IMG/VR virus record: IMGVR_UViG_3300026484_000001
Location: 1-64,000 of that record
DNA: 64,000 bases
Source: a virus
Reading direction: 5' to 3' (one strand)
In this document: positions 1-64,000 of the stretch, piece after piece
How the letters are laid out: every line of letters begins with the position of its first letter
Numbering within the stretch: position 1 is the first letter of the stretch
Program-made: the position numbers and the translations under genes
Notes under the pieces: generated by a model
Told to the model about the DNA's origin: nothing
Databases searched by the model: none
What the model saw: only the letters and a program-made list of their open reading frames with translations

Positions 1-178
1 TGAGGCTGAAAAAGCTAAAGAAGCACTTGAGGCTGAAGCAAAGAAGTCTGAATCTGAACCAAAAGTAACGGAAAAGAAAGAGACTGCTTCACAATCTAAG
101 GCTCGTAAAGCAAAAGAGGCGAAAGCTTCAAGAGCTTCAAAAGCTAAAGATGTAAAAATTGAAACTGAAGATAAATAA
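1..178 (+). CDS. C-terminal end of a Lys/Glu/Ala-rich protein (partial)
   Basis: An open frame runs in from the left edge and stops with TAA at 176-178, giving the last 58 residues. The composition is almost only K, E, A and S, which suggests a charged helix or coiled-coil tail. The next gene begins 9 nt later behind an AGGAG ribosome site, so the two are probably cotranscribed. Function is unknown from this fragment; an acidic/basic tail of a head or scaffold-type protein is possible but not shown. Confidence 0.7.
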   Translation, partial: EAEKAKEALEAEAKKSESEPKVTEKKETASQSKARKAKEAKASRASKAKDVKIETEDK

Positions 179-187
179 GGAGATACT

Positions 188-712
188 ATGGTAAACTTAG
201 AATCACTTGCTGAATTCTTAAAAAGTAGCGACAAGCTTGAAGTTAAAATGACTGAAAGTGGGTTAATCGTTACTGAAAAGGGACTTAACGAGAAAAACAT
301 TATCCCTTCTGATCTTTCTTCTTTCGTTGGTGTTTATGAACAAACTGAAATCACTGCTAGTGGTTCGGGGTACAATATCACTGTTGAACGAATGTCTGCT
401 AATAACTTCATGAAATTACTTATGAGTGTTTTTGCTGCTGAGTACAACTTTGAAGTTACTGGTGAATATACGATCTCTGCAACTAAAAAAGGCGCAAACG
501 AAAGTGTTAAGGAACCAGAAGCTGTTATGACTATCGATGAAATCGCGGAAGCGATTGATGCGGATGGCATTGAGATTGAGCTCCACGAAGATGGACTTAA
601 AATCGTAGCATCAGACCTTATGGCTGTAGCTGAGAAGATTGATTCACTGAATCCAAACCTTGACATCCAACTTATGGATGAATACCTTACTGTAATGGAT
701 GGAGAAAAATAA
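188..712 (+). CDS. Hypothetical protein, 174 aa
   Basis: Complete frame with an AGGAG site (178-182) before the ATG. The protein is acidic, with two similar-looking halves that each start with a short helix and a 'DGIEIEL/DKLEVKM'-type strand, so an internal duplication is possible. Its stop overlaps the next start (TAATG). It sits upstream of tail genes, so a structural or assembly role is inferred only from position. Confidence 0.75.
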   Translation: MVNLESLAEFLKSSDKLEVKMTESGLIVTEKGLNEKNIIPSDLSSFVGVYEQTEITASGSGYNITVERMSANNFMKLLMSVFAAEYNFEVTGEYTISATKKGANESVKEPEAVMTIDEIAEAIDADGIEIELHEDGLKIVASDLMAVAEKIDSLNPNLDIQLMDEYLTVMDGEK

Positions 713-1326
713 TGGCAATTAAAGACCTAAGAAAATTAGACGAAAAGGCGACTGCTATTGCAGCAGCAAAGGCACTTCTTGAAGAAGCTGGTATGACAAT
801 CGTTGAGGGTGACATTGAAGTTCCTCTAGAAGATGCAATCGCATTAGTTGAGAGTGCTGGGCATTCTGTTGTTGAGTCGTCTGCTGATGTAGATGCTGAT
901 ACAAAAGCGAAAGTTCTTGCAGAACTTAAAGAAGATGGCATGACTGTTCTTTCGGAAGAAATGATGGACAAAATCGATGAAGAGTTAGAAACAATCATCG
1001 CTGACCGTGTCGCTGAAGCAAAGAAAATTGAAATGGACGACAAGTCTGATGACAAAGCTGATGACGACAAAGACGAAAAGAAAGAGTCTGATGACAAAGA
1101 TGACAAGTCTGATGACAAAGATGACAAGTCTGATGACAAAGATGACAAAGATGACAAAGATGACAAAGATGACAAGTCTGATGACAAAGATGACAAGTCT
1201 GATGACAAGTCTGATGACGACAAAGACGAAAAGAAAGAAAGTTACTTAGAATCTTTAATGGGTTCTACTGATGCTACAGTAAACGAGTCATCAAGAAAAG
1301 GTTCACTTCTAGAAAAACTAATGTAG
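712..1326 (+). CDS. Protein with long Asp/Lys/Ser repeat tract, 204 aa
   Basis: The start codon overlaps the previous stop. Residues 1-105 form an ordinary helical acidic domain. Residues about 108-178 are a low-complexity run of SDDK/DDK units, followed by a 25-residue C-terminal segment containing two similar 'SYLESLMG/GSLLEKLM' pieces. The repeat is highly charged and probably disordered. Not recognised; it may be a linker or decoration protein. The repeats imply length variation between related phages. Confidence 0.75.
   Translation: MAIKDLRKLDEKATAIAAAKALLEEAGMTIVEGDIEVPLEDAIALVESAGHSVVESSADVDADTKAKVLAELKEDGMTVLSEEMMDKIDEELETIIADRVAEAKKIEMDDKSDDKADDDKDEKKESDDKDDKSDDKDDKSDDKDDKDDKDDKDDKSDDKDDKSDDKSDDDKDEKKESYLESLMGSTDATVNESSRKGSLLEKLM
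1035..1230 (+). repeat. Tandem GATGACAAA / GATGACAAGTCT repeats inside a CDS
   Basis: The units GATGACAAA and GATGACAAGTCT alternate about 15 times in frame, encoding DDK and DDKS. Near-identity of neighbouring copies indicates recent slippage or unequal recombination. Confidence 0.9.
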
Positions 1327-1341
1327 TCGAAGGAGATATTT

Positions 1342-1914
1342 ATGACTATCACAGAATTAAATGAATATCTCCACATTAACTCCCTACAATATTTTGTCGG
1401 TGATGACATAGAAGTCACTGAGGAAATATTATCTGGTCTCGTAAAAAGATCGTTAAATGTCTATGGCAATTATCGACCTATTCTCCTCGAGTCCAGAGAA
1501 TACATTTCCGCCTACTCACACAAGATGAGTACACTTGACGGAAGAAAAATCACAAACATTCAATCAATTTCATATATAGATAAAATCTTAGACAGAAACG
1601 CAGATGTTCCATTTGACTGGCAATGGTCTCGTGAATCTAAAGTTCTAAGAATGCAAGCTGGTGGATCATACCATGTAGAGGCTCTAGTAATGCCTATTCT
1701 AGATGATATCGACTACGATCAAACCGAGTTCCTTGATATGACACAAGGTTTGTATATGATGTATGTAGGGCAATCTCGCAAGGGGTTCACTTTAGGTGAA
1801 CTTCCTTTCGAAAATGATGGACAAGATATTTATAACGATGGAAAAGAACTTTACGAGACAACAATTCAAGAGCTCGGTGAAGTAAATGACAATTGGTATT
1901 TATCAATTAACTAA
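1342..1914 (+). CDS. Putative neck/connector protein, 190 aa
   Basis: A good AAGGAG site (1331-1336) precedes the ATG. The protein starts with a short helical segment, followed by mixed alpha/beta sequence rich in Tyr and Asp. No catalytic motif is seen. It lies two genes before sheath-linked genes, where T4-like phages keep neck and head-completion proteins, so a connector role is inferred from order only. Not recognised by sequence. Confidence 0.7.
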   Translation: MTITELNEYLHINSLQYFVGDDIEVTEEILSGLVKRSLNVYGNYRPILLESREYISAYSHKMSTLDGRKITNIQSISYIDKILDRNADVPFDWQWSRESKVLRMQAGGSYHVEALVMPILDDIDYDQTEFLDMTQGLYMMYVGQSRKGFTLGELPFENDGQDIYNDGKELYETTIQELGEVNDNWYLSIN

Positions 1915-1924
1915 TGGATATAAA

Positions 1925-2134
1925 ATGGAAAACACAACTGAAATTAATGAGGGGCTTGTAGAAGTCCTTTTTAAAACATTTAGATCAAGCATACAAGTTC
2001 GCGATATGGGAACTATTGTAGAGTTCAAATTAATGTTCACTGAAACAAAGACTTTCTTTAGTCTTAAAGTCAGAAAGAACACTTTAAAAGATTTTCACGA
2101 TTGGTGGAGCAAAATTTACAAAGAGGTTGAATAA
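1925..2134 (+). CDS. Small hypothetical protein, 69 aa
   Basis: A start at 1925 leaves a 10-nt gap after the previous gene. An in-frame ATG at 1886 would overlap it by 29 nt. Neither has a clear ribosome site, so the start is uncertain. The product has two beta-like stretches and ends 'WWSKIYKEVE'. Its stop overlaps the next start (TAATG). Function unknown. Confidence 0.6.
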   Translation: MENTTEINEGLVEVLFKTFRSSIQVRDMGTIVEFKLMFTETKTFFSLKVRKNTLKDFHDWWSKIYKEVE

Positions 2135-2562
2135 TGGCACTTATAGAAAGATCATTTAAGTTAGCAACAAATATTTCAGGGATAGCGGTTAAGCAACTGC
2201 AACGACTGAATGGGTTGAAAGCAAATATCTATTTTCCTGTTGCCAAACCGTCTTTGTATAATGACTCATCTCAAGCATATGAGTATTCGACTTCACCTGA
2301 TGACGACGGAAGATTCCTCTTCACTGGAATTTATGGTACTCAAGAAATGACAGGATTTGAATTAGAGGGCTATTCCTCGTTCAATGACGGTGATGGAAAG
2401 ATGTATGTAATTGGTGAAGATGTTACAATCCCTCGTAATTCTAAGGTCGAAGTGTTATTCGAAGCTGGGATCAAAGTTTTTAGAACTCAAGATCTTAAAA
2501 TAGTGAACGGTGTCAATGGGAAGCCAGTTTATGGGGTTCTAGATATTGTACCATTTTCTTAG
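2134..2562 (+). CDS. Hypothetical virion or connector protein, 142 aa
   Basis: Translationally coupled to the upstream gene (TAATG). The sequence is beta-rich with 'DDDGRFLFTGIYGTQEMTGF'-type strands, like small head-tail joining or tail terminator proteins, but no family can be named. The unit ends here, and a late-type promoter element follows at 2563. Confidence 0.65.
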   Translation: MALIERSFKLATNISGIAVKQLQRLNGLKANIYFPVAKPSLYNDSSQAYEYSTSPDDDGRFLFTGIYGTQEMTGFELEGYSSFNDGDGKMYVIGEDVTIPRNSKVEVLFEAGIKVFRTQDLKIVNGVNGKPVYGVLDIVPFS

Positions 2563-2571
2563 TTAAATAAA
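2563..2571 (+). promoter_or_regulatory. Late-promoter-like element TTAAATAAA
   Basis: TTAAATAAA lies 21 nt before the ATG at 2592, directly after a stop codon. It matches the T4 late -10 element (TATAAATA) at 7 of 8 positions. Confidence 0.6.
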
Positions 2572-2591
2572 ACTAATGAAAGGATAAATAT

Positions 2592-3239
2592 ATGCAAACA
2601 TCAATGGTAATAGAGGGATTACTAGAACATGTCAAAGATACGATATTAAGGGAATTCACGATCATCCCCACATTCGTTTTTGACGACAGTCTAGATTTCA
2701 GAGAAAGAGCGGTTCAATATCTTGCTAGAGAAGGAGTTTTCCAGACACTAGAGGGTGAGACACCAAGCGAGTGGGCTTTGTTCATATGGACAAGGTCGCC
2801 AATAGTTACACCGTCGCAAGTTATTAGACCACATCAAGTTCCGTATTCAAATACGATGAACGATGTTTTACACGGAGAGTTCAACCATCGTCTAGCACAG
2901 GTTGATATCACATGTAAAATTGTTTCCAATAGTATTGAAATGTCGGAAACGATGGAAGAGCATATGTTTGTCCATGGCGGTGAACGAATCGACTTCGTTG
3001 TCGATTATGGTGGTGTGTTGGGTAAAATCCAATGTGCTGCGGAGGCCCAAGCCTCAACAAACTTTGAGGCTGAGGACTTAGATGGAAATGGAACAGTTGT
3101 TGCTGTATCTATGGACATTTCTCTGACTTATCCCGTGTTAATTCATCAAGAGGAATTCGCGAATATCGCGAATATTCCAGCGACATTTAATCCTTCTGGG
3201 AACAAATTCGGCGAGAAAGATGATTTAGCGGTCGACTGA
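2592..3239 (+). CDS. Putative tail completion/terminator-like protein, 215 aa
   Basis: The ATG follows GGATAAAT. The N-terminal helix is followed by alternating strands and a short C-terminal disordered tail. It lies two genes upstream of the sheath gene, where T4-like phages place gp3/gp15-type tail completion or connector proteins. This role is inferred from order and general composition. No diagnostic motif is visible. Confidence 0.65.
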   Translation: MQTSMVIEGLLEHVKDTILREFTIIPTFVFDDSLDFRERAVQYLAREGVFQTLEGETPSEWALFIWTRSPIVTPSQVIRPHQVPYSNTMNDVLHGEFNHRLAQVDITCKIVSNSIEMSETMEEHMFVHGGERIDFVVDYGGVLGKIQCAAEAQASTNFEAEDLDGNGTVVAVSMDISLTYPVLIHQEEFANIANIPATFNPSGNKFGEKDDLAVD

Positions 3240-3241
3240 CC

Positions 3242-3250
3242 TTAAATAAA
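3242..3250 (+). promoter_or_regulatory. Late-promoter-like element TTAAATAAA
   Basis: TTAAATAAA lies 2 nt after the stop of the preceding gene and 22 nt before the ATG of the 50-aa ORF that leads into the sheath gene. Confidence 0.6.
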
Positions 3251-3272
3251 CTAAACTACAATGGAGTCTAAT

Positions 3273-3425
3273 ATGGCAAAATTAATTTCTACAGTGAAAT
3301 TTCCAGTAACTGTTAAATATGATGGCGAAGAGATCGTTGTTTCGCCTCGTGAAACAATCAAAAAAATTGATGTGAATAAACTTCCTGGTAAATTGCCAGC
3401 TGGTCTTACATTAATCAACAAATAG
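3273..3425 (+). CDS. Small basic protein, 50 aa, before the sheath gene
   Basis: ATG at 3273 with a GGAG site (3263-3266), TAG at 3423. The 50 residues form a short beta-rich domain with many Lys. It sits 11 nt before the sheath gene and shares its late-type promoter, so it is probably a structural or assembly accessory. No family recognised. Codon use matches its neighbours and the spacing is tight, which supports a real gene despite the size. Confidence 0.7.
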   Translation: MAKLISTVKFPVTVKYDGEEIVVSPRETIKKIDVNKLPGKLPAGLTLINK

Positions 3426-3436
3426 GAGTCTGATAT

Positions 3437-5761
3437 ATGGGTGCTGCAAATGTATTTATAAAGGAGAGAGACCTCTCTGTAAGAGTTCCTGGTTTTGACG
3501 GAGTTTATAACTCAATCTTAATTAGAGCTAAAAAAGGTCCAATTAACAAACCAATTCTAATTTCTGATGAAACTGCTCTATTGAACTATTTCACACCAGA
3601 AAAAACTGTAAAAATCGGTTACGATTTTGCTTATTACTCTGCTCTTGCTGTTTTACAAAAAACACATAGACTTTGGGTTACTCGTGTTGCAAACAATGCT
3701 GAATATGGTGCTGCTGTAATTAATGTTGCTGGGTCTGCCAAAGCATTTACACAAATGGACGAAACTGCTCCGGAAAAGGCTGAAATTACATTTACTGTAA
3801 ATTCAATCACTGACGGTTCTGATAAAGTAACTGTTGCAAACCTTAACGGTGGAATGGTTGACGATCTAGTTGGTCGTATTATCAATATCGATACAATTGG
3901 TGAATATACGGTATCTGCTGTAAATGTTGCTGAATTAACTCTTGATAGAGTTGTTACTTCTGGTGTTTCTTTCGTTGGTACTGGTACTGGTACAGTTGCT
4001 GCTTCTGCTGATTTCGTAAGTTTTGAGTGTTCTACGCTTCAAGATGGTGACGATACTGTTGATGTAAGTAACTTATCTGTTGGTATTCCTTCTGACCTTT
4101 CTGGGAAAGTTGTGACATTTGTCATCGATGGTGTTGCTGAAGCGAAAACGGTTACAAGTGTAAGTGGAACAACTTTGACTTTAGATTCTGCTGTTTCTGC
4201 TGCTACTGCTGATGATGGTATCGGTTATGTTGGTTCTCCTGAGGTGACTTTAGATCTTCTTGATGTAATTGACGGTGCTTCAACTCTGACTTTCACTAAC
4301 TTTGCTCCGGCATATATTAGTGCTTCATCTTTAGATGGATCTGGTGTAGATGTTGTTCTAAACTTAACAAACGGTCAAGTTCAATCTGAAACAATTCTTG
4401 TTGACACAGTTACTGGTTCAACTATCAATGTGAACGGTACTATCAATAATGCATCTTTAGATGACACATCTGCTGCTGTTGCTCCATTCGTTGAAGCTCA
4501 GGCTCCAGGTATTATTGATCCAACTGCATATATCTTTGCTGACGAAGCAATGGCGATCTTTGCATCTGATCAAGGTGAATGGTCGAAAGACTTAAGAGTT
4601 GAGATTGTAACTGATCCTACTGTTGTCAAAGAAGCTGATTCATTTATTGTAAATGTTTACTTCAAACAAAATGTTGTTGTCCCAGTTGAGACTTTCACTT
4701 GTTCTAGAATCAATGGTAAAAAAGACGGATACGGTCGTAACATCTTTTTAGATGAGATCTTAGAAAGTTCAAACTACATTAGTGGTATTTCTAATCCAGC
4801 TGTTGACGAACTCGTTCTTCCTGCTGCTACACCAAGCAAAAATGCACTTATTAAATTTGTAAGTGGTGATGATGGTATGCCAGTTTCTGACTCTGATATG
4901 ATTTTTGCGGCAGACTTGTTTGCTAATAAAAATTCATACCCAATGTCTTTATTCTTAGATGGTGGATGGGCGACTGTTGGTTTCCAAAAGAAACTAATCG
5001 AAATCTGTGAAACTAGAAAAGATTCAATGGCAATCTTATCTGTACCTATTGGTAACGAGTTTTCAAATGATTACTTAAATGAAATCGTTGATTATCGTAA
5101 AAATGTGTTAAATGCAAACAGTTCACACGGTGCACTATTTACATGTCATGTTGAAATCACTGATAAGTTCAATGATCGTACGATCTATGTTGCTCCTGAT
5201 GGCTATGCTGCTGCCGCAGTAAACTTTAGTGCATCAAACTACGAAATTTGGTATCCACCAGCTGGATTCAAAAGAGGGTTGTTAAAAGTTAATGATACAC
5301 TTCGTCGTTTCAAAGACGGTGATATGGATTATCTATATGACGAAGGAATTAATCCAATTCGTTTCTATCCTGGAAAAGGTATTTCAATTTGGGGTCAAAA
5401 AACTCTAAGTGCTAGACCATCAAGCCTTGACAGAATGAATGTTCGTCTATTGTTAATGGTTATTGAACCAGCGATTGCTGAGTTCCTAGAAGACTACTTA
5501 TTCGATCTAAACACAGACGGAATTCGTACTCTTGTAAAAGTTGGTATCGACAACTATATGGAAAATATTAAAGCTAGAAATGGTGTTTATGACTTCTATA
5601 CTATATGTGACGAAACTAATAACACTGGTGTTGACATTGACAATCATAGATTAAATGTTGACTTATTCATCAAACCTGTTCAATCAATTGAGTATGTGTA
5701 TTTCACTACTGTTCTGACTCCAACTGGTGTTGATTTCAAGCTTGCGCAAGCTGCACTTTAA
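3437..5761 (+). CDS. gp18: Contractile tail sheath protein (gp18-like), 774 aa
   Basis: The product forms the sheath that contracts to drive the tube through the host envelope. The N-terminus has the sheath pattern (strand, then 'VRVPGFDGVYNSILIRAKKG') and the C-terminal third carries the conserved core. That core includes 'GLLKVNDT', the 'NPIRFYPGKGISIWGQKTL' block and a final domain ending in a beta strand used in subunit-to-subunit linkage. Residues about 90-330 hold inserted, Thr/Val/Asp-rich repeated beta domains that would project outward. Length is somewhat above T4 gp18 (659 aa), which the inserts explain. The tail tube gene follows, the standard order. Confidence 0.93.
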   Translation: MGAANVFIKERDLSVRVPGFDGVYNSILIRAKKGPINKPILISDETALLNYFTPEKTVKIGYDFAYYSALAVLQKTHRLWVTRVANNAEYGAAVINVAGSAKAFTQMDETAPEKAEITFTVNSITDGSDKVTVANLNGGMVDDLVGRIINIDTIGEYTVSAVNVAELTLDRVVTSGVSFVGTGTGTVAASADFVSFECSTLQDGDDTVDVSNLSVGIPSDLSGKVVTFVIDGVAEAKTVTSVSGTTLTLDSAVSAATADDGIGYVGSPEVTLDLLDVIDGASTLTFTNFAPAYISASSLDGSGVDVVLNLTNGQVQSETILVDTVTGSTINVNGTINNASLDDTSAAVAPFVEAQAPGIIDPTAYIFADEAMAIFASDQGEWSKDLRVEIVTDPTVVKEADSFIVNVYFKQNVVVPVETFTCSRINGKKDGYGRNIFLDEILESSNYISGISNPAVDELVLPAATPSKNALIKFVSGDDGMPVSDSDMIFAADLFANKNSYPMSLFLDGGWATVGFQKKLIEICETRKDSMAILSVPIGNEFSNDYLNEIVDYRKNVLNANSSHGALFTCHVEITDKFNDRTIYVAPDGYAAAAVNFSASNYEIWYPPAGFKRGLLKVNDTLRRFKDGDMDYLYDEGINPIRFYPGKGISIWGQKTLSARPSSLDRMNVRLLLMVIEPAIAEFLEDYLFDLNTDGIRTLVKVGIDNYMENIKARNGVYDFYTICDETNNTGVDIDNHRLNVDLFIKPVQSIEYVYFTTVLTPTGVDFKLAQAAL

Positions 5762-5775
5762 GGAGGGTATAGAAT

Positions 5776-6279
5776 ATGGGTAGACCTACTATCGAAAACA
5801 TCAGAAGTCTTGGAGACTTCATGGTGTCAAACCTATGGGACATTAACATAATCGGTGCTGGATCAGTATTCGAAGTTGCGGGACTTAACTTCCGTGCAGT
5901 TTCATGTGAACTTCCGAAACGAACTGGTAACTCTCTTGAGGTAAACATTCGTGGTCAGAAGATCAAACAACCTGGAGATTATGATTATAGTGGTTCAATC
6001 ACTATAACACTTGCCGAGGGTGACAATGCTGAGGTACACAAAGCAATTACTGCTCTTCGTGAACTTACAGTGACAACTCTTACAAATTCACAACTGCCAA
6101 AAGCAGCAGTCGAATCTGTAATTACAATCAAAAGATTGAACAGACAAGGTTCTCTGACTCATGGTTTCATCATTCGTGGTGCATTCTTAGAAGACTACGA
6201 TCTTGGTGAACTTTCTGATGCTGGTGACATTGTTCAACCAACTGTTACATTTAGTTACGATTATTTCATCGAACTATAA
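5776..6279 (+). CDS. gp19: Tail tube protein (gp19-like), 167 aa
   Basis: Forms the inner tube through which DNA passes. Length matches T4 gp19 (163 aa), and it directly follows the sheath gene behind an AGGAGG site (5761-5766). The mixed beta sequence with 'NNF'-type loops, an 'NIRGQKIKQPGDYDYSGSI' hairpin and a central helix fits the tube fold. The next gene is a probable divergent relative. Confidence 0.88.
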   Translation: MGRPTIENIRSLGDFMVSNLWDINIIGAGSVFEVAGLNFRAVSCELPKRTGNSLEVNIRGQKIKQPGDYDYSGSITITLAEGDNAEVHKAITALRELTVTTLTNSQLPKAAVESVITIKRLNRQGSLTHGFIIRGAFLEDYDLGELSDAGDIVQPTVTFSYDYFIEL

Positions 6280-6292
6280 TTGAGGAGTCCCC

Positions 6293-6778
6293 ATGGCACT
6301 AACAATTGAACAAGTTCGTGCACCTCAATGGGACAAATCAAACCTTTGGAGTGTACTCATACAAGGGGTCGCCACTTTAAGAGGCGGTCTCTTCCCAATC
6401 AATGATATAGAAATTGGTTATCATGGTATTCAAAATGGTACACTAAGTGGTACAAGTCTTGAGTTCGCTCAAACTGCCACTTTCCCTATTTTGACAATGT
6501 CATATATAGATGATCAAGACCTTAAATTTACAAAGGGTCTTCGAAAATGGATGGCTGAAATAGTATCCGAAGATGGCCTGGTTGTTCAACCGATAGAACA
6601 AGCGATGAAAGCTATTATTTTTTCAAAGCAAGGTTCTTTAAGATTCTCCGAAGACGATTCAGCAATATGGGCTTATCCAACTGGTCAAATCACTTATCAT
6701 GGTGACTCTGACGGTTCAAGTCCTATCTATTCGATCCAATTCACTGTCGTTTACAGTGATCTACACTCAAAAATATAG
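6293..6778 (+). CDS. Second tail-tube-like protein, 161 aa
   Basis: Similar in length to the preceding tube protein and sharing its opening pattern ('SNLWSVLIQG' against 'SNLWDINIIG') and overall beta layout. That suggests a diverged duplicate. It may form the first tube ring at the baseplate (gp48/gp54-like role) or cap the tube; this is inference. GGAG site at 6285. The stop lies inside a hairpin that ends the sheath-tube unit. Confidence 0.75.
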   Translation: MALTIEQVRAPQWDKSNLWSVLIQGVATLRGGLFPINDIEIGYHGIQNGTLSGTSLEFAQTATFPILTMSYIDDQDLKFTKGLRKWMAEIVSEDGLVVQPIEQAMKAIIFSKQGSLRFSEDDSAIWAYPTGQITYHGDSDGSSPIYSIQFTVVYSDLHSKI

Positions 6779-6793
6779 AGGGCTTCCCTCTAT
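6775..6793 (+). terminator. Hairpin after tube genes
   Basis: Perfect 8-bp inverted repeat ATAGAGGG / CCCTCTAT with a 3-nt loop, overlapping the stop codon. There is no T tract, so it may pause or stabilise the mRNA rather than terminate fully. A late-type element follows at 6820. Confidence 0.5.
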
Positions 6794-6819
6794 ACTTCCC
6801 CAACTCACTTTATCATCCA

Positions 6820-6828
6820 TTAAATACT
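6820..6828 (+). promoter_or_regulatory. Late-promoter-like element TTAAATACT
   Basis: Lies in the 74-nt gap before the gp26-like gene, 25 nt before its likely ATG (6853). A weaker match than the other sites. Confidence 0.45.
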
Positions 6829-6852
6829 TGTAATAGAATGCAAGGAATGAAA

Positions 6853-7770
6853 ATGGAAAAACGAAAAAGACCTGTCACATATGCAGAAACTCTTCAAGCT
6901 AAGAAATTTGCAGAAGATCTAGATAGGAAACTCATTGACGAGGAAAAGGCACTATTACCTAAACTCGAAACATCAATGACTGGTATCGAAGTTGATACTC
7001 TCCCATCACACGGAATTTTATACCCTGAAGATTTTACTGTATATTTTGCACCGCTGACCTTTGGTGAAATGAAGTTTCTAAGTGGATCTTCGATCCAAGA
7101 CAAAGAAAGTATCGAATTCTTTCTTAGTAAGATCACAACTAATATCGATGTAAAGGATTTGACATACTTTGACTTCTTCTACATCACAGTTCTAATAAAA
7201 CTAGCTACATTTGGAATTGGTGAATACAATATTGTATTTGAGTGTTCAGAATGCGGGAATGAAAATACTGGCAGCTTCTCTTCTGCGGATGTTATATTTG
7301 AAGAATTACGAGTCCCATTCCCAGTCACAGCTGAGGGTGATTCTGGTAAATCTTACGAATTCAAGCCTCTGACAGTTGGAAGTTACTTACATCTTGTCAA
7401 TCGCAAGGTTGAAGATGACTGGGACGAATATATGTCCTATTGTATTCAAGGCGAAGAAACACACCTTGCTCAATTAGAAACAATGAAGAAAGAGTTCAAA
7501 GGGGTGTCCGCTTCAATACTTGAAATGATCGATGCCTCTTTTTACCATGGTGTACAAGACATTCCAGTCAAGTGCTCACACGAAGAAATTATAAATACTG
7601 GAAAATACGATGTCGAGGGTGTAGAAATCACTCGCAAGGAGGTTTGTGGCAAAGTCCATAATATCCCCTTTCAGTCACTCTCCGAATTCACTATTACCAC
7701 AGATGGATGCAAAGAGTCTATTAGAAATAGAATCCATTTTGGCTTACAAGATGCACATAAGTCCAATTGA
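6853..7770 (+). CDS. gp26: Baseplate hub protein, gp26-like, about 305 aa
   Basis: The AAGGA at 6842-6846 best serves the ATG at 6853; in-frame ATGs at 6838 and 6847 are also possible. The protein matches the T4 base-plate (gp26) type pattern: an N-terminal helix, a 'GILYPEDFTVYFAPLTFGEMKFL' strand block, then a zinc-site-like CxxC ('ECSECGNENTG') and a second Cys/His cluster near the C-terminus ('CSHEEI...EVCGKVH'). It is longer than T4 gp26 (208 aa). It lies just before the tape measure and overlaps a small out-of-frame gene. Family call by pattern only. Confidence 0.7.
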   Translation: MEKRKRPVTYAETLQAKKFAEDLDRKLIDEEKALLPKLETSMTGIEVDTLPSHGILYPEDFTVYFAPLTFGEMKFLSGSSIQDKESIEFFLSKITTNIDVKDLTYFDFFYITVLIKLATFGIGEYNIVFECSECGNENTGSFSSADVIFEELRVPFPVTAEGDSGKSYEFKPLTVGSYLHLVNRKVEDDWDEYMSYCIQGEETHLAQLETMKKEFKGVSASILEMIDASFYHGVQDIPVKCSHEEIINTGKYDVEGVEITRKEVCGKVHNIPFQSLSEFTITTDGCKESIRNRIHFGLQDAHKSN

Positions 7771-7855
7771 CCTAAATCAAATGGAATATGGTGAAGTAAT
7801 ATTTGTGGAACAACAACTCGCTGACTTCATAGAAAAAGAACAACCTGATAATTAA
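7646..7855 (+). CDS. Small protein overlapping the gp26-like gene, 69 aa
   Basis: A strong AAGGAGG (7636-7642) lies inside the upstream gene, followed by GTG at 7646 in the +1 frame. The ORF runs 125 nt inside the upstream gene and continues 85 nt beyond it, ending 11 nt before the tape measure gene. Residues 24-69 look like a folded helical domain with 'DLNQMEYGEV'. A small tail-assembly factor before the tape measure is a common arrangement (lambda G/GT, T4 gp51-like). An internal ATG at 7703 would give 50 aa. Confidence 0.6.
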   Translation: MAKSIISPFSHSPNSLLPQMDAKSLLEIESILAYKMHISPIDLNQMEYGEVIFVEQQLADFIEKEQPDN

Positions 7856-7866
7856 CGGAGTTATAA

Positions 7867-10656
7867 ATGCAACCATTAGAAAACAACAAACCAAAGCCAA
7901 TAAGAGAATCTGGGTCACTCGCTTCTACAGATGGTGTCGAGGGAACTTTAGAAGATATTTCATCTGGGATAAAAAATCTAACTGAAACTACTAGAGATTC
8001 ACTCGAGGCTGATGCGAAAAGAGATGCAGCTGTCAAGAAATCTAGCCTTATTAAGAAGTCGTTTGACTCTGTAAAAAAGGGAACTGCTGGAGTAGCAGAA
8101 AATGGACTGAAAGGTTCAAAAGGTGCTGCGAAGAGTTTATTGAATTCTACTCCTATGGGAATGCTTGCAAGTAAAATTGCTGATTTCACGGGAGTATCTG
8201 AAAAACTTGGTTCTGCATTTGATAGCGGTGTTGATAAATTAGCTGGGAAAGATGAAAAAGACGACAGTGGTGAAGAGGTTAAGAGTGCAATCAAAGATTC
8301 TACAACAGCGATTACTCAGGCTCTTAACAAACCAGCGAAATCTATTGATAAAGATGTTAAGGTCGAACAAGCAATACAAGCAGATAAAGATCGTATTGTA
8401 TTTGAAGACATGAGAGACTATCTTGAAGAAATTGCAGATAAGGAAGAATCGTCTTCTTCTTATATCACACCAGAAAAGAAAGAAAAGAAGAAAGATATTT
8501 TTAGCAAGCTCTTCGAGCTTCTAGGGAAAAAGTTCCTTGGTCCACTGAAATCTATTGGTGGGGAAATAGGATCAATTCTATCTTCTGCTACTGGGAAGAT
8601 GGGCGGAGTTTTAAAAGGCTTCACTGGGAAATTCGGTGGTATGGTCAGTAAAATGGGCGGTATGTTTAATGGTCTCACTGGAAAATTAAGTGGGTTATTC
8701 ACTGGAAAGAACGGGTTTCTAAGTAAACTCGGAACCATGCTCAAAGGCGGTGTCGGTGGGAAACTTATGGGTGGTCTCGGTAAAATGGGAGGCATGCTTA
8801 CTAAGGGATTAAAATTTCTAGGTCCAGTTGGTGCCGCACTTGGTGTTGCTGCTAATGGACTAGGCGGTTTTATGGAAGCTGAAAACATCTTCGGTAAAGA
8901 TGCTACTATTGGGAACAAGATTTCATCTACAATCGGCGGTATAGTTTCTGGACTGTCTTTAGGCTTAGTATCAACGGGAACTATGGCAAAAGGAATTCAA
9001 GGTGCTGCAGATGCTGTTAGCGATGCAGCAAGTTGGGCTGGTGATAAACTCATGGGCGGTGTTACTGCCATGGGTAAACAATACCTCGATGGTGCTGATT
9101 GGCTTGGTGAAAAGCTGGGACTCGGGGCCAATGCATATAGCGGTGCAATGACCAAAGGTGCTGACTATCTTGGTGCTACATTTGATGATGGAATTCTAAA
9201 CGGATTCGGAACAATACTTGGTGATGCCAGCGGTTGGTTCGGTGACACTATGAAATCTGCGAATGACAGTATTTTAGGTGTGTTTGGTACAAGTACGGAT
9301 GAAATGGGTGAAAACCTCAAATCATCTATGGATGATATGCTAGATATGTTCAGTGGTGTCGGTGATTGGTTCAGTGACAAATTCAAAGGAATTTCTGAAT
9401 CAGCTGGTAGTGCATGGAATTGGGTCAAAGGAAAAGCTGGTAGTGCAGTAGATTCTGTTAAATCTGGCATGGGATTCTCTAAAAAGTCAGATAAAAAGTT
9501 TAAGAACTCTGGTGACTTCTACGATGACATCAATGCATCAATTATGAAAGAAGAAACTGGTCATGCTGGTGGTACTTTTAATGCAGCAAAGGATATTGGC
9601 GACGGAGCTGGTATTTCTTTCGGTGCTCACCAACTAACTGAAAAATCAGGTGGTGTTAAAGAGTATGTACAGAAAATGGCAAAGGGTGGAGATTCTAAAG
9701 CACAAGATATACTCAAGGGCTTCGGAAAAAATAAACGATTCCAAGGTGACAAAACAGATCTTATAAAATACCTCAAGAGTTCTGGTAATTCTAAAGAGGG
9801 AAAGAAGACTCAAGAAGACATGTACAATAGAAAGTACAGAGACCCAGCAATCAAGCTTGCTAAAAAATACGGTATCACGGACAAGGGTGCAATTGCACAA
9901 CTTATAGATCACTCGGTAAATGCTGGCCTTGGTGGTGCTGAAAGAATGCTTAAGAAAGCTGGTGGTGATTATTCATCAGGCGGTTTACAAGAGGCAAGAA
10001 AGCAAGATTATAGAGGTCTTAAAACTTACAAGAAATATGGAAAAACTTGGGAGGGTCGTGTAGATCGTACTGCTGATAGAATGAAGCAATATGAGGGAGG
10101 TTCAAAAACTCTTAGAGAAGGGTTGATGGGTAAAAAGAAAACTCCTTTAGTTGAGACCAAGAAAGATGCAACTATATGGCAAAAAGCTGTTGGTGTTACA
10201 TGGGGAACAAAGGCTGGGTCAAAAGAGGGAAGAGAAGAACGGATGAAACGATCCACTGAAGCTCTTGCTCGATATAAAGCTCGTAAAAATATGAACACTA
10301 ATGGAAATATAAGAAGTTCTATCGAATCGAATATCGCTTCAAGGGTTGATCCCGAAAGATTGTTACCAAAAGTTGTTTCCAAAATCAAGGGTAGTACATC
10401 TGATGTAACTACGATGAAAGAAAAGATTAAGATGGAAACTCTTGCAAAGTCTAGGAATCAAAAGAAGTTACTTGCTAAGGCAAATGTAACTTCTTCGAGT
10501 CAACCTCCAGTGATGGATGGCGGTTCAATGCCAATTGAAAGTTCAAAACCAGCTTCCGCTCCTTCCTTTCCAAAGAAAGGTTCAACTGGCCCATCTAAAT
10601 CTAGTGTAATGGACAGTGATCTATTACTATTAAGTGGTGTATTCTTAAATAAATAA
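7867..10656 (+). CDS. Tape measure protein with muralytic domain, 929 aa
   Basis: Position after the gp26-like gene, length and composition suggest the tail-length ruler. Residues 1-220 are helical and charged. Residues about 220-340 are a Gly/Met/Leu-rich, membrane-active-looking repeat region ('KMGG', 'TGKLSGLF'). Residues about 555-740 form a distinct domain: 'EETGHAGG', then 'GAGISFGAHQLTEKSGG' and 'LIDHSVNAG'. This resembles lysozyme/chitosanase-like phage peptidoglycan hydrolases (pattern D-x-GG-x-SFG-x-x-Q). The domain could open the cell wall during injection, replacing the lysozyme domain that T4 carries on gp5; the gp5-like protein here has none. The C-terminus is basic and disordered. 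Confidence 0.78.
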   Translation: MQPLENNKPKPIRESGSLASTDGVEGTLEDISSGIKNLTETTRDSLEADAKRDAAVKKSSLIKKSFDSVKKGTAGVAENGLKGSKGAAKSLLNSTPMGMLASKIADFTGVSEKLGSAFDSGVDKLAGKDEKDDSGEEVKSAIKDSTTAITQALNKPAKSIDKDVKVEQAIQADKDRIVFEDMRDYLEEIADKEESSSSYITPEKKEKKKDIFSKLFELLGKKFLGPLKSIGGEIGSILSSATGKMGGVLKGFTGKFGGMVSKMGGMFNGLTGKLSGLFTGKNGFLSKLGTMLKGGVGGKLMGGLGKMGGMLTKGLKFLGPVGAALGVAANGLGGFMEAENIFGKDATIGNKISSTIGGIVSGLSLGLVSTGTMAKGIQGAADAVSDAASWAGDKLMGGVTAMGKQYLDGADWLGEKLGLGANAYSGAMTKGADYLGATFDDGILNGFGTILGDASGWFGDTMKSANDSILGVFGTSTDEMGENLKSSMDDMLDMFSGVGDWFSDKFKGISESAGSAWNWVKGKAGSAVDSVKSGMGFSKKSDKKFKNSGDFYDDINASIMKEETGHAGGTFNAAKDIGDGAGISFGAHQLTEKSGGVKEYVQKMAKGGDSKAQDILKGFGKNKRFQGDKTDLIKYLKSSGNSKEGKKTQEDMYNRKYRDPAIKLAKKYGITDKGAIAQLIDHSVNAGLGGAERMLKKAGGDYSSGGLQEARKQDYRGLKTYKKYGKTWEGRVDRTADRMKQYEGGSKTLREGLMGKKKTPLVETKKDATIWQKAVGVTWGTKAGSKEGREERMKRSTEALARYKARKNMNTNGNIRSSIESNIASRVDPERLLPKVVSKIKGSTSDVTTMKEKIKMETLAKSRNQKKLLAKANVTSSSQPPVMDGGSMPIESSKPASAPSFPKKGSTGPSKSSVMDSDLLLLSGVFLNK
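10645..10653 (+). promoter_or_regulatory. Late-promoter-like element TTAAATAAA
   Basis: Sits at the very end of the tape measure gene, 15 nt before the next ATG (10668). It is read through the last codons, so its role is less certain than sites in true gaps. Confidence 0.4.
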
Positions 10657-10667
10657 AAGGACTAAAA

Positions 10668-11270
10668 ATGACATACATACAAAAACTTGTCAGTAATGAC
10701 ATAAACAGAGTTACCATCACTGGTGCAAATGGTGCTCTCATAGGATATATCGAGGCTGAACAAATGTTCGGTGCGACGGCATCCTATTCTCCCCTTACAG
10801 GAAATGATGGCAACGAAACAATTGATAAGGCGACACAACAATTCAACTCTGTCGTTGGGACAGATATAGCAAGAACTGCTCGTCCCATTAACACTCGTGT
10901 TGGTTGGGAAAGTTCAGCTGTTAATGGTCTCTCGTTCAGCCTATATTTCTTATCGTATGACGGGTCTAATGTGATGGAAGAAATTGCTCCAGTTTGGGAC
11001 ATGGTACTCCCAACCACTGGTGGAATTAATTCTTTCATTGCTCCTATGGATTATATGCCAAACCAAAAGTCCAAGCCAAAGAACTTCCTCGAGGTAAAAA
11101 TCGGGAATTGGTTTTTCGCTGAGGGGTTTGTAATGGAATCTGCACTTTTAACGGTATCACGGGAGAAGATCGATGCAGCGGGAACTATGCCACTTTATGT
11201 GAAATTGGATATTGCTTTAAAACCACTTCAAATATTTACATCAGATGTTGTAGCATCTTGGTTTACATAA
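10668..11270 (+). CDS. Putative baseplate or tube-cap protein, 200 aa
   Basis: AAGGA site before the ATG. Beta-rich with a C-terminal 'MPLYVKLDIALKPLQIFTSDVV' strand pair, which is reminiscent of contractile-tail adaptor and tube-cap proteins (gp48/gp54-like). It sits between the tape measure and gp53-like genes, which fits a hub-to-tube adaptor. The assignment rests on position and general pattern, not on a diagnostic motif. Confidence 0.6.
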   Translation: MTYIQKLVSNDINRVTITGANGALIGYIEAEQMFGATASYSPLTGNDGNETIDKATQQFNSVVGTDIARTARPINTRVGWESSAVNGLSFSLYFLSYDGSNVMEEIAPVWDMVLPTTGGINSFIAPMDYMPNQKSKPKNFLEVKIGNWFFAEGFVMESALLTVSREKIDAAGTMPLYVKLDIALKPLQIFTSDVVASWFT

Positions 11271-11280
11271 CATTTAAAAA

Positions 11281-11314
11281 ATTAAGCTTGTTTTAAGCTA
11301 ATGTACGGTATAAT
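11281..11314 (+). promoter_or_regulatory. Double-box promoter (candidate middle class)
   Basis: Boxes ATTAAG (11281) and TTTAAG (11292) spaced 11 bp, then TATAAT at 11309, exactly 17 bp after the second box starts. It drives the gp53-like baseplate gene; the ribosome site AGGAGG begins 4 nt after TATAAT, so the leader would be very short. Confidence 0.75.
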
Positions 11315-11329
11315 ATAGGAGGAAGTCTA

Positions 11330-12292
11330 ATGACTCAATCAGAACTACTAAAATCACAACAAGCGAGTATTCAAACTAAGGAAACTGCGGAAGCATTCTT
11401 AGTTTTTAGCAAGCATCTTAAAAAGGATGCATTGGCTCGTGTAGAAATACAAGAAGATGAACTCAAAGCTCTTACAAAGAGTGTGGAAATTTCCACGGAA
11501 AATTTTGCACAAGCGGTTAAAAAAACTGCGGAAGATGCCTTAGTTATAAATCCTCTTTGGAAGCCCCCAATTTTCAATGCTTATAGCATCAATGAAATTC
11601 CAGAGGACCAAAATTTCTATATCCCTCTCAAGGCTCAGATCGATAGCCAACTTTCAATAAAAGCACACCTTGACTCTCTCATCAAAGATAGAAACGAAAA
11701 AAATGAGCAATTACTTTACACGAAATCTGAGTTACTGAAAATCATGGACCAGATTGAAAAGGCGAAGCAATTAATCAAAGACTCCGAGGTTATAGAGGCT
11801 GGGCTCATTGCAGAACAAAAAGAACTGGATACTGAATTTCAGGTACAGAAAAAACTTTTTGACGATTTACAAGAGCTTAAAAGATTAGACGAGATCAGAA
11901 GTGACCACAAGTGGGAATTAAATAGAACCAAAAATTCGTTCTTTTTTAACTTCGACATTGAAAGCGATCAAAGATTTGTTATGGAAAAATTCATTGAAGA
12001 AGATTTTAACTTTTTCGATGTATATAATAGTAAATTTTTATTTTTAATTAAAGAGTTAAAACAATTTGGAGAGTATAAGATTACTATGGATTCAGCTAGA
12101 ATAGATTTGATTTCATATAACATATACGGTACGACTCAATTTTGGTGGATGTTACTAGAGTTCAATGACATAGCAGATCAATTCAGTATTAAAAGGGGTC
12201 AGATCATTAAGTTCTTTGATTTAAGTGACCTCGAGTCTAAGTACCACTTCATCCAGAAAGAACAACACAAAAAGGGTGACAAGGAGCAATAA
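11330..12292 (+). CDS. gp53: Baseplate wedge protein, gp53-like, 320 aa
   Basis: The C-terminal 90 residues carry the gp53 signature: 'DLISYNIYGTTQFWWMLLEF', then 'NDIADQFSIKRGQIIKFF', a LysM-like fold that joins wedges in T4. The N-terminal 200 residues are an added long coiled coil (heptads from about 105 to 205); total length exceeds T4 gp53 (196 aa). Strong AGGAGG site. The stop overlaps the next start (TAATGG). Confidence 0.85.
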   Translation: MTQSELLKSQQASIQTKETAEAFLVFSKHLKKDALARVEIQEDELKALTKSVEISTENFAQAVKKTAEDALVINPLWKPPIFNAYSINEIPEDQNFYIPLKAQIDSQLSIKAHLDSLIKDRNEKNEQLLYTKSELLKIMDQIEKAKQLIKDSEVIEAGLIAEQKELDTEFQVQKKLFDDLQELKRLDEIRSDHKWELNRTKNSFFFNFDIESDQRFVMEKFIEEDFNFFDVYNSKFLFLIKELKQFGEYKITMDSARIDLISYNIYGTTQFWWMLLEFNDIADQFSIKRGQIIKFFDLSDLESKYHFIQKEQHKKGDKEQ

Positions 12293-13443
12293 TGGCCACA
12301 GTAGAATTGAAAGGTAACTTCTATTTCTTTTTTGAGATAGGTGGGAATAGTACATTTGCAGACGGAGGGGGTGGTATCATCTCTTTCATTATGGAAGAAT
12401 GGACAGGCGGGTCTTTACCACAATTTGAGTTTATATTTACTACATCGGACTTTGATATTCTGAAGCATGTAAATGAGGGAAGTTCTATAAGTTGTACTTA
12501 TGGGAAATCACCTGATGACACTGACACGATACAGCTAATGGTACAGAAATTCGCATACAACCTTGTTGACAGTCAATACCTTAAGATAGTCTTAAAGGGA
12601 TTCATCGGAACAACCACTCACTTACAGAAATGTGAAATTAAGGGTTGGCAAGGTAAGACATCATTGGATGTTATCAAAGATGTTGCTGGGATTGACTATA
12701 AAGTTAAATCTAAGGCAACGACACCGTCCGACTCTCAGAATTGGATCCGTTACAATATTTCATCTAATCGTTTTATCCAAGAAGTTTGGGAGCACAGTTT
12801 TATTAGTGACACGAACTTCTTGGTGTATGCAATTAACAGAAATAGTGAATTCTTAATTGATGATTACGAAAATGTTACCGCTGGGACAGAAAAGTGGGTG
12901 TTTTGTAGTGATGAATCTAAGGGAAATAAGATCGCGATGGATCCAAACTATACGATAAGTTCTAATCATGGTCTTATCAATAACATAGCTGTGTACGAAA
13001 GGGAAAGAAGAGTCTTCGACATAGAAAAGGGCGGGAAAGACGAAAAGGTCACTACACCATCAAAGAAGCCTATTCTAGCCAGTGGTTCAAAATTGAATGT
13101 TCACACTAAAGATCCTAAGAATTACGGAAAAGTTCGTTCTAAGCACGAAGCGATACATAGCAATTATCATAAGGCTTATTATAACAATATTTCTAAGATT
13201 GCATTACATGGTATCACGGAAATTGAAATTCTAACTGACTCCGAGTACAAGGAATACGAATTATTCGACTTAGCAAAGTTTGAAAACTTTGAACTTGATT
13301 CACAATCTTCAAAGGATACGGAATTATTGGCTGGGCTATTCATTATAACACGAATTAGTCGTTTTTATTCTGGCGGACGGTTTAGAACTTCGATCACATT
13401 ATCTAAAGATGCGATGAATAACATTAAAGGAAGCTTAAAATGA
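12292..13443 (+). CDS. gp27: Baseplate hub protein, gp27/VgrG-N-like, 383 aa
   Basis: Length equals T4 gp27 (391 aa), and it immediately precedes a gp5-like spike gene, the usual hub pairing. The sequence begins with a beta domain and has a middle 'GKTSLDVIKDVAGIDYKVKS' helix-strand piece typical of gp27/gpD-type hub proteins. The C-terminal beta domain ends 'RFRTSITLSKDAMN'. It is coupled to the spike gene by a 4-nt ATGA overlap. Confidence 0.72.
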   Translation: MATVELKGNFYFFFEIGGNSTFADGGGGIISFIMEEWTGGSLPQFEFIFTTSDFDILKHVNEGSSISCTYGKSPDDTDTIQLMVQKFAYNLVDSQYLKIVLKGFIGTTTHLQKCEIKGWQGKTSLDVIKDVAGIDYKVKSKATTPSDSQNWIRYNISSNRFIQEVWEHSFISDTNFLVYAINRNSEFLIDDYENVTAGTEKWVFCSDESKGNKIAMDPNYTISSNHGLINNIAVYERERRVFDIEKGGKDEKVTTPSKKPILASGSKLNVHTKDPKNYGKVRSKHEAIHSNYHKAYYNNISKIALHGITEIEILTDSEYKEYELFDLAKFENFELDSQSSKDTELLAGLFIITRISRFYSGGRFRTSITLSKDAMNNIKGSLK

Positions 13444-14246
13444 GTTTAAAAAACACACTTGACCTATTTACCAAAGAGGACATGTTTCAAAGTATGATCG
13501 TTGGTAAGGTTATCGACAATGTAGATCCAATGAAGCAAGGTCGTGTTAAAATTGAAATCCCTTCTATGACTGAGGGTATTGCTAAAGATATAATCCCTTG
13601 GTCGCATCAACTTTTTCCAGTCGGTACTGGAACACTTGGTGGTATTCCTTCTTTTAAGGTTCCAGCGATTGGTACTCAAGTTTGTGTAATTTTCCCAGAA
13701 AAGGACATCTATACATCTTTTTATATTGGTGAATTAATTTACAAAGACCATAAGCTTGAAGAGTTGACGGAAGATTATCCAGAAACTTATGGATTTATTG
13801 ATAAGATCTTCAATAAATACTGGATCAATATGAAAAAGAAAACTATGGACTTTCACCACCACACTGGAACGCATCTTCATATTGACGATGAGGGAACTAT
13901 GACATTGGATGGTGTTAAGGACTTAAATATAAATATAGAAAATGACACTAATATAGTGATCAAGGGAAACAGAGACGAAAAAATCACTGGTGACTCTACA
14001 TTAAAGATCGACGGAAACTGGAATATAACGGTTGGCGGAGATTGCAGCTTAGATGTATCAGGGAAAACAGATTTGACATCTGGTGGTAAGACTACTATCA
14101 ATGCATCGAAACTGGTCGTAAACTGTGATATTGAAGTTACTGGGAAGATTGAATCAACTGGTGACCAAATAGCTGGTATCATTTCTACACAAAAACATAA
14201 ACATACTGGTAACTTGGGAGCTCCGACGAGTCCATCAAAACCGTAA
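13440..14246 (+). CDS. gp5: Tail spike (gp5-like, OB fold plus beta-helix), 268 aa
   Basis: The N-terminal OB domain is clear: 'VGKVIDNVDPMKQGRVKIEI', then 'IPWSHQLFPVGTGTLGGIPSF' and 'VPAIGTQVCVIFPE'. Residues about 135-240 form the repetitive triangular beta-helix (ThrIle/Asn-rich strands 'NITVGGDCSLDVSGKTDL'). The end 'QKHKHTGNLG' resembles the metal-binding H-x-H tip seen in gpV-type spikes. There is no lysozyme domain, unlike T4 gp5, which fits the hydrolase being on the tape measure. Confidence 0.88.
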   Translation: MSLKNTLDLFTKEDMFQSMIVGKVIDNVDPMKQGRVKIEIPSMTEGIAKDIIPWSHQLFPVGTGTLGGIPSFKVPAIGTQVCVIFPEKDIYTSFYIGELIYKDHKLEELTEDYPETYGFIDKIFNKYWINMKKKTMDFHHHTGTHLHIDDEGTMTLDGVKDLNINIENDTNIVIKGNRDEKITGDSTLKIDGNWNITVGGDCSLDVSGKTDLTSGGKTTINASKLVVNCDIEVTGKIESTGDQIAGIISTQKHKHTGNLGAPTSPSKP

Positions 14247-14259
14247 AAAAGGATAGGAA

Positions 14260-14655
14260 ATGGCATTTTACTCTGATATCAACCAACAGGATCCTCGTAA
14301 TGATGGTTTCCTGTTCGACATCGAAACTATTTACCAGTCTTTGGACAATGTCTTAGGCACGGAAAAGGGCGAGAGGATGTTTTTACCTGAATTTGGTACA
14401 AGTCTAATGCAATTTTTATTTGCTCCTCTGACACCTACGAACGAGGCGAGAATCATGTATGAAGTTGCTAGTGCGATTTCAACTTGGGAACCTCGTGTAC
14501 AAATTATAAGAAGAGAATCATATGTTAAAAGCATACCAGATTCACATGAAGTGGAACTGTTTTTAGTCATTAAAATAAAAGGTCTTGGCGAGACAAAATA
14601 TGTGTTCCAAACTAACTTATCAAGAAATCAACAAGGACAATACTATGCAATTTAA
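14260..14655 (+). CDS. gp25: Baseplate wedge protein gp25-like, 131 aa
   Basis: Length matches T4 gp25 (132 aa). The hallmark 'LGTEKGERMFLPEFGTSLMQ' block and the 'EPRVQI' strand of the gp25/lysozyme-like superfamily are present. It acts as a wedge component that nucleates sheath assembly. AAGGA site before the ATG. It overlaps the gp6-like gene by 11 nt. Confidence 0.93.
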   Translation: MAFYSDINQQDPRNDGFLFDIETIYQSLDNVLGTEKGERMFLPEFGTSLMQFLFAPLTPTNEARIMYEVASAISTWEPRVQIIRRESYVKSIPDSHEVELFLVIKIKGLGETKYVFQTNLSRNQQGQYYAI

Positions 14656-15991
14656 TAAATCTCTTTTAACCCCATCACTTATCGCAAAGGATATGCACAA
14701 ATCTATTGCGGAACTTGATGATTTTGCTGGTTGGCAAGATTATTTTGAGGGCGGTGCTGGTCAGACTATTGTTGAATTGGTAGCTGGGTCTCAAGCAATA
14801 AAAAATCACTACAATATGATGCGAGTTAGAGAAAGTTCTCTAATCCATGCAAAAATGGATTCATCTATTACACAACTTGCCATTGACAAAGGGGTTTATA
14901 GACCAACTGCAAAAGCATTTATCGTAAGACTTAAATTTAAGTCACTTTTAAGCGGTGAAATTGGCATTGGAGAATTAATTGGATCTTATAAGGACTATAA
15001 TGCATATTCTCTAGAACACAAAAGTATCGTTGTCGGTGATAATGAGCTGGACATAACATTTGGTCACATAGTTGAGCATACAACAGAAATCGTAACGGAC
15101 GAAACTTTCCACTTTATACCTTATTCTTATGACAACCTTTTTGTAGCAGATCACTTTCAACTACTTACACATAACGGGCAACAAGTAATTTTAAGTTCCA
15201 TACAACTGAATCTTTACAACAACGATTTAGCGAACTCTGCATTGACTCTCGTATCAAGCTTCGAAAATAAAATCGTTTTCGGTGATGGTGTAATTGGAAA
15301 GAAGACGAATATTGGTGATGTTATCAAACTTCGTGACCTTACTTATGGTAAAGATATGATTAAGAAATATGATCATTCTAAATTGAACATGAACGATGCA
15401 GACATGTTCCATATCGACTCGTTTGAAGTTATTCGTAGAGCAACTGGGTATCTTGATAAGGAAATCTTAAGAAGGGTTGCTATCCGCTCAACAGTAGACG
15501 GAAGATGGGTTCAAACTATTGACTTCGAAAATGGTCTTATGAGGGAATTCGGAGAATTTCTTTCAGATGTTATCGTTGAAGACAGTTATCCTATTGAATT
15601 TATCACATTTTTACCAAAAAGTGGGTTTTTGACTCCTGGTTTACTTGAAGAGATCAATACTATGATAGAAGACAAGCGAGGGAATGCGGTTCAAGTTAAA
15701 CAAACTGTAATTGACCCAGATTCACCAGAAAATTATATTGACCTTACTTTCAATATGACATATTTTGGCATCGATTCTGAAGAGGTTATAAGACAAATCA
15801 TAGAAGATTACACGACGAAGAATGAGCGACGACTTGCAAACGGAGACATATTTGTAGTTGGTGCGGATATCGCGGTGGAACTTACACGAGAACTTCCACA
15901 AGGAAAATTCTACTGTGACCTCGACCAAAAATTCGTTCTCCCGAACTTAAAATTTATTCGCGAACTTAAAATTAACTTTGTGAGGGAATAA
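14645..15991 (+). CDS. gp6: Baseplate wedge protein gp6-like, 448 aa
   Basis: The ATG at 14645 is preceded by AAGGA and overlaps the gp25 end, the usual gp25-gp6 coupling. The J-like/gp6 features are an N-terminal helical domain ('IVELVAGSQAIKNHYN...RESSLIHAK'), a middle beta domain with 'VFGDGVIGKK' (the G-D-G-x-x-G-x motif typical of gp6/gpJ wedge proteins), and a C-terminal alpha/beta domain. It is shorter than T4 gp6 (660 aa), like many compact baseplates. Confidence 0.88.
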   Translation: MQFNKSLLTPSLIAKDMHKSIAELDDFAGWQDYFEGGAGQTIVELVAGSQAIKNHYNMMRVRESSLIHAKMDSSITQLAIDKGVYRPTAKAFIVRLKFKSLLSGEIGIGELIGSYKDYNAYSLEHKSIVVGDNELDITFGHIVEHTTEIVTDETFHFIPYSYDNLFVADHFQLLTHNGQQVILSSIQLNLYNNDLANSALTLVSSFENKIVFGDGVIGKKTNIGDVIKLRDLTYGKDMIKKYDHSKLNMNDADMFHIDSFEVIRRATGYLDKEILRRVAIRSTVDGRWVQTIDFENGLMREFGEFLSDVIVEDSYPIEFITFLPKSGFLTPGLLEEINTMIEDKRGNAVQVKQTVIDPDSPENYIDLTFNMTYFGIDSEEVIRQIIEDYTTKNERRLANGDIFVVGADIAVELTRELPQGKFYCDLDQKFVLPNLKFIRELKINFVRE

Positions 15992-15992
15992 T

Positions 15993-17441
15993 ATGATAAT
16001 CAAATATGATACTTCCGGTGAGATAGAATCTGGTGGGATTATGACATATGTCAAGATCGACCAGGAAGTCATCAAGCCGAATTGTTTCGAAAACTTTTTA
16101 CCTCATAGATTGAAGTCAAACGAACTTTTCCAACTTGTCAACAAATTGATTTGTATGGGAGACGATGTTTCAACTGATGAAGAAATACGACTTTATCTTG
16201 AGGAGTCTTCTGGACTTACAAGAGCTGGCCTACACTCGGAATACCACGATTTAGACTGGTTTAGTCAACTATCTTGGGAAGAAGCTGTTCGGTACACATG
16301 GACTGATGCATATGAGTCAGGTGGTTCACTGAACTTCAAACCTCGACAAACAGTTGCTAATGTTGGTAATGATGTATTATGGGGTGAATTCTCAAAAGTA
16401 AACAACGAAGAATTCTCAAAAGAGGGGTTCAACTTCTGGAATCATATTATTGATCCTTATGTTGGGACAAACCTGATACAGAGAACTCTTTTGGAATCTT
16501 TAAGATTACATGGAACAGTTGTAGACTGGTATGATGATGGGACTCCTGTCAATACATATAGTTTTGTTTTTGATGAATTTCCAGGTTGGGAACGGACTAA
16601 GACTCTTATTTTAGCTTCAAAAGCACTTAAAAATGCAGAAAGTTACCTTACATCAGTCAAAGATGAAAACTGTCCACATGGGCTTGTACTTTCACACGGT
16701 TTTTTAGATGCCGATTTCGTTTCGGATATTTACGGTGATAAGTTCTATGGTGCTTATATTTGTTTCCAACGATTTGACCAAGAGCTGGTTGAAATGTACA
16801 ATATGATTGATGTGAAGTACCTTAGAACAAAATACAGAAATCAGCAGTTGAACTATTGGAATGAAATTCATCTAAGTGATAATTTATTTTTAGATGTGAG
16901 AAACTTCAACAGAATTTTCCGTACACATACGAAATTATTACCAGGATCTTTCGTTCAGATGCTTCCGGCTTACATGAAACAGAAATCCAATACTTGGGAC
17001 CATGGTGTTACATGGGAAGACCATAATACATGGGATGGAATTAGTGTAACGAATCTCGTTTATACTAGATTGCAACTTACAGAGATGGATTGGAACTATA
17101 TCAATCCTGTGACGAATGCACCTCAGACATGGGAACGAAATGCCACATGGCTTGGTGATTATGATGAAACATCGTACAGTTACAACAAACCTTGTAATGG
17201 TGATTCTTGTATAGAAAATAGAAACTTTATCCCTGGATTTGGTCCAAGTGATGGGAATTCTCTTTACAAACCACTTATTCGCTATAAGAATATATCGACA
17301 TTTGACCCTGATGCGGACATATTAATTGCGAGAGGCGGGATTGTGAACTATTGGGATCCAGACTTTGTTCTTGGGTATATGAGCCTTGACGGAACAAATG
17401 ATAAATATGTGTTTAAGACACATATCAGAGAAGATGTGTAA
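15993..17441 (+). CDS. Putative baseplate wedge/periphery protein, 482 aa
   Basis: Follows gp6 at 1 nt, in the place where T4-like phages have gp7/gp8-type wedge proteins. It is Trp- and Tyr-rich with repeated 'TWDHGVTWEDHNTWDG' and 'TWERNATWLGDY' pieces at about 330-395 that suggest repeated beta hairpins. An alternative start is Met17. The stop lies inside a terminator-like hairpin. Not recognised as a named family. Confidence 0.7.
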   Translation: MIIKYDTSGEIESGGIMTYVKIDQEVIKPNCFENFLPHRLKSNELFQLVNKLICMGDDVSTDEEIRLYLEESSGLTRAGLHSEYHDLDWFSQLSWEEAVRYTWTDAYESGGSLNFKPRQTVANVGNDVLWGEFSKVNNEEFSKEGFNFWNHIIDPYVGTNLIQRTLLESLRLHGTVVDWYDDGTPVNTYSFVFDEFPGWERTKTLILASKALKNAESYLTSVKDENCPHGLVLSHGFLDADFVSDIYGDKFYGAYICFQRFDQELVEMYNMIDVKYLRTKYRNQQLNYWNEIHLSDNLFLDVRNFNRIFRTHTKLLPGSFVQMLPAYMKQKSNTWDHGVTWEDHNTWDGISVTNLVYTRLQLTEMDWNYINPVTNAPQTWERNATWLGDYDETSYSYNKPCNGDSCIENRNFIPGFGPSDGNSLYKPLIRYKNISTFDPDADILIARGGIVNYWDPDFVLGYMSLDGTNDKYVFKTHIREDV

Positions 17442-17453
17442 AAACATCTCTCT
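17427..17453 (+). terminator. Hairpin at end of the baseplate unit
   Basis: AGAG-A-AGATGT pairs with ACATCT-CTCT around a 6-nt loop, leaving one bulged A. It overlaps the stop codon and is followed 6 nt later by a late-type element. Confidence 0.5.
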
Positions 17454-17458
17454 GTACA

Positions 17459-17467
17459 TTAAATAAA
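17459..17467 (+). promoter_or_regulatory. Late-promoter-like element TTAAATAAA
   Basis: In the gap between a hairpin and the ATG at 17499 (31 nt downstream). Strong match. Confidence 0.62.
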
Positions 17468-17498
17468 CTCAATAAGATGAAAAGCCAAAGGAGAAAAC

Positions 17499-17981
17499 AT
17501 GGTATTAACAGAAGTTGGACACACGACTTTAGCTGAAGCAATGTTTCCGAAAGACTATTTTCTAGCATGGGGTGATTTACCACTTGGTTCTGAATGGAAT
17601 CGTGTGCCACCCACAGAAGATATTCTTGCGGACAAGCTGATAGAAGAAGTTGGTCGTATAAAATTCCAAGCAAAGGAATATGTTGTTCCAGATGATGCTG
17701 GGGTTATCAATGTAGACGGGATTAAATGGGCTGTTTCAGCTACTCCTTCAAAATATGTATATTTAAAATTTCAATTTGAACAAACTATGAATCCAGAGTC
17801 GGCTATTTATCAGCTGGGACTTTTTAGTGATGTGGTTCCAGTTGCAGGAAAGGAAGAGGAAACTTATCTTCTTCCAGGTGACATGGACGATGAAGGGAAA
17901 GTTGTACTTATAGAAAATCAAGCAGTTGTTTACAGAAACTCCGCAACACGAGAAGTGTTCGAGTTTGTAATCACTTACTAA
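17499..17981 (+). CDS. Tail/baseplate attachment protein, 160 aa
   Basis: AAAGGAG site before the ATG. The pattern 'FLAWGDLPLGSEWNRVPP', then 'LIEEVGRIKF', 'YVVPDDAGVINVDG' and a later 'YVYLKFQFEQTMNPESAIYQLGLF' resembles a beta-sandwich protein common in baseplates of myophages. There it links wedges to larger fibre-bearing proteins. The next gene (DUF4815-like) is its usual partner. Exact role is inferred. Confidence 0.7.
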   Translation: MVLTEVGHTTLAEAMFPKDYFLAWGDLPLGSEWNRVPPTEDILADKLIEEVGRIKFQAKEYVVPDDAGVINVDGIKWAVSATPSKYVYLKFQFEQTMNPESAIYQLGLFSDVVPVAGKEEETYLLPGDMDDEGKVVLIENQAVVYRNSATREVFEFVITY

Positions 17982-17991
17982 GAGGTAAAAA

Positions 17992-20900
17992 ATGGCATAC
18001 GATATAAATTTAAACAGATATTACAACAGATTCAAAGACCAGCCACAATTTTCGGACTATAAAGTTCTATTATTCCGTGCTGGTGATGCTCTGCAATCTG
18101 CAGAACTAAATGAACTTCAACAAACTCTTCACAACGAAAACTCTCACCTCGCAAGAAACTTTCTTGTTAATGGTGCAATTGTTTCAGGTGGTAAAGTTGA
18201 GATTGAAAGAACTTCTGCTGGGACAAATCCAGCTGGCGATGAGTTGTATAATCTAGATGTAAATGTTGAAGATTCTGTAATGTTCCTAAACACATACTAT
18301 GTAAGTGTTAAAGAATCAGATCTTCAACTTGCTGGTAAATATTTACCAACACAGGACGACAATATCGGTGTTAAAATCACCTATACTGAAGTTACAGAGG
18401 GACTAGATCCTTCTTTAAAAGATCCTGCAGTTGAAACTAGAAACTATGCACAACCTGGAGCTGGCCGTCTAAAAATTACTGGTGAGTGGATATTTGAAGC
18501 TGACTTCGTAGAAGTTGTTGGTGAAGAATTTATCCCATTATACCGAGTTATCAACGGTGAACTTGTGTCTCTTACTGGATATAGTGGTTTTGAAAGATCT
18601 GTTATCAACTTAATTGCTAAGTATGATAGAAATGCAAACGGAAACTATGTTATTGATGGATACGAGGTTTCATATCTTGAAAAACTTACAGACCTTGGGC
18701 CATTTGACCTTTCAATCGCGGAAGGAAATGCCAATGTTTACGGTTTCAACTATGAAACGGAAATCTCTCAAGAGTTAGAAATTGCTCCGCTGATAGATTT
18801 TGAATTAAAGCAATCAGAGCCAAATGAGTACGGTGCTGCGGGAATTCTTGCTAATGAGTATCCTGTAAGACACTTTCCAGTTCGTAAAGTGTTCCGTATA
18901 TCCGGACAAAAACAAATTGGTACTACTTTCTCTGATAATTCTACTAATGATTATGAAGAAGTAACTCATGGTGGTTTCGCTGGTGCATCTGATGAATTAG
19001 CATTACAACCCGTTATCTCACTTATTGATGTTCGTCAAGACGGAAAAACTTTCGTTGAAGGAACTGATTATCAACTAAGTGGTGATTCAATTGCATGGTT
19101 GGGCGGTGTTGAGCCGGATCCATCTAGTACATACTATGTTTCATATAGATACAACTACACTGAAACTGCTGATGTTGATGACGGAACATTCCCAACTGTT
19201 GGTGGTTCTATTTCTGCTGACAAAAAGAAGATTGAACTTCTAGGTTTCGCTCCAGGGACTTCAGTCTCTGTAGATTATGACTTTACACTTCAAAGATACG
19301 ATGCTATCTTCCTTGATGCTAATGGTCAACTAAGTTCTACAAAGGGTGTTCCAGATGAGAACGATCCTCGTGTTCCAAGTCTTGACAAAGATTACACACT
19401 GAAAGTAGCGGAAGTGTTACTTGGTGCAGATTTTGATCCTCAGGTTCAACAAGCTTCACTTCGTGTGTTTAAGATGTCTGATATTCAACTATTACTTGAT
19501 AATATTAAGCAAAATGAGTACAATATTACTAGATTGGCACTTGCTTCTAATATGAGAGAAAGTCAACCAACTTCATTGTTCTTAGGACAATTTGTTGATG
19601 ATTTCGCTGACGATGACATGAGAGATGATGGTTATAGTGGTCTGAATCAAAATGCATTAACAATCGGTGGAAACTTGATTCTTGACATTGATTGGGAAAC
19701 AATCGAAGCTTCAGCTGAATTACCAGCAGAGCAGATGACTATTGAAATGCCATCGACTCAAGCGGGAATTGTTTTAAATCAACCACATTGGACTAAGACT
19801 CGTCAAATTAATGAGTATCTGTTTAAATCTCCGCCATCGGCAAAGATTAACATTTATCCAAAAGTCTATCGTTGGGTTTCTAGAACTTCGTATAGTACAT
19901 TTGTTCGTTCAGTTCAAACTGCAACTCGTGGTATTAATAGTTGGACAACTCGTTACCATGTTTTTGGTACACATAGATGGCATTCACATATATCGACAAC
20001 TGTTTCTACATCTGTATCTCGTCAAATTCTAGGTCGTTCAGTTGGTCGTTCTTCAAGTATTTCAACTTCAAGAACTCCAGCAATCATCCCGAGAATTAAC
20101 ATTCGTGTTTATTCTGATGACAATGACTTCAATAACAATGAAACTGTAGATATCTTTTTTGCAGACAAGCTTGTTAAGACAGTTACAGCTAATGGGTCTG
20201 GTCGTATTATAAACGAAGTATTCCAAATTCCAGCTAATCAATATTCTGGGACAAAAGAAGTTCGTTGTACTGGTCGTGATTCTAAGACTGAAGGAAAAAC
20301 AATTTTCCAAGCAACACCTTTAAGTCGTCGAGTACAAACAACTGTTACGAACTGGTGGAGATGGGTTGTTCGTCGTCAAGGTATAATTTGGAGAGAGGCT
20401 GATCCAGTTGCCCAATCATTTATCCTTGACGACACGGTTGCTATTGATGGTATCAATGTATATTTCGATGTACTTCCAACAACTGCGACTTCTTGTGTAA
20501 TTTGTGAAACTACTGCGGGACTTCCAGATAAGACAAAGGCACTTGTTTCTGCGACTCTTGAACCTCAGTTCTTAAACAACACTGGAGCTACTTTCTTTTC
20601 AATGCCGAATAAAATCGCATTAACGAAAGGTAAAGAATATGCATTCATTGTTATCTGTAAAGATGCGGTTGGAACTGTTAAAGTTGCTCGTTTAGGTGAG
20701 AGAGATGACGAAGCTGGAAAGTGGATCACCTCTCAAGCTTATTCAATTGGTGTTTTATTCAATTCATCAAATGGTTCAGCATGGACTCCTCTACAAGAGG
20801 AAGATATGAAGTTCCAAATCGTTTCTTGTAACTTCGTGCCACAGTACGAATTCCAGTTCCCTGAAGCTTCTGTTGTAGACGCAACTGACCTTATGGTTCT

Positions 20901-21450
20901 TGCGAATGCGAAGGTTGAAGAAGGAACGACAATTCAGTACAAAGTTCAATTACTTGACCGTGCTGATGACAACGAATACTTTGTAAATAGTTACTCACAG
21001 TTTCCATTAGACACTAAGTATAGTGGTCGTGTACAAGTCACAGCACTATTTGAGTCAATTAATGGTATCGTTTCTCCAGTTCTTGACCCAGAAATGCAAA
21101 TTTCTGTTGGTACGACTACACAACTTTCTGACTATGTGTCTAGATCGTTTGATTTTGATGGTGATGCGACAATCGTTGATGTGTACCTTGATAATTATAA
21201 GCCAGCAAATACAAATATTACTGCCTATTATCAACATCAAGCGACGACTGGCGGACCTCTTACTTGGGTAGAGATTCCAATTTCTAGTTCTAAGCCTCTT
21301 GGTTATGACTGGATTGAGTCTCACTTCAGACTAGAGGGCTTAACAGCTCCGGAAAACAGAAAGACAAGAGTTCGTCTTGTACTTCAAACTTCTAACGACA
21401 AAGATCGTCCAGTAGTTTCAAATCTAAGATTCAATGTTCAGAAGATATAA
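17992..21450 (+). CDS. Large DUF4815-type tail structural protein, 1152 aa
   Basis: The N-terminus 'YYNRFKDQPQFSDYKVLLFR' plus 'GDALQSAELNELQQTLHNE' is the diagnostic start of DUF4815 phage virion proteins, which hold peripheral fibres on the baseplate. Mid-region beta domains follow. Residues about 625-700 are rich in Ser, Thr, Arg and Trp, and may be an exposed arm. The C-terminal half shows jelly-roll-like repeats. AGAGG site before the ATG. It is the second largest product in the tail module after concatenated fibres. Confidence 0.78.
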   Translation: MAYDINLNRYYNRFKDQPQFSDYKVLLFRAGDALQSAELNELQQTLHNENSHLARNFLVNGAIVSGGKVEIERTSAGTNPAGDELYNLDVNVEDSVMFLNTYYVSVKESDLQLAGKYLPTQDDNIGVKITYTEVTEGLDPSLKDPAVETRNYAQPGAGRLKITGEWIFEADFVEVVGEEFIPLYRVINGELVSLTGYSGFERSVINLIAKYDRNANGNYVIDGYEVSYLEKLTDLGPFDLSIAEGNANVYGFNYETEISQELEIAPLIDFELKQSEPNEYGAAGILANEYPVRHFPVRKVFRISGQKQIGTTFSDNSTNDYEEVTHGGFAGASDELALQPVISLIDVRQDGKTFVEGTDYQLSGDSIAWLGGVEPDPSSTYYVSYRYNYTETADVDDGTFPTVGGSISADKKKIELLGFAPGTSVSVDYDFTLQRYDAIFLDANGQLSSTKGVPDENDPRVPSLDKDYTLKVAEVLLGADFDPQVQQASLRVFKMSDIQLLLDNIKQNEYNITRLALASNMRESQPTSLFLGQFVDDFADDDMRDDGYSGLNQNALTIGGNLILDIDWETIEASAELPAEQMTIEMPSTQAGIVLNQPHWTKTRQINEYLFKSPPSAKINIYPKVYRWVSRTSYSTFVRSVQTATRGINSWTTRYHVFGTHRWHSHISTTVSTSVSRQILGRSVGRSSSISTSRTPAIIPRINIRVYSDDNDFNNNETVDIFFADKLVKTVTANGSGRIINEVFQIPANQYSGTKEVRCTGRDSKTEGKTIFQATPLSRRVQTTVTNWWRWVVRRQGIIWREADPVAQSFILDDTVAIDGINVYFDVLPTTATSCVICETTAGLPDKTKALVSATLEPQFLNNTGATFFSMPNKIALTKGKEYAFIVICKDAVGTVKVARLGERDDEAGKWITSQAYSIGVLFNSSNGSAWTPLQEEDMKFQIVSCNFVPQYEFQFPEASVVDATDLMVLANAKVEEGTTIQYKVQLLDRADDNEYFVNSYSQFPLDTKYSGRVQVTALFESINGIVSPVLDPEMQISVGTTTQLSDYVSRSFDFDGDATIVDVYLDNYKPANTNITAYYQHQATTGGPLTWVEIPISSSKPLGYDWIESHFRLEGLTAPENRKTRVRLVLQTSNDKDRPVVSNLRFNVQKI

Positions 21451-21478
21451 TTCTTCTGGGCTGACAAAAGGATAAAAT

Positions 21479-22465
21479 ATGTCAACTTCAATTACACCAA
21501 ATAGAAATTATACTCATCCGGAAAAAGATGAGGATTTACAAGCTTCTAATGTCTTCTTTAAAAATAATCTATTTGCAATAGATTTAGATATCCAAAACCT
21601 CTTTAATGATAAAGCAAATGCTATTGATGTTTATACTCGACTAGAGACTGATGATAATATAAGCGATGCAATTACTCTTTATGACCAAAATTTGGACATT
21701 TATGGGTCGTATACGACTGGTGATGTGAGAGGAACTACTGAATTAATTCTTAATGATGTATTATTAAATCCAGGTGTTGCTACTAAGGTGACTGTAAATG
21801 CTAAGGGTCTTGTCGTAGGAATTGGAACTTTTGTGGAAGCTGATATAACTGACTTCGGTTCATATATGTTGAACTCTATGTTGGATGACACTGCAACTGA
21901 TGTTTCTCATGTTCTTTCAGCGAGTAAAATTTTAAGTCTCGTTGACGGGGTTTCTAGTGACTTATCTTCATATGTTCCTTTAACTGACTACACAGATAAT
22001 GCAGTTCTCGCGAAGCTAAAAAATGTTGATGGTGATGGATCTGGTTTAGATGCTGAGTTACTACTTGGGCAAATAGCTTCATATTACTTGGATTATAGTA
22101 ACTTTACTAACACACCAACTACTCTTACTGGTTATGGGATCACTGATGTTGTGAGTATCAACTCGAATAATGTAATTACATCTGCTGCATCTGTCGATAT
22201 TGATTTTTCAATAGCTGAAGTTCAGACTATTATTATGGATGCTGATATTACATTCACTGCTTCTAATTTAGTTGAGGCTCAAAGAGGAACTTTAGTGTTC
22301 GCACAAGATAACACTGGGTCTAGAATTCCGACTCTTCCAACAGAATTCAAATTCGAGGGCGGTACTGCTCCAGTTTTCACTACTGATGCAAATGCGATTG
22401 ATACAATTAATTATGTAGTATCTGGAACAAATGTACTTTGTACTTTCTCAGCTGACTTTGCATAG
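21479..22465 (+). CDS. Tail fibre protein, 328 aa
   Basis: AAAGGA site. The central part has short-tail-fibre-like pieces: 'GTTELILNDVLLNPGVATKVT', then 'VTVNAKGLVVGIGTFVEADI' (the 'kvtvdakGrvt.gt.l' motif of fibre shafts) and 'LTGYGITDV'. The last about 85 residues form a beta domain that recurs at the end of the gene at 28132, so the two fibres share a C-terminal module. Confidence 0.75.
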   Translation: MSTSITPNRNYTHPEKDEDLQASNVFFKNNLFAIDLDIQNLFNDKANAIDVYTRLETDDNISDAITLYDQNLDIYGSYTTGDVRGTTELILNDVLLNPGVATKVTVNAKGLVVGIGTFVEADITDFGSYMLNSMLDDTATDVSHVLSASKILSLVDGVSSDLSSYVPLTDYTDNAVLAKLKNVDGDGSGLDAELLLGQIASYYLDYSNFTNTPTTLTGYGITDVVSINSNNVITSAASVDIDFSIAEVQTIIMDADITFTASNLVEAQRGTLVFAQDNTGSRIPTLPTEFKFEGGTAPVFTTDANAIDTINYVVSGTNVLCTFSADFA

Positions 22466-22474
22466 GAGTAAATA

Positions 22475-23548
22475 ATGCCTTTACACACAAAAGGGAGAAA
22501 ATACCCTTATCCAGCCAAGTCAGAAACTTTTGACTCAAGCTGGGACACATTTCAATTATTTTTTAACCAATTAGACAGAGAATTCACAAGTGCTTTCAAC
22601 TTTATGGTTGGAACCGGAATAGAATTTATATGGATTACCGAAAACGAGCTCACTGCTCAAAAAGGCATGAAATATGGTGATTTTGGTGTTCGTTTAGACA
22701 CTGGAGGAATTTATGAGTATAGAAGATTTGTAGATGAATCTGGAAAGCCAGGATGGCGATTCAAGTATGATATCAACTCACTTCCTCTTAATATTGATAG
22801 AGATCCGACTGGTGATGACTGGGGTATGCCAAAAGGGTATAACTGGATCAATAATACATCAGGCGAAAGCTTCTACTGTATCAAAAATGATATCGGTAGA
22901 ACGATTTGGGTTTCTGAAAATAAGGCTATTGGACACGAAGTGAAATTTGGCTACTTTGTTCCAAGATGGAACTTTGAGTTTGCTGGAGAGTACCTTAACG
23001 GAACTTTAGAGCAAACTGGTAGATTCTATTACACAAACGGAGAAGAGTCCGTGACACTCAAGATAGGTGGTAAGAAAGTGGGTTCTATTAAGTTAGAAGC
23101 CGGAAGAACTTATTATAGTGTCGGTGATCTTGACATAATGTCATATCCTCCAACTGATTTAGAAAATGCTGGAAAGTGTAACAGTGATTTGTTCCTAAGA
23201 TTTTTAACATTCATGGGGACAATTTCTACTCAATCTAGCCCATCATATAGTGAATTTCATGGTGTAGTTCTAAGTAAAGAGATGATTGAAATTATCAGTA
23301 CAGAATCTTCAATGGTGACTGAGTTGAGTAGAATGAATCTTCCAGCACCTACGGTATCATTCGCTAAAGAGATGAAGTATGATTTTTATCACACTATCAC
23401 TTATCTCGAAGCAGTAAATAATACTATAAAGAAAATCCTCTTGAGATGTATGGCATGTATCGGATTAAGTTCGTATGATGGTAACATAGTACTCGTAGAT
23501 GGAAACGAAATATTAGCAGACGGTAATGAAAATCCACCGTGTGCATAG
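22475..23548 (+). CDS. Tail-associated protein, 357 aa, unrecognised
   Basis: GGAG site, and tightly packed between fibre genes. It has a helical N-terminus, a long beta middle ('FGVRLDTGGIYEYRRFVDES'), then a mostly helical C-terminal 120 residues ending in a Cys-bearing 'RCMACIGL' and a Gly/Asp tail 'VLVDGNEILADGNENPPCA'. A fibre-joining or receptor-binding role is inferred from context only. Confidence 0.65.
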   Translation: MPLHTKGRKYPYPAKSETFDSSWDTFQLFFNQLDREFTSAFNFMVGTGIEFIWITENELTAQKGMKYGDFGVRLDTGGIYEYRRFVDESGKPGWRFKYDINSLPLNIDRDPTGDDWGMPKGYNWINNTSGESFYCIKNDIGRTIWVSENKAIGHEVKFGYFVPRWNFEFAGEYLNGTLEQTGRFYYTNGEESVTLKIGGKKVGSIKLEAGRTYYSVGDLDIMSYPPTDLENAGKCNSDLFLRFLTFMGTISTQSSPSYSEFHGVVLSKEMIEIISTESSMVTELSRMNLPAPTVSFAKEMKYDFYHTITYLEAVNNTIKKILLRCMACIGLSSYDGNIVLVDGNEILADGNENPPCA

Positions 23549-23557
23549 GAGAACTTA

Positions 23558-25234
23558 ATGTCTGGAGTTTTACAAAGAAGAGACACATTTTTAAATTTAA
23601 CTGATTTACTTCCATCTGACAGAGAGCTTGTTCAGATCGAAGATCTCCAGCGATATGGTTTGAAGCTTAAGGGTGATTTTAGAATTGTCAGCCAAATGCT
23701 TCATCGCGATGCTGGACACGAAATGCGAGAATATGATGAATTTCTCAAAAAAGGAAAAATTGGTTACAAAGCACTTGACTTTTCATTTGCTAATGATGGC
23801 GACCCTCTTGGTGTAGGTGCTCTAGGGCATACTGCTGTAACTTTCGGCCAAGCTACTACTGCATCTGGAATTCATTCATTCGCAATTGGAAATTTAACAA
23901 AAGCTACTGGTGAAAACTCAATAGCAAAGGGATTGAGTACATTATCTTCTGGGAAAAACTCCCAAGCTTCAGGCGAAAACTCAATTGCTAGTGGTGAAAA
24001 CTCAATTGCGAGTGGTGTAAATACATTATCTTCTGGAAAAAACTCACAAGCATATGGAGATGGAACGATTGCAAGTGGTGAAAACTCTTTTGCTAATGGA
24101 AATAAAAGTTATTTACCAGGAATTGTATATACAGCAGAGACTCCATTAACTGATTTTTGTACTGGAACTAGAGCTGTATATACATCTGATTTTGGTATCA
24201 GAAATGGTAGCAATGTAGTATTTTTTAATTTCGGTACTGGTATTCTTGTAAGACTTGACTTAGATGATCCAACGACTTTTCAAATAGTATCACCAAATGG
24301 TAGATTTGCACCAACAATAGTTGAATATCCTTTACCAATCACTATCTCATCTACGATGTCAAATTGGACCTATAACTCAGCGACTGCTTCTACGAAAGAT
24401 GGGATTGGGTATCTAACTGTACTTGATGACAATACAAAGGTTTATAAATTTACATTAGAAACACTGACTTGGGAATATCTTGGCGAGGTTCCAGGTGCAT
24501 CATTTAATAACTTAGGAACTAATATTGGCGGAATACTATATTATATAAAGAGAAATGACCTTGACAATATTAGAATAGTTGATTTGGAAAATTTGACCGA
24601 GGAAATTGTTCCGTATCCTAGAGGTGTTAGTACATATAAAAATGCATCTATTATGTCACACAACTTTGAAGATAAATATGTAATGTATAATTCTGGTGCT
24701 GTTGGTGATAATGGAGTTCGAATTTTAGACCCAGCAAATGGGTTTGCAACTGTTGGAACCGTTGAAAATATAGATCCAGATGGGTATACAATTGTTGGGG
24801 ACGGTTTCGAGAATAGAAATAATATTCTATACGATGGTGTTTCATTTATTGGAAAATACTCTAAATGGTATTCAAGCGGAGGTTATGGTGTAATTACAGG
24901 AGCATATGTAAGATCAGATTTTTCGCTAGGTTTTTTACCTGACGATTGGTTAGGATTAATTCCTCAAGACCACTTGGATGTTGAGGAACCAAATTCATAT
25001 GAGTCTGCTTGGGTTCAGGATGGATGGTTACTTGATGGCGACAACTTACTTCTTAGCATTTATGGTGGATGGGGTGGATACACTTGGGAAGTAGAAGAAG
25101 GAGTTGAAATTTCAACTACTGCTTCAGGAAAAAATTCAATTTCAATTGGAAGTGGAGTTACTGCTTCCGGTGAAAATGCCGTTGCTCGTGGTTCAAGAAC
25201 AAAAACTCTAGAAACAATAAGTTTCTTAGTATAA
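23558..25234 (+). CDS. Tail fibre with YadA-head-like repeats and beta-propeller-like centre, 558 aa
   Basis: Residues about 85-180 consist of short repeats such as 'ASGENSIASGENSIASG', the left-handed beta-roll repeat of trimeric autotransporter heads (Hep/Hag, YadA). Residues about 190-500 resemble blades of a WD/kelch-like propeller ('YKFTLETLTWEYLGEVPG'). A short set of head repeats returns at the end ('GKNSISIGSGVTASGENAVARG'). Host-receptor binding is likely. It is followed by two more genes of the same repeat family. Confidence 0.75.
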   Translation: MSGVLQRRDTFLNLTDLLPSDRELVQIEDLQRYGLKLKGDFRIVSQMLHRDAGHEMREYDEFLKKGKIGYKALDFSFANDGDPLGVGALGHTAVTFGQATTASGIHSFAIGNLTKATGENSIAKGLSTLSSGKNSQASGENSIASGENSIASGVNTLSSGKNSQAYGDGTIASGENSFANGNKSYLPGIVYTAETPLTDFCTGTRAVYTSDFGIRNGSNVVFFNFGTGILVRLDLDDPTTFQIVSPNGRFAPTIVEYPLPITISSTMSNWTYNSATASTKDGIGYLTVLDDNTKVYKFTLETLTWEYLGEVPGASFNNLGTNIGGILYYIKRNDLDNIRIVDLENLTEEIVPYPRGVSTYKNASIMSHNFEDKYVMYNSGAVGDNGVRILDPANGFATVGTVENIDPDGYTIVGDGFENRNNILYDGVSFIGKYSKWYSSGGYGVITGAYVRSDFSLGFLPDDWLGLIPQDHLDVEEPNSYESAWVQDGWLLDGDNLLLSIYGGWGGYTWEVEEGVEISTTASGKNSISIGSGVTASGENAVARGSRTKTLETISFLV

Positions 25235-25247
25235 TTGGAGATAATTT

Positions 25248-26819
25248 ATGATTACTACAGAATATGTTGAATTGCCTCAGGCAACATCAATCACTCCTAA
25301 TGTCGGAGCACATGGCGAAAACTCCGAGGCGACGGGAAAGAACACATCAGCACTGGCTAGTAACTCTTCTGCTTCCGGCGAAGAAACACTAGCCAGTGGA
25401 AAAGATTCGACTGCTAAGGGGTTTAAAACTGTAGCCCATGGAGATGCTTCGAGTGCTGAAGGAGCTGGATCTATATCTTATGGACACTTAAGTCATACAG
25501 AGGGTGAAAACTCTATGGCTTTCGGTACTGCTTCGCATGCTGAGGGTGGGAATATAAGTATGTCTCCTATGCTTCCTTTAAGACATACAGAGGCTGAAAC
25601 CCCTATGGCTTTCAGTACTGCTTCGATTGCTTTTCCAACAAAGGCTGGTGGTCGTGCTTCGCATGCTGAGGGTGCTGGTACAAGAACCGGAGGGTTTGAC
25701 TCTGAAGAAACTCCAGTATTTGATGATATTTGGGAAGGAGACGAAAATGAGGGTGCTTATGCCCATGCTGAAGGATTCAAGACTGTAGCTTACGGTCAAT
25801 CATCTCATGTTGAGGGTGTTGAAACATATGCCGAAGGAAAGGCATCTCATGCAGAGGGTGTTGAAACATATGCCTCAGGAGAGGCATCTCATACAGAGGG
25901 GTATGTTTCATATGCCTCAGGATTTGCATCTCATGCAGAGGGATATGGGACATATGTCGAAGGAGATGGATCTCATGCCGAGGGTTATGGGACTATAACG
26001 ACTGGTAATTATTCTCATGCTGAAGGAAATGCATCTCATGCAGAAGGATATGCATCTCATGCAGAAGGGCTCAGAACTAGAACTTATGGATCTTATTCTC
26101 ATGCTGAAGGGATCAGTACATATGCCGAAGGAAAGGCATCTCATGCAGAAGGGCTCAGAACTATTGCTAGAGGGGCAAAAGTTTCACATGCTGAAGGAGC
26201 CGACACTATTGCTTCTGGTTGTGGTTCACATGCAGAAGGTCATCTTTCCATAGCAGAAGGAGATAATTCTCATGCCGAAGGACATGGAACTAATGCTTCT
26301 GCTAAGAATGCCCATGCTGAGGGTGAAACTACAATTGCTTCCGGTGAAGGATCTCATGCTGAGGGTCGCAAAAATGTAGCTGAAGGAAACTATTCTCATG
26401 CTGAAGGTGGGGGATCTAACGGTTCCGAAAGTTCTCCATACTATTATCTTAACCATGCTGGTGGAGAAGGATCTCATGCTGAGGGTGGCGACACATCGAC
26501 TGGGGTTTATAATTCAAATGGGTATTATTATTACGGTGGTAGATTTGCGCATGCCGAAGGATATGGTTCTAATGCTGGTGCTGACTATTCACATGCAGAA
26601 GGAGAGTATTCAACTGCTTCCGGTGATGGATCTCATGCCGAGGGTTATGGGACTATAACGACTGGGTCACATTCCCATGCTGAAGGATATAGCTCAAGAG
26701 CATATGGAACTAACTCACATGCTGAGGGTAGATACACACTTGCGGACGGTTTAAATAGTCATGCAGAGGGCGAATCAATCACTGGTACATTCACATTTGA
26801 AGCTTTAGGAGGCGAGTAA
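25248..26819 (+). CDS. Tail fibre of SHAEG beta-roll repeats, 523 aa
   Basis: Almost the whole protein is made of 14-15-residue units with core 'SHAEG(Y/V)xTxAxG'. This is the repeat of YadA-like heads, which trimerise into a left-handed roll. About 25 units can be counted; some stretches around residues 100-140 are degenerate copies. It is coupled to the next gene by TAATG. The N-terminal 15 residues may anchor it to the partner fibre. Adhesion to the host surface is the likely role. Confidence 0.78.
   Translation: MITTEYVELPQATSITPNVGAHGENSEATGKNTSALASNSSASGEETLASGKDSTAKGFKTVAHGDASSAEGAGSISYGHLSHTEGENSMAFGTASHAEGGNISMSPMLPLRHTEAETPMAFSTASIAFPTKAGGRASHAEGAGTRTGGFDSEETPVFDDIWEGDENEGAYAHAEGFKTVAYGQSSHVEGVETYAEGKASHAEGVETYASGEASHTEGYVSYASGFASHAEGYGTYVEGDGSHAEGYGTITTGNYSHAEGNASHAEGYASHAEGLRTRTYGSYSHAEGISTYAEGKASHAEGLRTIARGAKVSHAEGADTIASGCGSHAEGHLSIAEGDNSHAEGHGTNASAKNAHAEGETTIASGEGSHAEGRKNVAEGNYSHAEGGGSNGSESSPYYYLNHAGGEGSHAEGGDTSTGVYNSNGYYYYGGRFAHAEGYGSNAGADYSHAEGEYSTASGDGSHAEGYGTITTGSHSHAEGYSSRAYGTNSHAEGRYTLADGLNSHAEGESITGTFTFEALGGE
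25965..26665 (+). repeat. Exact 41-bp repeat pair inside the fibre gene
   Basis: The same 41-bp segment occurs at 25965-26005 and 26625-26665, 660 bp apart and in frame. Recombination between them would delete or add about 220 residues without a frameshift. Many shorter near-copies lie between. Confidence 0.85.
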
Positions 26820-28084
26820 TGGCTACTATTAATAAGACTGGTGCATATGGTACTAACTCACATGCAGAGGGCTATGGAACCATAGCATACGGATCTAACT
26901 CTCATGCTGAGGGTTATAAGACCATCGCATCAGGACCTAACTCTCATGCAGAAGGCGACCAAACACAAGCATTGAATTTTGCTTCTCATGCAGAAGGATC
27001 TAGATCAATCGCCAGAGGTTCGTTTTCTCATGCTGAGGGTGTTAGAACACTTTCTGATGAGTTTTCTACACATGCTGAGGGATATGATACTACTGCTAGT
27101 GGGTATATTTCACATGCGGAGGGATATAAAACTACTGCTAGTGGATCAAGGTCTCATGCTGAGGGATATAAAACTACTGCTAGTGGTGCTGCGTCACACT
27201 CACAAGGTCGCTATACGACTGCTAATGGAGATGATTCACATTCAGCTGGGTATAACAGTTCTAGTAATGCTCACGGTTCTTATGCATATGGTGCGAACTA
27301 TGATTCTGATGGAACTACTAATTCTAGAAGTTATGCTGAAGCATCGGGAATTGGGTCTTGGACACATGGGTACGGTACTTCAGCAGACACATATTTGGGT
27401 TTCGCACATGGTTTTAATTCACATGCAAAGGCTGATTATTCATTCGTGAGTGGTCGAAATGTTGATGCTTATGTGAAAGACCAAAAAGTCATGGGTGTAT
27501 ATAATCTCAGAAACGATGATGCTGCATTTATATATGGGCTGGGTGATGTTCCATCAGATTCACTTATTGAGGCTCGAAATGGTTTTGAGATTTTCTTTGA
27601 CGGGAGAATTAAGTCGCCTATGCAAACATTTGCGCAAATAAAAGACTTATCTAATGACAAGTCACTAACTACTCGCGAATATGTACATAATAAAGAACTT
27701 TCCAACACTAAGGTCGGAAATGTATATATGGATCTTCTTCTTGAGCAAAATTATGATACTATGATGACTGCTGACATGGAAGTTTCACTTCCTATAAATG
27801 TTGATGCTGGTCGTAATGGATTTATAACTTTTAGACAAGATGACCAAAACTTTGGAAATGTGATTACTAAATGGGCTTCGCCATTTCACTTTCAAGATGG
27901 ATTGATATTACAACCAAATTTGGGTCGTAACATGGTAACGACATTTGAGTATAAAGTGATGAACGAAGACAATATTTTAGTGTCTAAAGTCTCCGAATAC
28001 AGAGAACATTTACCACTTCAAGCTGATGAGTTTGGTCTTGATGATCTAGCTATCAATACGACTGGTGATTTACTTCTGGTTTAG
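26819..28084 (+). CDS. Tail fibre with SHAEG repeats and C-terminal beta domain, 421 aa
   Basis: Residues 8-150 repeat the SHAEG unit about ten times, continuing the pattern of the previous gene. Residues 150-215 are degenerate units. From about 220 the repeats stop and a mixed domain leads to a beta module 'GRNGFITFRQDDQNFGNVITK' like the ends of the fibres at 21479 and 28132. The stop codon lies in the loop of a strong hairpin. It may be the distal half of a two-subunit fibre. Confidence 0.75.
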   Translation: MATINKTGAYGTNSHAEGYGTIAYGSNSHAEGYKTIASGPNSHAEGDQTQALNFASHAEGSRSIARGSFSHAEGVRTLSDEFSTHAEGYDTTASGYISHAEGYKTTASGSRSHAEGYKTTASGAASHSQGRYTTANGDDSHSAGYNSSSNAHGSYAYGANYDSDGTTNSRSYAEASGIGSWTHGYGTSADTYLGFAHGFNSHAKADYSFVSGRNVDAYVKDQKVMGVYNLRNDDAAFIYGLGDVPSDSLIEARNGFEIFFDGRIKSPMQTFAQIKDLSNDKSLTTREYVHNKELSNTKVGNVYMDLLLEQNYDTMMTADMEVSLPINVDAGRNGFITFRQDDQNFGNVITKWASPFHFQDGLILQPNLGRNMVTTFEYKVMNEDNILVSKVSEYREHLPLQADEFGLDDLAINTTGDLLLV

Positions 28085-28094
28085 AACCAGAAGT
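28072..28094 (+). terminator. Strong hairpin with the stop codon in its loop
   Basis: Perfect 10-bp stem ACTTCTGGTT / AACCAGAAGT with TAG (the fibre stop codon) as the 3-nt loop. A late-type element starts 5 nt later. Confidence 0.65.
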
Positions 28095-28098
28095 CACC

Positions 28099-28107
28099 TT
28101 AAATATA
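28099..28107 (+). promoter_or_regulatory. Late-promoter-like element TTAAATATA
   Basis: Directly after a hairpin and 24 nt before the ATG at 28132. Confidence 0.65.
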
Positions 28108-28131
28108 AATAATAAAACATAAGGATAAAAT

Positions 28132-29118
28132 ATGGCAAACTTACTTCCAGCTGATCTCAATAACAGTACAGGAAATGTAATAGCTGAGACAGACATATTT
28201 CTGGTACAACAAGCTGGTAATCAGTTTGTTTCTCAACTTGATTACACGACACTACTTTCAGGAGCAGTGAGACGATATGAAATGGGTGTTGCAAACGGTG
28301 TCTGTACACTTGATGCGAATACTTTAATTCCAACTCAATTCCTCCCAGCTTTGGCTATTTCCGATGTGTATGTGGTGGCTGATATCGCCGAAAGGGATGC
28401 ATTAACGGTTCAATCCGGAGATGTTGCTAAAGTGGTTGATTCTGATGGTTCTGGTAGCCCACAAACATATATCTGGTCTGATATTCAAAGTGCGTGGATT
28501 GATTTCCAAGAAACTTCTGATGTTATTTCAGTTAATGGTTATACTGGAGTAGTTTCTCTTACGACTACTGATGTTTCTGACTCTACTGACAAAAGATACT
28601 TAAATGATACTGAACTGATTAATGTACAATTGATCGGGACTACTGACCACAATTATCTATTAGATACAGAACTTGACAAACTTACAGCTTTAGAGGGTGT
28701 TGATAAAAGAGTTCTATTAGATACAGAACTTGACAAACTTACAGCTTTAGAGGGTGTTGATAAAAGAGTTCTTTCTGATGCTGAACTCGCTAAATTAACT
28801 CGTCTTGATAACCAAAGCACTGTTACCTCTGCCGCAAATATAGCTATTGATTTATCTTTAGCACAAACATTTGAGTTCGTTGCTGACCAAGACTTCACTC
28901 TTGAGTTTGCTAGTAATGTAGTTGCCGGACAAACGGGATTCATAACTATAACTCAAGATGCATCTGGGTCAAGATTAATGACTCTTGGTACTGGGTATGT
29001 TACACAAGGTGGTAATGCAATCACACTTACTACAACTGCTGATGCTGTTGATGTGATTGAATATAAGGCTATTTCATCATCAGTAATTGTTCTATCTTTG
29101 GTAGCTGATGTAAAATAA
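28132..29118 (+). CDS. Tail fibre-type protein, 328 aa
   Basis: AAGGA site. The middle has 'DVISVNGYTGVVSLTTTDVSD', a common tail-fibre shaft motif. It is followed by a perfect tandem repeat of 19 residues ('LDTELDKLTALEGVDKRVL' twice, with a third degraded copy before and after). The C-terminal about 85 residues match the end module of the fibre at 21479. The gene has its own late-type promoter and a terminator, so it forms a single-gene unit. Confidence 0.75.
   Translation: MANLLPADLNNSTGNVIAETDIFLVQQAGNQFVSQLDYTTLLSGAVRRYEMGVANGVCTLDANTLIPTQFLPALAISDVYVVADIAERDALTVQSGDVAKVVDSDGSGSPQTYIWSDIQSAWIDFQETSDVISVNGYTGVVSLTTTDVSDSTDKRYLNDTELINVQLIGTTDHNYLLDTELDKLTALEGVDKRVLLDTELDKLTALEGVDKRVLSDAELAKLTRLDNQSTVTSAANIAIDLSLAQTFEFVADQDFTLEFASNVVAGQTGFITITQDASGSRLMTLGTGYVTQGGNAITLTTTADAVDVIEYKAISSSVIVLSLVADVK
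28657..28770 (+). repeat. Perfect 57-bp tandem duplication
   Basis: Two identical 57-bp copies (28657-28713 and 28714-28770) in frame, adding 19 residues. Identity at all positions indicates a recent duplication. Confidence 0.92.
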
Positions 29119-29134
29119 GGGACTTTGGTCCCTT
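29117..29134 (+). terminator. Hairpin terminator
   Basis: AAGGGAC / GTCCCTT stem with a 4-nt loop, starting at the fibre stop codon. The 3' arm merges into the next late-type element. Confidence 0.6.
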
Positions 29135-29141
29135 AAATATA
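29133..29141 (+). promoter_or_regulatory. Late-promoter-like element TTAAATATA
   Basis: Begins in the last two bases of the preceding hairpin. The next ATG (29203) is 61 nt away, giving a longer leader than usual. Confidence 0.55.
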
Positions 29142-29202
29142 TAAAATGGAACTTTATACTTATACAGTTCAATGAAAATAGTCAAATACATAGGAGATAT
29201 CT

Positions 29203-30618
29203 ATGGCAAAAATTATTGACCCGGATCTTTTAGAAAGATCCTCTTCAAGTGACAAATTGGGTGAAGATGGTAATATATGGATCGAAACGGCTACTGGAAC
29301 TATTTCTATGGCTTCATATGGTTCACTTACTACTGATGGTGCGACTATACAAGCAGTATATTCGTACTTAAAAGAAGAATGGAAAACAGATGCTGCATTA
29401 ATCAAATACCCTTTCCCGATGGTTGCTATTACACCAGAGCAATTTGAGTTCGTTGATGCATGGCAACCAGCTGACATCAATACGGTAAATCTTTTTAGAG
29501 ATGGTGGTTTCGCAATTAAGAATGCTGATGGTTCATCAGCGGAAGAGTTCGTTGGAGCAATCACACTAGGAACTATTGGTACTGACGATCAAGTTTACTT
29601 CCAACAAGTTTTAGACGGTGCTTCAGCTGATGTTGTTTTAACAGGTGCTGTTAATCAGTGTGTAAAAGTTTACGGTGATGGTGGAGGGCATGGTATTGAT
29701 AATGCGTCAGCATTAGATTATCGTTCATACTTTAAGATTTTCGTTCGTGAGCAAGCAAAATTATATGCTCAATCACAATTAAGTGATATCGGTGTTACGA
29801 CTTTCACATACCAAGCTTATCGTTTTCCACTAGCAAATGCTGATGATCTTAAAGTCACTGTTGCTGATTCTGGAATTGATAGTGACGGTGATGGTGTAGC
29901 TGATGTTGCTCCATATTCTGATATGAATATCACATACTTCGCTACTCCGGTACAAAGAACAATTGGTGCTAGTGATTATGACTTTGATGTTATTATCGAT
30001 GCTGATGTTGCTGGTGACGGTGAATTACCAACTGCTGAACAAATCTATGAATTCGTAGAATGGTCGTTGAGACAAAATTCGGATATTGATGCTGGTGATG
30101 GAACTGTTATAGGTAAAACTGCAAGCTCATTACTGAAATTTGTTGGTGAAACACTTGTTACTGAAACTGGTGTATTTATTGATGACTTTAGTTCAACTGA
30201 CATCAATAGAATTGAATTCTATGATGTCACTGGTGTAAAAAGAACTTTTCCATTCGTTGCGGCAGGATCTATTAACTTTAATGATAACCTTGTATCTGAT
30301 TCTGGTGCTGTTTATCGTATGTTCTTCACAGATGCAAATGGTTCTAACTTTGGAGATGATGATGCTCTTATCGTTCAAGATAACAACTTAGTTGATATTG
30401 CTGGTGATGTTACTGGATCTCAAGTTCAATTTACTTTTGATTACGATGGTAACACACAAGGTGGTAGAACTGCTGCTACTGATGCTGCTATCACAGTTGT
30501 TGCAATTGGGCTTGATAAAGCACAATATGTTAAGGCTACTTCGACTATCGGTCGTTCTAGTTCAAACTCTGTGTCTTTAGTTGCATCACTAGAAAGAAAT
30601 TACTCGAATCCCATTTAG
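29203..30618 (+). CDS. Tail/baseplate structural protein, 471 aa
   Basis: AGGAG site. Residues about 45-115 ('AVYSYLKEEWKTDAALIKYP' ... 'GGFAIKNADG') match a domain in the gene at 34209 ('LYRAVEAEWKVGGSLMREPL' ... 'GSYARKNAQG'), so the two share a structural module. The rest alternates beta domains with many Asp/Gly loops. The frame ends 'NPI' at TAG, but a second frame continues in a protein-like way for 27 codons (see 30611). Confidence 0.75.
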   Translation: MAKIIDPDLLERSSSSDKLGEDGNIWIETATGTISMASYGSLTTDGATIQAVYSYLKEEWKTDAALIKYPFPMVAITPEQFEFVDAWQPADINTVNLFRDGGFAIKNADGSSAEEFVGAITLGTIGTDDQVYFQQVLDGASADVVLTGAVNQCVKVYGDGGGHGIDNASALDYRSYFKIFVREQAKLYAQSQLSDIGVTTFTYQAYRFPLANADDLKVTVADSGIDSDGDGVADVAPYSDMNITYFATPVQRTIGASDYDFDVIIDADVAGDGELPTAEQIYEFVEWSLRQNSDIDAGDGTVIGKTASSLLKFVGETLVTETGVFIDDFSSTDINRIEFYDVTGVKRTFPFVAAGSINFNDNLVSDSGAVYRMFFTDANGSNFGDDDALIVQDNNLVDIAGDVTGSQVQFTFDYDGNTQGGRTAATDAAITVVAIGLDKAQYVKATSTIGRSSSNSVSLVASLERNYSNPI

Positions 30619-30694
30619 TGACGGTGTAAAATCAGTAGATGGTAAATTATTCGTATCAAGTGATGGCTTGATATGGACTGCCAAAGAGGATTAG
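30611..30694 (+). other. Possible +1-frame extension of the 471-aa protein
   Basis: One codon before the TAG, the mRNA reads CCC-A. A +1 slip onto CCA opens a 27-codon frame 'PFSDGVKSVDGKLFVSSD' + 'GLIWTAKED' ending at TAG 30692. The composition is protein-like and ends just before a terminator hairpin. +1 slippage on CCC proline codons is known for structural genes of Listeria phage PSA. It could also be a simple frameshift mutation. Confidence 0.45.
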
Positions 30695-30711
30695 CACTGC
30701 GATTCACTCAT

Positions 30712-30731
30712 AAGAGCCTTTAGAGGCTCTT
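30712..30731 (+). terminator. Hairpin terminator
   Basis: AAGAGCC / GGCTCTT, 7-bp stem, 6-nt loop, followed by AAATATTTTT. The best intrinsic terminator in the tail region. Confidence 0.7.
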
Positions 30732-30738
30732 AAATATT
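30730..30738 (+). promoter_or_regulatory. Late-promoter-like element TTAAATATT
   Basis: Overlaps the last two bases of the terminator stem. ATG at 30756 is 17 nt away. Confidence 0.55.
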
Positions 30739-30755
30739 TTTAATAAGGAAAGAAA

Positions 30756-31844
30756 ATGAGCAATTTATTTCAAAGTAAATTCACAGCAGCACAAATGGAG
30801 TTATCTATATCTAAAAATATAGAAGGACCAACATATGTGTATTGCAATACTTCAACTGATTTAGATACATATTTTAACGAAAGTCTAAAAAATGGAGATA
30901 ATATTAAATTTATTCTATCGTCTGATGTAGTACATACTTTAAATTTATCAATAAAAGATATTACCCTTTCTAATCTAATATTAGAGTTTAGGTCTAATTC
31001 AGCAGATAAAGCAACTATAGAATTCTTATCAGATAAAGATCGGGGATCTACTATTTATAGTTGGAACTGTAATTTAAAATTTAATAGAATTAAATTTACT
31101 AGACTTAATACTGACGGAAGTGCTAATACGAAAAATATTTCATTAATATCCTTTAACAACTCCTCTACTAGGATCATAAACTCTACTCAAGATGATACTA
31201 CGGACGATAATGTTAATAGTTTATTTGGAATTATAGCATCAGAAAATAGTTTTTTAAAGATAGAGTATTCAAATTTTGATAGAACTTCTGTAGCAGTTTA
31301 TAATGGAAGTTATTTATTACTATATGGTACAAATTCATTACTATCTAATGGAGATAGTGTAGATGATGGAGTTATATCTTTATGGAACGGAAGTTATATT
31401 AATGTTTTAGGTGATATTACTATTGGAGGAAGTTCTACAGATAGTAATATACCTAATTGTGTACTACTTGCAGAAAATTCACATATGGATTATACAGCTG
31501 GTGGAAAATTTATTTTCCAAAATATAGGATCAGGAAACTGTTTTAAAGCTACTGGTGGTGCAGTAATTGATGCAACAAGTATAGAAGGAGATATTAGTAA
31601 TATTACTGGTTCATATAATATATTAAATGAAGTAGATACTAAAGGATCTTTAGTTTTTGATACTAATATTAAAGGTGTTAGTACCCCTATAACATCTGGA
31701 GATATTAAAGTAGGAAGTGGTAAATTAACTATAAATAAAGAGTATTTGTTTAGTTCGGACTTTGGAAGTAGTTTACCTACAGAAGATCCTGGAGTATCTG
31801 GTACATTATGGAATAATGCTGGAGTGTTATCTATATCAGTTTAG
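30756..31844 (+). CDS. Beta-helix tail spike-like protein, 362 aa
   Basis: AAGGA site. Residues about 45-290 show parallel beta-helix features: short strands with stacked Asn/Ser/Gly ('NISLISFNNSSTRIINSTQ', 'NSLLSNGDSVDDGVISLWNG'). The end 'LPTEDPGVSGTLWNNAGVLS' is a C-terminal module seen on many phage tail proteins. Codon use is markedly richer in ATA/TTA/AAT than flanking genes, suggesting acquisition from a lower-GC source. Possible receptor binding or glycan hydrolysis; no catalytic site identified. Confidence 0.7.
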   Translation: MSNLFQSKFTAAQMELSISKNIEGPTYVYCNTSTDLDTYFNESLKNGDNIKFILSSDVVHTLNLSIKDITLSNLILEFRSNSADKATIEFLSDKDRGSTIYSWNCNLKFNRIKFTRLNTDGSANTKNISLISFNNSSTRIINSTQDDTTDDNVNSLFGIIASENSFLKIEYSNFDRTSVAVYNGSYLLLYGTNSLLSNGDSVDDGVISLWNGSYINVLGDITIGGSSTDSNIPNCVLLAENSHMDYTAGGKFIFQNIGSGNCFKATGGAVIDATSIEGDISNITGSYNILNEVDTKGSLVFDTNIKGVSTPITSGDIKVGSGKLTINKEYLFSSDFGSSLPTEDPGVSGTLWNNAGVLSISV

Positions 31845-31857
31845 ATTAATTTTTAGT

Positions 31858-31873
31858 CCTCACTTAGGTGAGG
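31858..31873 (+). terminator. Short hairpin
   Basis: CCTCAC / GTGAGG with a TTAG loop, 13 nt after the spike stop. No T tract follows. The next ORF has no late-type element here, so readthrough is likely. Confidence 0.4.
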
Positions 31874-31989
31874 TCTATAAAGTCAATAAAAATAAAGGAT
31901 TGTTATTTACATATTATAGTGATGTTGGAATAGGAATTACATTCCAAATAGGTGATAATGTTGAAGTAGATAATATAGGAGAATATGAA

Positions 31990-34173
31990 ATGGCATATAT
32001 TTACGACAAGGCTTATGCGTCTGATGACGATGATGTTTCATCACACACCGGAGTTTTACCCAAATATGATGTTGGAGATATGCTAGTTTGGATTGTGCAT
32101 AAAGATAGTGCGACAGGTACGCATTTAACGGTGCCAGATGGTTGGACACAAGGATATGCTGACTCTATGCAAAATGAGATATTAATATGCTACAAAGTTG
32201 CTGAAGACGACGAAACTGCTCCCAGTACTTCGAGCTCAGATACGGATGCATTCCAGTCCACATTAATTTCTGCGAAAGCTTGTAGTGGTGTAGGAACTAT
32301 TTTTAGTGTCAAGGATTCTGATGGAATCCCGGAAACTGTTCATAGTTTCAACCAGGACTCGGATTCTTCGATTGGTGGGGTTTCGATCGTTTTTGCGTCG
32401 TGGAGTTCAACTGGGGGTGGGACTATTTCGCCTTTTGGATTCAACCTCATAAACGAAGAAAGTACGAGTGCCGCAATGACCATTAATGCATTTCCAATAA
32501 ACGATTTATCAGATACACCTGATATACACTTTCAACACTCGGCTAGTAGATCATATGGATTTTTCCAATTCGAGTTATTGGACGATGGTGATGGGTTCCA
32601 AGGCGGAAGTGTGACAAATTCAATTAATATGATTGAAAATTGTATAGATGGTCCACTAAACTCAACTACTGGCGATATTTCAATTAATACTATAAATGGT
32701 ATAACTGTTGATAACACAGATACTGTTATTCAGGATGGATATACAGATAAGGGTGTCAGCTACATTCAAAAGGCTGTGTATGTTAAAGTTACAAAGGGAA
32801 ATTTCTTTTCTGGTGTAGAGCTGACTTTTAATGAAGTCCAAGATTTTCAAACAGATAACCCACTTTTCTTATTCAATGTTTATACTGATAGACCGAAATA
32901 TAAGCCTCCTATTGGTAACGGTGATATGGGTGTTTTCGTGTATCTAATGGATACATCTGGTAATTATAAAGTATGGAATATAGATGCTGCGGATGCTGCG
33001 GTCAAAATTATATCTCAAGATAGAAGTTTTGTACTAGATCTTCAGAGCACTACATACATGGACTCTTCCGGAACTCTCGATCTTTTAAATATAGAGAAAG
33101 TCGGGTTCGGTCAAAACACTAGAAGTATCAATGCTTCATACTTTGATGTTTCTAGAATGTACCTTATTACATCTTCTGTTTTTTATGGTGGGTCTGTTAA
33201 TATCCCGTCTAAGATAGATGATCTTTTAAAATTTCAAACTGGGGCTATAATGAATGTTTTCCTAAAACAAGGTAAAAACATTCTTTCTCATATTCCGCTT
33301 GATTTTGGTGGCGGTAAATATATACATTTTGACGATAAAGATATTTCCATTTCATTCCCGAAACCATATGATTTGGATACAAGAAACTTGAACTTTCACT
33401 GTAGAGATAATGTAATGGGAATTAGATTTGATATGACTGATACATCAGTTGTTAATATTCACAACTTTGTAATCTCTGGCGAACTTAAGTTTTTCTTTAT
33501 TGGGGAAACTCTTTCGGGCGATATACAAATTACGAGTTCAACTCTAGCTAACATTGGAGATAATAATTTGTCTTCTAATATGAGTTTTAATGGATGTAAA
33601 TTTGTTGGGTGTGACCCGATAAATTCTGACGGTTCAACAATTTCGTCAACAGAATTTATTAATACAACTTTAAATCCTTCTGACTTTTCAAAATGTTCTT
33701 CTTTAACATTCAGTTCATATGATGGAAAAGAAGCTGTTTTTATAGATGCAAGTATAACTGGATCTGTAGACTTTCTAGATCTAGTCTTTGATGGTTCCGG
33801 TGATGATGTTTATTGGGGTGGAACTTCAGGCACTTTAACTGTGAACTTGTTCGGAACTTCGAATGCATCGTCATTCAGTAGTGCCGGAGGAGATGTGGTT
33901 TTTGTGAAGACTCATACTCTTTCTATTCCTGGTCTAGAAGACGGTTCTGAAGTTAGGGTTTATAAAAAGTCAGATATGACTGAAATTATGGGGGAAGAGA
34001 GTACGACAAATGGATTTTCACAAACTTTTAACTACACATCAGATGTGGATGTAGTTATTACGATCGTTTCCCTCGGCTTCATTAATCAGAGATTTGAGTA
34101 CACATTGACTGATAGTGACTCTTCAATCCCTATAAAACAGATTGTGGACAGAACTTATCTCAATCCAGAATAA
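31990..34173 (+). CDS. Large tail spike/fibre protein, about 727 aa
   Basis: The ATG at 31990 has TAGGAGA (31976-31982). The same frame stays open upstream to about 31762 with protein-like sequence ('FQIGDNVEVDNIGEYE'), so an upstream non-ATG start is possible. The N-terminal domain (to about 210) is a jelly-roll-like sandwich. Residues 280-640 have beta-helix character ('SSLTFSSYDGKEAVFIDASI'), and the C-terminal 80 residues form an Ig-like domain. Likely host recognition; no enzyme motif seen. Confidence 0.7.
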   Translation: MAYIYDKAYASDDDDVSSHTGVLPKYDVGDMLVWIVHKDSATGTHLTVPDGWTQGYADSMQNEILICYKVAEDDETAPSTSSSDTDAFQSTLISAKACSGVGTIFSVKDSDGIPETVHSFNQDSDSSIGGVSIVFASWSSTGGGTISPFGFNLINEESTSAAMTINAFPINDLSDTPDIHFQHSASRSYGFFQFELLDDGDGFQGGSVTNSINMIENCIDGPLNSTTGDISINTINGITVDNTDTVIQDGYTDKGVSYIQKAVYVKVTKGNFFSGVELTFNEVQDFQTDNPLFLFNVYTDRPKYKPPIGNGDMGVFVYLMDTSGNYKVWNIDAADAAVKIISQDRSFVLDLQSTTYMDSSGTLDLLNIEKVGFGQNTRSINASYFDVSRMYLITSSVFYGGSVNIPSKIDDLLKFQTGAIMNVFLKQGKNILSHIPLDFGGGKYIHFDDKDISISFPKPYDLDTRNLNFHCRDNVMGIRFDMTDTSVVNIHNFVISGELKFFFIGETLSGDIQITSSTLANIGDNNLSSNMSFNGCKFVGCDPINSDGSTISSTEFINTTLNPSDFSKCSSLTFSSYDGKEAVFIDASITGSVDFLDLVFDGSGDDVYWGGTSGTLTVNLFGTSNASSFSSAGGDVVFVKTHTLSIPGLEDGSEVRVYKKSDMTEIMGEESTTNGFSQTFNYTSDVDVVITIVSLGFINQRFEYTLTDSDSSIPIKQIVDRTYLNPE

Positions 34174-34178
34174 ATTAA

Positions 34179-34187
34179 TTAAATAAT
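34179..34187 (+). promoter_or_regulatory. Late-promoter-like element TTAAATAAT
   Basis: In the 35-nt gap before the ATG at 34209. Confidence 0.5.
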
Positions 34188-34208
34188 GTTAAACAATAGG
34201 AGAATTGG

Positions 34209-34688
34209 ATGAAATACAAAGTAATGAGTGACACGAGTAATCAGTTTGAAGGAATTGAGATTGATTATGTGATCGATGACACTACGATTGACAGAGAGTT
34301 GAAGTTTCTAGGCGAAGACTACACACTTCAACAAAATGGAAAAATACTTGTTCTTGGAAACAAAGACAGAGTTATAACAATTATGGATGTGACACCACCC
34401 AAGGTAGATGAAAAACCTACTTTGAAAGTGAACGAAACATTTGAGATCTTTTTTGGTACAAAAGAAATTGCTGTAAGTGTTGACTGTACATATGAGGAGT
34501 TATACAGAGCAGTTGAGGCTGAGTGGAAAGTTGGTGGTTCTCTTATGCGAGAACCACTACCACTTGATTACACTGAAAGATTTTCTCAACTGACATTCCT
34601 CAATGATTGGAATTTCGCAGAGGGATCACTTAAACACATGAAAAAAGGCTCTTATGCAAGAAAAAATGCACAAGGTCGTAACCAATAG
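34209..34688 (+). CDS. Structural protein sharing a module with the 471-aa protein, 159 aa
   Basis: TAGGAG site. Residues about 95-158 match residues 45-115 of the product at 29203 (EWK core, then K-x-G-S/F-x-x-(R/K)-K-N-A). The first 90 residues are a separate beta domain. Such small proteins occur in baseplate/fibre regions beside the EWK-type protein that follows here. Precise role unknown. Confidence 0.65.
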   Translation: MKYKVMSDTSNQFEGIEIDYVIDDTTIDRELKFLGEDYTLQQNGKILVLGNKDRVITIMDVTPPKVDEKPTLKVNETFEIFFGTKEIAVSVDCTYEELYRAVEAEWKVGGSLMREPLPLDYTERFSQLTFLNDWNFAEGSLKHMKKGSYARKNAQGRNQ

Positions 34689-34696
34689 GAGAATAT

Positions 34697-35356
34697 ATGT
34701 CTAAAGTAACTTTTGATGGTGCAAGTCGCACAATTATCGTTAATCAAGGTGAAAGTGTCATCAATGTTCAAATAGACATATATTCTGAGTGGAAAAGATG
34801 GATCCGCGAGGGTTCAAATTCTATGTACCCTCAAGCCTTGAGAACATTCGGTGGTGATGCAACGGTTGGCGGTCAAACTGCTCCGAGGTATTTCTTCCTT
34901 GTGAATAATTGGCATGTAGTGGTTGATGGGCAATATGTTCAATTTGCAACTAACTTGTATTCAGATGATGGCGAAAGCCCTTTCATCTTACAAAATGGTG
35001 CGGAAACACTGAACAAGGTATCTGATGCTCCTTCAATCTTAGTTGATGGGACTGGATCACTCACACCAGAGGAGCATGATGCTCTTATGGAAATTAGTTC
35101 TGATATAATTTTAGCATCCGATGTCATCCTTGATGAAATAGCTTCTGGAAAGACAGATACTTTACAAGCTATTCTTTCAGGTAAAAATGATGTTCTAAGT
35201 GCGATCAACTCTTCTAAAGATGAGGTTATAGCTAAAATCACTTCAGAGAAAGACAGTCTTAATGATAGATTAATTATCATGCAAACTGAACTATCCGACA
35301 AGTTGAATATAATAGCAGATTTATCCGTGAATTATAAATATAAGGCATTCTTGTAA
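34697..35356 (+). CDS. Tail protein with EWK/VDGN-type N-terminal domain, 219 aa
   Basis: TAGGAG site. The N-terminal 105 residues carry a pattern widespread in tail genes: 'VQIDIYSEWKRWIREGSNSM', 'RTFGGD', 'RYFFLVNNWHVVVDG', 'NLYSDDGESPF'. Residues about 120-205 are a regular heptad coiled coil, suggesting a trimeric stalk. The stop overlaps the next ATG (TAATG). Likely a minor fibre or baseplate decoration. Confidence 0.7.
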   Translation: MSKVTFDGASRTIIVNQGESVINVQIDIYSEWKRWIREGSNSMYPQALRTFGGDATVGGQTAPRYFFLVNNWHVVVDGQYVQFATNLYSDDGESPFILQNGAETLNKVSDAPSILVDGTGSLTPEEHDALMEISSDIILASDVILDEIASGKTDTLQAILSGKNDVLSAINSSKDEVIAKITSEKDSLNDRLIIMQTELSDKLNIIADLSVNYKYKAFL

Positions 35357-36021
35357 TGCAACACAGTCAACTTAGGAGACTGGGTGAATCTGTAAAGTTA
35401 TTCGCTCATAAGAATCCAGCAACCGTAGAGAAGACTCTCTCCGTGTTAAAACTTCGTGGTGGTGTTATCACTAACATAACTCCAGTTTATGCCGTGAGTG
35501 ATCTGAACACGGGCTATTTTAGCACTGAATTAACATGTCCGTCGGAGGACTGTTACTTGCTGGTTCTGTTCTGTGGGAGTCCAGTTGTTTTAAGAGTCGG
35601 AGACCCTGATATTGAATTTATATTCTGGGCTGACGAGGGTATGGAAATTCCATACACGAGATATGATGAATTTGGTACACTAATGAATAGCGGTGAACTT
35701 GATGAACTCCAGGATGGTTGGTATCACAGAGGCCCACTTGACACAGTTCTTGGGTACATCGAAGTCTTTGGTTCTCCTTACATTATCAGTGTTCCTTATT
35801 GTGATGGTTCTATACGAGTCACGATTCAGGTCGTTTGGTCGACAAGGGTACATAAGAGAAAGTTTGGAGTCGGAACTAAGAAGTTGATCTTTAAGAGTAA
35901 TTTAAGAAGTCAACTATCGTTTAAATCTCTAAGTGTTTATAAAAAATTTAATTATCTATTATATACATCGACTTTTAAAGAAAAAACTCTTACACAGAGA
36001 TTTACAAAACAATGTTCTTAG
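35356..36021 (+). CDS. Tail-region protein, 221 aa, unrecognised
   Basis: Coupled to the upstream gene. Residues about 40-160 are beta-rich ('SPYIISVPYCDGSIRVTIQV'), resembling a small domain that often follows EWK-type tail proteins. The last 55 residues are strongly basic and Phe/Lys/Ser-rich ('LRSQLSFKSLSVYKKFNYLL'), a change of composition that could reflect recombination. Function unknown. Confidence 0.65.
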   Translation: MQHSQLRRLGESVKLFAHKNPATVEKTLSVLKLRGGVITNITPVYAVSDLNTGYFSTELTCPSEDCYLLVLFCGSPVVLRVGDPDIEFIFWADEGMEIPYTRYDEFGTLMNSGELDELQDGWYHRGPLDTVLGYIEVFGSPYIISVPYCDGSIRVTIQVVWSTRVHKRKFGVGTKKLIFKSNLRSQLSFKSLSVYKKFNYLLYTSTFKEKTLTQRFTKQCS

Positions 36022-36030
36022 GAGGAACTT

Positions 36031-36393
36031 ATGGGATACACATATAAATCATTGATATCAGATGGTGAATTGGTTCAAGGGAGTTCTTCTGACATAACTT
36101 TGTTTAATACAGACATGGCTGAAGATTTAAGTGTTGGATGGGAAGCGAGATACACAATCCGTGAGAAATTTGACACACCAGTAATTATTGAGAGGGTTCT
36201 TCCGCTTAATGAAGAGATGGATGGGGTTCCAGCAAATAGTGCATTCGTGCACCAGATTATCCCAAACGAATCACAGCTTCTTACAAGCGGTAAGAAATAC
36301 ATCGTAACGATCCAGATCAAAAACGATACTATGCCGTACAGTGAAGAGGTTGCTCAATTTAAGCTGAAGATTCTTCCGCAAGGGGTGAACTAA
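36031..36393 (+). CDS. Small Ig-like tail-region protein, 120 aa
   Basis: AGGAGG site. Beta-sandwich-like with 'VGWEARYTIREKFDTPVIIE', 'NSAFVHQIIPNESQLL', 'YIVTIQIKND'. This type of short protein sits beside tail-fibre and EWK-type genes in many phages. The stop overlaps the next ATG. Probably virion-associated. Confidence 0.65.
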   Translation: MGYTYKSLISDGELVQGSSSDITLFNTDMAEDLSVGWEARYTIREKFDTPVIIERVLPLNEEMDGVPANSAFVHQIIPNESQLLTSGKKYIVTIQIKNDTMPYSEEVAQFKLKILPQGVN

Positions 36394-36755
36394 TGCCAAA
36401 AGTCGAACCGAAAAAAAGCTTCTTTACGAAGTCACTGGAAAGCGGGAAGCTACTTGCAAGCACTATTATGGTGTTTTCTGCATTGTTAGTGGGCACTTGG
36501 GGAATTGTATCATCTGTGTTTATAACTAGAGCACAGGCATACGAGAAGATAGAAAAGTTGGATGTTGAGAGTTCTTATAATAAGGCATTCCGCATTGACT
36601 CTATGATCACTCGTTATGAGCAGATACAAAAGAGACGGGAACTTACACAAGAAGAAAAGAGAGCACTGGCTCGTCTTAAAAGGGACTTAAAGCGGACTGA
36701 TCTACACATCGACTTTCTTGAAAAGAGAGTTTATGGGCAAGATACCGTTAAATAA
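36393..36755 (+). CDS. Membrane protein with coiled-coil tail, 120 aa
   Basis: Residues about 20-42 form one transmembrane segment ('STIMVFSALLVGTWGIVSSV'). Residues 50-115 are charged helix with heptads ('EEKRALARLKRDLKRTDLHI'). This design is common in phage lysis regions (holin or spanin accessories) and in superinfection-exclusion proteins. It starts the lysis gene block, which suggests the former. Confidence 0.6.
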   Translation: MPKVEPKKSFFTKSLESGKLLASTIMVFSALLVGTWGIVSSVFITRAQAYEKIEKLDVESSYNKAFRIDSMITRYEQIQKRRELTQEEKRALARLKRDLKRTDLHIDFLEKRVYGQDTVK

Positions 36756-36768
36756 GTCAATATACTAT

Positions 36769-36802
36769 ATTATACCGTAATGTAGCTTAAAAGGAGCTTA
36801 AT
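36769..36802 (-). promoter_or_regulatory. Double-box promoter on the minus strand
   Basis: Read on the minus strand: ATTAAG, 11-bp step, TTTAAG, 17 bp to TATAAT (36774-36769), then ATAGTATAT. Spacing is identical to the plus-strand sites. It points back into the tail module, where no minus-strand gene is seen, so an antisense transcript is predicted. The ribosome site of the next gene lies inside it. Confidence 0.65.
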
Positions 36803-37168
36803 TTGAGTAGGTTTACAAAACCTCTTATTGTTGAATATATTGATGGGAAAGATTGGAAGCTTCATGAAGCATTTAATTTTTACCTTGAGGGAAATCCTCA
36901 TGAAATCATAACTGTTCCGAGAGGATATGTAACTGACTTTGCTTCAGTTCCAAATGTCCTAAGAATGTTCGCCAAAGATATTGAGTTATTCAATAAGGCG
37001 GCAATTCTACATGATTTCCTTTATGATGGTGAGACAAGATTCACCAGGAAAGAAAGTGACCAAATTTATCGTGATGGGATGAGAGTATTTGGGGTCTCTG
37101 ACTTTAGATCTACTATTTTTTATAAAATGTGCCGTTTATTCGGCAAATCAAGATGGGGAGGTCAATAA
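36803..37168 (+). CDS. DUF1353 family protein, 121 aa
   Basis: Start is TTG with AAGGAG 6 nt before it. The DUF1353 pattern is clear: 'VPRGYVTDFASVPNVLRMF', then 'KAAILHDFLYDGETRFTRKESDQIYRDGM'. The family is frequent in phage lysis and tail regions. The conserved D-FASVP and H-D-x-LY residues suggest a metal or peptidase-like site, but biochemical function is not established. The stop overlaps the next start. Confidence 0.85.
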   Translation: MSRFTKPLIVEYIDGKDWKLHEAFNFYLEGNPHEIITVPRGYVTDFASVPNVLRMFAKDIELFNKAAILHDFLYDGETRFTRKESDQIYRDGMRVFGVSDFRSTIFYKMCRLFGKSRWGGQ

Positions 37169-37386
37169 TGGCTACTAAGAAACAAAAAGAAGAAACTCGT
37201 AGAAAAATGATGTGGGTTGCATTATTCGCAATCGTTGCTGTAATGTTTGGAATTTTAGGACTTGTGTTCGTTGGGAAGCCAGTGGCTGATCTAGGTTTAA
37301 TCGCTGGAGCATTCTTCACCTCATTAGCTGGTGTAAACGGGGCTTCATTATTTAGCAAGCCATCTACTGGTGCTGACGATGTTTAG
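37168..37386 (+). CDS. Holin-like membrane protein, 72 aa
   Basis: Starts at the ATG that overlaps the DUF1353 stop. Two hydrophobic segments (about 16-35 and 41-60) are joined by 'GKPV', with a basic N-terminus ('KKQKEETRRK'). Size and topology fit a class II holin that permeabilises the inner membrane for lysis. Spanin genes follow immediately. Confidence 0.65.
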   Translation: MATKKQKEETRRKMMWVALFAIVAVMFGILGLVFVGKPVADLGLIAGAFFTSLAGVNGASLFSKPSTGADDV

Positions 37387-37690
37387 TGTTATCACTGGAA
37401 ACTTCAAACTTTATGGACTTATCGCACTTGGTGTGATTATCGCTGGGTTCTTAGTTGTATTCAAAATGCGAGGTATGAAAATCGCTGGTCTTCAAGAAAA
37501 ACTTAAAGATGCAGAAGCACATATCAAAGTAGCGGTTGAAACTCAACGAAGGGCAAAAGTGGCAAGAGTCGCTGAAAAAGAGATTGAAAATGTTATTCTG
37601 GGAGCTGAGTCTAAAAAAGGTAAAGCAGAAATGGATGTTTCAAAGATTATGGAACAGTCAACAATAGAAAAGGTGTCGACGGGACTATGA
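37379..37690 (+). CDS. Inner-membrane spanin (Rz-like), 103 aa
   Basis: ATG at 37379 overlaps the holin end by 8 nt; an in-frame GTG at 37370 is the alternative. One N-terminal transmembrane helix ('LYGLIALGVIIAGFLVVF') is followed by a long charged helix, the i-spanin layout. Its 3' end overlaps a lipoprotein gene by ATGA, as in Rz/Rz1 pairs. It would join the outer-membrane subunit to disrupt the outer membrane. Confidence 0.7.
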   Translation: MFSVITGNFKLYGLIALGVIIAGFLVVFKMRGMKIAGLQEKLKDAEAHIKVAVETQRRAKVARVAEKEIENVILGAESKKGKAEMDVSKIMEQSTIEKVSTGL

Positions 37691-38028
37691 AAAAGTTAAT
37701 AATGTTTGTAATTTCAATTGTTATGGTGGTTGTTTTCGGTGGTTGTACTCGTACAGTTTATGTGTATCCAGAGCAAAACTTCCCGGAACTCCATGCACCG
37801 AAAAAGGTAGTGAGTGGATATGATTCTTATATCTGGCAAAAGTGCCTTTTTATCAACGATCACAACACTTCGCTGTGTAATGACGACTTAAATAAAGTTA
37901 TGACGACTGTAAAAAAGTTAAGAATTAATGAAGAGACATGCTCTAATGTGGTTGATGTTTATAATGATTATGTAAAAATTGAAAAATCACAAACTAGAAA
38001 AGAGGATGATTATTCTTTCTGGTTTTAA
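37687..38028 (+). CDS. Outer-membrane lipoprotein spanin (Rz1-like), 113 aa
   Basis: Signal peptide 'KKLIMFVISIVMVVVFGGC' ends with a lipobox (V-F-G-G|C at residue 20). The mature part is about 94 aa with four further Cys. Overlap of 4 nt with the upstream i-spanin-like gene supports a two-component spanin. It is larger than lambda Rz1 but within the range of o-spanins. Confidence 0.7.
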   Translation: MKKLIMFVISIVMVVVFGGCTRTVYVYPEQNFPELHAPKKVVSGYDSYIWQKCLFINDHNTSLCNDDLNKVMTTVKKLRINEETCSNVVDVYNDYVKIEKSQTRKEDDYSFWF

Positions 38029-38040
38029 AAGGAAGAAAAA

Positions 38041-38514
38041 GTGGAAGCATTCTTTGCCAAAATATCAAATTTATTAATCGCTTCCGGAACTGCTGGCTCA
38101 TGGGCAGTCGCTGTAGTCTTACTTATCGTATATGGGTGGTTTAAGTATATAAAACCATTTTTAGACGATTGGGACTTGATTCGCTCGGTTGTTATGAAGA
38201 ATCAAGACAGATACGAAGTATTAACAACCGCTGCAGAGGGGGTTGAGAGGTCAATAGTTGATTTCAATACTCACTCCGAAGAACGACATAAATCGTTAAG
38301 AGAAATGTTACAGGACCGAGAAAACGAAATTCTTGCTCAGTTACACCGTGACATGACAAGTTTATTTGAAAAAGTAAAAGATCTAAATGCCGATGTTGAG
38401 AAACATAGCGATGTCGATACCCGACGAATGAATGAGTTAATGGTAGAACTCACAAAAATTAATCTAAGATTGGAAATGTCTAACTCTGTAGGGCAATTAA
38501 GGGGAATGAAATGA
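38041..38514 (+). CDS. Membrane-anchored coiled-coil protein, 157 aa
   Basis: Start is GTG with AAGGA 9 nt before it. One transmembrane segment at about 18-36 ('GSWAVAVVLLIVYGWFKYI') is followed by about 110 residues of helix with heptads. It lies within the lysis block, and its 3' end overlaps the next gene by 4 nt. It may be an extra holin/antiholin or a membrane scaffold. Confidence 0.6.
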   Translation: MEAFFAKISNLLIASGTAGSWAVAVVLLIVYGWFKYIKPFLDDWDLIRSVVMKNQDRYEVLTTAAEGVERSIVDFNTHSEERHKSLREMLQDRENEILAQLHRDMTSLFEKVKDLNADVEKHSDVDTRRMNELMVELTKINLRLEMSNSVGQLRGMK

Positions 38515-39263
38515 GAAAAAATGACAGATGTAGTCTGTACTTCCATCCACGGAAGTTCATAGAAAACAACATCAAATATAGAATTTCATCAGGTGCTTCC
38601 ATTGCGAAGTACAAGCACTCACAAGCATTTCTTTTGACTGAACTGTCATTCAATCCTTATCATGAATTCAGTCGTATTGCTAAAGAAATTCTGCTTCTGA
38701 AATATGATGTTTGGTTTGACTTCTTATGCGAGGTCGAACAGTTCTTATTAGTGAATTCCAATAAATATATTGATGAAGGGTGTGTCAGACAGATTATCGA
38801 TATGTCTGACGAGAGAGTTGCCTATTATGAAGAAACGATGGGTGATAATCCCGATGTCTTCTCAGAAGATTATCTCGCAACTTGGAAACAAGTGCACGAA
38901 ATGAGCTACAATCTCCTAAAGGAAAATATACGAGAATTAAAAGATTTAAATGCATCAGAGTTTTTTGATGGTATGACAGAAAAATTGATTAATACGATGA
39001 ACCATACCTTATATGAACTTCATGAGTGTGATGTAGTTTTCTTTTCAGACGGTATTTTAGAATTCAATTTGGATTCTGTATGTTGTACTTATCACGACAA
39101 GTTTGGTGAAAGTCTCATAGTAAATAAGTATGATATCTACACAAAGGTGAGAGCAACGGACTTAATCCTAATTAAGCAATATTCCGATGTGAATATTCCG
39201 TTTAATCAAACCCCGTTAAAGAGAATATTAGAAGAAAAACAAATAAAATATAAAGTGGTGTAA
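38511..39263 (+). CDS. Hypothetical protein, 250 aa
   Basis: ATGA overlap with the upstream gene. The protein is mixed alpha/beta and acidic, with about 10 Cys spread through it. No signal peptide or membrane segment. No known family or motif recognised. Tight packing between two lysis-type genes indicates coexpression with them. Confidence 0.65.
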   Translation: MRKNDRCSLYFHPRKFIENNIKYRISSGASIAKYKHSQAFLLTELSFNPYHEFSRIAKEILLLKYDVWFDFLCEVEQFLLVNSNKYIDEGCVRQIIDMSDERVAYYEETMGDNPDVFSEDYLATWKQVHEMSYNLLKENIRELKDLNASEFFDGMTEKLINTMNHTLYELHECDVVFFSDGILEFNLDSVCCTYHDKFGESLIVNKYDIYTKVRATDLILIKQYSDVNIPFNQTPLKRILEEKQIKYKVV

Positions 39264-39265
39264 TA

Positions 39266-39802
39266 ATGGCGAATTTTGAAAAGATTTTCAAAGAACAAGC
39301 AATCCTCGATCTGGGGATTACAGAAAAAGAGAGATATGGATTCTCTGAAACCATGGCGAATGATCACGGTTACGATGGGGATTTTAGTGAGTTTTCTTTA
39401 GAAGATGCTAAAAAGCTCTATAAGGCTGTTTTTTGGGATCCTTATAATTTCAGTGACATACAAAATTCTAAAATGGCGATGGAACTTTTTGAGTTTACAC
39501 GACATTCTAGGTCGGGTGAATTTTCAGTGAGAATTCTACAACGAAGTTTTAATGTATTGAACAAAAACATCCTTCTAGAAGAAGATGGTGTACTTGGTGA
39601 AGAAACAAGAACTGCGGTGAATGCCTACAAATTCTACAAAAGTCTTTTTAAGACTATGAACATTCTACAAGGAATGTTCTACATCTACGAAGCTGAGGGT
39701 GATATGGTTGGTGGGGACTCAATGAGAGTTCACTCAATCACAACTTCTTGTAATGTAGATAAGAACTTTGTTCGTAATTGGATTGATAAAATCGTAAAAT
39801 AG
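39266..39802 (+). CDS. GH108-like endolysin homologue lacking the catalytic segment, 178 aa
   Basis: Residues about 24-75 align by eye with glycoside hydrolase 108 after its active-site loop: 'YGFSETMANDHGYDGD', 'FSLEDAKKLYKAVFWDPY', then a helix. Residues about 85-125 follow the PG_binding_3 pattern ('ILQRSFNVLN...EEDGVLGEETRTAVN'). The usual N-terminal E-G-G-Y...D-x-GG-x-T stretch is absent: 'MANFEKIFKE' passes straight to 'LDLGITEKERYG', as if about 18 residues were deleted. The catalytic Glu is therefore missing. It may be a wall-binding, regulatory or decayed lysin. Confidence 0.65.
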   Translation: MANFEKIFKEQAILDLGITEKERYGFSETMANDHGYDGDFSEFSLEDAKKLYKAVFWDPYNFSDIQNSKMAMELFEFTRHSRSGEFSVRILQRSFNVLNKNILLEEDGVLGEETRTAVNAYKFYKSLFKTMNILQGMFYIYEAEGDMVGGDSMRVHSITTSCNVDKNFVRNWIDKIVK

Positions 39803-39810
39803 GAGATCAA

Positions 39811-39921
39811 ATGTCTGTAATTGAAATAAAAGAAGCTATTCGTGTTGCTGAATCAACTGGTGACAAAGCTACTGTCGAAAGTTTGAAAGCTGAACTTTCA
39901 AGTATGTCTATAAACGGTTAA
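39811..39921 (+). CDS. Small helical protein, 36 aa
   Basis: AGGAGA site 5 nt before ATG 39811, TAA at 39919. The product is a single amphipathic helix 'IEIKEAIRVAESTGDKATVE'. Its spacing fits the operon. A similar E-A-(I/V) helical start is seen on several proteins further downstream. Confidence 0.55.
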   Translation: MSVIEIKEAIRVAESTGDKATVESLKAELSSMSING

Positions 39922-39930
39922 GGAATTAAT

Positions 39931-40236
39931 ATGTCTATCTATGAAAATAATGGGGGTCGTAAGACTCCGGGACAACAATTGAAAGCACTGAAAGAATCTA
40001 AGAAAACTTCAGTCAAAACATCAAATAAAACAAAATCAGCTGATACTAAATATATCAGAAATGATAAAGACCTTACAGCTATTGTGAAGGAATTTGACAA
40101 ATCTATTGGTGGTGTAAAAGAGATTTTATATGACCATAAAAAAGTTGAAATTGGTTTATTACTTCGGTCTGGTGAACCTTACTTCTTCACTGAAAAACAA
40201 TCAAAGCTTTTTTCGAAGCATCTCAAAGGAGTCTAA
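39931..40236 (+). CDS. Hypothetical protein, 101 aa
   Basis: AAGGAAT site. The first 45 residues are basic and disordered (Lys/Ser/Thr), the rest a compact alpha/beta domain. It lies directly against the next gene (stop 40236, ATG 40237). No family recognised. Confidence 0.6.
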   Translation: MSIYENNGGRKTPGQQLKALKESKKTSVKTSNKTKSADTKYIRNDKDLTAIVKEFDKSIGGVKEILYDHKKVEIGLLLRSGEPYFFTEKQSKLFSKHLKGV

Positions 40237-40854
40237 ATGGATTTATCTAAGGCTCTGACGGGACTCCCGACTTCCCACTTATCAGTTAATGAGATGATCG
40301 ATTTGACATCTACACCTTTTTTTACGAAGTCTATTGGTGAAAGAACCAAAGATCTTGGTGATGTGAAATATGTAGGGTTCAAATATGTATTCCATAGAGA
40401 CACAGATAAGAAATTGGTAACTTATGTGAATTTATACTTCTATATGAAAGGTTCAAATACAGCTTCGAATAAGCAAGGTAAAAAGGTTAAGAAGTCAAGA
40501 GAGAATTATCTTCTTGTAGCGAAATTCCCATATACACTTCATATTAAGAATATGAAGCGGTTATATGATTTGCCGATGCAAATATTCAGTTCTGACCCAT
40601 CATTTAAGTATTATTTTGCATATGCTTTAAACAAGCTTAATGCGGTCGTGACGGACGATAAAGCTCTGGTGTCCCATTTGGGTGTCTCTTTGACTTCTAA
40701 GCCGTCTAAGACTAATCCTGACATGCAGATACAGCTTACTAAGCACTTTTTCAAGTTTTTCAAGTTCATAGCGAATAAAAAGCCTAAAGATTATCTTGCG
40801 AAGAAATATATGATCCCTATGAATACACGAGTCAAGGTGTTAAATTCTAATTAA
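40237..40854 (+). CDS. Hypothetical basic protein, 205 aa
   Basis: AAAGGAG site 6 nt before the ATG. The protein has pI-raising Lys throughout, aromatic-rich strands ('KYVGFKYVFHRD', 'YVNLYFYMKG') and a C-terminal 'HFFKFFKFI' helix. It resembles phage structural proteins seen near endonuclease VII genes, but it could not be assigned. Confidence 0.6.
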   Translation: MDLSKALTGLPTSHLSVNEMIDLTSTPFFTKSIGERTKDLGDVKYVGFKYVFHRDTDKKLVTYVNLYFYMKGSNTASNKQGKKVKKSRENYLLVAKFPYTLHIKNMKRLYDLPMQIFSSDPSFKYYFAYALNKLNAVVTDDKALVSHLGVSLTSKPSKTNPDMQIQLTKHFFKFFKFIANKKPKDYLAKKYMIPMNTRVKVLNSN

Positions 40855-40859
40855 ATACA
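40851..40859 (+). promoter_or_regulatory. Late-promoter-like element TTAAATACA
   Basis: Overlaps the stop of the preceding gene, 14 nt before the endonuclease VII ATG (40874). Spacing is short, so support is weaker. Confidence 0.4.
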
Positions 40860-40873
40860 ACTAAGGGGTCTAA

Positions 40874-41371
40874 ATGAAAATAGAGCAAATGAATGCTAAA
40901 CAACTCGTGGAATATCGTGAGTCAATGGCAATAGGTCGTGACATGATTTGCCCGATATGTAAAAATAAACGAGAGATGAAAGAGTTCACGGTCGATCACC
41001 AACACAAAACTCAATCTGAGACAAATGGTGTAAACGGAGCAGGAATGGTTCGTGGTGTGATTTGCTTTAAATGTAATTCAACAGAGGGTCGTTTCCTAAG
41101 TGCTTACAAGCGAAGTGGTCTGAGACATGAGGCTGATTATACAGACTTTTTGAGAACACTCGCTGATTACTTAGATCAGGAAAATACTCACTGGATACAC
41201 CCAAGTGAAAAGGTCAAAGAGCCTAAATTGAAAAAGCGACCTTTCAACAAGATTGCAAAACTCTATGCTATTGAATTCCCTAAAAAGAAAGCACTTGAGT
41301 TTCCAAAATCTGGGAAAGCGACAAAACAAATTAAGGAACTAAGTGAGAAATACGAAGTTTCTTTAGTTTAA
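40874..41371 (+). CDS. gp49: Recombination endonuclease VII-like (gp49), 165 aa
   Basis: Resolves branched DNA before packaging. The HNH-type zinc endonuclease pattern is present: 'CPIC' near residue 26, 'FTVDHQHKT' (catalytic D-H-x-H), 'RGVICFKCNSTEG' with the second CxxC and Asn. Length matches T4 gp49 (157 aa). The C-terminal 55 residues are basic. AGGGG site. It lies beside the late sigma gene. Confidence 0.85.
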   Translation: MKIEQMNAKQLVEYRESMAIGRDMICPICKNKREMKEFTVDHQHKTQSETNGVNGAGMVRGVICFKCNSTEGRFLSAYKRSGLRHEADYTDFLRTLADYLDQENTHWIHPSEKVKEPKLKKRPFNKIAKLYAIEFPKKKALEFPKSGKATKQIKELSEKYEVSLV

Positions 41372-41400
41372 GCTTACTTTAAGGAACATTACGGTATAAT
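41367..41400 (+). promoter_or_regulatory. Double-box promoter before the late sigma gene
   Basis: TTTAAG (41367), 11-bp step to TTTAAG (41378), TATAAT at 41395. The first box overlaps the end of the endonuclease VII gene. Expected to drive gp55. Confidence 0.75.
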
Positions 41401-41427
41401 ACCATAAATAATGTAATAGAGGTAAAA

Positions 41428-41913
41428 ATGGCTAAGAAGAAAACACCCAAAAAGGGCGAGGAGAATTTCTACTGTGATGATTATGATCTAACAGCACTGA
41501 TTCTTAAAGAGCAAGCAGAGTTTAGAGCTGGAGATAGAAAATCAGCTTCCAATGATCTAGGGGAACAATTCCTGAAGATCCGTGAGCATGTATTAACACT
41601 TCGTAACTTCTCAGGCTACAGCCGGAATTACAAAGATGAATTCCGCTCAAAGGCAAACGAGCTTTTTGCGAAGCACTGGTATAAATTTGACCCAGTTCGT
41701 GCTCGCTTGAACTTCACACAACGGAACGGTGAACTGTTCTATAAAGAAGATGTTCATGAACTTCGTGGTGGATTCGGGTGGTTTAGTCTATTTTGTAAGA
41801 CTGCTGCTATTGATGAGATTAAGAGATTTAAAAACATCAGAGAAAAACAACAAAAGATCATCGATGAGAAAAACGGTGATCTCAGAAACATGGACTCATT
41901 TATGTACAAATAG
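41428..41913 (+). CDS. gp55: Late transcription sigma factor gp55-like, 161 aa
   Basis: T4 gp55-type sigma that directs host RNA polymerase to TATAAATA promoters. Core pattern: 'FAKHWYKFDPVRARLNFTQR' leading into 'GGFGWFSLFCKTAAIDEIKR', equivalent to the 'FDP...NPFAYFT...AF' block of gp55, followed by a basic helix ('KNIREKQQKIIDEK'). Length is similar to T4 gp55 (185 aa). It has its own double-box promoter, so it would be made before late genes. The many TTAAATA sites in the window are its likely targets. Confidence 0.82.
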   Translation: MAKKKTPKKGEENFYCDDYDLTALILKEQAEFRAGDRKSASNDLGEQFLKIREHVLTLRNFSGYSRNYKDEFRSKANELFAKHWYKFDPVRARLNFTQRNGELFYKEDVHELRGGFGWFSLFCKTAAIDEIKRFKNIREKQQKIIDEKNGDLRNMDSFMYK

Positions 41914-41916
41914 TCC

Positions 41917-41925
41917 TTAAATATA
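41917..41925 (+). promoter_or_regulatory. Late-promoter-like element TTAAATATA
   Basis: Lies 3 nt after the gp55 stop and 18 nt before the ATG at 41944. Confidence 0.5.
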
Positions 41926-41943
41926 AGTCTAAAAGGATTTTAC

Positions 41944-42225
41944 ATGGGAATATTTTACGAAGCATTTAATGAGGCTGCAGGGCTTGATGTCGGTGATATC
42001 GTTCAGGTTCGTGATTATGGATTGGAAAACGCAAAAGAACGAATTTGGAATGGTGCTATCGGTGAAGTAATTGCTGTCAATGGCATTAAGGTACAAGTGA
42101 GAATCACGAATGTGAAACAATCAAATGTTCCTTATTCAGTGAAGTGGAGAGATAAAATTGATAATGCTCTCAAACACAAATTGACCCTTGAAAAGGGCGA
42201 ATTCATTATATTGAGGGACAACTAA
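41944..42225 (+). CDS. Small SH3/KOW-like protein, 93 aa
   Basis: AAAAGGA site. Residues about 15-55 look like a KOW/SH3 barrel ('VGDIVQVRDYGLENAKERIW', then 'GAIGEVIAVNGIKVQVRI'), a fold that binds nucleic acid or ribosomal/transcription partners. Role unknown; it may act in transcription, given the gp55 neighbour. Confidence 0.6.
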   Translation: MGIFYEAFNEAAGLDVGDIVQVRDYGLENAKERIWNGAIGEVIAVNGIKVQVRITNVKQSNVPYSVKWRDKIDNALKHKLTLEKGEFIILRDN

Positions 42226-42276
42226 CCCAAATCATGTCAATATTTATGGTGATCGTGAATCCGTAGGTAGTATAGG

Positions 42277-42354
42277 ATGATAAAATAAATTATCGAAACT
42301 ATCACGGAAGCCGATTCAGTTATTCTCAAGGAATTCAAACCTTTTGATGATTAA
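42277..42354 (+). pseudogene. Broken micro-gene with the N-terminal tag motif
   Basis: ATG ATA AAA TAA at 42277 is followed in the same frame by 'IIETITEADSVILKEFKPFD' and a stop at 42352. Read through the TAA, it is 'MIK-x-IIETITEA', the same tag as the genes from 42730 onward, with an I-T-E|A protease-like site. One base change (GAA to TAA) explains the break. The 188-nt stretch around it (42226-42413) otherwise holds only the promoter below. Confidence 0.45.
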
Positions 42355-42383
42355 GCTGGTTTTAAGCTTACTTTAGGTATAAT
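42350..42383 (+). promoter_or_regulatory. Double-box promoter
   Basis: ATTAAG (42350), TTTAAG (42361), TATAAT (42378), then ATAGTATATC. The transcript leader carries AAAAAGGCTTAAA directly before the start codon, a leader shared with four other genes. Confidence 0.8.
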
Positions 42384-42413
42384 ATAGTATATCAAAAGTT
42401 AAAAAGGCTTAAA

Positions 42414-42644
42414 TTGTTCAACTTATCAAATACTCTAATCACAAACACTGCTACATCGACTGGTATTGTAGCAGCACTTCTTCTAGCATTAAACATCAAT
42501 ATGTTCTTAGTAGCATACTGTCTGTTTCTTGCGTCTTCTATCCTATGGGCAATTTTCGCTCATAGAACTCAAAATAGACAACTTCTTATAATGAATGTAG
42601 TTTTTTCAGTAATTAACACTATCGGTGTTTATAACTTCTCTTAA
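42414..42644 (+). CDS. Small membrane protein with three hydrophobic segments, 76 aa
   Basis: TTG start behind AAAGG in the conserved leader. Hydrophobic stretches at about 14-30, 32-48 and 55-72 indicate an integral membrane protein. The pattern ('ALLLALNINMFLVAYCLFLA') is like half-size transporters of the PnuC/YgjV kind encoded by some phages. Substrate unknown. It is expressed from its own double-box promoter. Confidence 0.65.
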   Translation: MFNLSNTLITNTATSTGIVAALLLALNINMFLVAYCLFLASSILWAIFAHRTQNRQLLIMNVVFSVINTIGVYNFS

Positions 42645-42673
42645 GCAAGATCTAAGGGGATGTACGGTATAAT
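42640..42673 (+). promoter_or_regulatory. Double-box promoter
   Basis: CTTAAG (42640), TCTAAG (42651), TATAAT (42668). The first box overlaps the stop of the membrane protein gene. It drives the tagged-protein operon; a late-type element follows at 42696. Confidence 0.72.
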
Positions 42674-42695
42674 ACGATGCCGATGTAATTGCACA

Positions 42696-42704
42696 TTAAA
42701 TAAA
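42696..42704 (+). promoter_or_regulatory. Late-promoter-like element TTAAATAAA
   Basis: Lies 25 nt before the ATG at 42730 and 22 nt after the double-box -10. The tagged operon thus appears to have both promoter classes, giving expression in the late (assembly) phase. Confidence 0.62.
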
Positions 42705-42729
42705 ACCAACTAACAACAAAGGAATTACT

Positions 42730-42783
42730 ATGCTAAAAGACATTGTATCTAAAATTGACGAGGGTCGCACTCCTCCTGGTATG
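42730..42783 (+). other. Tag-like start with predicted protease site
   Basis: First 17 codons of the 94-aa gene encode 'MLKDIVSKIDEGRTPPG'. I-D-E|G fits the T4 prohead protease rule (I/L-x-E before A/G/S). Shown separately because the same design recurs at 44306, 45205, 46785, 47046, 47249, 47609, 58657 and 58758. Confidence 0.5.
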
Positions 42784-43014
42784 GAACTTCAAAAGAATCA
42801 AATTCAGTTCAGGTCTGACACTATGTCAACTGTTCAAGGAGTTCTGAGTGCTTGTAAAGAACTTGAGAAAATCGCTAAAAAGGCTAAAAAAAATGACCAT
42901 GGTTACCCTGAAGATGATTTCGAGATGGGGCACTGGCTTACTATTATCGCTAAATCTGCAAACACTGCTAATAGTCAAATCCAAATGGTTTCAACTGTTC
43001 CAGGATCAAGATAA
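42730..43014 (+). CDS. Tagged small protein, 94 aa
   Basis: AAAGGAA site. After the N-terminal tag (residues 1-11), the protein is helical and charged ('VLSACKELEKIAKKAKKNDH'). No membrane segment or enzyme motif. The stop overlaps the next start (TAATGG). It is the first gene of the operon that ends at 48142. Packaging inside the head is proposed from the tag, not shown. Confidence 0.65.
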   Translation: MLKDIVSKIDEGRTPPGMELQKNQIQFRSDTMSTVQGVLSACKELEKIAKKAKKNDHGYPEDDFEMGHWLTIIAKSANTANSQIQMVSTVPGSR

Positions 43015-44258
43015 TGGGTGGTAATGTAACAGCGACAAATAAAAAGTCGGGCATCGAAACTCGTGCTGCAAAGATTCCTATTCGTAAAATCGGTCGTAAA
43101 GAGTTTACTACAAAGTTCATTCAGGTTTTCAAGAAACTGAATAAGATCTTCAAAAAAGCAAACGGTTTCCCTCTTTGGTCTAATGAAAAGAATCTTGAAA
43201 ATGGGCTTCAATTTAACGGTTCAACATCATATATCTTTGACCAGACTTTATCTGACAAAGAAATCACAGATGTGAAAGAATCAGCTGGTGACCTTGATAT
43301 CATCGTTCCGGAGGGCTTCAAAGCGGAAGTTTGGGAAATGCTTGATAAACTAGAGGGTGTTGAAATAATTCCTGGTTGTGTTTACATGGGTTCTAACAAA
43401 CATTCTGTAGAATCCATCGGTGAACAAATCAACTGTGTGTTCTTAACTGATTTTGATGGTCTTTCTGTACCAGCACAAGTTGACTTTGAGTTTTTACCTA
43501 TGGAAAAAGACGGCTCAACTCCTACAGAGTGGGCAAAGTTCTCTCATAGTTCGAGCTTCGAAGATGCGAAAGCTGGTGTGAAAGCAGTTCACCACAAATA
43601 TCTAATTCAAGCTTTGGTTGGTGGTGCTAGTATCCGTGATGATGTTGTTATCGTAACGGCAGCAGCAAATAATGACAATTATGCTTCTAAGGTTCAAGAC
43701 CAAAAAGGTCAGCTCCCAAGAATGCTTAAATTCTCAGTTGGTCGTGGTATTGGTCGTGCTTATGAATTAATGCATGGTGAAGACGGACTTCCTCTTAAAT
43801 TAGATGGGAAAGATGTTTATCGTGTTGTTAAGCCTGCAGATAGAAGCTATGAAACAACTGTAAAAGAGATTTATAAGCTTGCATTTGGTCGCCTTGAAGA
43901 CAATCCTGATGATATTAAAAAGTTCAACTCATTTGTTGGTATTCTTGATTTAATGCAAAGACACCTTAACAAAAAGCAGATTGATGCTACTCACAAGAGA
44001 TATGTTGAAAAACTATGGGCAACAGCTACTAATAAATCTAAAAAGGTTTATTCAGTCGGTCAATCACTTGAAAGAGGCGATGCCGAGGGTGACTACAATG
44101 TAAAAATTAGTGGTTACAACAAATTCGTAAAAGAATTTGGTTTAAAGCCTGACAAGAAAACTATTGAAAACTATTACAAGCACTTCGAAGTTAAAAATGT
44201 CAAAGAATCTATGATTCGTGAAGCAATCGACAAGGTTGCTTCACGAGAAGAGATTTAA
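43014..44258 (+). CDS. Nucleotidyltransferase-fold protein, 414 aa
   Basis: Residues about 68-97 show the nucleotidyltransferase pattern: 'FNGSTSYIFDQ' (G-S) followed by 'ESAGDLDIIVPE' (D-x-D). The catalytic carboxylates of the pol-beta superfamily are therefore present. The remaining 300 residues have no clear domain. Its C-terminus contains 'MIREAIDKVASREEI', nearly the same as the N-terminal tags of the next genes. The substrate (RNA, protein or small molecule) cannot be told. Coupled to the gene before it. Confidence 0.65.
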   Translation: MGGNVTATNKKSGIETRAAKIPIRKIGRKEFTTKFIQVFKKLNKIFKKANGFPLWSNEKNLENGLQFNGSTSYIFDQTLSDKEITDVKESAGDLDIIVPEGFKAEVWEMLDKLEGVEIIPGCVYMGSNKHSVESIGEQINCVFLTDFDGLSVPAQVDFEFLPMEKDGSTPTEWAKFSHSSSFEDAKAGVKAVHHKYLIQALVGGASIRDDVVIVTAAANNDNYASKVQDQKGQLPRMLKFSVGRGIGRAYELMHGEDGLPLKLDGKDVYRVVKPADRSYETTVKEIYKLAFGRLEDNPDDIKKFNSFVGILDLMQRHLNKKQIDATHKRYVEKLWATATNKSKKVYSVGQSLERGDAEGDYNVKISGYNKFVKEFGLKPDKKTIENYYKHFEVKNVKESMIREAIDKVASREEI

Positions 44259-44305
44259 CTCGTGTGTGAACAAGATGGGAATATATTTGAAGAAAGGGGT
44301 AATAT

Positions 44306-45196
44306 ATGATTAGAGAAGCACTTACAATCGTACTAAACGAAAATGTAAATCCGCAAATTCTTAAACTTGCGGAAGTTCAGGGGGCTGATTCTACGGATAA
44401 GCTTCGGGCACTTGTTGCTCAAGAGTACGGAATTCATAATCCTCCTCCGAAGATGAGCTCAAATGTTAAGACTGTTCCTCAGTTGATCAAGGCTTATGAA
44501 AAACTTCTTAAGACCCATAATGCTGAAATGAAGATACTTTTTGACATTGTACCGAAAGGTGTTGGTCGTGCTGAAGTTATGCTTGCATTTGTTCATGATG
44601 AAATCTCTATTGGAGGTGGGTCACAGAATTATGATGTGGATTACGGTTCAATTCAACTTGAAGTGAAAGAAGTGAAGATTTCTGGTGATTACGGTGGAAA
44701 CTTTAGACTTGGTGTCGACAGTACACACTATTTGAAACGAGCTTATGATGATATTGCAGCACTTTATGGTGTGGCGAGATATTACATACCTGAGATCGAC
44801 AATGATGATTTTGCTAACAATGTTTACAAAAAGGGCGGTATCGCACTTGCTCAACTCAGAAAATGGGTTATGCCTAAGAAAATTGAAGTTAAAGATGTTG
44901 AGCTCAAAGTTCTTTCAGACGGTTACATGTTTCATGATGGGGCAGTCATTGGTAATATATCTGACAAATCACTTCTTGGTAAGATCGCTGATCTTTTCAA
45001 AGTGCCGAAAAAGGTGAAATCATTTAGTGAAATTGAGGATGAACTTGAAAGTGGTCTTAGTGGCCATGAAATGAAGTATTTATTCTTCGGAGACCTTAAA
45101 AAAGGTATCCCGATGTACTACAAAGATCGCATAAAAGATATTCGTATCGAATCAGCGACTGGGCACAAAGTCAAGTTCCAGATTAAATTAAAATAG
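44306..45196 (+). CDS. Tagged protein of unknown function, 296 aa
   Basis: AAAGGGG site. It starts 'MIREALTIVLNENVNPQ': a tag with L-N-E|N. The body is mixed alpha/beta, with 'NYDVDYGSIQLEVKEVKISG' and 'LRKWVMPKKIEVKDVELKVL' strands, resembling a nuclease- or ligase-like core, but no complete motif was found. It is followed by another tagged gene at 8 nt. Confidence 0.65.
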   Translation: MIREALTIVLNENVNPQILKLAEVQGADSTDKLRALVAQEYGIHNPPPKMSSNVKTVPQLIKAYEKLLKTHNAEMKILFDIVPKGVGRAEVMLAFVHDEISIGGGSQNYDVDYGSIQLEVKEVKISGDYGGNFRLGVDSTHYLKRAYDDIAALYGVARYYIPEIDNDDFANNVYKKGGIALAQLRKWVMPKKIEVKDVELKVLSDGYMFHDGAVIGNISDKSLLGKIADLFKVPKKVKSFSEIEDELESGLSGHEMKYLFFGDLKKGIPMYYKDRIKDIRIESATGHKVKFQIKLK

Positions 45197-45204
45197 GAGC
45201 TTAG

Positions 45205-46788
45205 ATGATTAATGAAGCAGTAAGAACAGTTGTATCAGAAGCTGAGTATCTTAACATCAGTATCAAAAATGTCGATAAAGCAGTTAAGGAGAAGGATCTA
45301 GCATCACTTCTTGACCAAAATACGATTGTTTATGGTAAATACGATGGGACAAAACTGTCTATCTTAAGAACTGATAAGCCTTGGAACGAAGCTAAATGGT
45401 GGGAAATGTTCATTGTTGGATATAAAGGAAATATACTTTATGGTACAGAGTATGCTGACTCAACTGATGATCAGGCTGAACTGGACAAAACTATTGGTGT
45501 GTCTCAGTATAAAGCTATTTTCAAACACATTAGTGAATATTACAAAGGCTGGAAAAGTCTTCCAATGAAAACTGAGTTTTTCTTTGAATTCTTGATGAAC
45601 AAGCCGACTTTGACTCGCTCATACACTAAACTTCGTGATCTTGTCCTTATAGGATATGCACCAGTTTCTAGTTACAAAGAGAATCATGGTAAGATTTCAA
45701 CAAGTCCTCAAGGGTTCATCATGGATGGTCGCGAGGAGTTTGCAAAAACATTCAAAGTGAATTTACCAGAAGAGTTATTCAATGGTAAACTTAGAAATCT
45801 CCCAAATGGGCTTAATAAACGAGCGAATGATTTTTTCGGTGATTATAAAGACCTACTTTCAAAATCTACATCGGATGCTGAATACTGGAACTTCTGTAAG
45901 TTATTTTTCCTTGATATTCCGTCTTTATACGGTTCACCAAAAGAAGAGGGTGTTGTTATTCATCTTGAAAAAGATATCGGTGGTGCAAATATCCTAAAGA
46001 TAATGCAAGCTGATCAATATGACAAAGCACTTCGTGGTGAGAAAAAGGCTCAATTCAAGATGGAATGGGAAGACGAAGACAACTACTGGGTACAAATTCG
46101 TGCGAAAGCCGAAGAGGTTATCGGGATGGTTGATTACACTCAACCTCTATATAGAACTCTTAAATTAGTTTCAAAGATTGTTTTCAAAGACTGGAAAGTC
46201 GATGTCGTTCATACAAAGAAAACTGACCTGAATATCAAGGATGATTTACAACTTACTGTGAAAAGTATGCTTGTTCGATTAATGCCTGGAAACAATGGTG
46301 CTATGGTAGTTGGTAAATTCCGTGTGTTCACAAACGGGCACAAAAAGATGTTTGACAAGGCTCTTAAAACTAACGATGTCCTTGTGGTTGCACTCGTTTC
46401 CAATAAAGAGACAAAAGCTACTTTAAAGCTTCGTCGCTCAATGATTGAAATGAACTATCCACAAGTAGAGATCATTGAAACTACTTCAGGGAATTTACTG
46501 ACTATGTTGAATAAGACTTCGACAAACATCAATACAATCTTTGCTGGTACAGATCGTGTCAAAGCTTACAAAGAACAGATGAAAAGAAATCTTGATGTTG
46601 GTATTGAAGAAATTGAAAGAACTGACGAAGACGAAAGTGCTTCTAAGGTTATCTCAAAACTTAAAGACATTAAATACTTTAAGAAGAATGTACCAAAGGG
46701 GACTCAGAAGTTTTACAATGAACTTCTAAGTGTCTATATTCAAAATGAAAGTGTTAGGGAGAATCTCATGACTGAGTGGGAAAAATGA
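45205..46788 (+). CDS. RNA/DNA ligase-like domain fused to cytidylyltransferase-like domain, 527 aa
   Basis: Residues 1-14 are a tag ('MINEAVRTVVSEAE', V-S-E|A). Residues about 40-300 form an ATP-grasp ligase fold: motif I 'KYDGTK' (nucleotidyl Lys), motif III-like 'FFFEFLMN', motif IV 'EEGVVIHLE', motif V-like 'ILKIMQ'. Residues about 365-470 carry the phage cytidylyltransferase/NMNAT pattern: 'GKFRVFTNGHKKMFDKAL' (TxGH) and 'FAGTDRV'. Such a two-domain protein could repair and re-seal nucleic acid or make an activated nucleotide. The fusion partners are clear; the reaction is inferred. Confidence 0.75.
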   Translation: MINEAVRTVVSEAEYLNISIKNVDKAVKEKDLASLLDQNTIVYGKYDGTKLSILRTDKPWNEAKWWEMFIVGYKGNILYGTEYADSTDDQAELDKTIGVSQYKAIFKHISEYYKGWKSLPMKTEFFFEFLMNKPTLTRSYTKLRDLVLIGYAPVSSYKENHGKISTSPQGFIMDGREEFAKTFKVNLPEELFNGKLRNLPNGLNKRANDFFGDYKDLLSKSTSDAEYWNFCKLFFLDIPSLYGSPKEEGVVIHLEKDIGGANILKIMQADQYDKALRGEKKAQFKMEWEDEDNYWVQIRAKAEEVIGMVDYTQPLYRTLKLVSKIVFKDWKVDVVHTKKTDLNIKDDLQLTVKSMLVRLMPGNNGAMVVGKFRVFTNGHKKMFDKALKTNDVLVVALVSNKETKATLKLRRSMIEMNYPQVEIIETTSGNLLTMLNKTSTNINTIFAGTDRVKAYKEQMKRNLDVGIEEIERTDEDESASKVISKLKDIKYFKKNVPKGTQKFYNELLSVYIQNESVRENLMTEWEK

Positions 46789-47003
46789 TGTTTAAGGAAT
46801 TAATTAAGGTTATCGAGTCAAAAAAGCCTCGTTCAGTGCCTATGATTTTTGAACTTATTGTAGACGGCTCAAAAGTAGCGACGAATTCTAATGCTGATGT
46901 TATTGGACGAAAGGCGAAAGCCAAGAAGTACATCGGGAAAGAAGTGAAAATCATGAGATCATCAGATTCTGGGTACGAAGATATCACAGACATGTTCTTA
47001 TAG
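46785..47003 (+). CDS. Tagged small protein, 72 aa
   Basis: ATGATG start overlapping the upstream stop. It begins 'MMFKELIKVIESKK', matching the tag (V-I-E|S). The rest looks like a small beta-barrel ('FELIVDGSKVATNSNADVIG'). No function recognised. Confidence 0.6.
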   Translation: MMFKELIKVIESKKPRSVPMIFELIVDGSKVATNSNADVIGRKAKAKKYIGKEVKIMRSSDSGYEDITDMFL

Positions 47004-47011
47004 GAGAAATC

Positions 47012-47053
47012 GTGAAAGTTAATCAATCAGGAAAGGAGCTCGGTGATGAGTAA
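47012..47053 (+). CDS. Micro-ORF, 13 aa, ahead of tagged gene
   Basis: TAGGAGA site, GTG at 47012, stop TAA at 47051, encoding 'VKVNQSGKELGDE'. Its end overlaps the start of the next gene, and it contains that gene's ribosome site, so it may serve translational coupling rather than make a functional peptide. Confidence 0.3.
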   Translation: MKVNQSGKELGDE

Positions 47054-47249
47054 ATTTGTTCTAGCAGAGGCGAACTCGCCAGAAGTAGATGTATCAGAGG
47101 GACTTTCAGATGTGTCATTAGCACTAATGGCAGTTCAAAAGACGGCAAAGAGACTTCCGGACGGGAAGAGACTTGAAAAGATAATCAGTAACATGATTTC
47201 TAACATTGATGAAGAGTCAATGTATGTAGCAAAAGGGGAATATAGCTAA
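47046..47249 (+). CDS. Tagged small protein, 67 aa
   Basis: AAGGAG (47033-47038) precedes the ATG at 47046. It begins 'MSKFVLAEANS'; L-A-E|A is an exact match to the T4 prohead protease rule. The remainder is one or two helices. The stop overlaps the next start (TAATG). Confidence 0.65.
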   Translation: MSKFVLAEANSPEVDVSEGLSDVSLALMAVQKTAKRLPDGKRLEKIISNMISNIDEESMYVAKGEYS

Positions 47250-47608
47250 TGGTAAGACAAATAATTAAGAAAATCACTGAAGTAGATACACCTCAAAGCT
47301 TCTCAGCGAATGAAGCTAAAATGACAAAACCTCAACTACTTAAAGACATGGAAACATGGTTAAAAGCTTCTGGGTTTGATTTTGAAGTGAAAGACAACAA
47401 AACATTCAGAGCGATCAAGGGCGGGAAGCCAGAGGGTCAAACTGAATTGGTTTTCAAATCTGTAGATATCGCAAAATCCGCTATGTCAAAACTTGCTACT
47501 GCAAAGAAATTTGACGGTGTTGAGACTGCTTGGGGTGGTTTTGTTCTAAGTTTCGTATGGAACCGTGTTAAGAATGAATCCCTTTTCCGTAAAATCGCGG
47601 AACTGTAG
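47249..47608 (+). CDS. Tagged protein, 119 aa
   Basis: Starts 'MVRQIIKKITEVDTP' (I-T-E|V). Residues 25-119 form a compact alpha/beta domain with 'TFRAIKGGKPEGQTELVFKS' and 'GVETAWGGFVLSFVW'. Directly adjacent to the next gene (no gap). Function unknown. Confidence 0.65.
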   Translation: MVRQIIKKITEVDTPQSFSANEAKMTKPQLLKDMETWLKASGFDFEVKDNKTFRAIKGGKPEGQTELVFKSVDIAKSAMSKLATAKKFDGVETAWGGFVLSFVWNRVKNESLFRKIAEL

Positions 47609-48142
47609 ATGAAATTCATATTATCTGAATCTAATATAAAAGATTTGGGTGATTTGGTTGCAGATGATGCATACTTTGTATTTGTCATGGGTGCCACGGG
47701 GTCAGGTAAAAACTTCATTGTAAGAAAATACTTACCCAAGACTCCTTTGGTGGATATAGACAAATTCATGGCTGAACTCGCGGCAAATGACCCTGATGGG
47801 AGAAATGAACGAAAATTCATTTCTAAGTCGGTCCATATGGCAAAAAAGGCACTTGATAAATATTTCAACAAAATGCAATCTGTAATTCAGACTGGAACTG
47901 GTGGGAATTTAAAGGGGCTTGAAAATAAGCTTAAGCTTGCAAAATCAAAGGGTTTGAAAACTGCTCTCATCTTAGTTGATACTGACATTGAAAGGGCTAA
48001 AAAGCGAAATCAATCCCGTGCTGACTCTGGCGAGCAAAGGCTTGTACCTCAGTGGAAAGTGGATGTTTCGTATGAAAAATCTGCTGAAAATTACAAAATT
48101 CTTAAGGACACTGTGGACTTCGCGGTTAAGGTTAAAAACTAA
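47609..48142 (+). CDS. P-loop kinase, zeta-toxin/PNK-like, 177 aa
   Basis: Start 'MKFILSESNIKDL' fits the tag idea (L-S-E|S). The Walker A 'GATGSGKN' lies at about 30-37, then 'LVDIDKFM' (D-x-D of zeta-toxin/polynucleotide kinases) and a lid region with 'AKKRNQSRAD'. It would transfer phosphate from ATP to a nucleic acid end or small substrate. Together with the ligase domain at 45205 it could form an end-healing and sealing pair. Confidence 0.75.
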   Translation: MKFILSESNIKDLGDLVADDAYFVFVMGATGSGKNFIVRKYLPKTPLVDIDKFMAELAANDPDGRNERKFISKSVHMAKKALDKYFNKMQSVIQTGTGGNLKGLENKLKLAKSKGLKTALILVDTDIERAKKRNQSRADSGEQRLVPQWKVDVSYEKSAENYKILKDTVDFAVKVKN

Positions 48143-48189
48143 TATTATAATAAATCCAGGAATCTGGTCCAATTACTGGAAGTGAACGA

Positions 48190-48206
48190 CTACATCACCG
48201 ATGTAG
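48190..48206 (+). terminator. Hairpin after the tagged operon
   Basis: CTACATC / GATGTAG with an ACC loop, about 48 nt after the kinase stop. There is no T tract directly after. The 165-nt gap holds this and the next promoter. Confidence 0.45.
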
Positions 48207-48244
48207 CTGGAACATATTCAACCTTTCGCTTAATTCTTTTCTAA

Positions 48245-48278
48245 TTTAAGTAAGCTTTAAGTCTTTTTATGATATAAT
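48245..48278 (+). promoter_or_regulatory. Double-box promoter
   Basis: TTTAAG (48245), TTTAAG (48256), TATAAT (48273), then ATAGTATATC. The leader AAAAGGCTTAAA precedes the ATG. Confidence 0.8.
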
Positions 48279-48307
48279 ATAGTATATCATAAGTAAAAGG
48301 CTTAAAA

Positions 48308-48643
48308 ATGAAAACTTCTAATCTTACTGCCACTATCGGCAAAACAACAATCACCCTAAACTTATCAAATACACAGAACATCAATGACTGGAACTCTATG
48401 GCTCCGTTTACATCTGCTGTGTTAAATTTTATCGAAATGCATGCACTTCCATCGTATTCTTATCCTGAGGTTTATGAATTCATGGTTACTCAAAGAGATT
48501 GTCCTATTGAGGAAAACTTCCACGGTAACTTGGTATTTCAAAATGGTTTCGTTTCTGATACTGAAGAACGAGCTCTTTGTAAAATTATCAAACAACTTTC
48601 AAAGGATGAGGAGACTTTCTTTCAAGTTAAAAATAAATCATAA
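48308..48643 (+). CDS. Hypothetical protein, 111 aa
   Basis: Preceded by the conserved leader with AAAGG. Begins with a beta hairpin rich in Thr ('LTATIGKTTITLNLS') followed by helices. Own promoter on each side, so a monocistronic early/middle gene. Not recognised; such small genes often modulate host functions. Confidence 0.6.
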   Translation: MKTSNLTATIGKTTITLNLSNTQNINDWNSMAPFTSAVLNFIEMHALPSYSYPEVYEFMVTQRDCPIEENFHGNLVFQNGFVSDTEERALCKIIKQLSKDEETFFQVKNKS

Positions 48644-48676
48644 TTAAGTTGCTTCTAAGTTAATGTATAGTATAAT
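48643..48676 (+). promoter_or_regulatory. Double-box promoter before DNA ligase
   Basis: ATTAAG (48643), TCTAAG (48654), TATAAT (48671). The first box starts at the last base of the preceding gene. Confidence 0.75.
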
Positions 48677-48707
48677 ATAATATATCAAAAAATAACAAAG
48701 GAAAACT

Positions 48708-50111
48708 ATGACACCATATGAAATCATCGAGCTTCTAAGAAGCACTTCAGGAATCAATGACAAGAGGACTATACTTAGTTCACATAAAGATAATAAAGAC
48801 TTTCAGCGAGTGCTCACATATGCTCTAGACCCTCGTATTACATTCGGGATTAAAAAGCTTCCTAAATATGATTACACGGCACTAGATTTGACACTGAATG
48901 AGGCAATTACTGAATTAATTGCACTTGAAACTCGCGAAGTTACTGGGAATGCAGCTTCTGATCTTCTTCAGGGTATTCTTGAAACTACTTCTGAAGAAGA
49001 TGCTCAGGTTATTAAGTGGATCATCGCCAAAGATTTCAAAGCTGGATTTGGCATTTCGTTGATTAATGATGAAATGGCTCCATTTAGTGTATATGAAGTT
49101 CCTTACATGGGAGCTACGAGCTACTCGCCAAAAAGAGTTGCAACTATCATGAAACAAGGGCAAGCATTTTCTGAGGTGAAAATGGATGGTCGTTATCTAA
49201 ATTGTATCGTAAACAACGGTGATGTTTTCATGGAGTCAAGAGGTGGTAAGCCAAATCCATTAATGGGTTGTCTTGAGAAAGAAGCAAGTGCACTTGCATT
49301 TGAGCTTGGATATTCGCAAGTTGCTATCAACGGTGAGCTAATGTTCAAAGGCGAAAAAGACCGTTACATTGCAAATGGTATTATCAGCTCATTTGTGTCA
49401 ATGGCTCAAAAAGACTTTGACGGTGTTGATATTAGTAAGGAAATTACTAAGTTCGAAAAAAGATGGGAAATGACTCTTGATGAAGCGAAATCAAGAATCG
49501 CATTAGTGGTTTGGGATTATATCCCTCTTGAAAACTACAAGGAGCAAGTCTGGTCTAAGCCTCGTTTTGAGAGACTTGCTCGCCTTAAAAATGCTTGTGA
49601 ATCAACTAACTCATTTGAACTTGTTGAATACAAAGTTGTTCATACTGAGGCTGAAGCAATTAGTCACTTCCAAGAGATGCTTGCTCGTGGCGAAGAGGGG
49701 ACTATCCTGAAAGCTTGGGACGGTATTTGGAAAGACGGAAAACCTACATTTCAATGTAAAATGAAAGTTGAAATGAATGTTGACTTGAGAATTGTTGGGT
49801 TCAATTACGGAACTCCAGGAACAAAAAATGAAAAAGTGATTTCAAGCTTAGATGTTGAGTCAATGTGTGGCGGTTTAGCTACTTCACCTGGAGGAATTAA
49901 TGAAGCTGATATGCAATTTATTACTGATAATATGGACTCATTAATGGGTACAATTGTTGAAGTAAAATCTTGCGGTATTTCTCAAGATTCAACTGGAGCT
50001 TATGCTTTACTTCATCCTGTTTTCATAAAACTTCGTGATGATAAAAACACTGGTGATGATTTGAAAACAATCATCGAAATTGATAATATGAAAAAGGGGC
50101 TTACGAAGTAA
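48708..50111 (+). CDS. gp30: ATP-dependent DNA ligase (gp30-like), 467 aa
   Basis: Seals nicks during replication and recombination. The nucleotidyl-Lys motif is 'VKMDGRYLNCIV' (K-x-D-G-x-R), with motif III 'AINGELMF', motif IV 'GEEGTILKAWDG' and motif V 'QCKMKVEMNVDLRIVGF'. Length agrees with T4 gp30 (487 aa), including the N-terminal DNA-binding region. AAAGGA site. Own double-box promoter. Confidence 0.93.
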   Translation: MTPYEIIELLRSTSGINDKRTILSSHKDNKDFQRVLTYALDPRITFGIKKLPKYDYTALDLTLNEAITELIALETREVTGNAASDLLQGILETTSEEDAQVIKWIIAKDFKAGFGISLINDEMAPFSVYEVPYMGATSYSPKRVATIMKQGQAFSEVKMDGRYLNCIVNNGDVFMESRGGKPNPLMGCLEKEASALAFELGYSQVAINGELMFKGEKDRYIANGIISSFVSMAQKDFDGVDISKEITKFEKRWEMTLDEAKSRIALVVWDYIPLENYKEQVWSKPRFERLARLKNACESTNSFELVEYKVVHTEAEAISHFQEMLARGEEGTILKAWDGIWKDGKPTFQCKMKVEMNVDLRIVGFNYGTPGTKNEKVISSLDVESMCGGLATSPGGINEADMQFITDNMDSLMGTIVEVKSCGISQDSTGAYALLHPVFIKLRDDKNTGDDLKTIIEIDNMKKGLTK

Positions 50112-50167
50112 TGTATTTCAGAAATGTTAGTAAGGAGATGAGGTTTATTCACTTTGTCTTTGGGTAA
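50111..50167 (+). CDS. Micro-ORF, 18 aa, after ligase
   Basis: ATG overlaps the ligase stop (TAATG). The short frame 'MYFRNVSKEMRFIHFVFG' has no strong independent ribosome site. It is the only candidate reading frame in the 160-nt gap besides another short frame around 50168-50240; both are weak. Confidence 0.25.
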   Translation: MYFRNVSKEMRFIHFVFG

Positions 50168-50213
50168 GGTGAAGTTTATTGGTAAAGATAGACGATTACG
50201 AAAAGATATTAAA

Positions 50214-50247
50214 CTTAAGCAAGCTCTAAGCTTACTTTAGGTATAAT
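50214..50247 (+). promoter_or_regulatory. Double-box promoter for the membrane trio
   Basis: CTTAAG (50214), TCTAAG (50225), TATAAT (50242), ATAGTATAAC. AAAAAGGAG then precedes the ATG. Confidence 0.8.
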
Positions 50248-50272
50248 ATAGTATAACTAAAAAGGAGTATCA

Positions 50273-50611
50273 ATGGGAATTGAACTAATCTGGATGCCAC
50301 TGGCGAAAGCCGGAATCATCTTTTTGTTGCTGGGTCTTATGACTTGGCTGTTAAGACGAAAGAACTATAAACTTGGAGGTGCTGTTGCAGTAATTCTAGC
50401 TATTATGGTGATTTTCGCTCCAATAAAGCTTACTAATAAAACGGTTCATGTGAAACAGCAAACTCAGCAAATTGCTAAGGTGATGACGGCTGAAATACCT
50501 GAGAGGGTAGAAAGAACAAAAAGATCACTTGACGGTGCCATGGCAAAGTTCAAAGTGATCCGTGAAGAATCACAAAAAGTAATCAATGATGAACTCAACA
50601 AAAGTAAATAA
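50273..50611 (+). CDS. Membrane protein, 112 aa
   Basis: Two transmembrane segments (about 10-28 'AGIIFLLLGLMTWLL' and 35-52 'GAVAVILAIMVIFAPI') with a basic loop, then a 55-residue charged helical domain. The next gene starts 26 nt inside its end, so coupling is likely. No family recognised. It shares an operon with a prepilin-like protein and an SPFH lipoprotein, which points to an envelope-directed activity. Confidence 0.65.
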   Translation: MGIELIWMPLAKAGIIFLLLGLMTWLLRRKNYKLGGAVAVILAIMVIFAPIKLTNKTVHVKQQTQQIAKVMTAEIPERVERTKRSLDGAMAKFKVIREESQKVINDELNKSK

Positions 50612-50789
50612 GGGATTTACTCTCATGGAGCTCGTATTCATAATTATTATTTTTGGAATTTTGTCTGCTGTGGCACTTCCTAAAATGAAACAAGCTGAAC
50701 TCGATAAACAAAAAAAGGTACAGACTGAGAAATTGAAACAGTCTGGAACAACTTTCGGGAGTGGTGGAAGCACCTCTTTCTCAAACTAA
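50586..50789 (+). CDS. Prepilin-like protein (type IV pilin N-terminus only), 67 aa
   Basis: The start is a type IV prepilin signature: short basic leader ending in Gly, then F-T-L-M-E-L ('KVNKG|FTLMELVFIIIIFG'), with Phe+1 and Glu+5 as required by prepilin peptidase and pilin assembly. The hydrophobic helix runs to 'ALPKM'. The mature part would be about 57 aa and ends in a Ser/Gly tail; the globular head of a normal pilin (total 120-160 aa) is missing. It could be processed by host PilD-like peptidase and enter or block host pilus/secretion machinery. No strong ribosome site; coupled to the gene before. Confidence 0.72.
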   Translation: MMNSTKVNKGFTLMELVFIIIIFGILSAVALPKMKQAELDKQKKVQTEKLKQSGTTFGSGGSTSFSN

Positions 50790-50803
50790 AATAAGGCTAC
50801 ACA

Positions 50804-51676
50804 ATGAAAAAAATGATTAAATCGGCGATCTTCGCTACACTTATGGGATTTATGGCACTAACAACAACTGGTTGTTCTGAAAAGGTTGAACCTGCACACA
50901 AGGGTATCAAATTAACATCAAGTGGATATGAAGCTGAAATCTACCCTCCTTCAAGAGTTTATGTGGGTTGGAGAGAAACTCTGATTCAGATTGAAACACA
51001 TACATCTGCGGCAAGTGAGCAAATCACAATTCGTACTAAGGATAAAATGAACCTTAATGCTGAAATTAAATTCCGCTTAAGAGTTGATGGTGATGATGCC
51101 ACAATTCGTTCAATGTTCAATGATATCACTCCTGCTGATAATATGGTGACACTGAAATCTGTGTACTTGACATACGGTAAGATGATCGTAAACAATGTGA
51201 CTCGTGGTGTAATTGGTAAGTATGATATTGAAGATGTACAACCAAACTTCAACCGCATTAACAAAGAAATTTATGGTGAAATTCAAGCGAAGTTCAAAAA
51301 CATTCCACTAGAAATTAGTGATGTTGCACTTGGAAAACTGGATTATCCTGAAGTAATTGACAAAGCAATTCTTGCTGCGGCACAAAAAACACTTGAGATT
51401 TCAAAGGCTGAGGCTGAAGTTCAAGTTGAGCTTACTAGAATTGAAGGAAAAAAACAAGTTGCGTCTGCGAAGTATGACATCAAGATGTTAGAAGCGAAAA
51501 GAATTCGTGACTATAACATTATGATTGGGAAGGGTATTACACCAGCATTGCTTAAGCTTCGTGAGTTAGAAGTTCAAGAAACTATGGCTGAAAATATCTC
51601 AAAAGGTGACCAGATTTATATCCCATGGGGAGCAATGGGTTCAACCGGAGTTAGCAACAGAGTGTTCGGAAAGTAA
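50804..51676 (+). CDS. SPFH/band-7-type lipoprotein, 290 aa
   Basis: Signal peptide with lipobox ('FMALTTTGC', Cys at about residue 24). Then an SPFH-like domain ('IRTKDKMNLNAEIKFRLRVD', 'ITPADNMVTLKSVYLTYGKM') and a long coiled-coil region with 'ILAAAQKTLEISKAEAEVQV' typical of prohibitin/stomatin proteins. Such proteins form large rings on membranes. Being lipid-anchored rather than transmembrane is unusual. The gene ends the membrane trio. Confidence 0.75.
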   Translation: MKKMIKSAIFATLMGFMALTTTGCSEKVEPAHKGIKLTSSGYEAEIYPPSRVYVGWRETLIQIETHTSAASEQITIRTKDKMNLNAEIKFRLRVDGDDATIRSMFNDITPADNMVTLKSVYLTYGKMIVNNVTRGVIGKYDIEDVQPNFNRINKEIYGEIQAKFKNIPLEISDVALGKLDYPEVIDKAILAAAQKTLEISKAEAEVQVELTRIEGKKQVASAKYDIKMLEAKRIRDYNIMIGKGITPALLKLRELEVQETMAENISKGDQIYIPWGAMGSTGVSNRVFGK

Positions 51677-51695
51677 CACACTGCTTGTGCTTTTA

Positions 51696-51718
51696 GAGCC
51701 ACTACTCTTTAGTGGCTC
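51696..51718 (+). terminator. Strong hairpin terminator
   Basis: GAGCCACTA / TAGTGGCTC, perfect 9-bp stem with 5-nt loop, 20 nt after the SPFH stop. The next unit begins with a late-type element at 51759. Confidence 0.65.
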
Positions 51719-51758
51719 AATTGAGTACAACTTGAAAAATTGTATGACCAATTTTGAC

Positions 51759-51767
51759 TTAAATATC
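51759..51767 (+). promoter_or_regulatory. Late-promoter-like element TTAAATATC before nrdB
   Basis: Lies 29 nt before the ATG at 51797. A late-type site ahead of a nucleotide-metabolism gene is unexpected; it may be chance. Confidence 0.35.
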
Positions 51768-51796
51768 AGTCAACACGCAAAATAAAAGGAAAATAA

Positions 51797-52810
51797 ATGA
51801 ATAAAAGCTCTGATAAATTACCGATAGAAACTCCGAGTTTATTTGGCGACTATCAATATCCTGAAGCAAATGAGATCCGTAAAAAACAACAAGATATTTT
51901 TTGGACTGAACAAGAAATTCCAGTCGAAAAAGATATTCATGACTTTAGACATAATATGTCAAGGGCTCAATTTGGTCTTTCTAGTATCACACTAGACCTT
52001 TTTGTCGAAATTGAACAAAAAGTTGGCGATGTGTGGGAGACTATTGAAAGATGGTTCCCACACTCCGAAATACAAGGTGCATGTTCAGCAATTGCATCTA
52101 TGGAAAAAGCAGTTCATGCATTTTTCTATCAGAAAATGTCTGATGAGATGAACATCGACCCTGAAACTACTGCTGAAAATCAACAAACCATCCAAGTTCT
52201 AAAGAGTAAACTCGGAATGCTAAATGCAATTACATCAAACCTTGATGAAGATAAGGCTCTTTCACTGGCTACTGTTGCGATGATTGAACAAGTTCTTTTA
52301 TTCAGTAACTTTGCTATGCTTAAGTCATTTCAAGCTAATGGGCACAATTTAATCACAAACACAATCACTGGTGTTGATTTTGTTGTTCAAGATGAAACAC
52401 TTCATGGGGTTTTTGCTGCATACTTACACAATACATATATTTCTGAGCATAAGGGGAACTTTCCGGTTGAAGCTCACGAAGCTAATGTACATAATGTAGT
52501 TCGCGAAATTATTGCACATGAGGATGCAGTCATTGACTTCGTTTACAAAGGCGAAGATGAGATCAATGATATCACACCAGACCAAATTAAAGCATTTATC
52601 CGTTCGAGAGCAGATCTAACACTTGATGGTTTGGGTTGTGAAGAACTTTATGACATTCAATTTGATCCAATTTCAGAATGGTTTTACAAAGGTGCGAATT
52701 CAATTAAGATGCATGACTTTTTTATCTCTGGGACTTCAAGTTACCGCAGAAGTTGGAAAACCAACAATCTTACAAGACTACCACACATGGAGAAAGCGAA
52801 TGAGCAGTAA
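51797..52810 (+). CDS. nrdB: Ribonucleotide reductase small subunit NrdB, 337 aa
   Basis: Supplies the radical for dNTP synthesis. Helix motifs are clear: helix with 'MIEQVLLFSNFAML' (Glu ligand), 'FVVQDETLHGVFAAYL' (D-E-x-x-H ligands), a helix B candidate Glu in 'FVEIEQ', and radical Tyr111 four residues after His107. The first E-x-x-H motif reads 'MEKAVHAFFY': at the Glu position before His107 stands Lys104, with Glu103 one residue too far. This is unusual for the di-iron/manganese site. The gene overlaps nrdA by 11 nt. Confidence 0.85.
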   Translation: MNKSSDKLPIETPSLFGDYQYPEANEIRKKQQDIFWTEQEIPVEKDIHDFRHNMSRAQFGLSSITLDLFVEIEQKVGDVWETIERWFPHSEIQGACSAIASMEKAVHAFFYQKMSDEMNIDPETTAENQQTIQVLKSKLGMLNAITSNLDEDKALSLATVAMIEQVLLFSNFAMLKSFQANGHNLITNTITGVDFVVQDETLHGVFAAYLHNTYISEHKGNFPVEAHEANVHNVVREIIAHEDAVIDFVYKGEDEINDITPDQIKAFIRSRADLTLDGLGCEELYDIQFDPISEWFYKGANSIKMHDFFISGTSSYRRSWKTNNLTRLPHMEKANEQ

Positions 52811-54545
52811 CACAAAATATGAAAAATTATCGCATAGACGAAAGTCTTTACAACAAGAAGGGTTGGCACCAGATTGGTTGACAACTGCTGGGTTCCAACT
52901 TTTAACGGAAAAAAACTATTTGAATACTGCTGAAACACCGCATGATATGTATACAAGAATTGCTGCTCGTGCTGCAGAGCTAACTGACTTTAGATTGCCT
53001 ATTGAATATGGGTACGATAACTGGCAAGAAGCATTTTATGATGTGATGTGGAAAGGTTGGGTGAGTCCGTCTACTCCAGTGCTAACAAATATGGGGAACG
53101 AAAGAGGTCACCCGATCTCATGTTCAGGAACTCATCTTGGTGACTCAATCCGTGAATGGTATATGGCTAGAACTGAGTTGGCTCAATTAACTCAGAGAGG
53201 TTATGGGACATCAACGGTTCTTGACCCAGTAAGACATCGCGGTTCACCAATTTCAAAAGGCGGTACTGCAAACGGTGTGATGCAACCAGCTGAGGGGATT
53301 GTTCAAGATATGAAAGATGTATCTCAAGGCTCAAGTCGTAGAGGTTCAGCGGGAATGTACCTGAATCCACTTCACGAGGATTTTGATGAAATTGCTGATC
53401 AAATTCTAGCTGACGACGATGGTTGGAATATCGGTTGGAATATCACTGATGAATTTGAGGCTCTTTTTGAAAAAGACCCACTTCGTGCTGACCACATTTG
53501 GAAAAAGATGCTTAAAATCAAGCTTATCAAAGGAAAGGGTTATTTCTTCTTTATTGATAAGGTAAATAGATCTAGACCCCAAATGTACAAAGATAGAGGT
53601 TTCTTTGTTAAGGGTTCAAACCTTTGTGCTGAGATTCAATTATTTCTTGACTCTGAAAACTCATTCACTTGTGTTTTAAGTTCAATGAATGTTGCGAAAT
53701 TCAATGAGTGGAAAGACACCAAGGCAGTTGAAATTGCAATGGTACTTCTTGATGCTATCATTAGTGACATGTTAATCAAAGCTAAAAAAGAGCCTGGATT
53801 TGAACGAGTTATTTCTTTCACTGAAAAATCAAGAGCAGTTGGTTTAGGGATACTTGGTGAAGCTACTTATTATCAGCAAGAAAGTTGGGTGTTTGGAGAC
53901 TTACAGTCAATTATGTTCAATCAGTCACTCGTAAAAATGCTTGATAAAAGAACTCTAGCGATTTCTAAAGCTTATGCATTTGAGTGTGGTTCACCTGAAT
54001 GGCTCGAGGGTTATGGTGAAAGATGGTCACATCGTATGGCATTCCCACCTACTATGTCAACATCAGTGATTCAAGGTGGAATCTCGCAAGGCATTGAGCC
54101 GACATTTGCAAATATCTATGAACAAGACACTGCTGGAGGTACGGTTTTCCGTATTAATCCGCCATTCTTGAAACTTATGAAAGATCGTGGCATGTACACA
54201 GTAGATGTTATGAAGCGAGTTGCTGAAGACCAAGGTTCAGTTCAGGCTGAAGAATGGTTGTCTGATCATGAGAAAGCTGTTTTCAAAACTGCGTTTGAAC
54301 AGAATCAACACACGATTCTTAAGATGTCAGGTGATAGACAACGAGAAATGAACAAAACTGGTGGAGGACAAGGGCAATCAACAAACTTGTATTTCCCGCA
54401 TGATGCTAAGGAAGAAGAGATTGCTGAACTTCACCACGAAGCATTTATTGATGAAGACATTGAAAGTTTGTACTACATCAGAACACTGAACGGTGCGACC
54501 AAAGTTAAAATTGATCGCTCTGAATGTGAGGGGTGTGAGGGATAA
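52800..54545 (+). CDS. nrdA: Ribonucleotide reductase large subunit NrdA, 581 aa
   Basis: The ATG at 52800 overlaps the nrdB end. Catalytic features: 'HPISCSGTHLGD' (first redox Cys), 'SNLCAEIQL' (Asn, Cys, Glu of the active site), 'SFTCVLSSMN' (second redox Cys), and a C-terminal C-x-x-C ('SECEGCEG') for electron transfer. The N-terminal ATP-cone of about 90 aa is missing, so overall allosteric inhibition by dATP is probably lost, as in several phage enzymes. 581 aa is shorter than typical NrdA (about 750). Confidence 0.92.
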   Translation: MSSNTKYEKLSHRRKSLQQEGLAPDWLTTAGFQLLTEKNYLNTAETPHDMYTRIAARAAELTDFRLPIEYGYDNWQEAFYDVMWKGWVSPSTPVLTNMGNERGHPISCSGTHLGDSIREWYMARTELAQLTQRGYGTSTVLDPVRHRGSPISKGGTANGVMQPAEGIVQDMKDVSQGSSRRGSAGMYLNPLHEDFDEIADQILADDDGWNIGWNITDEFEALFEKDPLRADHIWKKMLKIKLIKGKGYFFFIDKVNRSRPQMYKDRGFFVKGSNLCAEIQLFLDSENSFTCVLSSMNVAKFNEWKDTKAVEIAMVLLDAIISDMLIKAKKEPGFERVISFTEKSRAVGLGILGEATYYQQESWVFGDLQSIMFNQSLVKMLDKRTLAISKAYAFECGSPEWLEGYGERWSHRMAFPPTMSTSVIQGGISQGIEPTFANIYEQDTAGGTVFRINPPFLKLMKDRGMYTVDVMKRVAEDQGSVQAEEWLSDHEKAVFKTAFEQNQHTILKMSGDRQREMNKTGGGQGQSTNLYFPHDAKEEEIAELHHEAFIDEDIESLYYIRTLNGATKVKIDRSECEGCEG

Positions 54546-54557
54546 TCCTCACTTCCA

Positions 54558-54578
54558 AGGGAATTACTAAATTTCCCT
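54558..54578 (+). terminator. Hairpin after nrdA
   Basis: AGGGAA / TTCCCT with a 9-nt A/T loop, 13 nt after the nrdA stop and just upstream of the next promoter. Confidence 0.5.
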
Positions 54579-54590
54579 AAAAACTTCTCT

Positions 54591-54624
54591 TTTAAGCTTA
54601 CTCTAAGTGAATTTATGTTATAAT
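54591..54624 (+). promoter_or_regulatory. Double-box promoter
   Basis: TTTAAG (54591), TCTAAG (54602), TATAAT (54619), ATAGTATATC; leader AAAAAGGCTTAAA before the ATG. Confidence 0.8.
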
Positions 54625-54653
54625 ATAGTATATCAGAAGTAAAAAGGCTTAAA

Positions 54654-54926
54654 ATGATACTCTTCAAACCAAATGGTCAAACTATCGTTATCGAAGTTAC
54701 GAACCAACAAATCTCAAAAACACTTATGAATGAATTCCCAATGATCAAGAAAACTGGTTGTATAAAAAATGGTGAAATCTATATCGAACTTAAAAATCGT
54801 CGTACCGACTGTAAAGCTTCAGATAAAGAATTTGAAAACATTTTTGAAATGTTTCCTGAACTTTATCTTGAACATGCGGTTGACGGATTAAGCGGTTACG
54901 AATTTATACTAGCAAGGAGACCATAA
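54654..54926 (+). CDS. Hypothetical protein, 90 aa
   Basis: Follows the conserved leader. It is a small alpha/beta protein ('QTIVIEVTNQQISKTLMNEF' then 'GEIYIELKNRR'). The stop overlaps the next start. First gene of a run leading to dCMP deaminase; no family recognised. Confidence 0.62.
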   Translation: MILFKPNGQTIVIEVTNQQISKTLMNEFPMIKKTGCIKNGEIYIELKNRRTDCKASDKEFENIFEMFPELYLEHAVDGLSGYEFILARRP

Positions 54927-55150
54927 TGAATGATCAGATAGGTGGGTTCATTGGCAATATAAATATTGGAGATACTTACTATGCAGTTGGTCCACTTCAG
55001 GGTCCAGACGGCATCGAAGAGTGGAATTATAGTGCCGATCGATATGATTCCCTGAGAGCAGAGATCGGGAATATGTTCCCTGATAAAATCACGGCTTTAA
55101 AGTACAAATATTTACTATTGCAAATAAAAGGAATGACACATGGCTTATGA
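54926..55150 (+). CDS. Hypothetical protein, 74 aa
   Basis: Coupled by TAATG. Begins with a Gly/Asn-rich strand ('GGFIGNINIGDTYYAVGPLQ') and ends in a helix. Overlaps the next gene by 11 nt. Unknown function. Confidence 0.6.
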   Translation: MNDQIGGFIGNINIGDTYYAVGPLQGPDGIEEWNYSADRYDSLRAEIGNMFPDKITALKYKYLLLQIKGMTHGL

Positions 55151-55439
55151 TTTTACAGAAGAGTTAAAAAGTATGTTCGGGAAGTTTGGTGACACACCAA
55201 ATCCTGGATGCGGAAAATACGGACCACCTGAGCCGACATTTGAACTGAAAAATATTGACGATATTACGAATGCGGTATATACGATGGTTCGTGGTATGAC
55301 GGATGAACTGAAACTTAGGCCTACAACTGGCGGAAGATTTGCTATTTGCAACAAGAGCAAAGAGGTTATTCATAGTTCTGATGATGTTCAGGAAGCAAAA
55401 AGATTGTTAATTTTAATGGTGTTAGGAGAATACGAATGA
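55140..55439 (+). CDS. Hypothetical protein, 99 aa
   Basis: AAAGGAA site. Pro/Gly-rich start followed by helices and a small strand pair. ATGA overlap of 4 nt with the deaminase gene, so expression is coupled. No motif found. Confidence 0.6.
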   Translation: MAYDFTEELKSMFGKFGDTPNPGCGKYGPPEPTFELKNIDDITNAVYTMVRGMTDELKLRPTTGGRFAICNKSKEVIHSSDDVQEAKRLLILMVLGEYE

Positions 55440-56242
55440 AATTTAAAGAAATAGTGGTGGCTTGTAACCTCAAGTCAATAGTTCAAGGACAAGGTGAAAT
55501 GTCACATGGTGTAACTTTTAAGGTTCTTAGAGAAGCTGGTTTTGACATTAAGGCGGTCCAAGGGGCTGACCTCGTTGCCCTTACTGACCCGTCAGTTGAT
55601 GCCGTGCATGTTGTGAAATCAAGATTCGTTCAGGTGAGTGTACCTTATATTTCAAAAGCACACTTCAATGAAGTTCGCAATGAATCTATAATCAGATGGG
55701 AACAGAAGTTAGATGACGAAAACGGTGCTCCAGAAAATCCGAAAAATAAGTATGATAGAGTTCTGATGGACACTGCAATTGGCTTTTCAAAACTGTCAAA
55801 GTGTACTAGACTTAAGGTCGGTGCGGTTCCAGCTATTAATGGTCGACCATTAGCTACTGGATACAATGGTACTATTGCCGGAATGTCAAATGAATGTGAA
55901 ACTACTGAAAAATGTATTGAGTGTGCTGGGACCGGAATTGACCGTTCCGAAGCATATATTATGGAAAGAACAAAGGCTTGTACACACTGTAATGGAGTTG
56001 GAACAATCACTACTACAAGCCCATTCACAGTTCATGCTGAACAAAATGCCATATTCTATGCGGCAAAAAATGGTATTTCGCTTGATGGTGCCACTATGTA
56101 CATAACTCATGCCCCATGTTCTGAATGTTCTAAGGCTATGGTGTCAGCCGGAATAAAAAGGGTTGTGTTCAATGAGCACTACAGAGACCAAAAGGGTCTG
56201 GCATTCCTTGAACAATGTGGAATTGAAATTGACCATTTCTAA
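55436..56242 (+). CDS. dCMP deaminase-like with extra zinc motif, 268 aa
   Basis: The C-terminal domain has the deaminase zinc site: 'VHAEQNAIFYAA' and 'HAPCSECSKAMVSAGI'. It would convert dCMP to dUMP for dTTP synthesis, together with NrdAB. Inserted at about 160-190 is a DnaJ-like pair 'CIECAGTG' and 'CTHCNGVG' that can bind another zinc. The first 95 residues are an N-terminal extension not present in T4 Cd (193 aa). GGAG site. Confidence 0.82.
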   Translation: MKFKEIVVACNLKSIVQGQGEMSHGVTFKVLREAGFDIKAVQGADLVALTDPSVDAVHVVKSRFVQVSVPYISKAHFNEVRNESIIRWEQKLDDENGAPENPKNKYDRVLMDTAIGFSKLSKCTRLKVGAVPAINGRPLATGYNGTIAGMSNECETTEKCIECAGTGIDRSEAYIMERTKACTHCNGVGTITTTSPFTVHAEQNAIFYAAKNGISLDGATMYITHAPCSECSKAMVSAGIKRVVFNEHYRDQKGLAFLEQCGIEIDHF

Positions 56243-56276
56243 ACAAAACTTGGCTCGTGCTGCGTACTCACAAGAG

Positions 56277-56645
56277 ATGAATGCGCAAGAGTTCCTTCGT
56301 ACTATTTATGTGTTGATGATACGAAATATCAATAAGATAAAAAACATTGAAGAACACCGAAAAAGAGGGAAACTTCCGCTTCCAATGTTGAAGGAACAAG
56401 CTGAAATAGCATCTAAGCTACTTGAAGCAATAAGACAAGTGATTGGTGTGATTGATTTTGAAAAGGGTGGGGCTGAGGAATTGGCTTTGACTATGAATGA
56501 AATTGGTACTCTAGTGAGTCAAGCAATGGTGTTAAGTAGACCAGAAGCACTTGATAGTGCCCTGAGAATACTTCGCCGTGAAGTGGGTGCTCCTAAATCT
56601 ATCGCAATAGATTTAAAATCAGAGACTGAGACTCAAACGACTTAG
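56277..56645 (+). CDS. Helical protein, about 122 aa, overlapping the flagellin 3' end
   Basis: The same frame is open from 56163; an ATG at 56277 avoids a long overlap with the deaminase, but the start is uncertain (TTG 56250 is possible). The product is helical and charged. Its last 47 nt overlap the 3' end of the flagellin gene on the other strand, so its C-terminus may have been replaced when flagellin arrived. Function unknown. Confidence 0.5.
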   Translation: MNAQEFLRTIYVLMIRNINKIKNIEEHRKRGKLPLPMLKEQAEIASKLLEAIRQVIGVIDFEKGGAEELALTMNEIGTLVSQAMVLSRPEALDSALRILRREVGAPKSIAIDLKSETETQTT

Positions 56646-57423
56646 AAAGTGCAAAGGCATTTGCCTGTGCTTTCAGTGTATTCTTTTGTAGTCTCTCAGT
56701 TTCTGCCGCATAATCAACATCACGAATTTGTGACTCTGCTGCTTGCACATTTACTGCCGTTGCATCATTTACTCTAACTCTTGACTCCAATGCTGATTGC
56801 TTTGAACCTATTCCAGAACGGATTGTGTCTATTGCTTTAATTGCTGTATCGATATCAGCCAAAGCATCTGCTGCTCCGGAACCAGTTGTTAAATCTATAG
56901 ATGCATCATCTAATCCCTGAGAAGCGATATCAGTATTTGCGATTGACATAGACATAGTTTGACCTGAATACGCACCAACTTGGAAACTCTTATCTGTAAA
57001 AGTCCCGTCCAAAAGGCTTATGCCATTAAATGAAGTCGTTTTCGCAATTTGATCTGCTTGTTCCATAAGAGCCTTAACATCTGCCTCAAGTGCAGCACGA
57101 GCCTCTGGTGAATTCGTATCTGAAATTGCTTGTGATGCTTTATCTCTCGCAGTTACTAAAATCTTTTGATATTCATCCATGGCACCATCGGCTATTTTAA
57201 CAAGTGAAATTGCATCTGCTGCATTTTTATTGGCTTGTGTCAATCCTTGGTGTTGTGATCTTAATTGGTTAGCAATTGCTAATCCTGCTGAATCATCTGC
57301 CGCACGATTAATGCGAAGTCCAGTTGATAATTTTTCTAAAGACAAGTTCGCCTCGTGTTGAATTTGTTTCCCGTACATATTTGAAAATAGTGCGGATACA
57401 TTTGTATTAATTCTGAATGACAT
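56599..57423 (-). CDS. Flagellin, complete, 274 aa
   Basis: The only minus-strand gene in the window. It has the full N-terminal D0/D1 block ('MSFRINTNVSALFSN', 'SLEKLSTGLRINRAADDSAG' followed by 'LAIANQLRSQ') and C-terminal block ('VRVNDATAVNVQAAESQIRD', 'FALSKSFESQSLI', ending 'NLLR'). A short variable D2/D3 lies between. Both export/assembly ends are intact, so it could be secreted by the host flagellar apparatus and join the filament. AAGGAG site before the start. Length matches short Campylobacterota-type flagellins. Likely acquired from a host; may change filament antigen or phage receptor, or act on motility. Confidence 0.93.
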   Translation of the reverse strand: MSFRINTNVSALFSNMYGKQIQHEANLSLEKLSTGLRINRAADDSAGLAIANQLRSQHQGLTQANKNAADAISLVKIADGAMDEYQKILVTARDKASQAISDTNSPEARAALEADVKALMEQADQIAKTTSFNGISLLDGTFTDKSFQVGAYSGQTMSMSIANTDIASQGLDDASIDLTTGSGAADALADIDTAIKAIDTIRSGIGSKQSALESRVRVNDATAVNVQAAESQIRDVDYAAETERLQKNTLKAQANAFALSKSFESQSLILNLLR

Positions 57424-57452
57424 AATAGTCTCCTTGTTGTTATACTATATAG

Positions 57453-57476
57453 ATCGACTGAAATGATAATAACTTA
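57453..57476 (-). promoter_or_regulatory. Sigma28-like promoter candidate for flagellin
   Basis: On the minus strand TAAG is followed 16 nt later by CGATCT, 29 nt before the AAGGAG-ATG. The flagellar sigma28 consensus is TAAA-N15-GCCGATAA, so the core CGAT and near-correct spacing are present with mismatches. It lacks the double-box pattern of the phage promoters, so host control is possible. Confidence 0.4.
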
Positions 57477-57489
57477 AAAAACTTGATTT

Positions 57490-57506
57490 TTTAAGAACTC
57501 TTTAAG
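57490..57506 (+). promoter_or_regulatory. Orphan double box without a -10
   Basis: TTTAAG at 57490 and TTTAAG at 57501 have the 11-bp step of the middle class, but the -10 position (57518) reads AATGAG. It may be a decayed promoter, lost around the flagellin insertion. Confidence 0.35.
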
Positions 57507-57534
57507 GTGTCTTTAAAAATGAGTCGGAAACCAA

Positions 57535-57543
57535 TTAAATATT
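57535..57543 (+). promoter_or_regulatory. Late-promoter-like element TTAAATATT
   Basis: Lies 26 nt before the ATG at 57570, in the divergent gap with flagellin. Confidence 0.55.
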
Positions 57544-57569
57544 TCAAAGTTAAAAAAAAGGATACATTT

Positions 57570-58265
57570 ATGACAAGAACTGGGTTAATCGCTCGCAGAG
57601 CAACGAAAGATGTATTAATCGCAACACCACCAATTCAAGGCGAAATGGTATATGCATTAGATACAGGAGAACATGGATGGTTGAATAAAGTCAATCAACT
57701 TGTGTGGAAAGATTTGCTCGAGGAAGTCAGAAGTCTACCAGATGGCGGAACTGATGGGCAATATCCGGGAATTGACTCAAACGGAGATGTGAATTGGAAA
57801 GACTTCCCAACTGCTCCAGTCGTACCTTATTATATTGATGCGAATTTAGTACCATATTCGAATAGTGAGCAAGGCGGATTTTCCACTGAATTCAGTGTTC
57901 CTGAACATGCCTTCTCCGCGAAGATACAAATTACTTTCAATTTCGAGTTTGGTACATATGTTTCAAATAGCAATTTCGGGAAGATTGAACTCGGCTTAAC
58001 TATGGTTAAGAGTGAAAGTGGTGACGGATCTATTAGTGTTTTTAAAAAGACACACATACATTCTGATCTTTATTCTCCGAGCTCAATACAAGTCGATGAT
58101 GGTTCAGACATACTTATTGTGAGCTTAGATACAAACGGAGACTGGAAAATACAAGTGATGATAGATCATCCTGATTACCAAAATATTACCAGTACGAGTA
58201 TGAGTAGAGTGATATATGATGATGTGGTACAAAGTTTTGGTTTTTATACGACGGTACAAATTTAA
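57570..58265 (+). CDS. Virion-type protein with fibre-like N-terminus, 231 aa
   Basis: ATG with AAAGGA site. The N-terminal 60 residues ('GLIARRATKDVLIATPPIQG', 'EMVYALDTGEHGWLNKVNQL') resemble starts of phage fibre/adsorption proteins. The rest is beta-rich. The late-type promoter fits a virion role. It is coupled to a cupin gene by TAATG. Confidence 0.6.
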   Translation: MTRTGLIARRATKDVLIATPPIQGEMVYALDTGEHGWLNKVNQLVWKDLLEEVRSLPDGGTDGQYPGIDSNGDVNWKDFPTAPVVPYYIDANLVPYSNSEQGGFSTEFSVPEHAFSAKIQITFNFEFGTYVSNSNFGKIELGLTMVKSESGDGSISVFKKTHIHSDLYSPSSIQVDDGSDILIVSLDTNGDWKIQVMIDHPDYQNITSTSMSRVIYDDVVQSFGFYTTVQI

Positions 58266-58657
58266 TGATGTGTGATGTCAATACAAAAATCATTGGTAAT
58301 ATTTGGTTCAAAGAGATGATTTTTGAGCATTCTGGTGATGTAAAAAATGGGCATAAACATACTCACGACCATATCACCTTTGTCACAAATGGGTCCATAG
58401 AGGTGTTTGTGATACAAGATAAGGACACGAATATTTCAAAGGGAATTTTCAAAGCACCTTGTCAAATCAAAGTTCCGGCTGGGACTGCACACACCGTTGT
58501 TTCACTGGAAGATAATACGATCGCATATTGCCTGGAAGCAGTTAGAATAGATGATGAAATTATCACCACTGAATTTTCGAATTCGGAATGGACTGAACCG
58601 CAAATGAACGAAGTTGACCCACTTCTAAGTGAACATAAAATGCGAAAGGATAAATAA
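58265..58657 (+). CDS. Cupin-fold protein, 130 aa
   Basis: Start ATGATG (58265/58268) overlapping the stop of the gene before. The cupin pattern includes 'HKHTHDHITFVTNGSIEVFV' (metal-binding His cluster, G) and 'CQIKVPAGTAHTVVS' (second cupin box with P-A-G-x-x-H). Such small cupins act as sugar epimerase-like or sensor proteins; substrate unknown. Stop overlaps the next start. Confidence 0.72.
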   Translation: MMCDVNTKIIGNIWFKEMIFEHSGDVKNGHKHTHDHITFVTNGSIEVFVIQDKDTNISKGIFKAPCQIKVPAGTAHTVVSLEDNTIAYCLEAVRIDDEIITTEFSNSEWTEPQMNEVDPLLSEHKMRKDK

Positions 58658-58755
58658 TGTTAAAACAAATACTTGAAAAGCTTGTGGATTTAAATCCACA
58701 AGAAGAAGTTAATTGGAGCGGAGAACCGCATGCGAAATTAACCGGAGGTGGTTGA
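58657..58755 (+). CDS. Tagged micro-gene, 32 aa
   Basis: ATG overlaps the cupin stop (AAAGGA site). It encodes 'MLKQILEKLVDLNPQEEVNW' plus a short Gly tail. Its first 12 residues match the tag family seen in the operon at 42.7-48.1 kb. A 22-bp palindrome lies in the middle. Probably real, given the tight spacing on both sides. Confidence 0.5.
   Translation: MLKQILEKLVDLNPQEEVNWSGEPHAKLTGGG
58681..58702. repeat. 22-bp perfect palindrome inside the micro-gene
   Basis: CTTGTGGATTT followed by AAATCCACAAG, perfectly self-complementary with no loop. Long for chance. It could be an operator-like or regulatory site, or a remnant of a mobile element. Confidence 0.5.
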
Positions 58756-58757
58756 TA

Positions 58758-59300
58758 ATGATTAGACAAGCAATCGCAGAAGCTGCAAAAGGATTAGGGA
58801 GTTATGCTCTGAGGAGTACCGAATTTCTATCATATTTATATAAAGCGGATAATGAACTCGCTGAAGCAATTGAAAACTATGATCCGGATGGAATGGAAAG
58901 TAAAATTCTGTTGGTATTCGGTATCAAAGAAAAAATGTACATGGATGCAGTTTGGGCTCAAAAAGGGTTCGGGCCTCTAGCTTATAAAATAGCTATGACA
59001 ATGCAAGGTACATTAGCACCAAACTGGATGGAGTCTCAAGTTACTAAAGAGGCTCAGAATGTTTGGAAAGAGTTCTTCAATGGAAAGGGATCAAAAGATG
59101 TGAATCTCGAATTCATAGGTGTGAATAAAGATAATTACAGAGATTATTGGTATAGTTTGAAGAAGCCTCTGTCATTGAATAAAAACATAAAGGCTGATGA
59201 GAAATTCATTGGTAAAGATCCATATCAGGAACGAAGAGGTATCATGGATGAGCTCGCGGAATCTGTACTGAGAAGTTCAATGAGAGGGATATATACATGA
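58758..59300 (+). CDS. Tagged protein, 180 aa
   Basis: The ATG follows GGAGGTGG. It starts 'MIRQAIAEAAKGLG', the tag with I-A-E|A (an exact fit to the prohead protease rule). The body is helical with 'KYSLKKPLSLNKNIKADEKF'-like strands; function unknown. The next micro-ORF overlaps its stop. Confidence 0.65.
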   Translation: MIRQAIAEAAKGLGSYALRSTEFLSYLYKADNELAEAIENYDPDGMESKILLVFGIKEKMYMDAVWAQKGFGPLAYKIAMTMQGTLAPNWMESQVTKEAQNVWKEFFNGKGSKDVNLEFIGVNKDNYRDYWYSLKKPLSLNKNIKADEKFIGKDPYQERRGIMDELAESVLRSSMRGIYT

Positions 59301-59326
59301 TAAGAGAAATACTTGAAAGTTGTTAG
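59297..59326 (+). CDS. Tag-only micro-ORF, 9 aa
   Basis: ATG overlaps the previous stop (ATGA). It encodes only 'MIREILESC' before TAG. The sequence equals the tag without a body, and protein-like pieces in other frames follow. It looks like the start of a decayed gene. Confidence 0.35.
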   Translation: MIREILESC

Positions 59327-59493
59327 TGGAGTTTGCACCGAGTGACCAGATATCAAAGTCCCGCTTAAAAAGTACATAATAGATGTTGCTGAACTACTGG
59401 GCGACCAAGGTAGTAAATGTTGAATGTGTGGGAAATACAATGATATCAAAAACTAGAAGTCAAATTGATTATCTTGGGAATAAAGGTTTAAAA
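59327..59493 (+). pseudogene. Possible decayed gene between tag and glycosyltransferase
   Basis: No ORF covers this stretch with proper signals. Short frames read 'LVEFAPSDQISKSRLKST' and 'IIDVAELLGDQGSKC' in different frames, and a frame continuous with the next gene ('MLLNYWATKVVNVE') is open from 59383. This suggests one or two small frameshifts or stops in a former gene. Support is weak. Confidence 0.3.
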
Positions 59494-60162
59494 ATGATTA
59501 CAGTAATATATCCAGTTCTTGATGAAAGTTCAAGTGAGATTTTAAAAATCTCAATCAGATCACTGTGTAAACACTTAAAAGAAGACTTCAACATCATAAT
59601 TCACGGCCACAAACCTTCTTGGTACATAGGTGACCATAGCCCCAAAGGCTATAATATACACGGCAGGAGAAATATTTCACCATTCGGATATTTGGATGAA
59701 TATGATGAGTTTTTGTTGATGAATGATGATTTTATCGTATTGGAAGATGTTGACATAAATGGGTTTCAACCGAAGAAAGTTATGGTTGATGATTATTATC
59801 CTGGTTTCAGCTCACCTTTCAAACAATGGGTCATTAACTCTTGTATTCATTATAAAAGGTTGCTTGGCATAGAAGGTGATTTTACTTGGGAGTCACATGT
59901 TGGTAGGTGGTACGATAAGGAGTCACTTGAATTCATTAGAAAACAAGATAATGACTCATTTTTACATGACATAGCATTGCATATGTTTAAAGAAAGTCAG
60001 GGTCGCCTTGGCAATTGTGAGCGAATTCTAAATCCACTGAGTAAATTTGAAATATATGGGTTTGAGAAATATAGGTTCTTACATCTTCATCCTGCACTCC
60101 GTTCCGAAACAAACTTACTGATGATTGGAAAGAATTTCGAAAAATGTAAGTATGAACTATAG
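59494..60162 (+). CDS. Glycosyltransferase-like protein, 222 aa
   Basis: ATG with AAAGG. 'MITVIYPVLDESSSEILKIS' matches the N-terminal strand-helix of GT-A enzymes. 'YDEFLLMNDDFIVLEDVD' includes a D-D motif like the metal-binding D-x-D of glycosyltransferases. Later 'HVGRWYDKESL' and 'FLHDIALHMFKES' are helical. It would modify surface polysaccharide or a protein glycan. It is close to the flagellin gene, so flagellar or surface glycan change is possible but unproven. Confidence 0.62.
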   Translation: MITVIYPVLDESSSEILKISIRSLCKHLKEDFNIIIHGHKPSWYIGDHSPKGYNIHGRRNISPFGYLDEYDEFLLMNDDFIVLEDVDINGFQPKKVMVDDYYPGFSSPFKQWVINSCIHYKRLLGIEGDFTWESHVGRWYDKESLEFIRKQDNDSFLHDIALHMFKESQGRLGNCERILNPLSKFEIYGFEKYRFLHLHPALRSETNLLMIGKNFEKCKYEL

Positions 60163-60163
60163 A

Positions 60164-60197
60164 TTTAAGCTGACTTTAATCTTTATTATGGTATAAT
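60164..60197 (+). promoter_or_regulatory. Double-box promoter
   Basis: TTTAAG (60164), TTTAAT (60175), TATAAT (60192), ATAGTATAT; leader AAAGGCTTAAA before the ATG at 60224. Confidence 0.8.
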
Positions 60198-60223
60198 ATA
60201 GTATATTAACTGAAAGGCTTAAA

Positions 60224-60439
60224 ATGAACAACTTAATTAATAGGATCCAAACTCGTCCAGGTTACAAATATTTAGCTGTGATCGTGTCAGTAGTTGGGTT
60301 CTTTATGATTATGTCATATACTCAACCAGTGGTGGAAGTGGATGGAGATGATATGGTAGTGTCAGTAGATGGCAAACCTACATTTCGTCCTTTGATGAAT
60401 TGGGATCTTCGTGAAGCTAAAATCGTGAGAGTAAACTAA
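60224..60439 (+). CDS. Small single-pass membrane protein, 71 aa
   Basis: Conserved leader with AAAGG. A transmembrane segment lies at about 15-35 ('YLAVIVSVVGFFMIMSY') with a short cytoplasmic N-terminus. The C-terminal 35 residues are a small periplasmic-type beta domain ('VVEVDGDDMVVSVDGKPTF'). A typical size for superinfection-exclusion or host-takeover proteins; function unknown. Confidence 0.62.
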   Translation: MNNLINRIQTRPGYKYLAVIVSVVGFFMIMSYTQPVVEVDGDDMVVSVDGKPTFRPLMNWDLREAKIVRVN

Positions 60440-60443
60440 TTCT

Positions 60444-60518
60444 ATGAAACTTGACATTCTAGCAATTTTGGGTTCTGTTTTGGTAAAGCAGAAAAGTTAT
60501 AATTTAAGCAAGGTTTAA
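60444..60518 (+). CDS. Micro-ORF, 24 aa
   Basis: ATG at 60444, TAA at 60516, no clear ribosome site. Encodes a hydrophobic 'LDILAILGSVLVKQKS' peptide and overlaps the next promoter. Weak candidate; it fills an otherwise empty 120-nt gap. Confidence 0.25.
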   Translation: MKLDILAILGSVLVKQKSYNLSKV

Positions 60519-60536
60519 TCTTACTTATAGTATAAT
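60503..60536 (+). promoter_or_regulatory. Double-box promoter before the cytochrome operon
   Basis: TTTAAG (60503), TTTAAT (60514), TATAAT (60531). It drives the 70-aa ORF and cytochrome c. Confidence 0.78.
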
Positions 60537-60562
60537 ATGATATATTTTAACAAAGGGTGTGA

Positions 60563-60775
60563 ATGGCAAAAGTACAAAGATATCGTAAAGTTAAAATAAA
60601 TGTTACTCAGGTTGGCGGGTTTGAAATCGGCACTGAGAACAAGTGGGAAGTTGAGTTGATTTTTATTAAGTCAATGAAGCTTCCACAAATGAACATAACG
60701 GTTGATGGTGGTCTTGAATCAGAGGCTATATATGTCGGTCATCATTGGGTTGATGAATTACTTAAGGAAAGATAA
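60563..60775 (+). CDS. Hypothetical protein, 70 aa, paired with cytochrome c
   Basis: AAAGGG site. A small beta protein ('KINVTQVGGFEIGTENKWEV'), no signal peptide. The stop overlaps the cytochrome start (TAATG), so the two are made together. Unknown; could assist cytochrome function or be a separate host modulator. Confidence 0.6.
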   Translation: MAKVQRYRKVKINVTQVGGFEIGTENKWEVELIFIKSMKLPQMNITVDGGLESEAIYVGHHWVDELLKER

Positions 60776-61044
60776 TGAAAAAGGTTTTATTTCTGTTTGC
60801 ATTAGTGGCAGCACTTTATGCAGGCTCAACTGACAAATGTCTAGGTTGTCACGGGACACACTTTGAAAAAAGAGCTCTGGGACAGTCAGGGGTAGTTGCT
60901 GATATGAACACAACAGCAATCAAATATGCACTAAATGGGTACCAAAATGGTACATACGGTGGAAAAATGAAAGGGTTGATGGCTGCGCAAGTCAAAGATA
61001 CCAATGTTTCTGAGATTGTAACTGAAATAGTAAATTCTTTTTAA
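60775..61044 (+). CDS. c-type cytochrome, class I, 89 aa
   Basis: N-terminal signal peptide ('KKVLFLFALVAALYAG') for the periplasm. One heme site C-x-x-C-H ('CLGCHG') at about 23-27, then an axial Met region 'YGGKMKGLMAAQ', the order of small cytochrome c553-like carriers that are abundant in Campylobacterota. Complete, so it could be matured by the host Ccs system and carry electrons between complex III-type donors and terminal oxidases. An energy-related cargo gene in a phage; driven by a phage-type promoter. Confidence 0.88.
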   Translation: MKKVLFLFALVAALYAGSTDKCLGCHGTHFEKRALGQSGVVADMNTTAIKYALNGYQNGTYGGKMKGLMAAQVKDTNVSEIVTEIVNSF

Positions 61045-61045
61045 C

Positions 61046-61079
61046 TTTAAGTGGGCTTTAAGCTTATTTACAGTATAAT
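61046..61079 (+). promoter_or_regulatory. Double-box promoter before tRNA region
   Basis: TTTAAG (61046), TTTAAG (61057), TATAAT (61074). It overlaps the end of the cytochrome gene. A hairpin leader follows and then the small 43-aa gene and tRNA array. Confidence 0.78.
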
Positions 61080-61095
61080 AGGGTAACTTAAAAAT

Positions 61096-61120
61096 AAGTC
61101 TGAAAAAAGTTTTCGGATTT
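61096..61120 (+). terminator. Leader hairpin downstream of the promoter
   Basis: AAGTCTGAAAA / TTTTCGGATTT, 11 pairs including two G-U, loop AAG, starting 17 nt after the -10. It could act as an attenuator or mRNA stabiliser. Confidence 0.4.
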
Positions 61121-61154
61121 ATCTTTAAATCGTTAAAAATGATCTACTTCGTCA

Positions 61155-61163
61155 TTAAATAAA
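61155..61163 (+). promoter_or_regulatory. Late-promoter-like element TTAAATAAA
   Basis: Lies 28 nt before the ATG at 61192. Confidence 0.58.
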
Positions 61164-61191
61164 AGTATAAAAATCAAATAAGGAGTCAGCA

Positions 61192-61323
61192 ATGGCACAA
61201 GCAATATTTATAGCTTATCAACCGCAAGAACATATCGCCTTTGCTGGCGAAGCAATTGTTATACCTCAAATGGTGTGGCATGAAGCTGACATTCGCCCTT
61301 ATGGGATTGAACAAATTATCTAA
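61192..61323 (+). CDS. Small protein, 43 aa
   Basis: AGGAG site 7 nt before ATG 61192, stop TAA 61321. Sequence 'MAQAIFIAYQPQEHIAFAGE' then 'IVIPQMVWHEADIRPYGIEQ'; no membrane segment. It has both a double-box promoter and a late element upstream, and a terminator hairpin after it. Unrecognised. Confidence 0.6.
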   Translation: MAQAIFIAYQPQEHIAFAGEAIVIPQMVWHEADIRPYGIEQII

Positions 61324-61336
61324 GTAGTCCTTTCAG

Positions 61337-61360
61337 TCAAGGGCTTCTTTAAGTCCTTGA
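61337..61360 (+). terminator. Hairpin terminator
   Basis: TCAAGGGCTT / AAGTCCTTGA with one G-U pair and a CTTT loop, 13 nt after the 43-aa gene. Confidence 0.55.
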
Positions 61361-61527
61361 TTCTACGAAAAGACTCAAGAGTTTGCACACAGTAACCGAA
61401 TTAATCGGGCTGTCAGTGTATCAACTCGTCATTTTCCTCAAATCATATTCTTATAAGAAGCCTTGCCTACAATAGAACTATCTAGTTTTCCACGGTTTAG
61501 GGAATTCCGCTCAAAAATTCCAGGTAA
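61361..61527. other. Gap before the tRNA array
   Basis: No ORF with a ribosome site and no clear tRNA fold is seen here. Short segments resemble pieces of tRNA arms, but none folds fully. Confidence 0.5.
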
Positions 61528-61612
61528 TGGGTTTTCAAAGTCGTTCGGATACGGCAGCAAGACTGTAAATCTTGTCTCTAGGGGAGTGGTTCGAGTCCAC
61601 GGGAACCCACCA
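61528..61612 (+). tRNA. tRNA-Tyr(GTA)
   Basis: Acceptor TGGGTTT/GAACCCA, long variable arm (type II), anticodon loop CTGTAAA with GTA at 61565-61567, encoded CCA. Confidence 0.92.
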
Positions 61613-61618
61613 TTACAT

Positions 61619-61695
61619 CTGGATATAGCTCAGTTTGGGAGAGCACTTGCTTTGGGAGCAAGGGGTCGTAGGTTCAATCCCTACTATTCAGACCA
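61619..61695 (+). tRNA. tRNA-Pro(TGG)
   Basis: Acceptor CTGGATA/TATTCAG, anticodon loop TTTGGGA giving TGG, T-loop TTCAATC, CCA encoded. Confidence 0.9.
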
Positions 61696-61702
61696 TTTTT
61701 AT

Positions 61703-61776
61703 TGAGGTATAGTTCAACGGCAGAACATGCGACTTTGACTCGCATAATATAGGTTCGATCCCTATTACCTCATCCA
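61703..61776 (+). tRNA. tRNA-Gln(TTG)
   Basis: Acceptor TGAGGTA/TACCTCA, anticodon stem TGCGA/TCGCA with loop CTTTGAC, anticodon TTG, CCA encoded. Confidence 0.9.
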
Positions 61777-61777
61777 T

Positions 61778-61852
61778 CCTTGGGTAGCTCAATGGTAGAG
61801 CAGTCGGTTGATAACCGGAAGAATTGTGGTTCAATTCCACTCCTGAGGACCA
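61778..61852 (+). tRNA. tRNA-Ile(GAT)
   Basis: Acceptor CCTTGGG/CCTGAGG, anticodon loop TTGATAA (GAT), CCA encoded; starts 1 nt after the preceding CCA. Confidence 0.88.
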
Positions 61853-61862
61853 ATACTAATAT

Positions 61863-61937
61863 ACCACGGTCGTCTAATGGTTAGGACACCATACTTTCAA
61901 TTTGGTAACCGGAGTTCAATTCTCCGTCGTGGTACCA
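61863..61937 (+). tRNA. tRNA-Glu(TTC), copy 1
   Basis: Acceptor ACCACGG/TCGTGGT, anticodon loop CTTTCAA (TTC), one T-T mismatch in the anticodon stem, CCA encoded. Confidence 0.85.
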
Positions 61938-61947
61938 GAATTACAAT

Positions 61948-62023
61948 GGGGTGTTAGCTCATCTGGGAGAGCACTAGGTTTGCAACTTAGAGGTGCAGGG
62001 TTCGAGTCCCTGACACTCCACCA
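61948..62023 (+). tRNA. tRNA-Ala(TGC)
   Basis: Acceptor GGGGTGT/ACACTCC, anticodon loop TTTGCAA (TGC), T-loop TTCGAGT, CCA encoded. Confidence 0.92.
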
Positions 62024-62064
62024 ATTTATTATTCAGCATTCAGCCCATTAATAGTGGGTTAAAT

Positions 62065-62140
62065 GGTGAGTATAGTACAATGGTTAGTACGGAGGGTTGT
62101 GAACCTTCTAATTCCAGTTCAATTCTGGATACTCACACCA
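62065..62140 (+). tRNA. tRNA-His(GTG)
   Basis: Extra 5' G at 62065 (the G-1 of tRNA-His), acceptor GTGAGTA/TACTCAC, anticodon loop TTGTGAA (GTG), CCA encoded. Confidence 0.9.
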
Positions 62141-62141
62141 T

Positions 62142-62216
62142 GGCTCGGTCGTCTAATGGTTAGGACAACTGGTTTTCGACCAGTTAATCAGAGTTCAATT
62201 CTCTGTCGAGTCACCA
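62142..62216 (+). tRNA. tRNA-Glu(TTC), copy 2
   Basis: Acceptor GGCTCGG/TCGAGTC, anticodon stem ACTGG/CCAGT with loop TTTTCGA, anticodon TTC with G37 instead of A37, CCA encoded. It differs from copy 1 in most stems. Confidence 0.82.
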
Positions 62217-62237
62217 ATTTATTTATAAGGCTATGAC

Positions 62238-62435
62238 ATGAAAGATATGTATATGGAAGATGTTGGCAGTTTGTCAAGTGAAACATGTGATTTTATATCT
62301 GAAAAGCTGAAACAATTTAACACACGGCTGACTGATGAACAAGTTAAGGATCTCGTTGAGAACCAAATTTGGGACGCAGTTTTTGAAAAACTAGAAAACT
62401 TTTGTGACAATGATTACAGAAGTCAAATGGGATAA
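62238..62435 (+). CDS. Small acidic protein, 65 aa, possibly the front of a broken endonuclease
   Basis: ATG at 62238 with a weak AAGG site. It encodes a helical acidic peptide ending 'NDYRSQMG' at TAA. The frame after the TAA continues directly in endonuclease-like sequence ('GGNAEKQHRGGRSNGQ'), so this ORF may be the N-terminal part of a gene cut by a stop codon. Confidence 0.5.
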   Translation: MKDMYMEDVGSLSSETCDFISEKLKQFNTRLTDEQVKDLVENQIWDAVFEKLENFCDNDYRSQMG

Positions 62436-62817
62436 GGGGGTAATGCTGAAAAGCAACATCGTGGAGGAAGAAGTAACGGTCAATATGTTAATGACAGTTT
62501 CGGCGAAAAAGTATTTCTTCAATCTTCTTACGAACTATTATGTTCCGAGATACTGAACGAAATGGGCATATTATGGGTTAGACCAAAATCACTTCCATAT
62601 GAGATAGATGGTAAAAAGAGAAAATACTTCCCTGATTTTCTCCTAGTGGATTATGGTATCTATTTAGATCCCAAAAATGATTTTTTGATTAAAAAGATAT
62701 TCCTAAAATAAGAGCAGTAGAAGAACAAAATGATGTTTCCGTATTCATTTTATCGAAACAAAACATAACAACAGATTTCATGGCGAGTATCATAATGGCT
62801 AATGACACCACCTCATA
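62436..62817 (+). pseudogene. Broken endonuclease-like gene between tRNAs
   Basis: In the frame of the 65-aa ORF, after its TAA, the sequence reads like a tRNA-associated or homing nuclease: 'GEKVFLQSSYELLCSEIL', 'PYEIDGKKRKYFPDFLLVDY' (P-D-F core of a PD-x-K-like nuclease), to a TAA at 62709. A one-base shift in an A run (62691-62695) restores 'DIPKIRAVEEQNDVSVFILS'. A frame stop and a frameshift suggest decay. The 3' end overlaps the next tRNA. Confidence 0.6.
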
Positions 62818-62856
62818 AGTGGTTCTATGCTGGTTCAAATCCAGTCTCGCCAACCA
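62781..62856 (+). tRNA. tRNA with CAT anticodon (Met or Ile2)
   Basis: Acceptor TGGCGAG/CTCGCCA, anticodon stem ACCAC/GTGGT, loop CTCATAA (CAT), T-loop TTCAAAT, CCA encoded. Whether C34 is modified to read Ile (AUA) cannot be seen. Confidence 0.88.
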
Positions 62857-62872
62857 AACCAAAAACAAACAT

Positions 62873-62943
62873 GCCAACCGATCAGGGATCAGTCAGTGCT
62901 CATAACACAGACCAGCTTAGATCGTTACTAAGGGTTGGCACCA
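62873..62943 (+). tRNA. Aberrant tRNA-like gene with CAT anticodon
   Basis: Acceptor GCCAACC/GGTTGGC and encoded CCA are perfect. The anticodon loop is CTCATAA with an A-A mismatch in the stem. Only 14 nt serve as D-arm (GATC/GATC with a 3-nt loop), and the T-loop is ATCGTTA, lacking TTC. 71 nt. Either a functional odd tRNA or a decaying one. Confidence 0.55.
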
Positions 62944-62946
62944 AAT

Positions 62947-63020
62947 GCGGACATAGTATAAAGGGATTATGGCGGTCTTCCAAACCGTGGATGCGAGTTC
63001 GAGCCTCGCTGTCCGCTCCA
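62947..63020 (+). tRNA. tRNA-Gly(TCC)
   Basis: Acceptor GCGGACA/TGTCCGC, anticodon loop CTTCCAA (TCC), T-loop TTCGAGC, CCA encoded. Confidence 0.92.
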
Positions 63021-63025
63021 AACAT

Positions 63026-63100
63026 ACTCGGTTATTTCAGTGGTAGAATGTCTCCCTTACAAGGAGGAGGTCGTTGGTTCGAGTCCAACACCGAGTACCA
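63026..63100 (+). tRNA. tRNA-Val(TAC)
   Basis: Acceptor ACTCGGT/ACCGAGT, anticodon loop CTTACAA (TAC), CCA encoded. Confidence 0.92.
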
Positions 63101-63114
63101 AACACAACAAACAT

Positions 63115-63190
63115 GCTCTTCTAGCTTATGTGGTACAAGCATCGGTTTGAAGAACCGAGGATTGAAGTTCAACTCTTCAGGGGAGCACCA
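63115..63190 (+). tRNA. tRNA-Phe(GAA)
   Basis: Acceptor GCTCTTC/GGGGAGC (two G-U), anticodon stem TCGGT/ACCGA, loop TTGAAGA (GAA), CCA encoded. Confidence 0.88.
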
Positions 63191-63214
63191 TATTTTAATT
63201 ATAAAGGAATTATC

Positions 63215-63301
63215 ATGAGAGATAAGGATAATAGAAAAATCACACAATCAAAAAAGTCGTACGATCGCAAGAAAGTACAAAAACATCGTTGGCAGGATTA
63301 A
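63215..63301 (+). CDS. Small basic protein, 28 aa, between tRNAs
   Basis: AAAGGA site 8 nt before ATG 63215, stop TAA 63299. Encodes a Lys/Arg-rich 'MRDKDNRKITQSKKSYDRKK' peptide. The clear ribosome site supports translation. It could bind RNA; function unknown. Confidence 0.5.
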   Translation: MRDKDNRKITQSKKSYDRKKVQKHRWQD

Positions 63302-63322
63302 CATTCAATTAATCCAAAATAT

Positions 63323-63397
63323 ATGCATGTAGCTCAGAGGCAGAGCAATGGTCTCCAAAACCATAGGTCGAGATTTCGAAATTCTCCATGTATGCCA
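63323..63397 (+). tRNA. tRNA-Trp(CCA)
   Basis: Acceptor ATGCATG/CATGTAT, discriminator G, anticodon loop CTCCAAA (CCA), CCA end encoded. Confidence 0.88.
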
Positions 63398-63399
63398 AT

Positions 63400-63471
63400 G
63401 CCCAAACTGACGGATTCAGACTCGAGGTTTCGACCCTTGATGTCAAGGTTCAACTCCTTGTTTGGGCTCCA
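63400..63471 (+). tRNA. tRNA-Arg(TCG)
   Basis: Acceptor GCCCAAA/TTTGGGC, anticodon loop TTTCGAC (TCG), small D-arm, T-loop TTCAACT, CCA encoded. Length 72. Confidence 0.8.
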
Positions 63472-63511
63472 CTTCAATTTACACAATCAAAAACAAACTC
63501 AATTATCATCA

Positions 63512-63520
63512 TTAAATATC
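63512..63520 (+). promoter_or_regulatory. Late-promoter-like element TTAAATATC
   Basis: Lies 102 nt before the next ATG, so the connection to a gene is unclear. Confidence 0.35.
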
Positions 63521-63562
63521 GTCATAATATACAAAGTTCCCTGAGAAAACTCATAACTAAAA

Positions 63563-63584
63563 TTTAAGAAAACTCCTGTATAAT
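63563..63584 (+). promoter_or_regulatory. Promoter before the endolysin pair
   Basis: TTTAAG at 63563 and TATAAT at 63579 with a 16-nt step instead of 17, and no clear upstream box. A weaker relative of the double-box class. Confidence 0.5.
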
Positions 63585-63622
63585 AGTAATGTTTATAACA
63601 GGATTTCCGAACAGAGGCGAAT

Positions 63623-63805
63623 ATGACAATTAAGTTCATACACAATAGAAAAACAGTTTTAGAATACACGGTTGCTAACTTAAGCGATCCAATTGTTCCA
63701 AAAAAACACGACCAACTAGATATTGATGGTCAAAACATGGTTATTGTTGATTTTTCAGCATTCCAAGATTTAGTAGTATTCAAGGTGGAAACATGCGAAA
63801 AATAA
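63623..63805 (+). CDS. Hypothetical protein, 60 aa
   Basis: GAGGCG before the ATG. A beta-rich small protein ('KTVLEYTVANLSDPIVPKKH'), overlapping the amidase start by 13 nt. The overlap indicates translational coupling to the lysin gene. No family recognised. Confidence 0.6.
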   Translation: MTIKFIHNRKTVLEYTVANLSDPIVPKKHDQLDIDGQNMVIVDFSAFQDLVVFKVETCEK

Positions 63806-64000
63806 CACACATAATAGTTCATGAAAGTGACTCAGGATGGGGTGATGCCTCGGCTATAAATAGTTGGCATTTAGATAGAGGCTGGAATGGTATTGGATAT
63901 CACAAGGTTATCTTGAACGGAAAAAGAACCTCAAAATCAAAATATAAAGAGTCTGAAGATGGTATCATTGAGTGTGGTAGGATGCTACATTTGAGTGGTG
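63793..64000 (+). CDS. N-acetylmuramoyl-L-alanine amidase endolysin (N-terminal part)
   Basis: The ATG at 63793 overlaps the previous gene, and the frame runs off the right edge after 69 codons. Amidase_2/T7-lysozyme pattern: 'ITHIIVHESDSGWGDASAIN' (zinc His), 'RGWNGIGYHKVILNGKR' (G-I-G-Y-H, second zinc ligand) and 'ESEDGIIECGR'. It cleaves the bond between muramic acid and the peptide stem at lysis. Probably the true endolysin, since the GH108-like protein at 39266 lacks its active site. Confidence 0.82.
   Translation, partial: MRKITHIIVHESDSGWGDASAINSWHLDRGWNGIGYHKVILNGKRTSKSKYKESEDGIIECGRMLHLSG

Follow-up and report, generated by a model that had tools for sequence, protein, structure and literature searches.

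A flagellin of old phage lineage, convergent with a probable FliS-like chaperone gene, in apparently virulent T4-like phages

We analysed a stretch of 64,000 bases of viral DNA, hereafter the window, which represents bases 1-64000 of the 154,998-bp (∼155 kb) virus record IMGVR_UViG_3300026484_000001. It contains a complete flagellin gene which, judged by its phylogeny and its pattern of substitutions, represents a phage lineage of long standing rather than a passenger. This gene converges on another one whose product is predicted to be a flagellin export chaperone. We consider it slightly better than an even bet that the main function of the phage flagellin is to be exported and assembled into the host filament, which would in this way be taken over or renewed. 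Coordinates are collected in Table 1.

Table 1. Features of the flagellin locus of the window phage and of related viral loci
Feature	Sequence	Coordinates	Strand	Evidence or remarks
76-aa membrane protein	window	42414..42644	+	L003 homologue 59%, L086 homologue 61% identical
dCMP deaminase-type gene	window	55436..56242	+	PF00383, E 6.3e-21; directly upstream of the FliS-like gene
Predicted FliS-like gene	window	56250..56645	+	tentative TTG start at 56250, open frame from 56163; AlphaFold model and fold matches
Phage flagellin, 274 aa	window	56599..57423	-	ATG start; Pfam PF00669 and PF00700; minimal middle
RBS of flagellin, AAGGAG	window	57430..57435	-	6 bp ahead of the ATG; includes the sole GGA motif in the leader
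Predicted sigma-28 (FliA)-type promoter	window	57451..57477	-	TTAAGTTA-N11-GTCGATCT; 28-54 bp ahead of the flagellin ATG
Membrane protein homologue	L003	9558-9785		divergently beside the flagellin
FliS-like homologue	L003	10818-11177		30% identity over 83 aa
Membrane protein homologue	L086	7758-7994		divergently beside the flagellin
Flagellin, two exons	L086	8666-8797 and 10001-10693		continuous 274-aa flagellin when joined
Intron ORF	L086	8838-9710		HNH endonuclease-like by eye; no significant Pfam name
117-aa protein	L086	10760-11113		no known family
FlaG	L086	11107-11466		follows the flagellin; PF03646, E 7.6e-17 and 3.9e-15, above the curated cut-off
Spirochaete-type FlaB	L109	7995-8849		E 4e-106 to solved flagellins
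Membrane protein homologue	L116	6007-6228

The genome carrying this gene appears to be that of a virulent, T4-like phage. Within the window, tail sheath, tape measure and tail fibre genes lie at about 3-34 kb, Pfam searches revealed ribonucleotide reductase and dCMP deaminase genes, and 14 tRNA genes are clustered at 61529-63471, with tRNA-Glu(ttc) present twice. The remainder of the 155-kb record encodes a major head protein, a terminase, a prohead protease, UvsX, a UvsW-type helicase and a phage DNA polymerase. The initial annotation had placed the flagellin in a phage, antisense to its neighbours, and these surroundings, tail, nucleotide-metabolism and tRNA genes followed by T4-type genes in the rest of the record, agree with that description. 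A search of the window phage for a tyrosine integrase (PF00589) found none on this possibly incomplete contig; together with the T4-like replication genes, this led us to reject a temperate, lysogenic phage. The same phage was recovered a second time from the same sample, as an 18-kb contig (L002) identical at 100% over window positions 50707-64000 (13.3 kb). Its head protein has as closest catalogued relative that of Rhizobium phage RHph_TM39, at 38.7% identity, and the window phage therefore belongs to a poorly sampled group. The host, as for the two related phages described below, is probably a motile, sulfur-oxidising member of the Campylobacterota.

The flagellin gene had been described as complete, with both conserved ends and a short middle part. 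Pfam searches gave the same picture, since Flagellin_N (PF00669) is covered over profile positions 1-139 of 139 (E 4.9e-40), corresponding to a complete N-terminal D0/D1 region, and Flagellin_C (PF00700) over positions 2-86 of 86 (E 7.1e-15), corresponding to a complete C-terminal D0/D1 region. These complete regions support the proposal that the intact ends look exportable. Flagellin A/B subfamily models were the best NCBIfam models, and the residues invariant in the flagellin family are retained in the phage protein. It is also, as stated initially, the sole minus-strand gene of the 64-kb window, all other minus-strand ORFs of at least 100 aa overlapping plus-strand ORFs and being unconvincing as genes. 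Its 3′ end overlaps, tail-to-tail and by 47 bp, the plus-strand ORF ending at 56645; the ORF coordinates thus confirm that the gene is fitted into place.

Scans of viral contigs yielded two orthologues, one on the 146,525-bp contig of phage L003, which comes from the same sample as the window and has a flagellin 72% identical to that of the window, and one on a 21,585-bp contig from another sample (L086, 65% identity). All three proteins are 274 aa long, and with two further phages carrying orthologues of the same length, a chance origin of the window ORF can be set aside well beyond chance expectation. The carriers are themselves divergent, their other proteins being for the most part unrelated or some 25-40% identical. 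Around 16 recognisable proteins are common to L003 and the window phage; most of these pairs are 23-53% identical, and flagellin is by far the most similar of all. On the L086 contig two proteins are about 26% identical to proteins from the DNA-polymerase region of the window phage. In L003, the flagellin gene likewise opposes the neighbouring genes and converges on the next one. Close to it are found an NAD kinase-like gene (L003 12342-13097) and a gene with a poly(A) polymerase/CCA-adding head domain (13843-14874).

The initial annotation had called for a search against bacterial flagellins and phages, followed by a tree. Bacterial relatives were found with an alignment as query, the patterns built from the single protein being too specific to give any. 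The top ones were flagellins of Campylobacterota, mainly Sulfurimonas, and no bacterial flagellin was found above 49% identity over the full length. In a maximum-likelihood tree (LG+C20, 86 rows), the flagellins of the window phage, L003 and L086 formed a single clade (100/100) whose stem measures 1.09 changes per column. Most of the diversity surrounding this clade is from Campylobacterota; long branches meet there and leave its exact neighbour unsure. Pairwise comparisons within the trio gave dN values of 0.27-0.32 and dS values of 1.1-1.9, the latter near saturation, hence dN/dS ratios of about 0.15-0.25; the corresponding pN and pS were 0.22-0.26 and 0.57-0.69. Such ratios indicate purifying selection, and consequently a flagellin that is functional. 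The long-stemmed clade of its own, the low dN/dS, the limit of 49% identity to bacterial flagellins and the divergence of the carrier phages are what make this an old phage lineage. Of the earlier proposal that the flagellin is an acquired cargo gene, the antisense placement stands, but not the idea of a recent stray cargo.

We turn to the gene on which the flagellin converges. Its tentative TTG start follows closely the end of the dCMP deaminase-type gene at 56242, which places it in a run of phage nucleotide-metabolism genes. A homologue occupies the same convergent place in L003, so that the linkage to flagellin is seen in two phages which otherwise share little synteny. AlphaFold, run on a two-sequence alignment, predicted a helical protein at good confidence, with a pLDDT of 82 for the window protein and of 86 for that of L003. 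Among PDB entries, the ten that best matched the window model were all FliS, with TM scores (by target) up to 0.85 and an rmsd of about 1.8 Å for most of them; first came the complex of FliS and flagellin from H. pylori (E 3.8e-3, TM by target 0.83, 1.8 Å). For the L003 model, FliS was among the best folds, but designed four-helix bundles scored alike. Sequence searches found no FliS match: the family PF02561 was absent from the Pfam search of this gene, even at E up to 10, as well as from the family search; our own HMM and hhalign comparisons with FliS were not significant; and with a profile of ten Campylobacterota FliS, the window gene ranked 3rd of 492 phage ORFs at a non-significant E of 0.78. 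A search of viral contigs for FliS-like proteins recovered only the same phage, and none was found in a viral fold library. The assignment is thus carried by fold and synteny, and on the strength of the predicted fold and position of two sequences we regard a FliS-like flagellin export chaperone as the probable product. The overlapped neighbour, initially described simply as a phage gene, is indeed phage-borne, but is itself probably flagellar.

Control signals upstream of the flagellin were then compared with those of bacteria. A sigma-28 matrix with an 11-bp spacer was built from the sequences preceding 88 bacterial flagellin genes (Campylobacterota promoters). Over both strands of the 155-kb genome, the site preceding the window flagellin ranked 1st of 309,934 with the full matrix and 3rd of 309,942 with the core matrix. 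Its core score was 15.1, for a bacterial minimum of 12.0 and median of 21.5, and the chance of finding a top-three site at most 200 bp upstream of the flagellin and in the right direction is about two in a thousand. The predicted site of L086, TAAAGTTT-N11-GTCGCGAT, ranked third of about 39,900, with a score of 12.1. No convincing sigma-28 site with the right spacing was found for the L003 flagellin with either the full or the core matrix. The leaders of L003 and L086 each contain, about 40 nt before the start (-39/-40), a hairpin with a GGA hexaloop, CCTC-AAGGAA-GAGG and TTCTC-AAGGAT-GAGAA respectively. Such CsrA-type hairpins are present in 41 of the 88 bacterial flagellin leaders, for a background of 0.003-0.005 per 100 nt in these phage genomes, and in the C. 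jejuni flaA leader such loops are bound by CsrA under FliW control and regulate flaA (PMC4894983). The leader of the window flagellin showed neither an ARGGAN hexaloop hairpin of this type nor any stable structure. As read from the three leaders, flagellin control is not uniform across the trio, L003 being without sigma-28 site and the window phage without CsrA hairpin. The T4 late promoter TATAAATA was not seen in the window flagellin leader. The L003 record (146,525 bp) has 29 copies of this motif on its main coding strand against 8 on the opposite one, the kind of bias that use of a T4-type late promoter would predict.

The L086 locus differs by an interruption of the flagellin after codon 44 (RINRAADD), in the most conserved stretch of the protein (RAADD|AAG). 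Within the 1,203-nt insert, Rfam recognises a group I intron (RF00028, E 2.2e-14), which is preceded by a U and ends in G, as group I introns need. Group I introns are known from flagellin genes of thermophilic Bacillus (PMC3984707). Between the flagellin and FlaG of L086 lies a gene for a protein of 117 aa, perhaps a third flagellar gene. A small membrane protein shared by these T4-like phages (73-78 aa, 57-68% identity) was tried as a member of a flagellin module, given its position in L003 and L086, and was rejected; its gene is unlinked to flagellin in the window, and occurs also on contigs without flagellin. This distribution makes it no more than a marker for these phages.

A broader scan of viral contigs detected, on the 329-kb contig IMGVR_UViG_3300010167_000010 (L109), a spirochaete-type FlaB matching the named FlaB1 entry 6pwb at 4e-88. 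A homing endonuclease gene adjoins it, phage GroEL and HSP20-like genes are near, and the contig also encodes a phage DnaB-type helicase. Its sequence and surroundings point to an independent capture by a jumbo phage, with a spirochaete as probable host. Spirochaete flagella lie in the periplasm, and no phage can use them as an exposed receptor. Other flagellin-like ORFs were noticed along the way: one at L110:7995-8768, others on contigs from isolates, an unannotated flagellin in Bacillus phage EZ-2018a (CP027117.1, 73673-74575), and unannotated ORFs in MT835518, MT835713 and other viral or phage records. Some of these further ORFs may be bacterial contamination. The PHROG families 16088 and 28924, of "unknown function", also match flagellins.

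Under the reading that we prefer, export and assembly, the host sigma-28 polymerase would transcribe the phage flagellin while the host builds or mends its filament. The FliS-like protein, produced from the plus-strand genes of the phage itself, would guard the flagellin C-terminus and pass the subunit to the flagellar export gate, after which the subunit would polymerise on the host filament or mix into it. The infected cell would gain a phage-specified or phage-renewed filament despite the shutdown of host expression. The likeliest benefit, by analogy with phage photosystem genes, would be to keep up swimming or chemotaxis until lysis; a filament surface changed against competing flagellotropic phages would rank second. 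No phage-encoded CsrA and no phage-encoded FliW were found in our searches, which, as they gave no TnpB/TldR either, turned up nothing by which the phage would repress host flagellin; a takeover would therefore have to proceed by competition. As a counterpoint to renewal, new flagellin may matter little in the short time that precedes lysis. Masking of the receptor or blocking of flagellotropic phages, suggested by the initial annotation, is speculative. It is made doubtful by the Enterobacter FliCP, for which such a role was not found (PMC13418256), and by L109, where it cannot be the purpose if the host is a spirochaete with its filaments in the periplasm.

Two other readings keep the flagellin at work on the host cell. 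The phage protein could act in the cytoplasm as a regulatory decoy on the FliW-CsrA switch, helped in L003 and L086 by the mRNA leader, with assembly secondary: flagellin would bind FliW and free CsrA, which would silence translation of host flagellin and other targets, and the cell would be redirected. FliW does antagonise CsrA in C. jejuni, where the flaA leader itself titrates CsrA (PMC4894983), the AAGGAA and AAGGAT hexaloops of the two phage leaders would fit, and the window message, having no hairpin, could escape the silencing that it would cause. But conservation extends to the whole protein, including the N-terminal D0/D1 region of export and assembly that a FliW decoy would not need, and both the FliS-like partner and FlaG indicate export, so that we hold a decoy to be unlikely. 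We find it quite unlikely that the phage subunit instead poisons the filament, by capping, weakening or changing it until the infected cell stops swimming or sheds it, with energy saved or newcomers kept off as the benefit. With no more than 49% identity to host flagellins, it is divergent enough to upset the packing of mixed filaments, but the family-invariant residues are kept, and strong full-length purifying selection suits a working filament subunit better.

The remaining explanations take the gene away from the host filament. That the flagellin fold serves in the phage tail or fibre recalls a "putative flagellin-like protein" mentioned beside tail proteins in a paper on gut phages (PMC10607447), but here the gene is outside the structural genes, on the opposite strand, with a predicted sigma-28 promoter and a FliS-like neighbour, and in L086 the flagellin is followed by FlaG; a part of the virion is in our opinion very improbable. 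Least credible of all is a recently picked-up host gene without function, or an assembly chimera. Phages do acquire host genes, and the window phage and L003 share a sample, but this explanation is already largely refuted: the gene is present in three phages from two samples, as a distinct clade with a dN/dS well below 1, a conserved neighbour, and no more than 49% identity to bacterial flagellins. Orthologues, tree and dN/dS led us to rule out both passenger and chimera.

Export and assembly can be extended to a more general proposal, to which we give a little less than an even chance: virulent T4-like phages would carry a dedicated filament module, composed of flagellin, a FliS-type chaperone and once FlaG, read from host flagellar promoters and taking over or renewing the propeller. 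In the literature searched, characterised phage-encoded flagellin is so far confined to temperate Enterobacter-type prophages with TldR (PMC13418256), and nothing further on phage-encoded flagellins was found in the open literature, subscription journals lying mostly outside that search. If true, the proposal would add a second, independently evolved case of flagellar remodelling by phages, within the lytic cycle and without an RNA-guided repressor, and with the flagellin of the L109 jumbo phage (probable spirochaete host) and others, it would become a recurrent phage strategy. A conserved flagellin and its likely chaperone in lytic T4-like phages would mean that controlling the filament pays even when the cell is near death. 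The question is then raised whether virulent phages steer or maintain the swimming of bacteria that position themselves in chemical gradients, and the FliS-like gene and the promoter are clear experimental handles.

Compared to known systems, the phage proteins resemble most the Campylobacterota flagellins of FlaA/FlaB type (Sulfurimonas and relatives) in their D0/D1 architecture and in length, which in these bacteria is mostly 270-280 aa. Like them, the window phage and L086 have a predicted sigma-28-type promoter, and L003 and L086 a CsrA-type leader hairpin, but the phage flagellins are at most 49% identical to them and stand in their own long-stemmed clade. The chaperone candidate resembles FliS of H. 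pylori (3iqc, 3k1i, 6lea) and B. subtilis (6gow) in its predicted helical-bundle fold, with TM scores (target) mostly of 0.81-0.85, in its size of about 120-131 aa and in its link to flagellin; it differs in having no significant sequence match to the family and a longer loop joining its first and second long helices.

The photosystem genes of cyanophages derive from the host and stand in for a worn-out part of it during infection. They are, likewise, host-type genes under purifying selection in virulent T4-like phages, but flagellin is an extracellular part of motility, and not of metabolism.

The nearest precedent is that of the temperate Enterobacter phages (FRφ) described by Walker et al., which carry the flagellin FliCP and the RNA-guided repressor TldR (PMC13418256). 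FliCP, which its authors present as the first prophage-encoded flagellin known, takes the place of host flagellin in the filament and increases motility; a role in phage resistance was looked for and not found (PMC13418256). A search for TnpB/TldR (PF07282) in the window phage, L003, L086 and L109 records found none, on contigs that are perhaps incomplete and by a search that a strongly diverged TldR could escape; remodelling of the TldR type was rejected on this basis. In both systems a phage encodes a flagellin divergent from that of its host, with filament replacement shown for FRφ and proposed here. FRφ are temperate and siphovirus-like, with TldR and a flagellin bearing large outer domains, whereas the present phages are T4-like myophages in which neither integrase nor TnpB/TldR was detected; their host is probably one of the Campylobacterota, and they combine a minimal flagellin of 274 aa with a FliS-like partner and, in L086, FlaG. 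They would be a case of phage flagellin remodelling in kind but are not members of the TldR-FliCP system, and their origin looks independent of that of FRφ.
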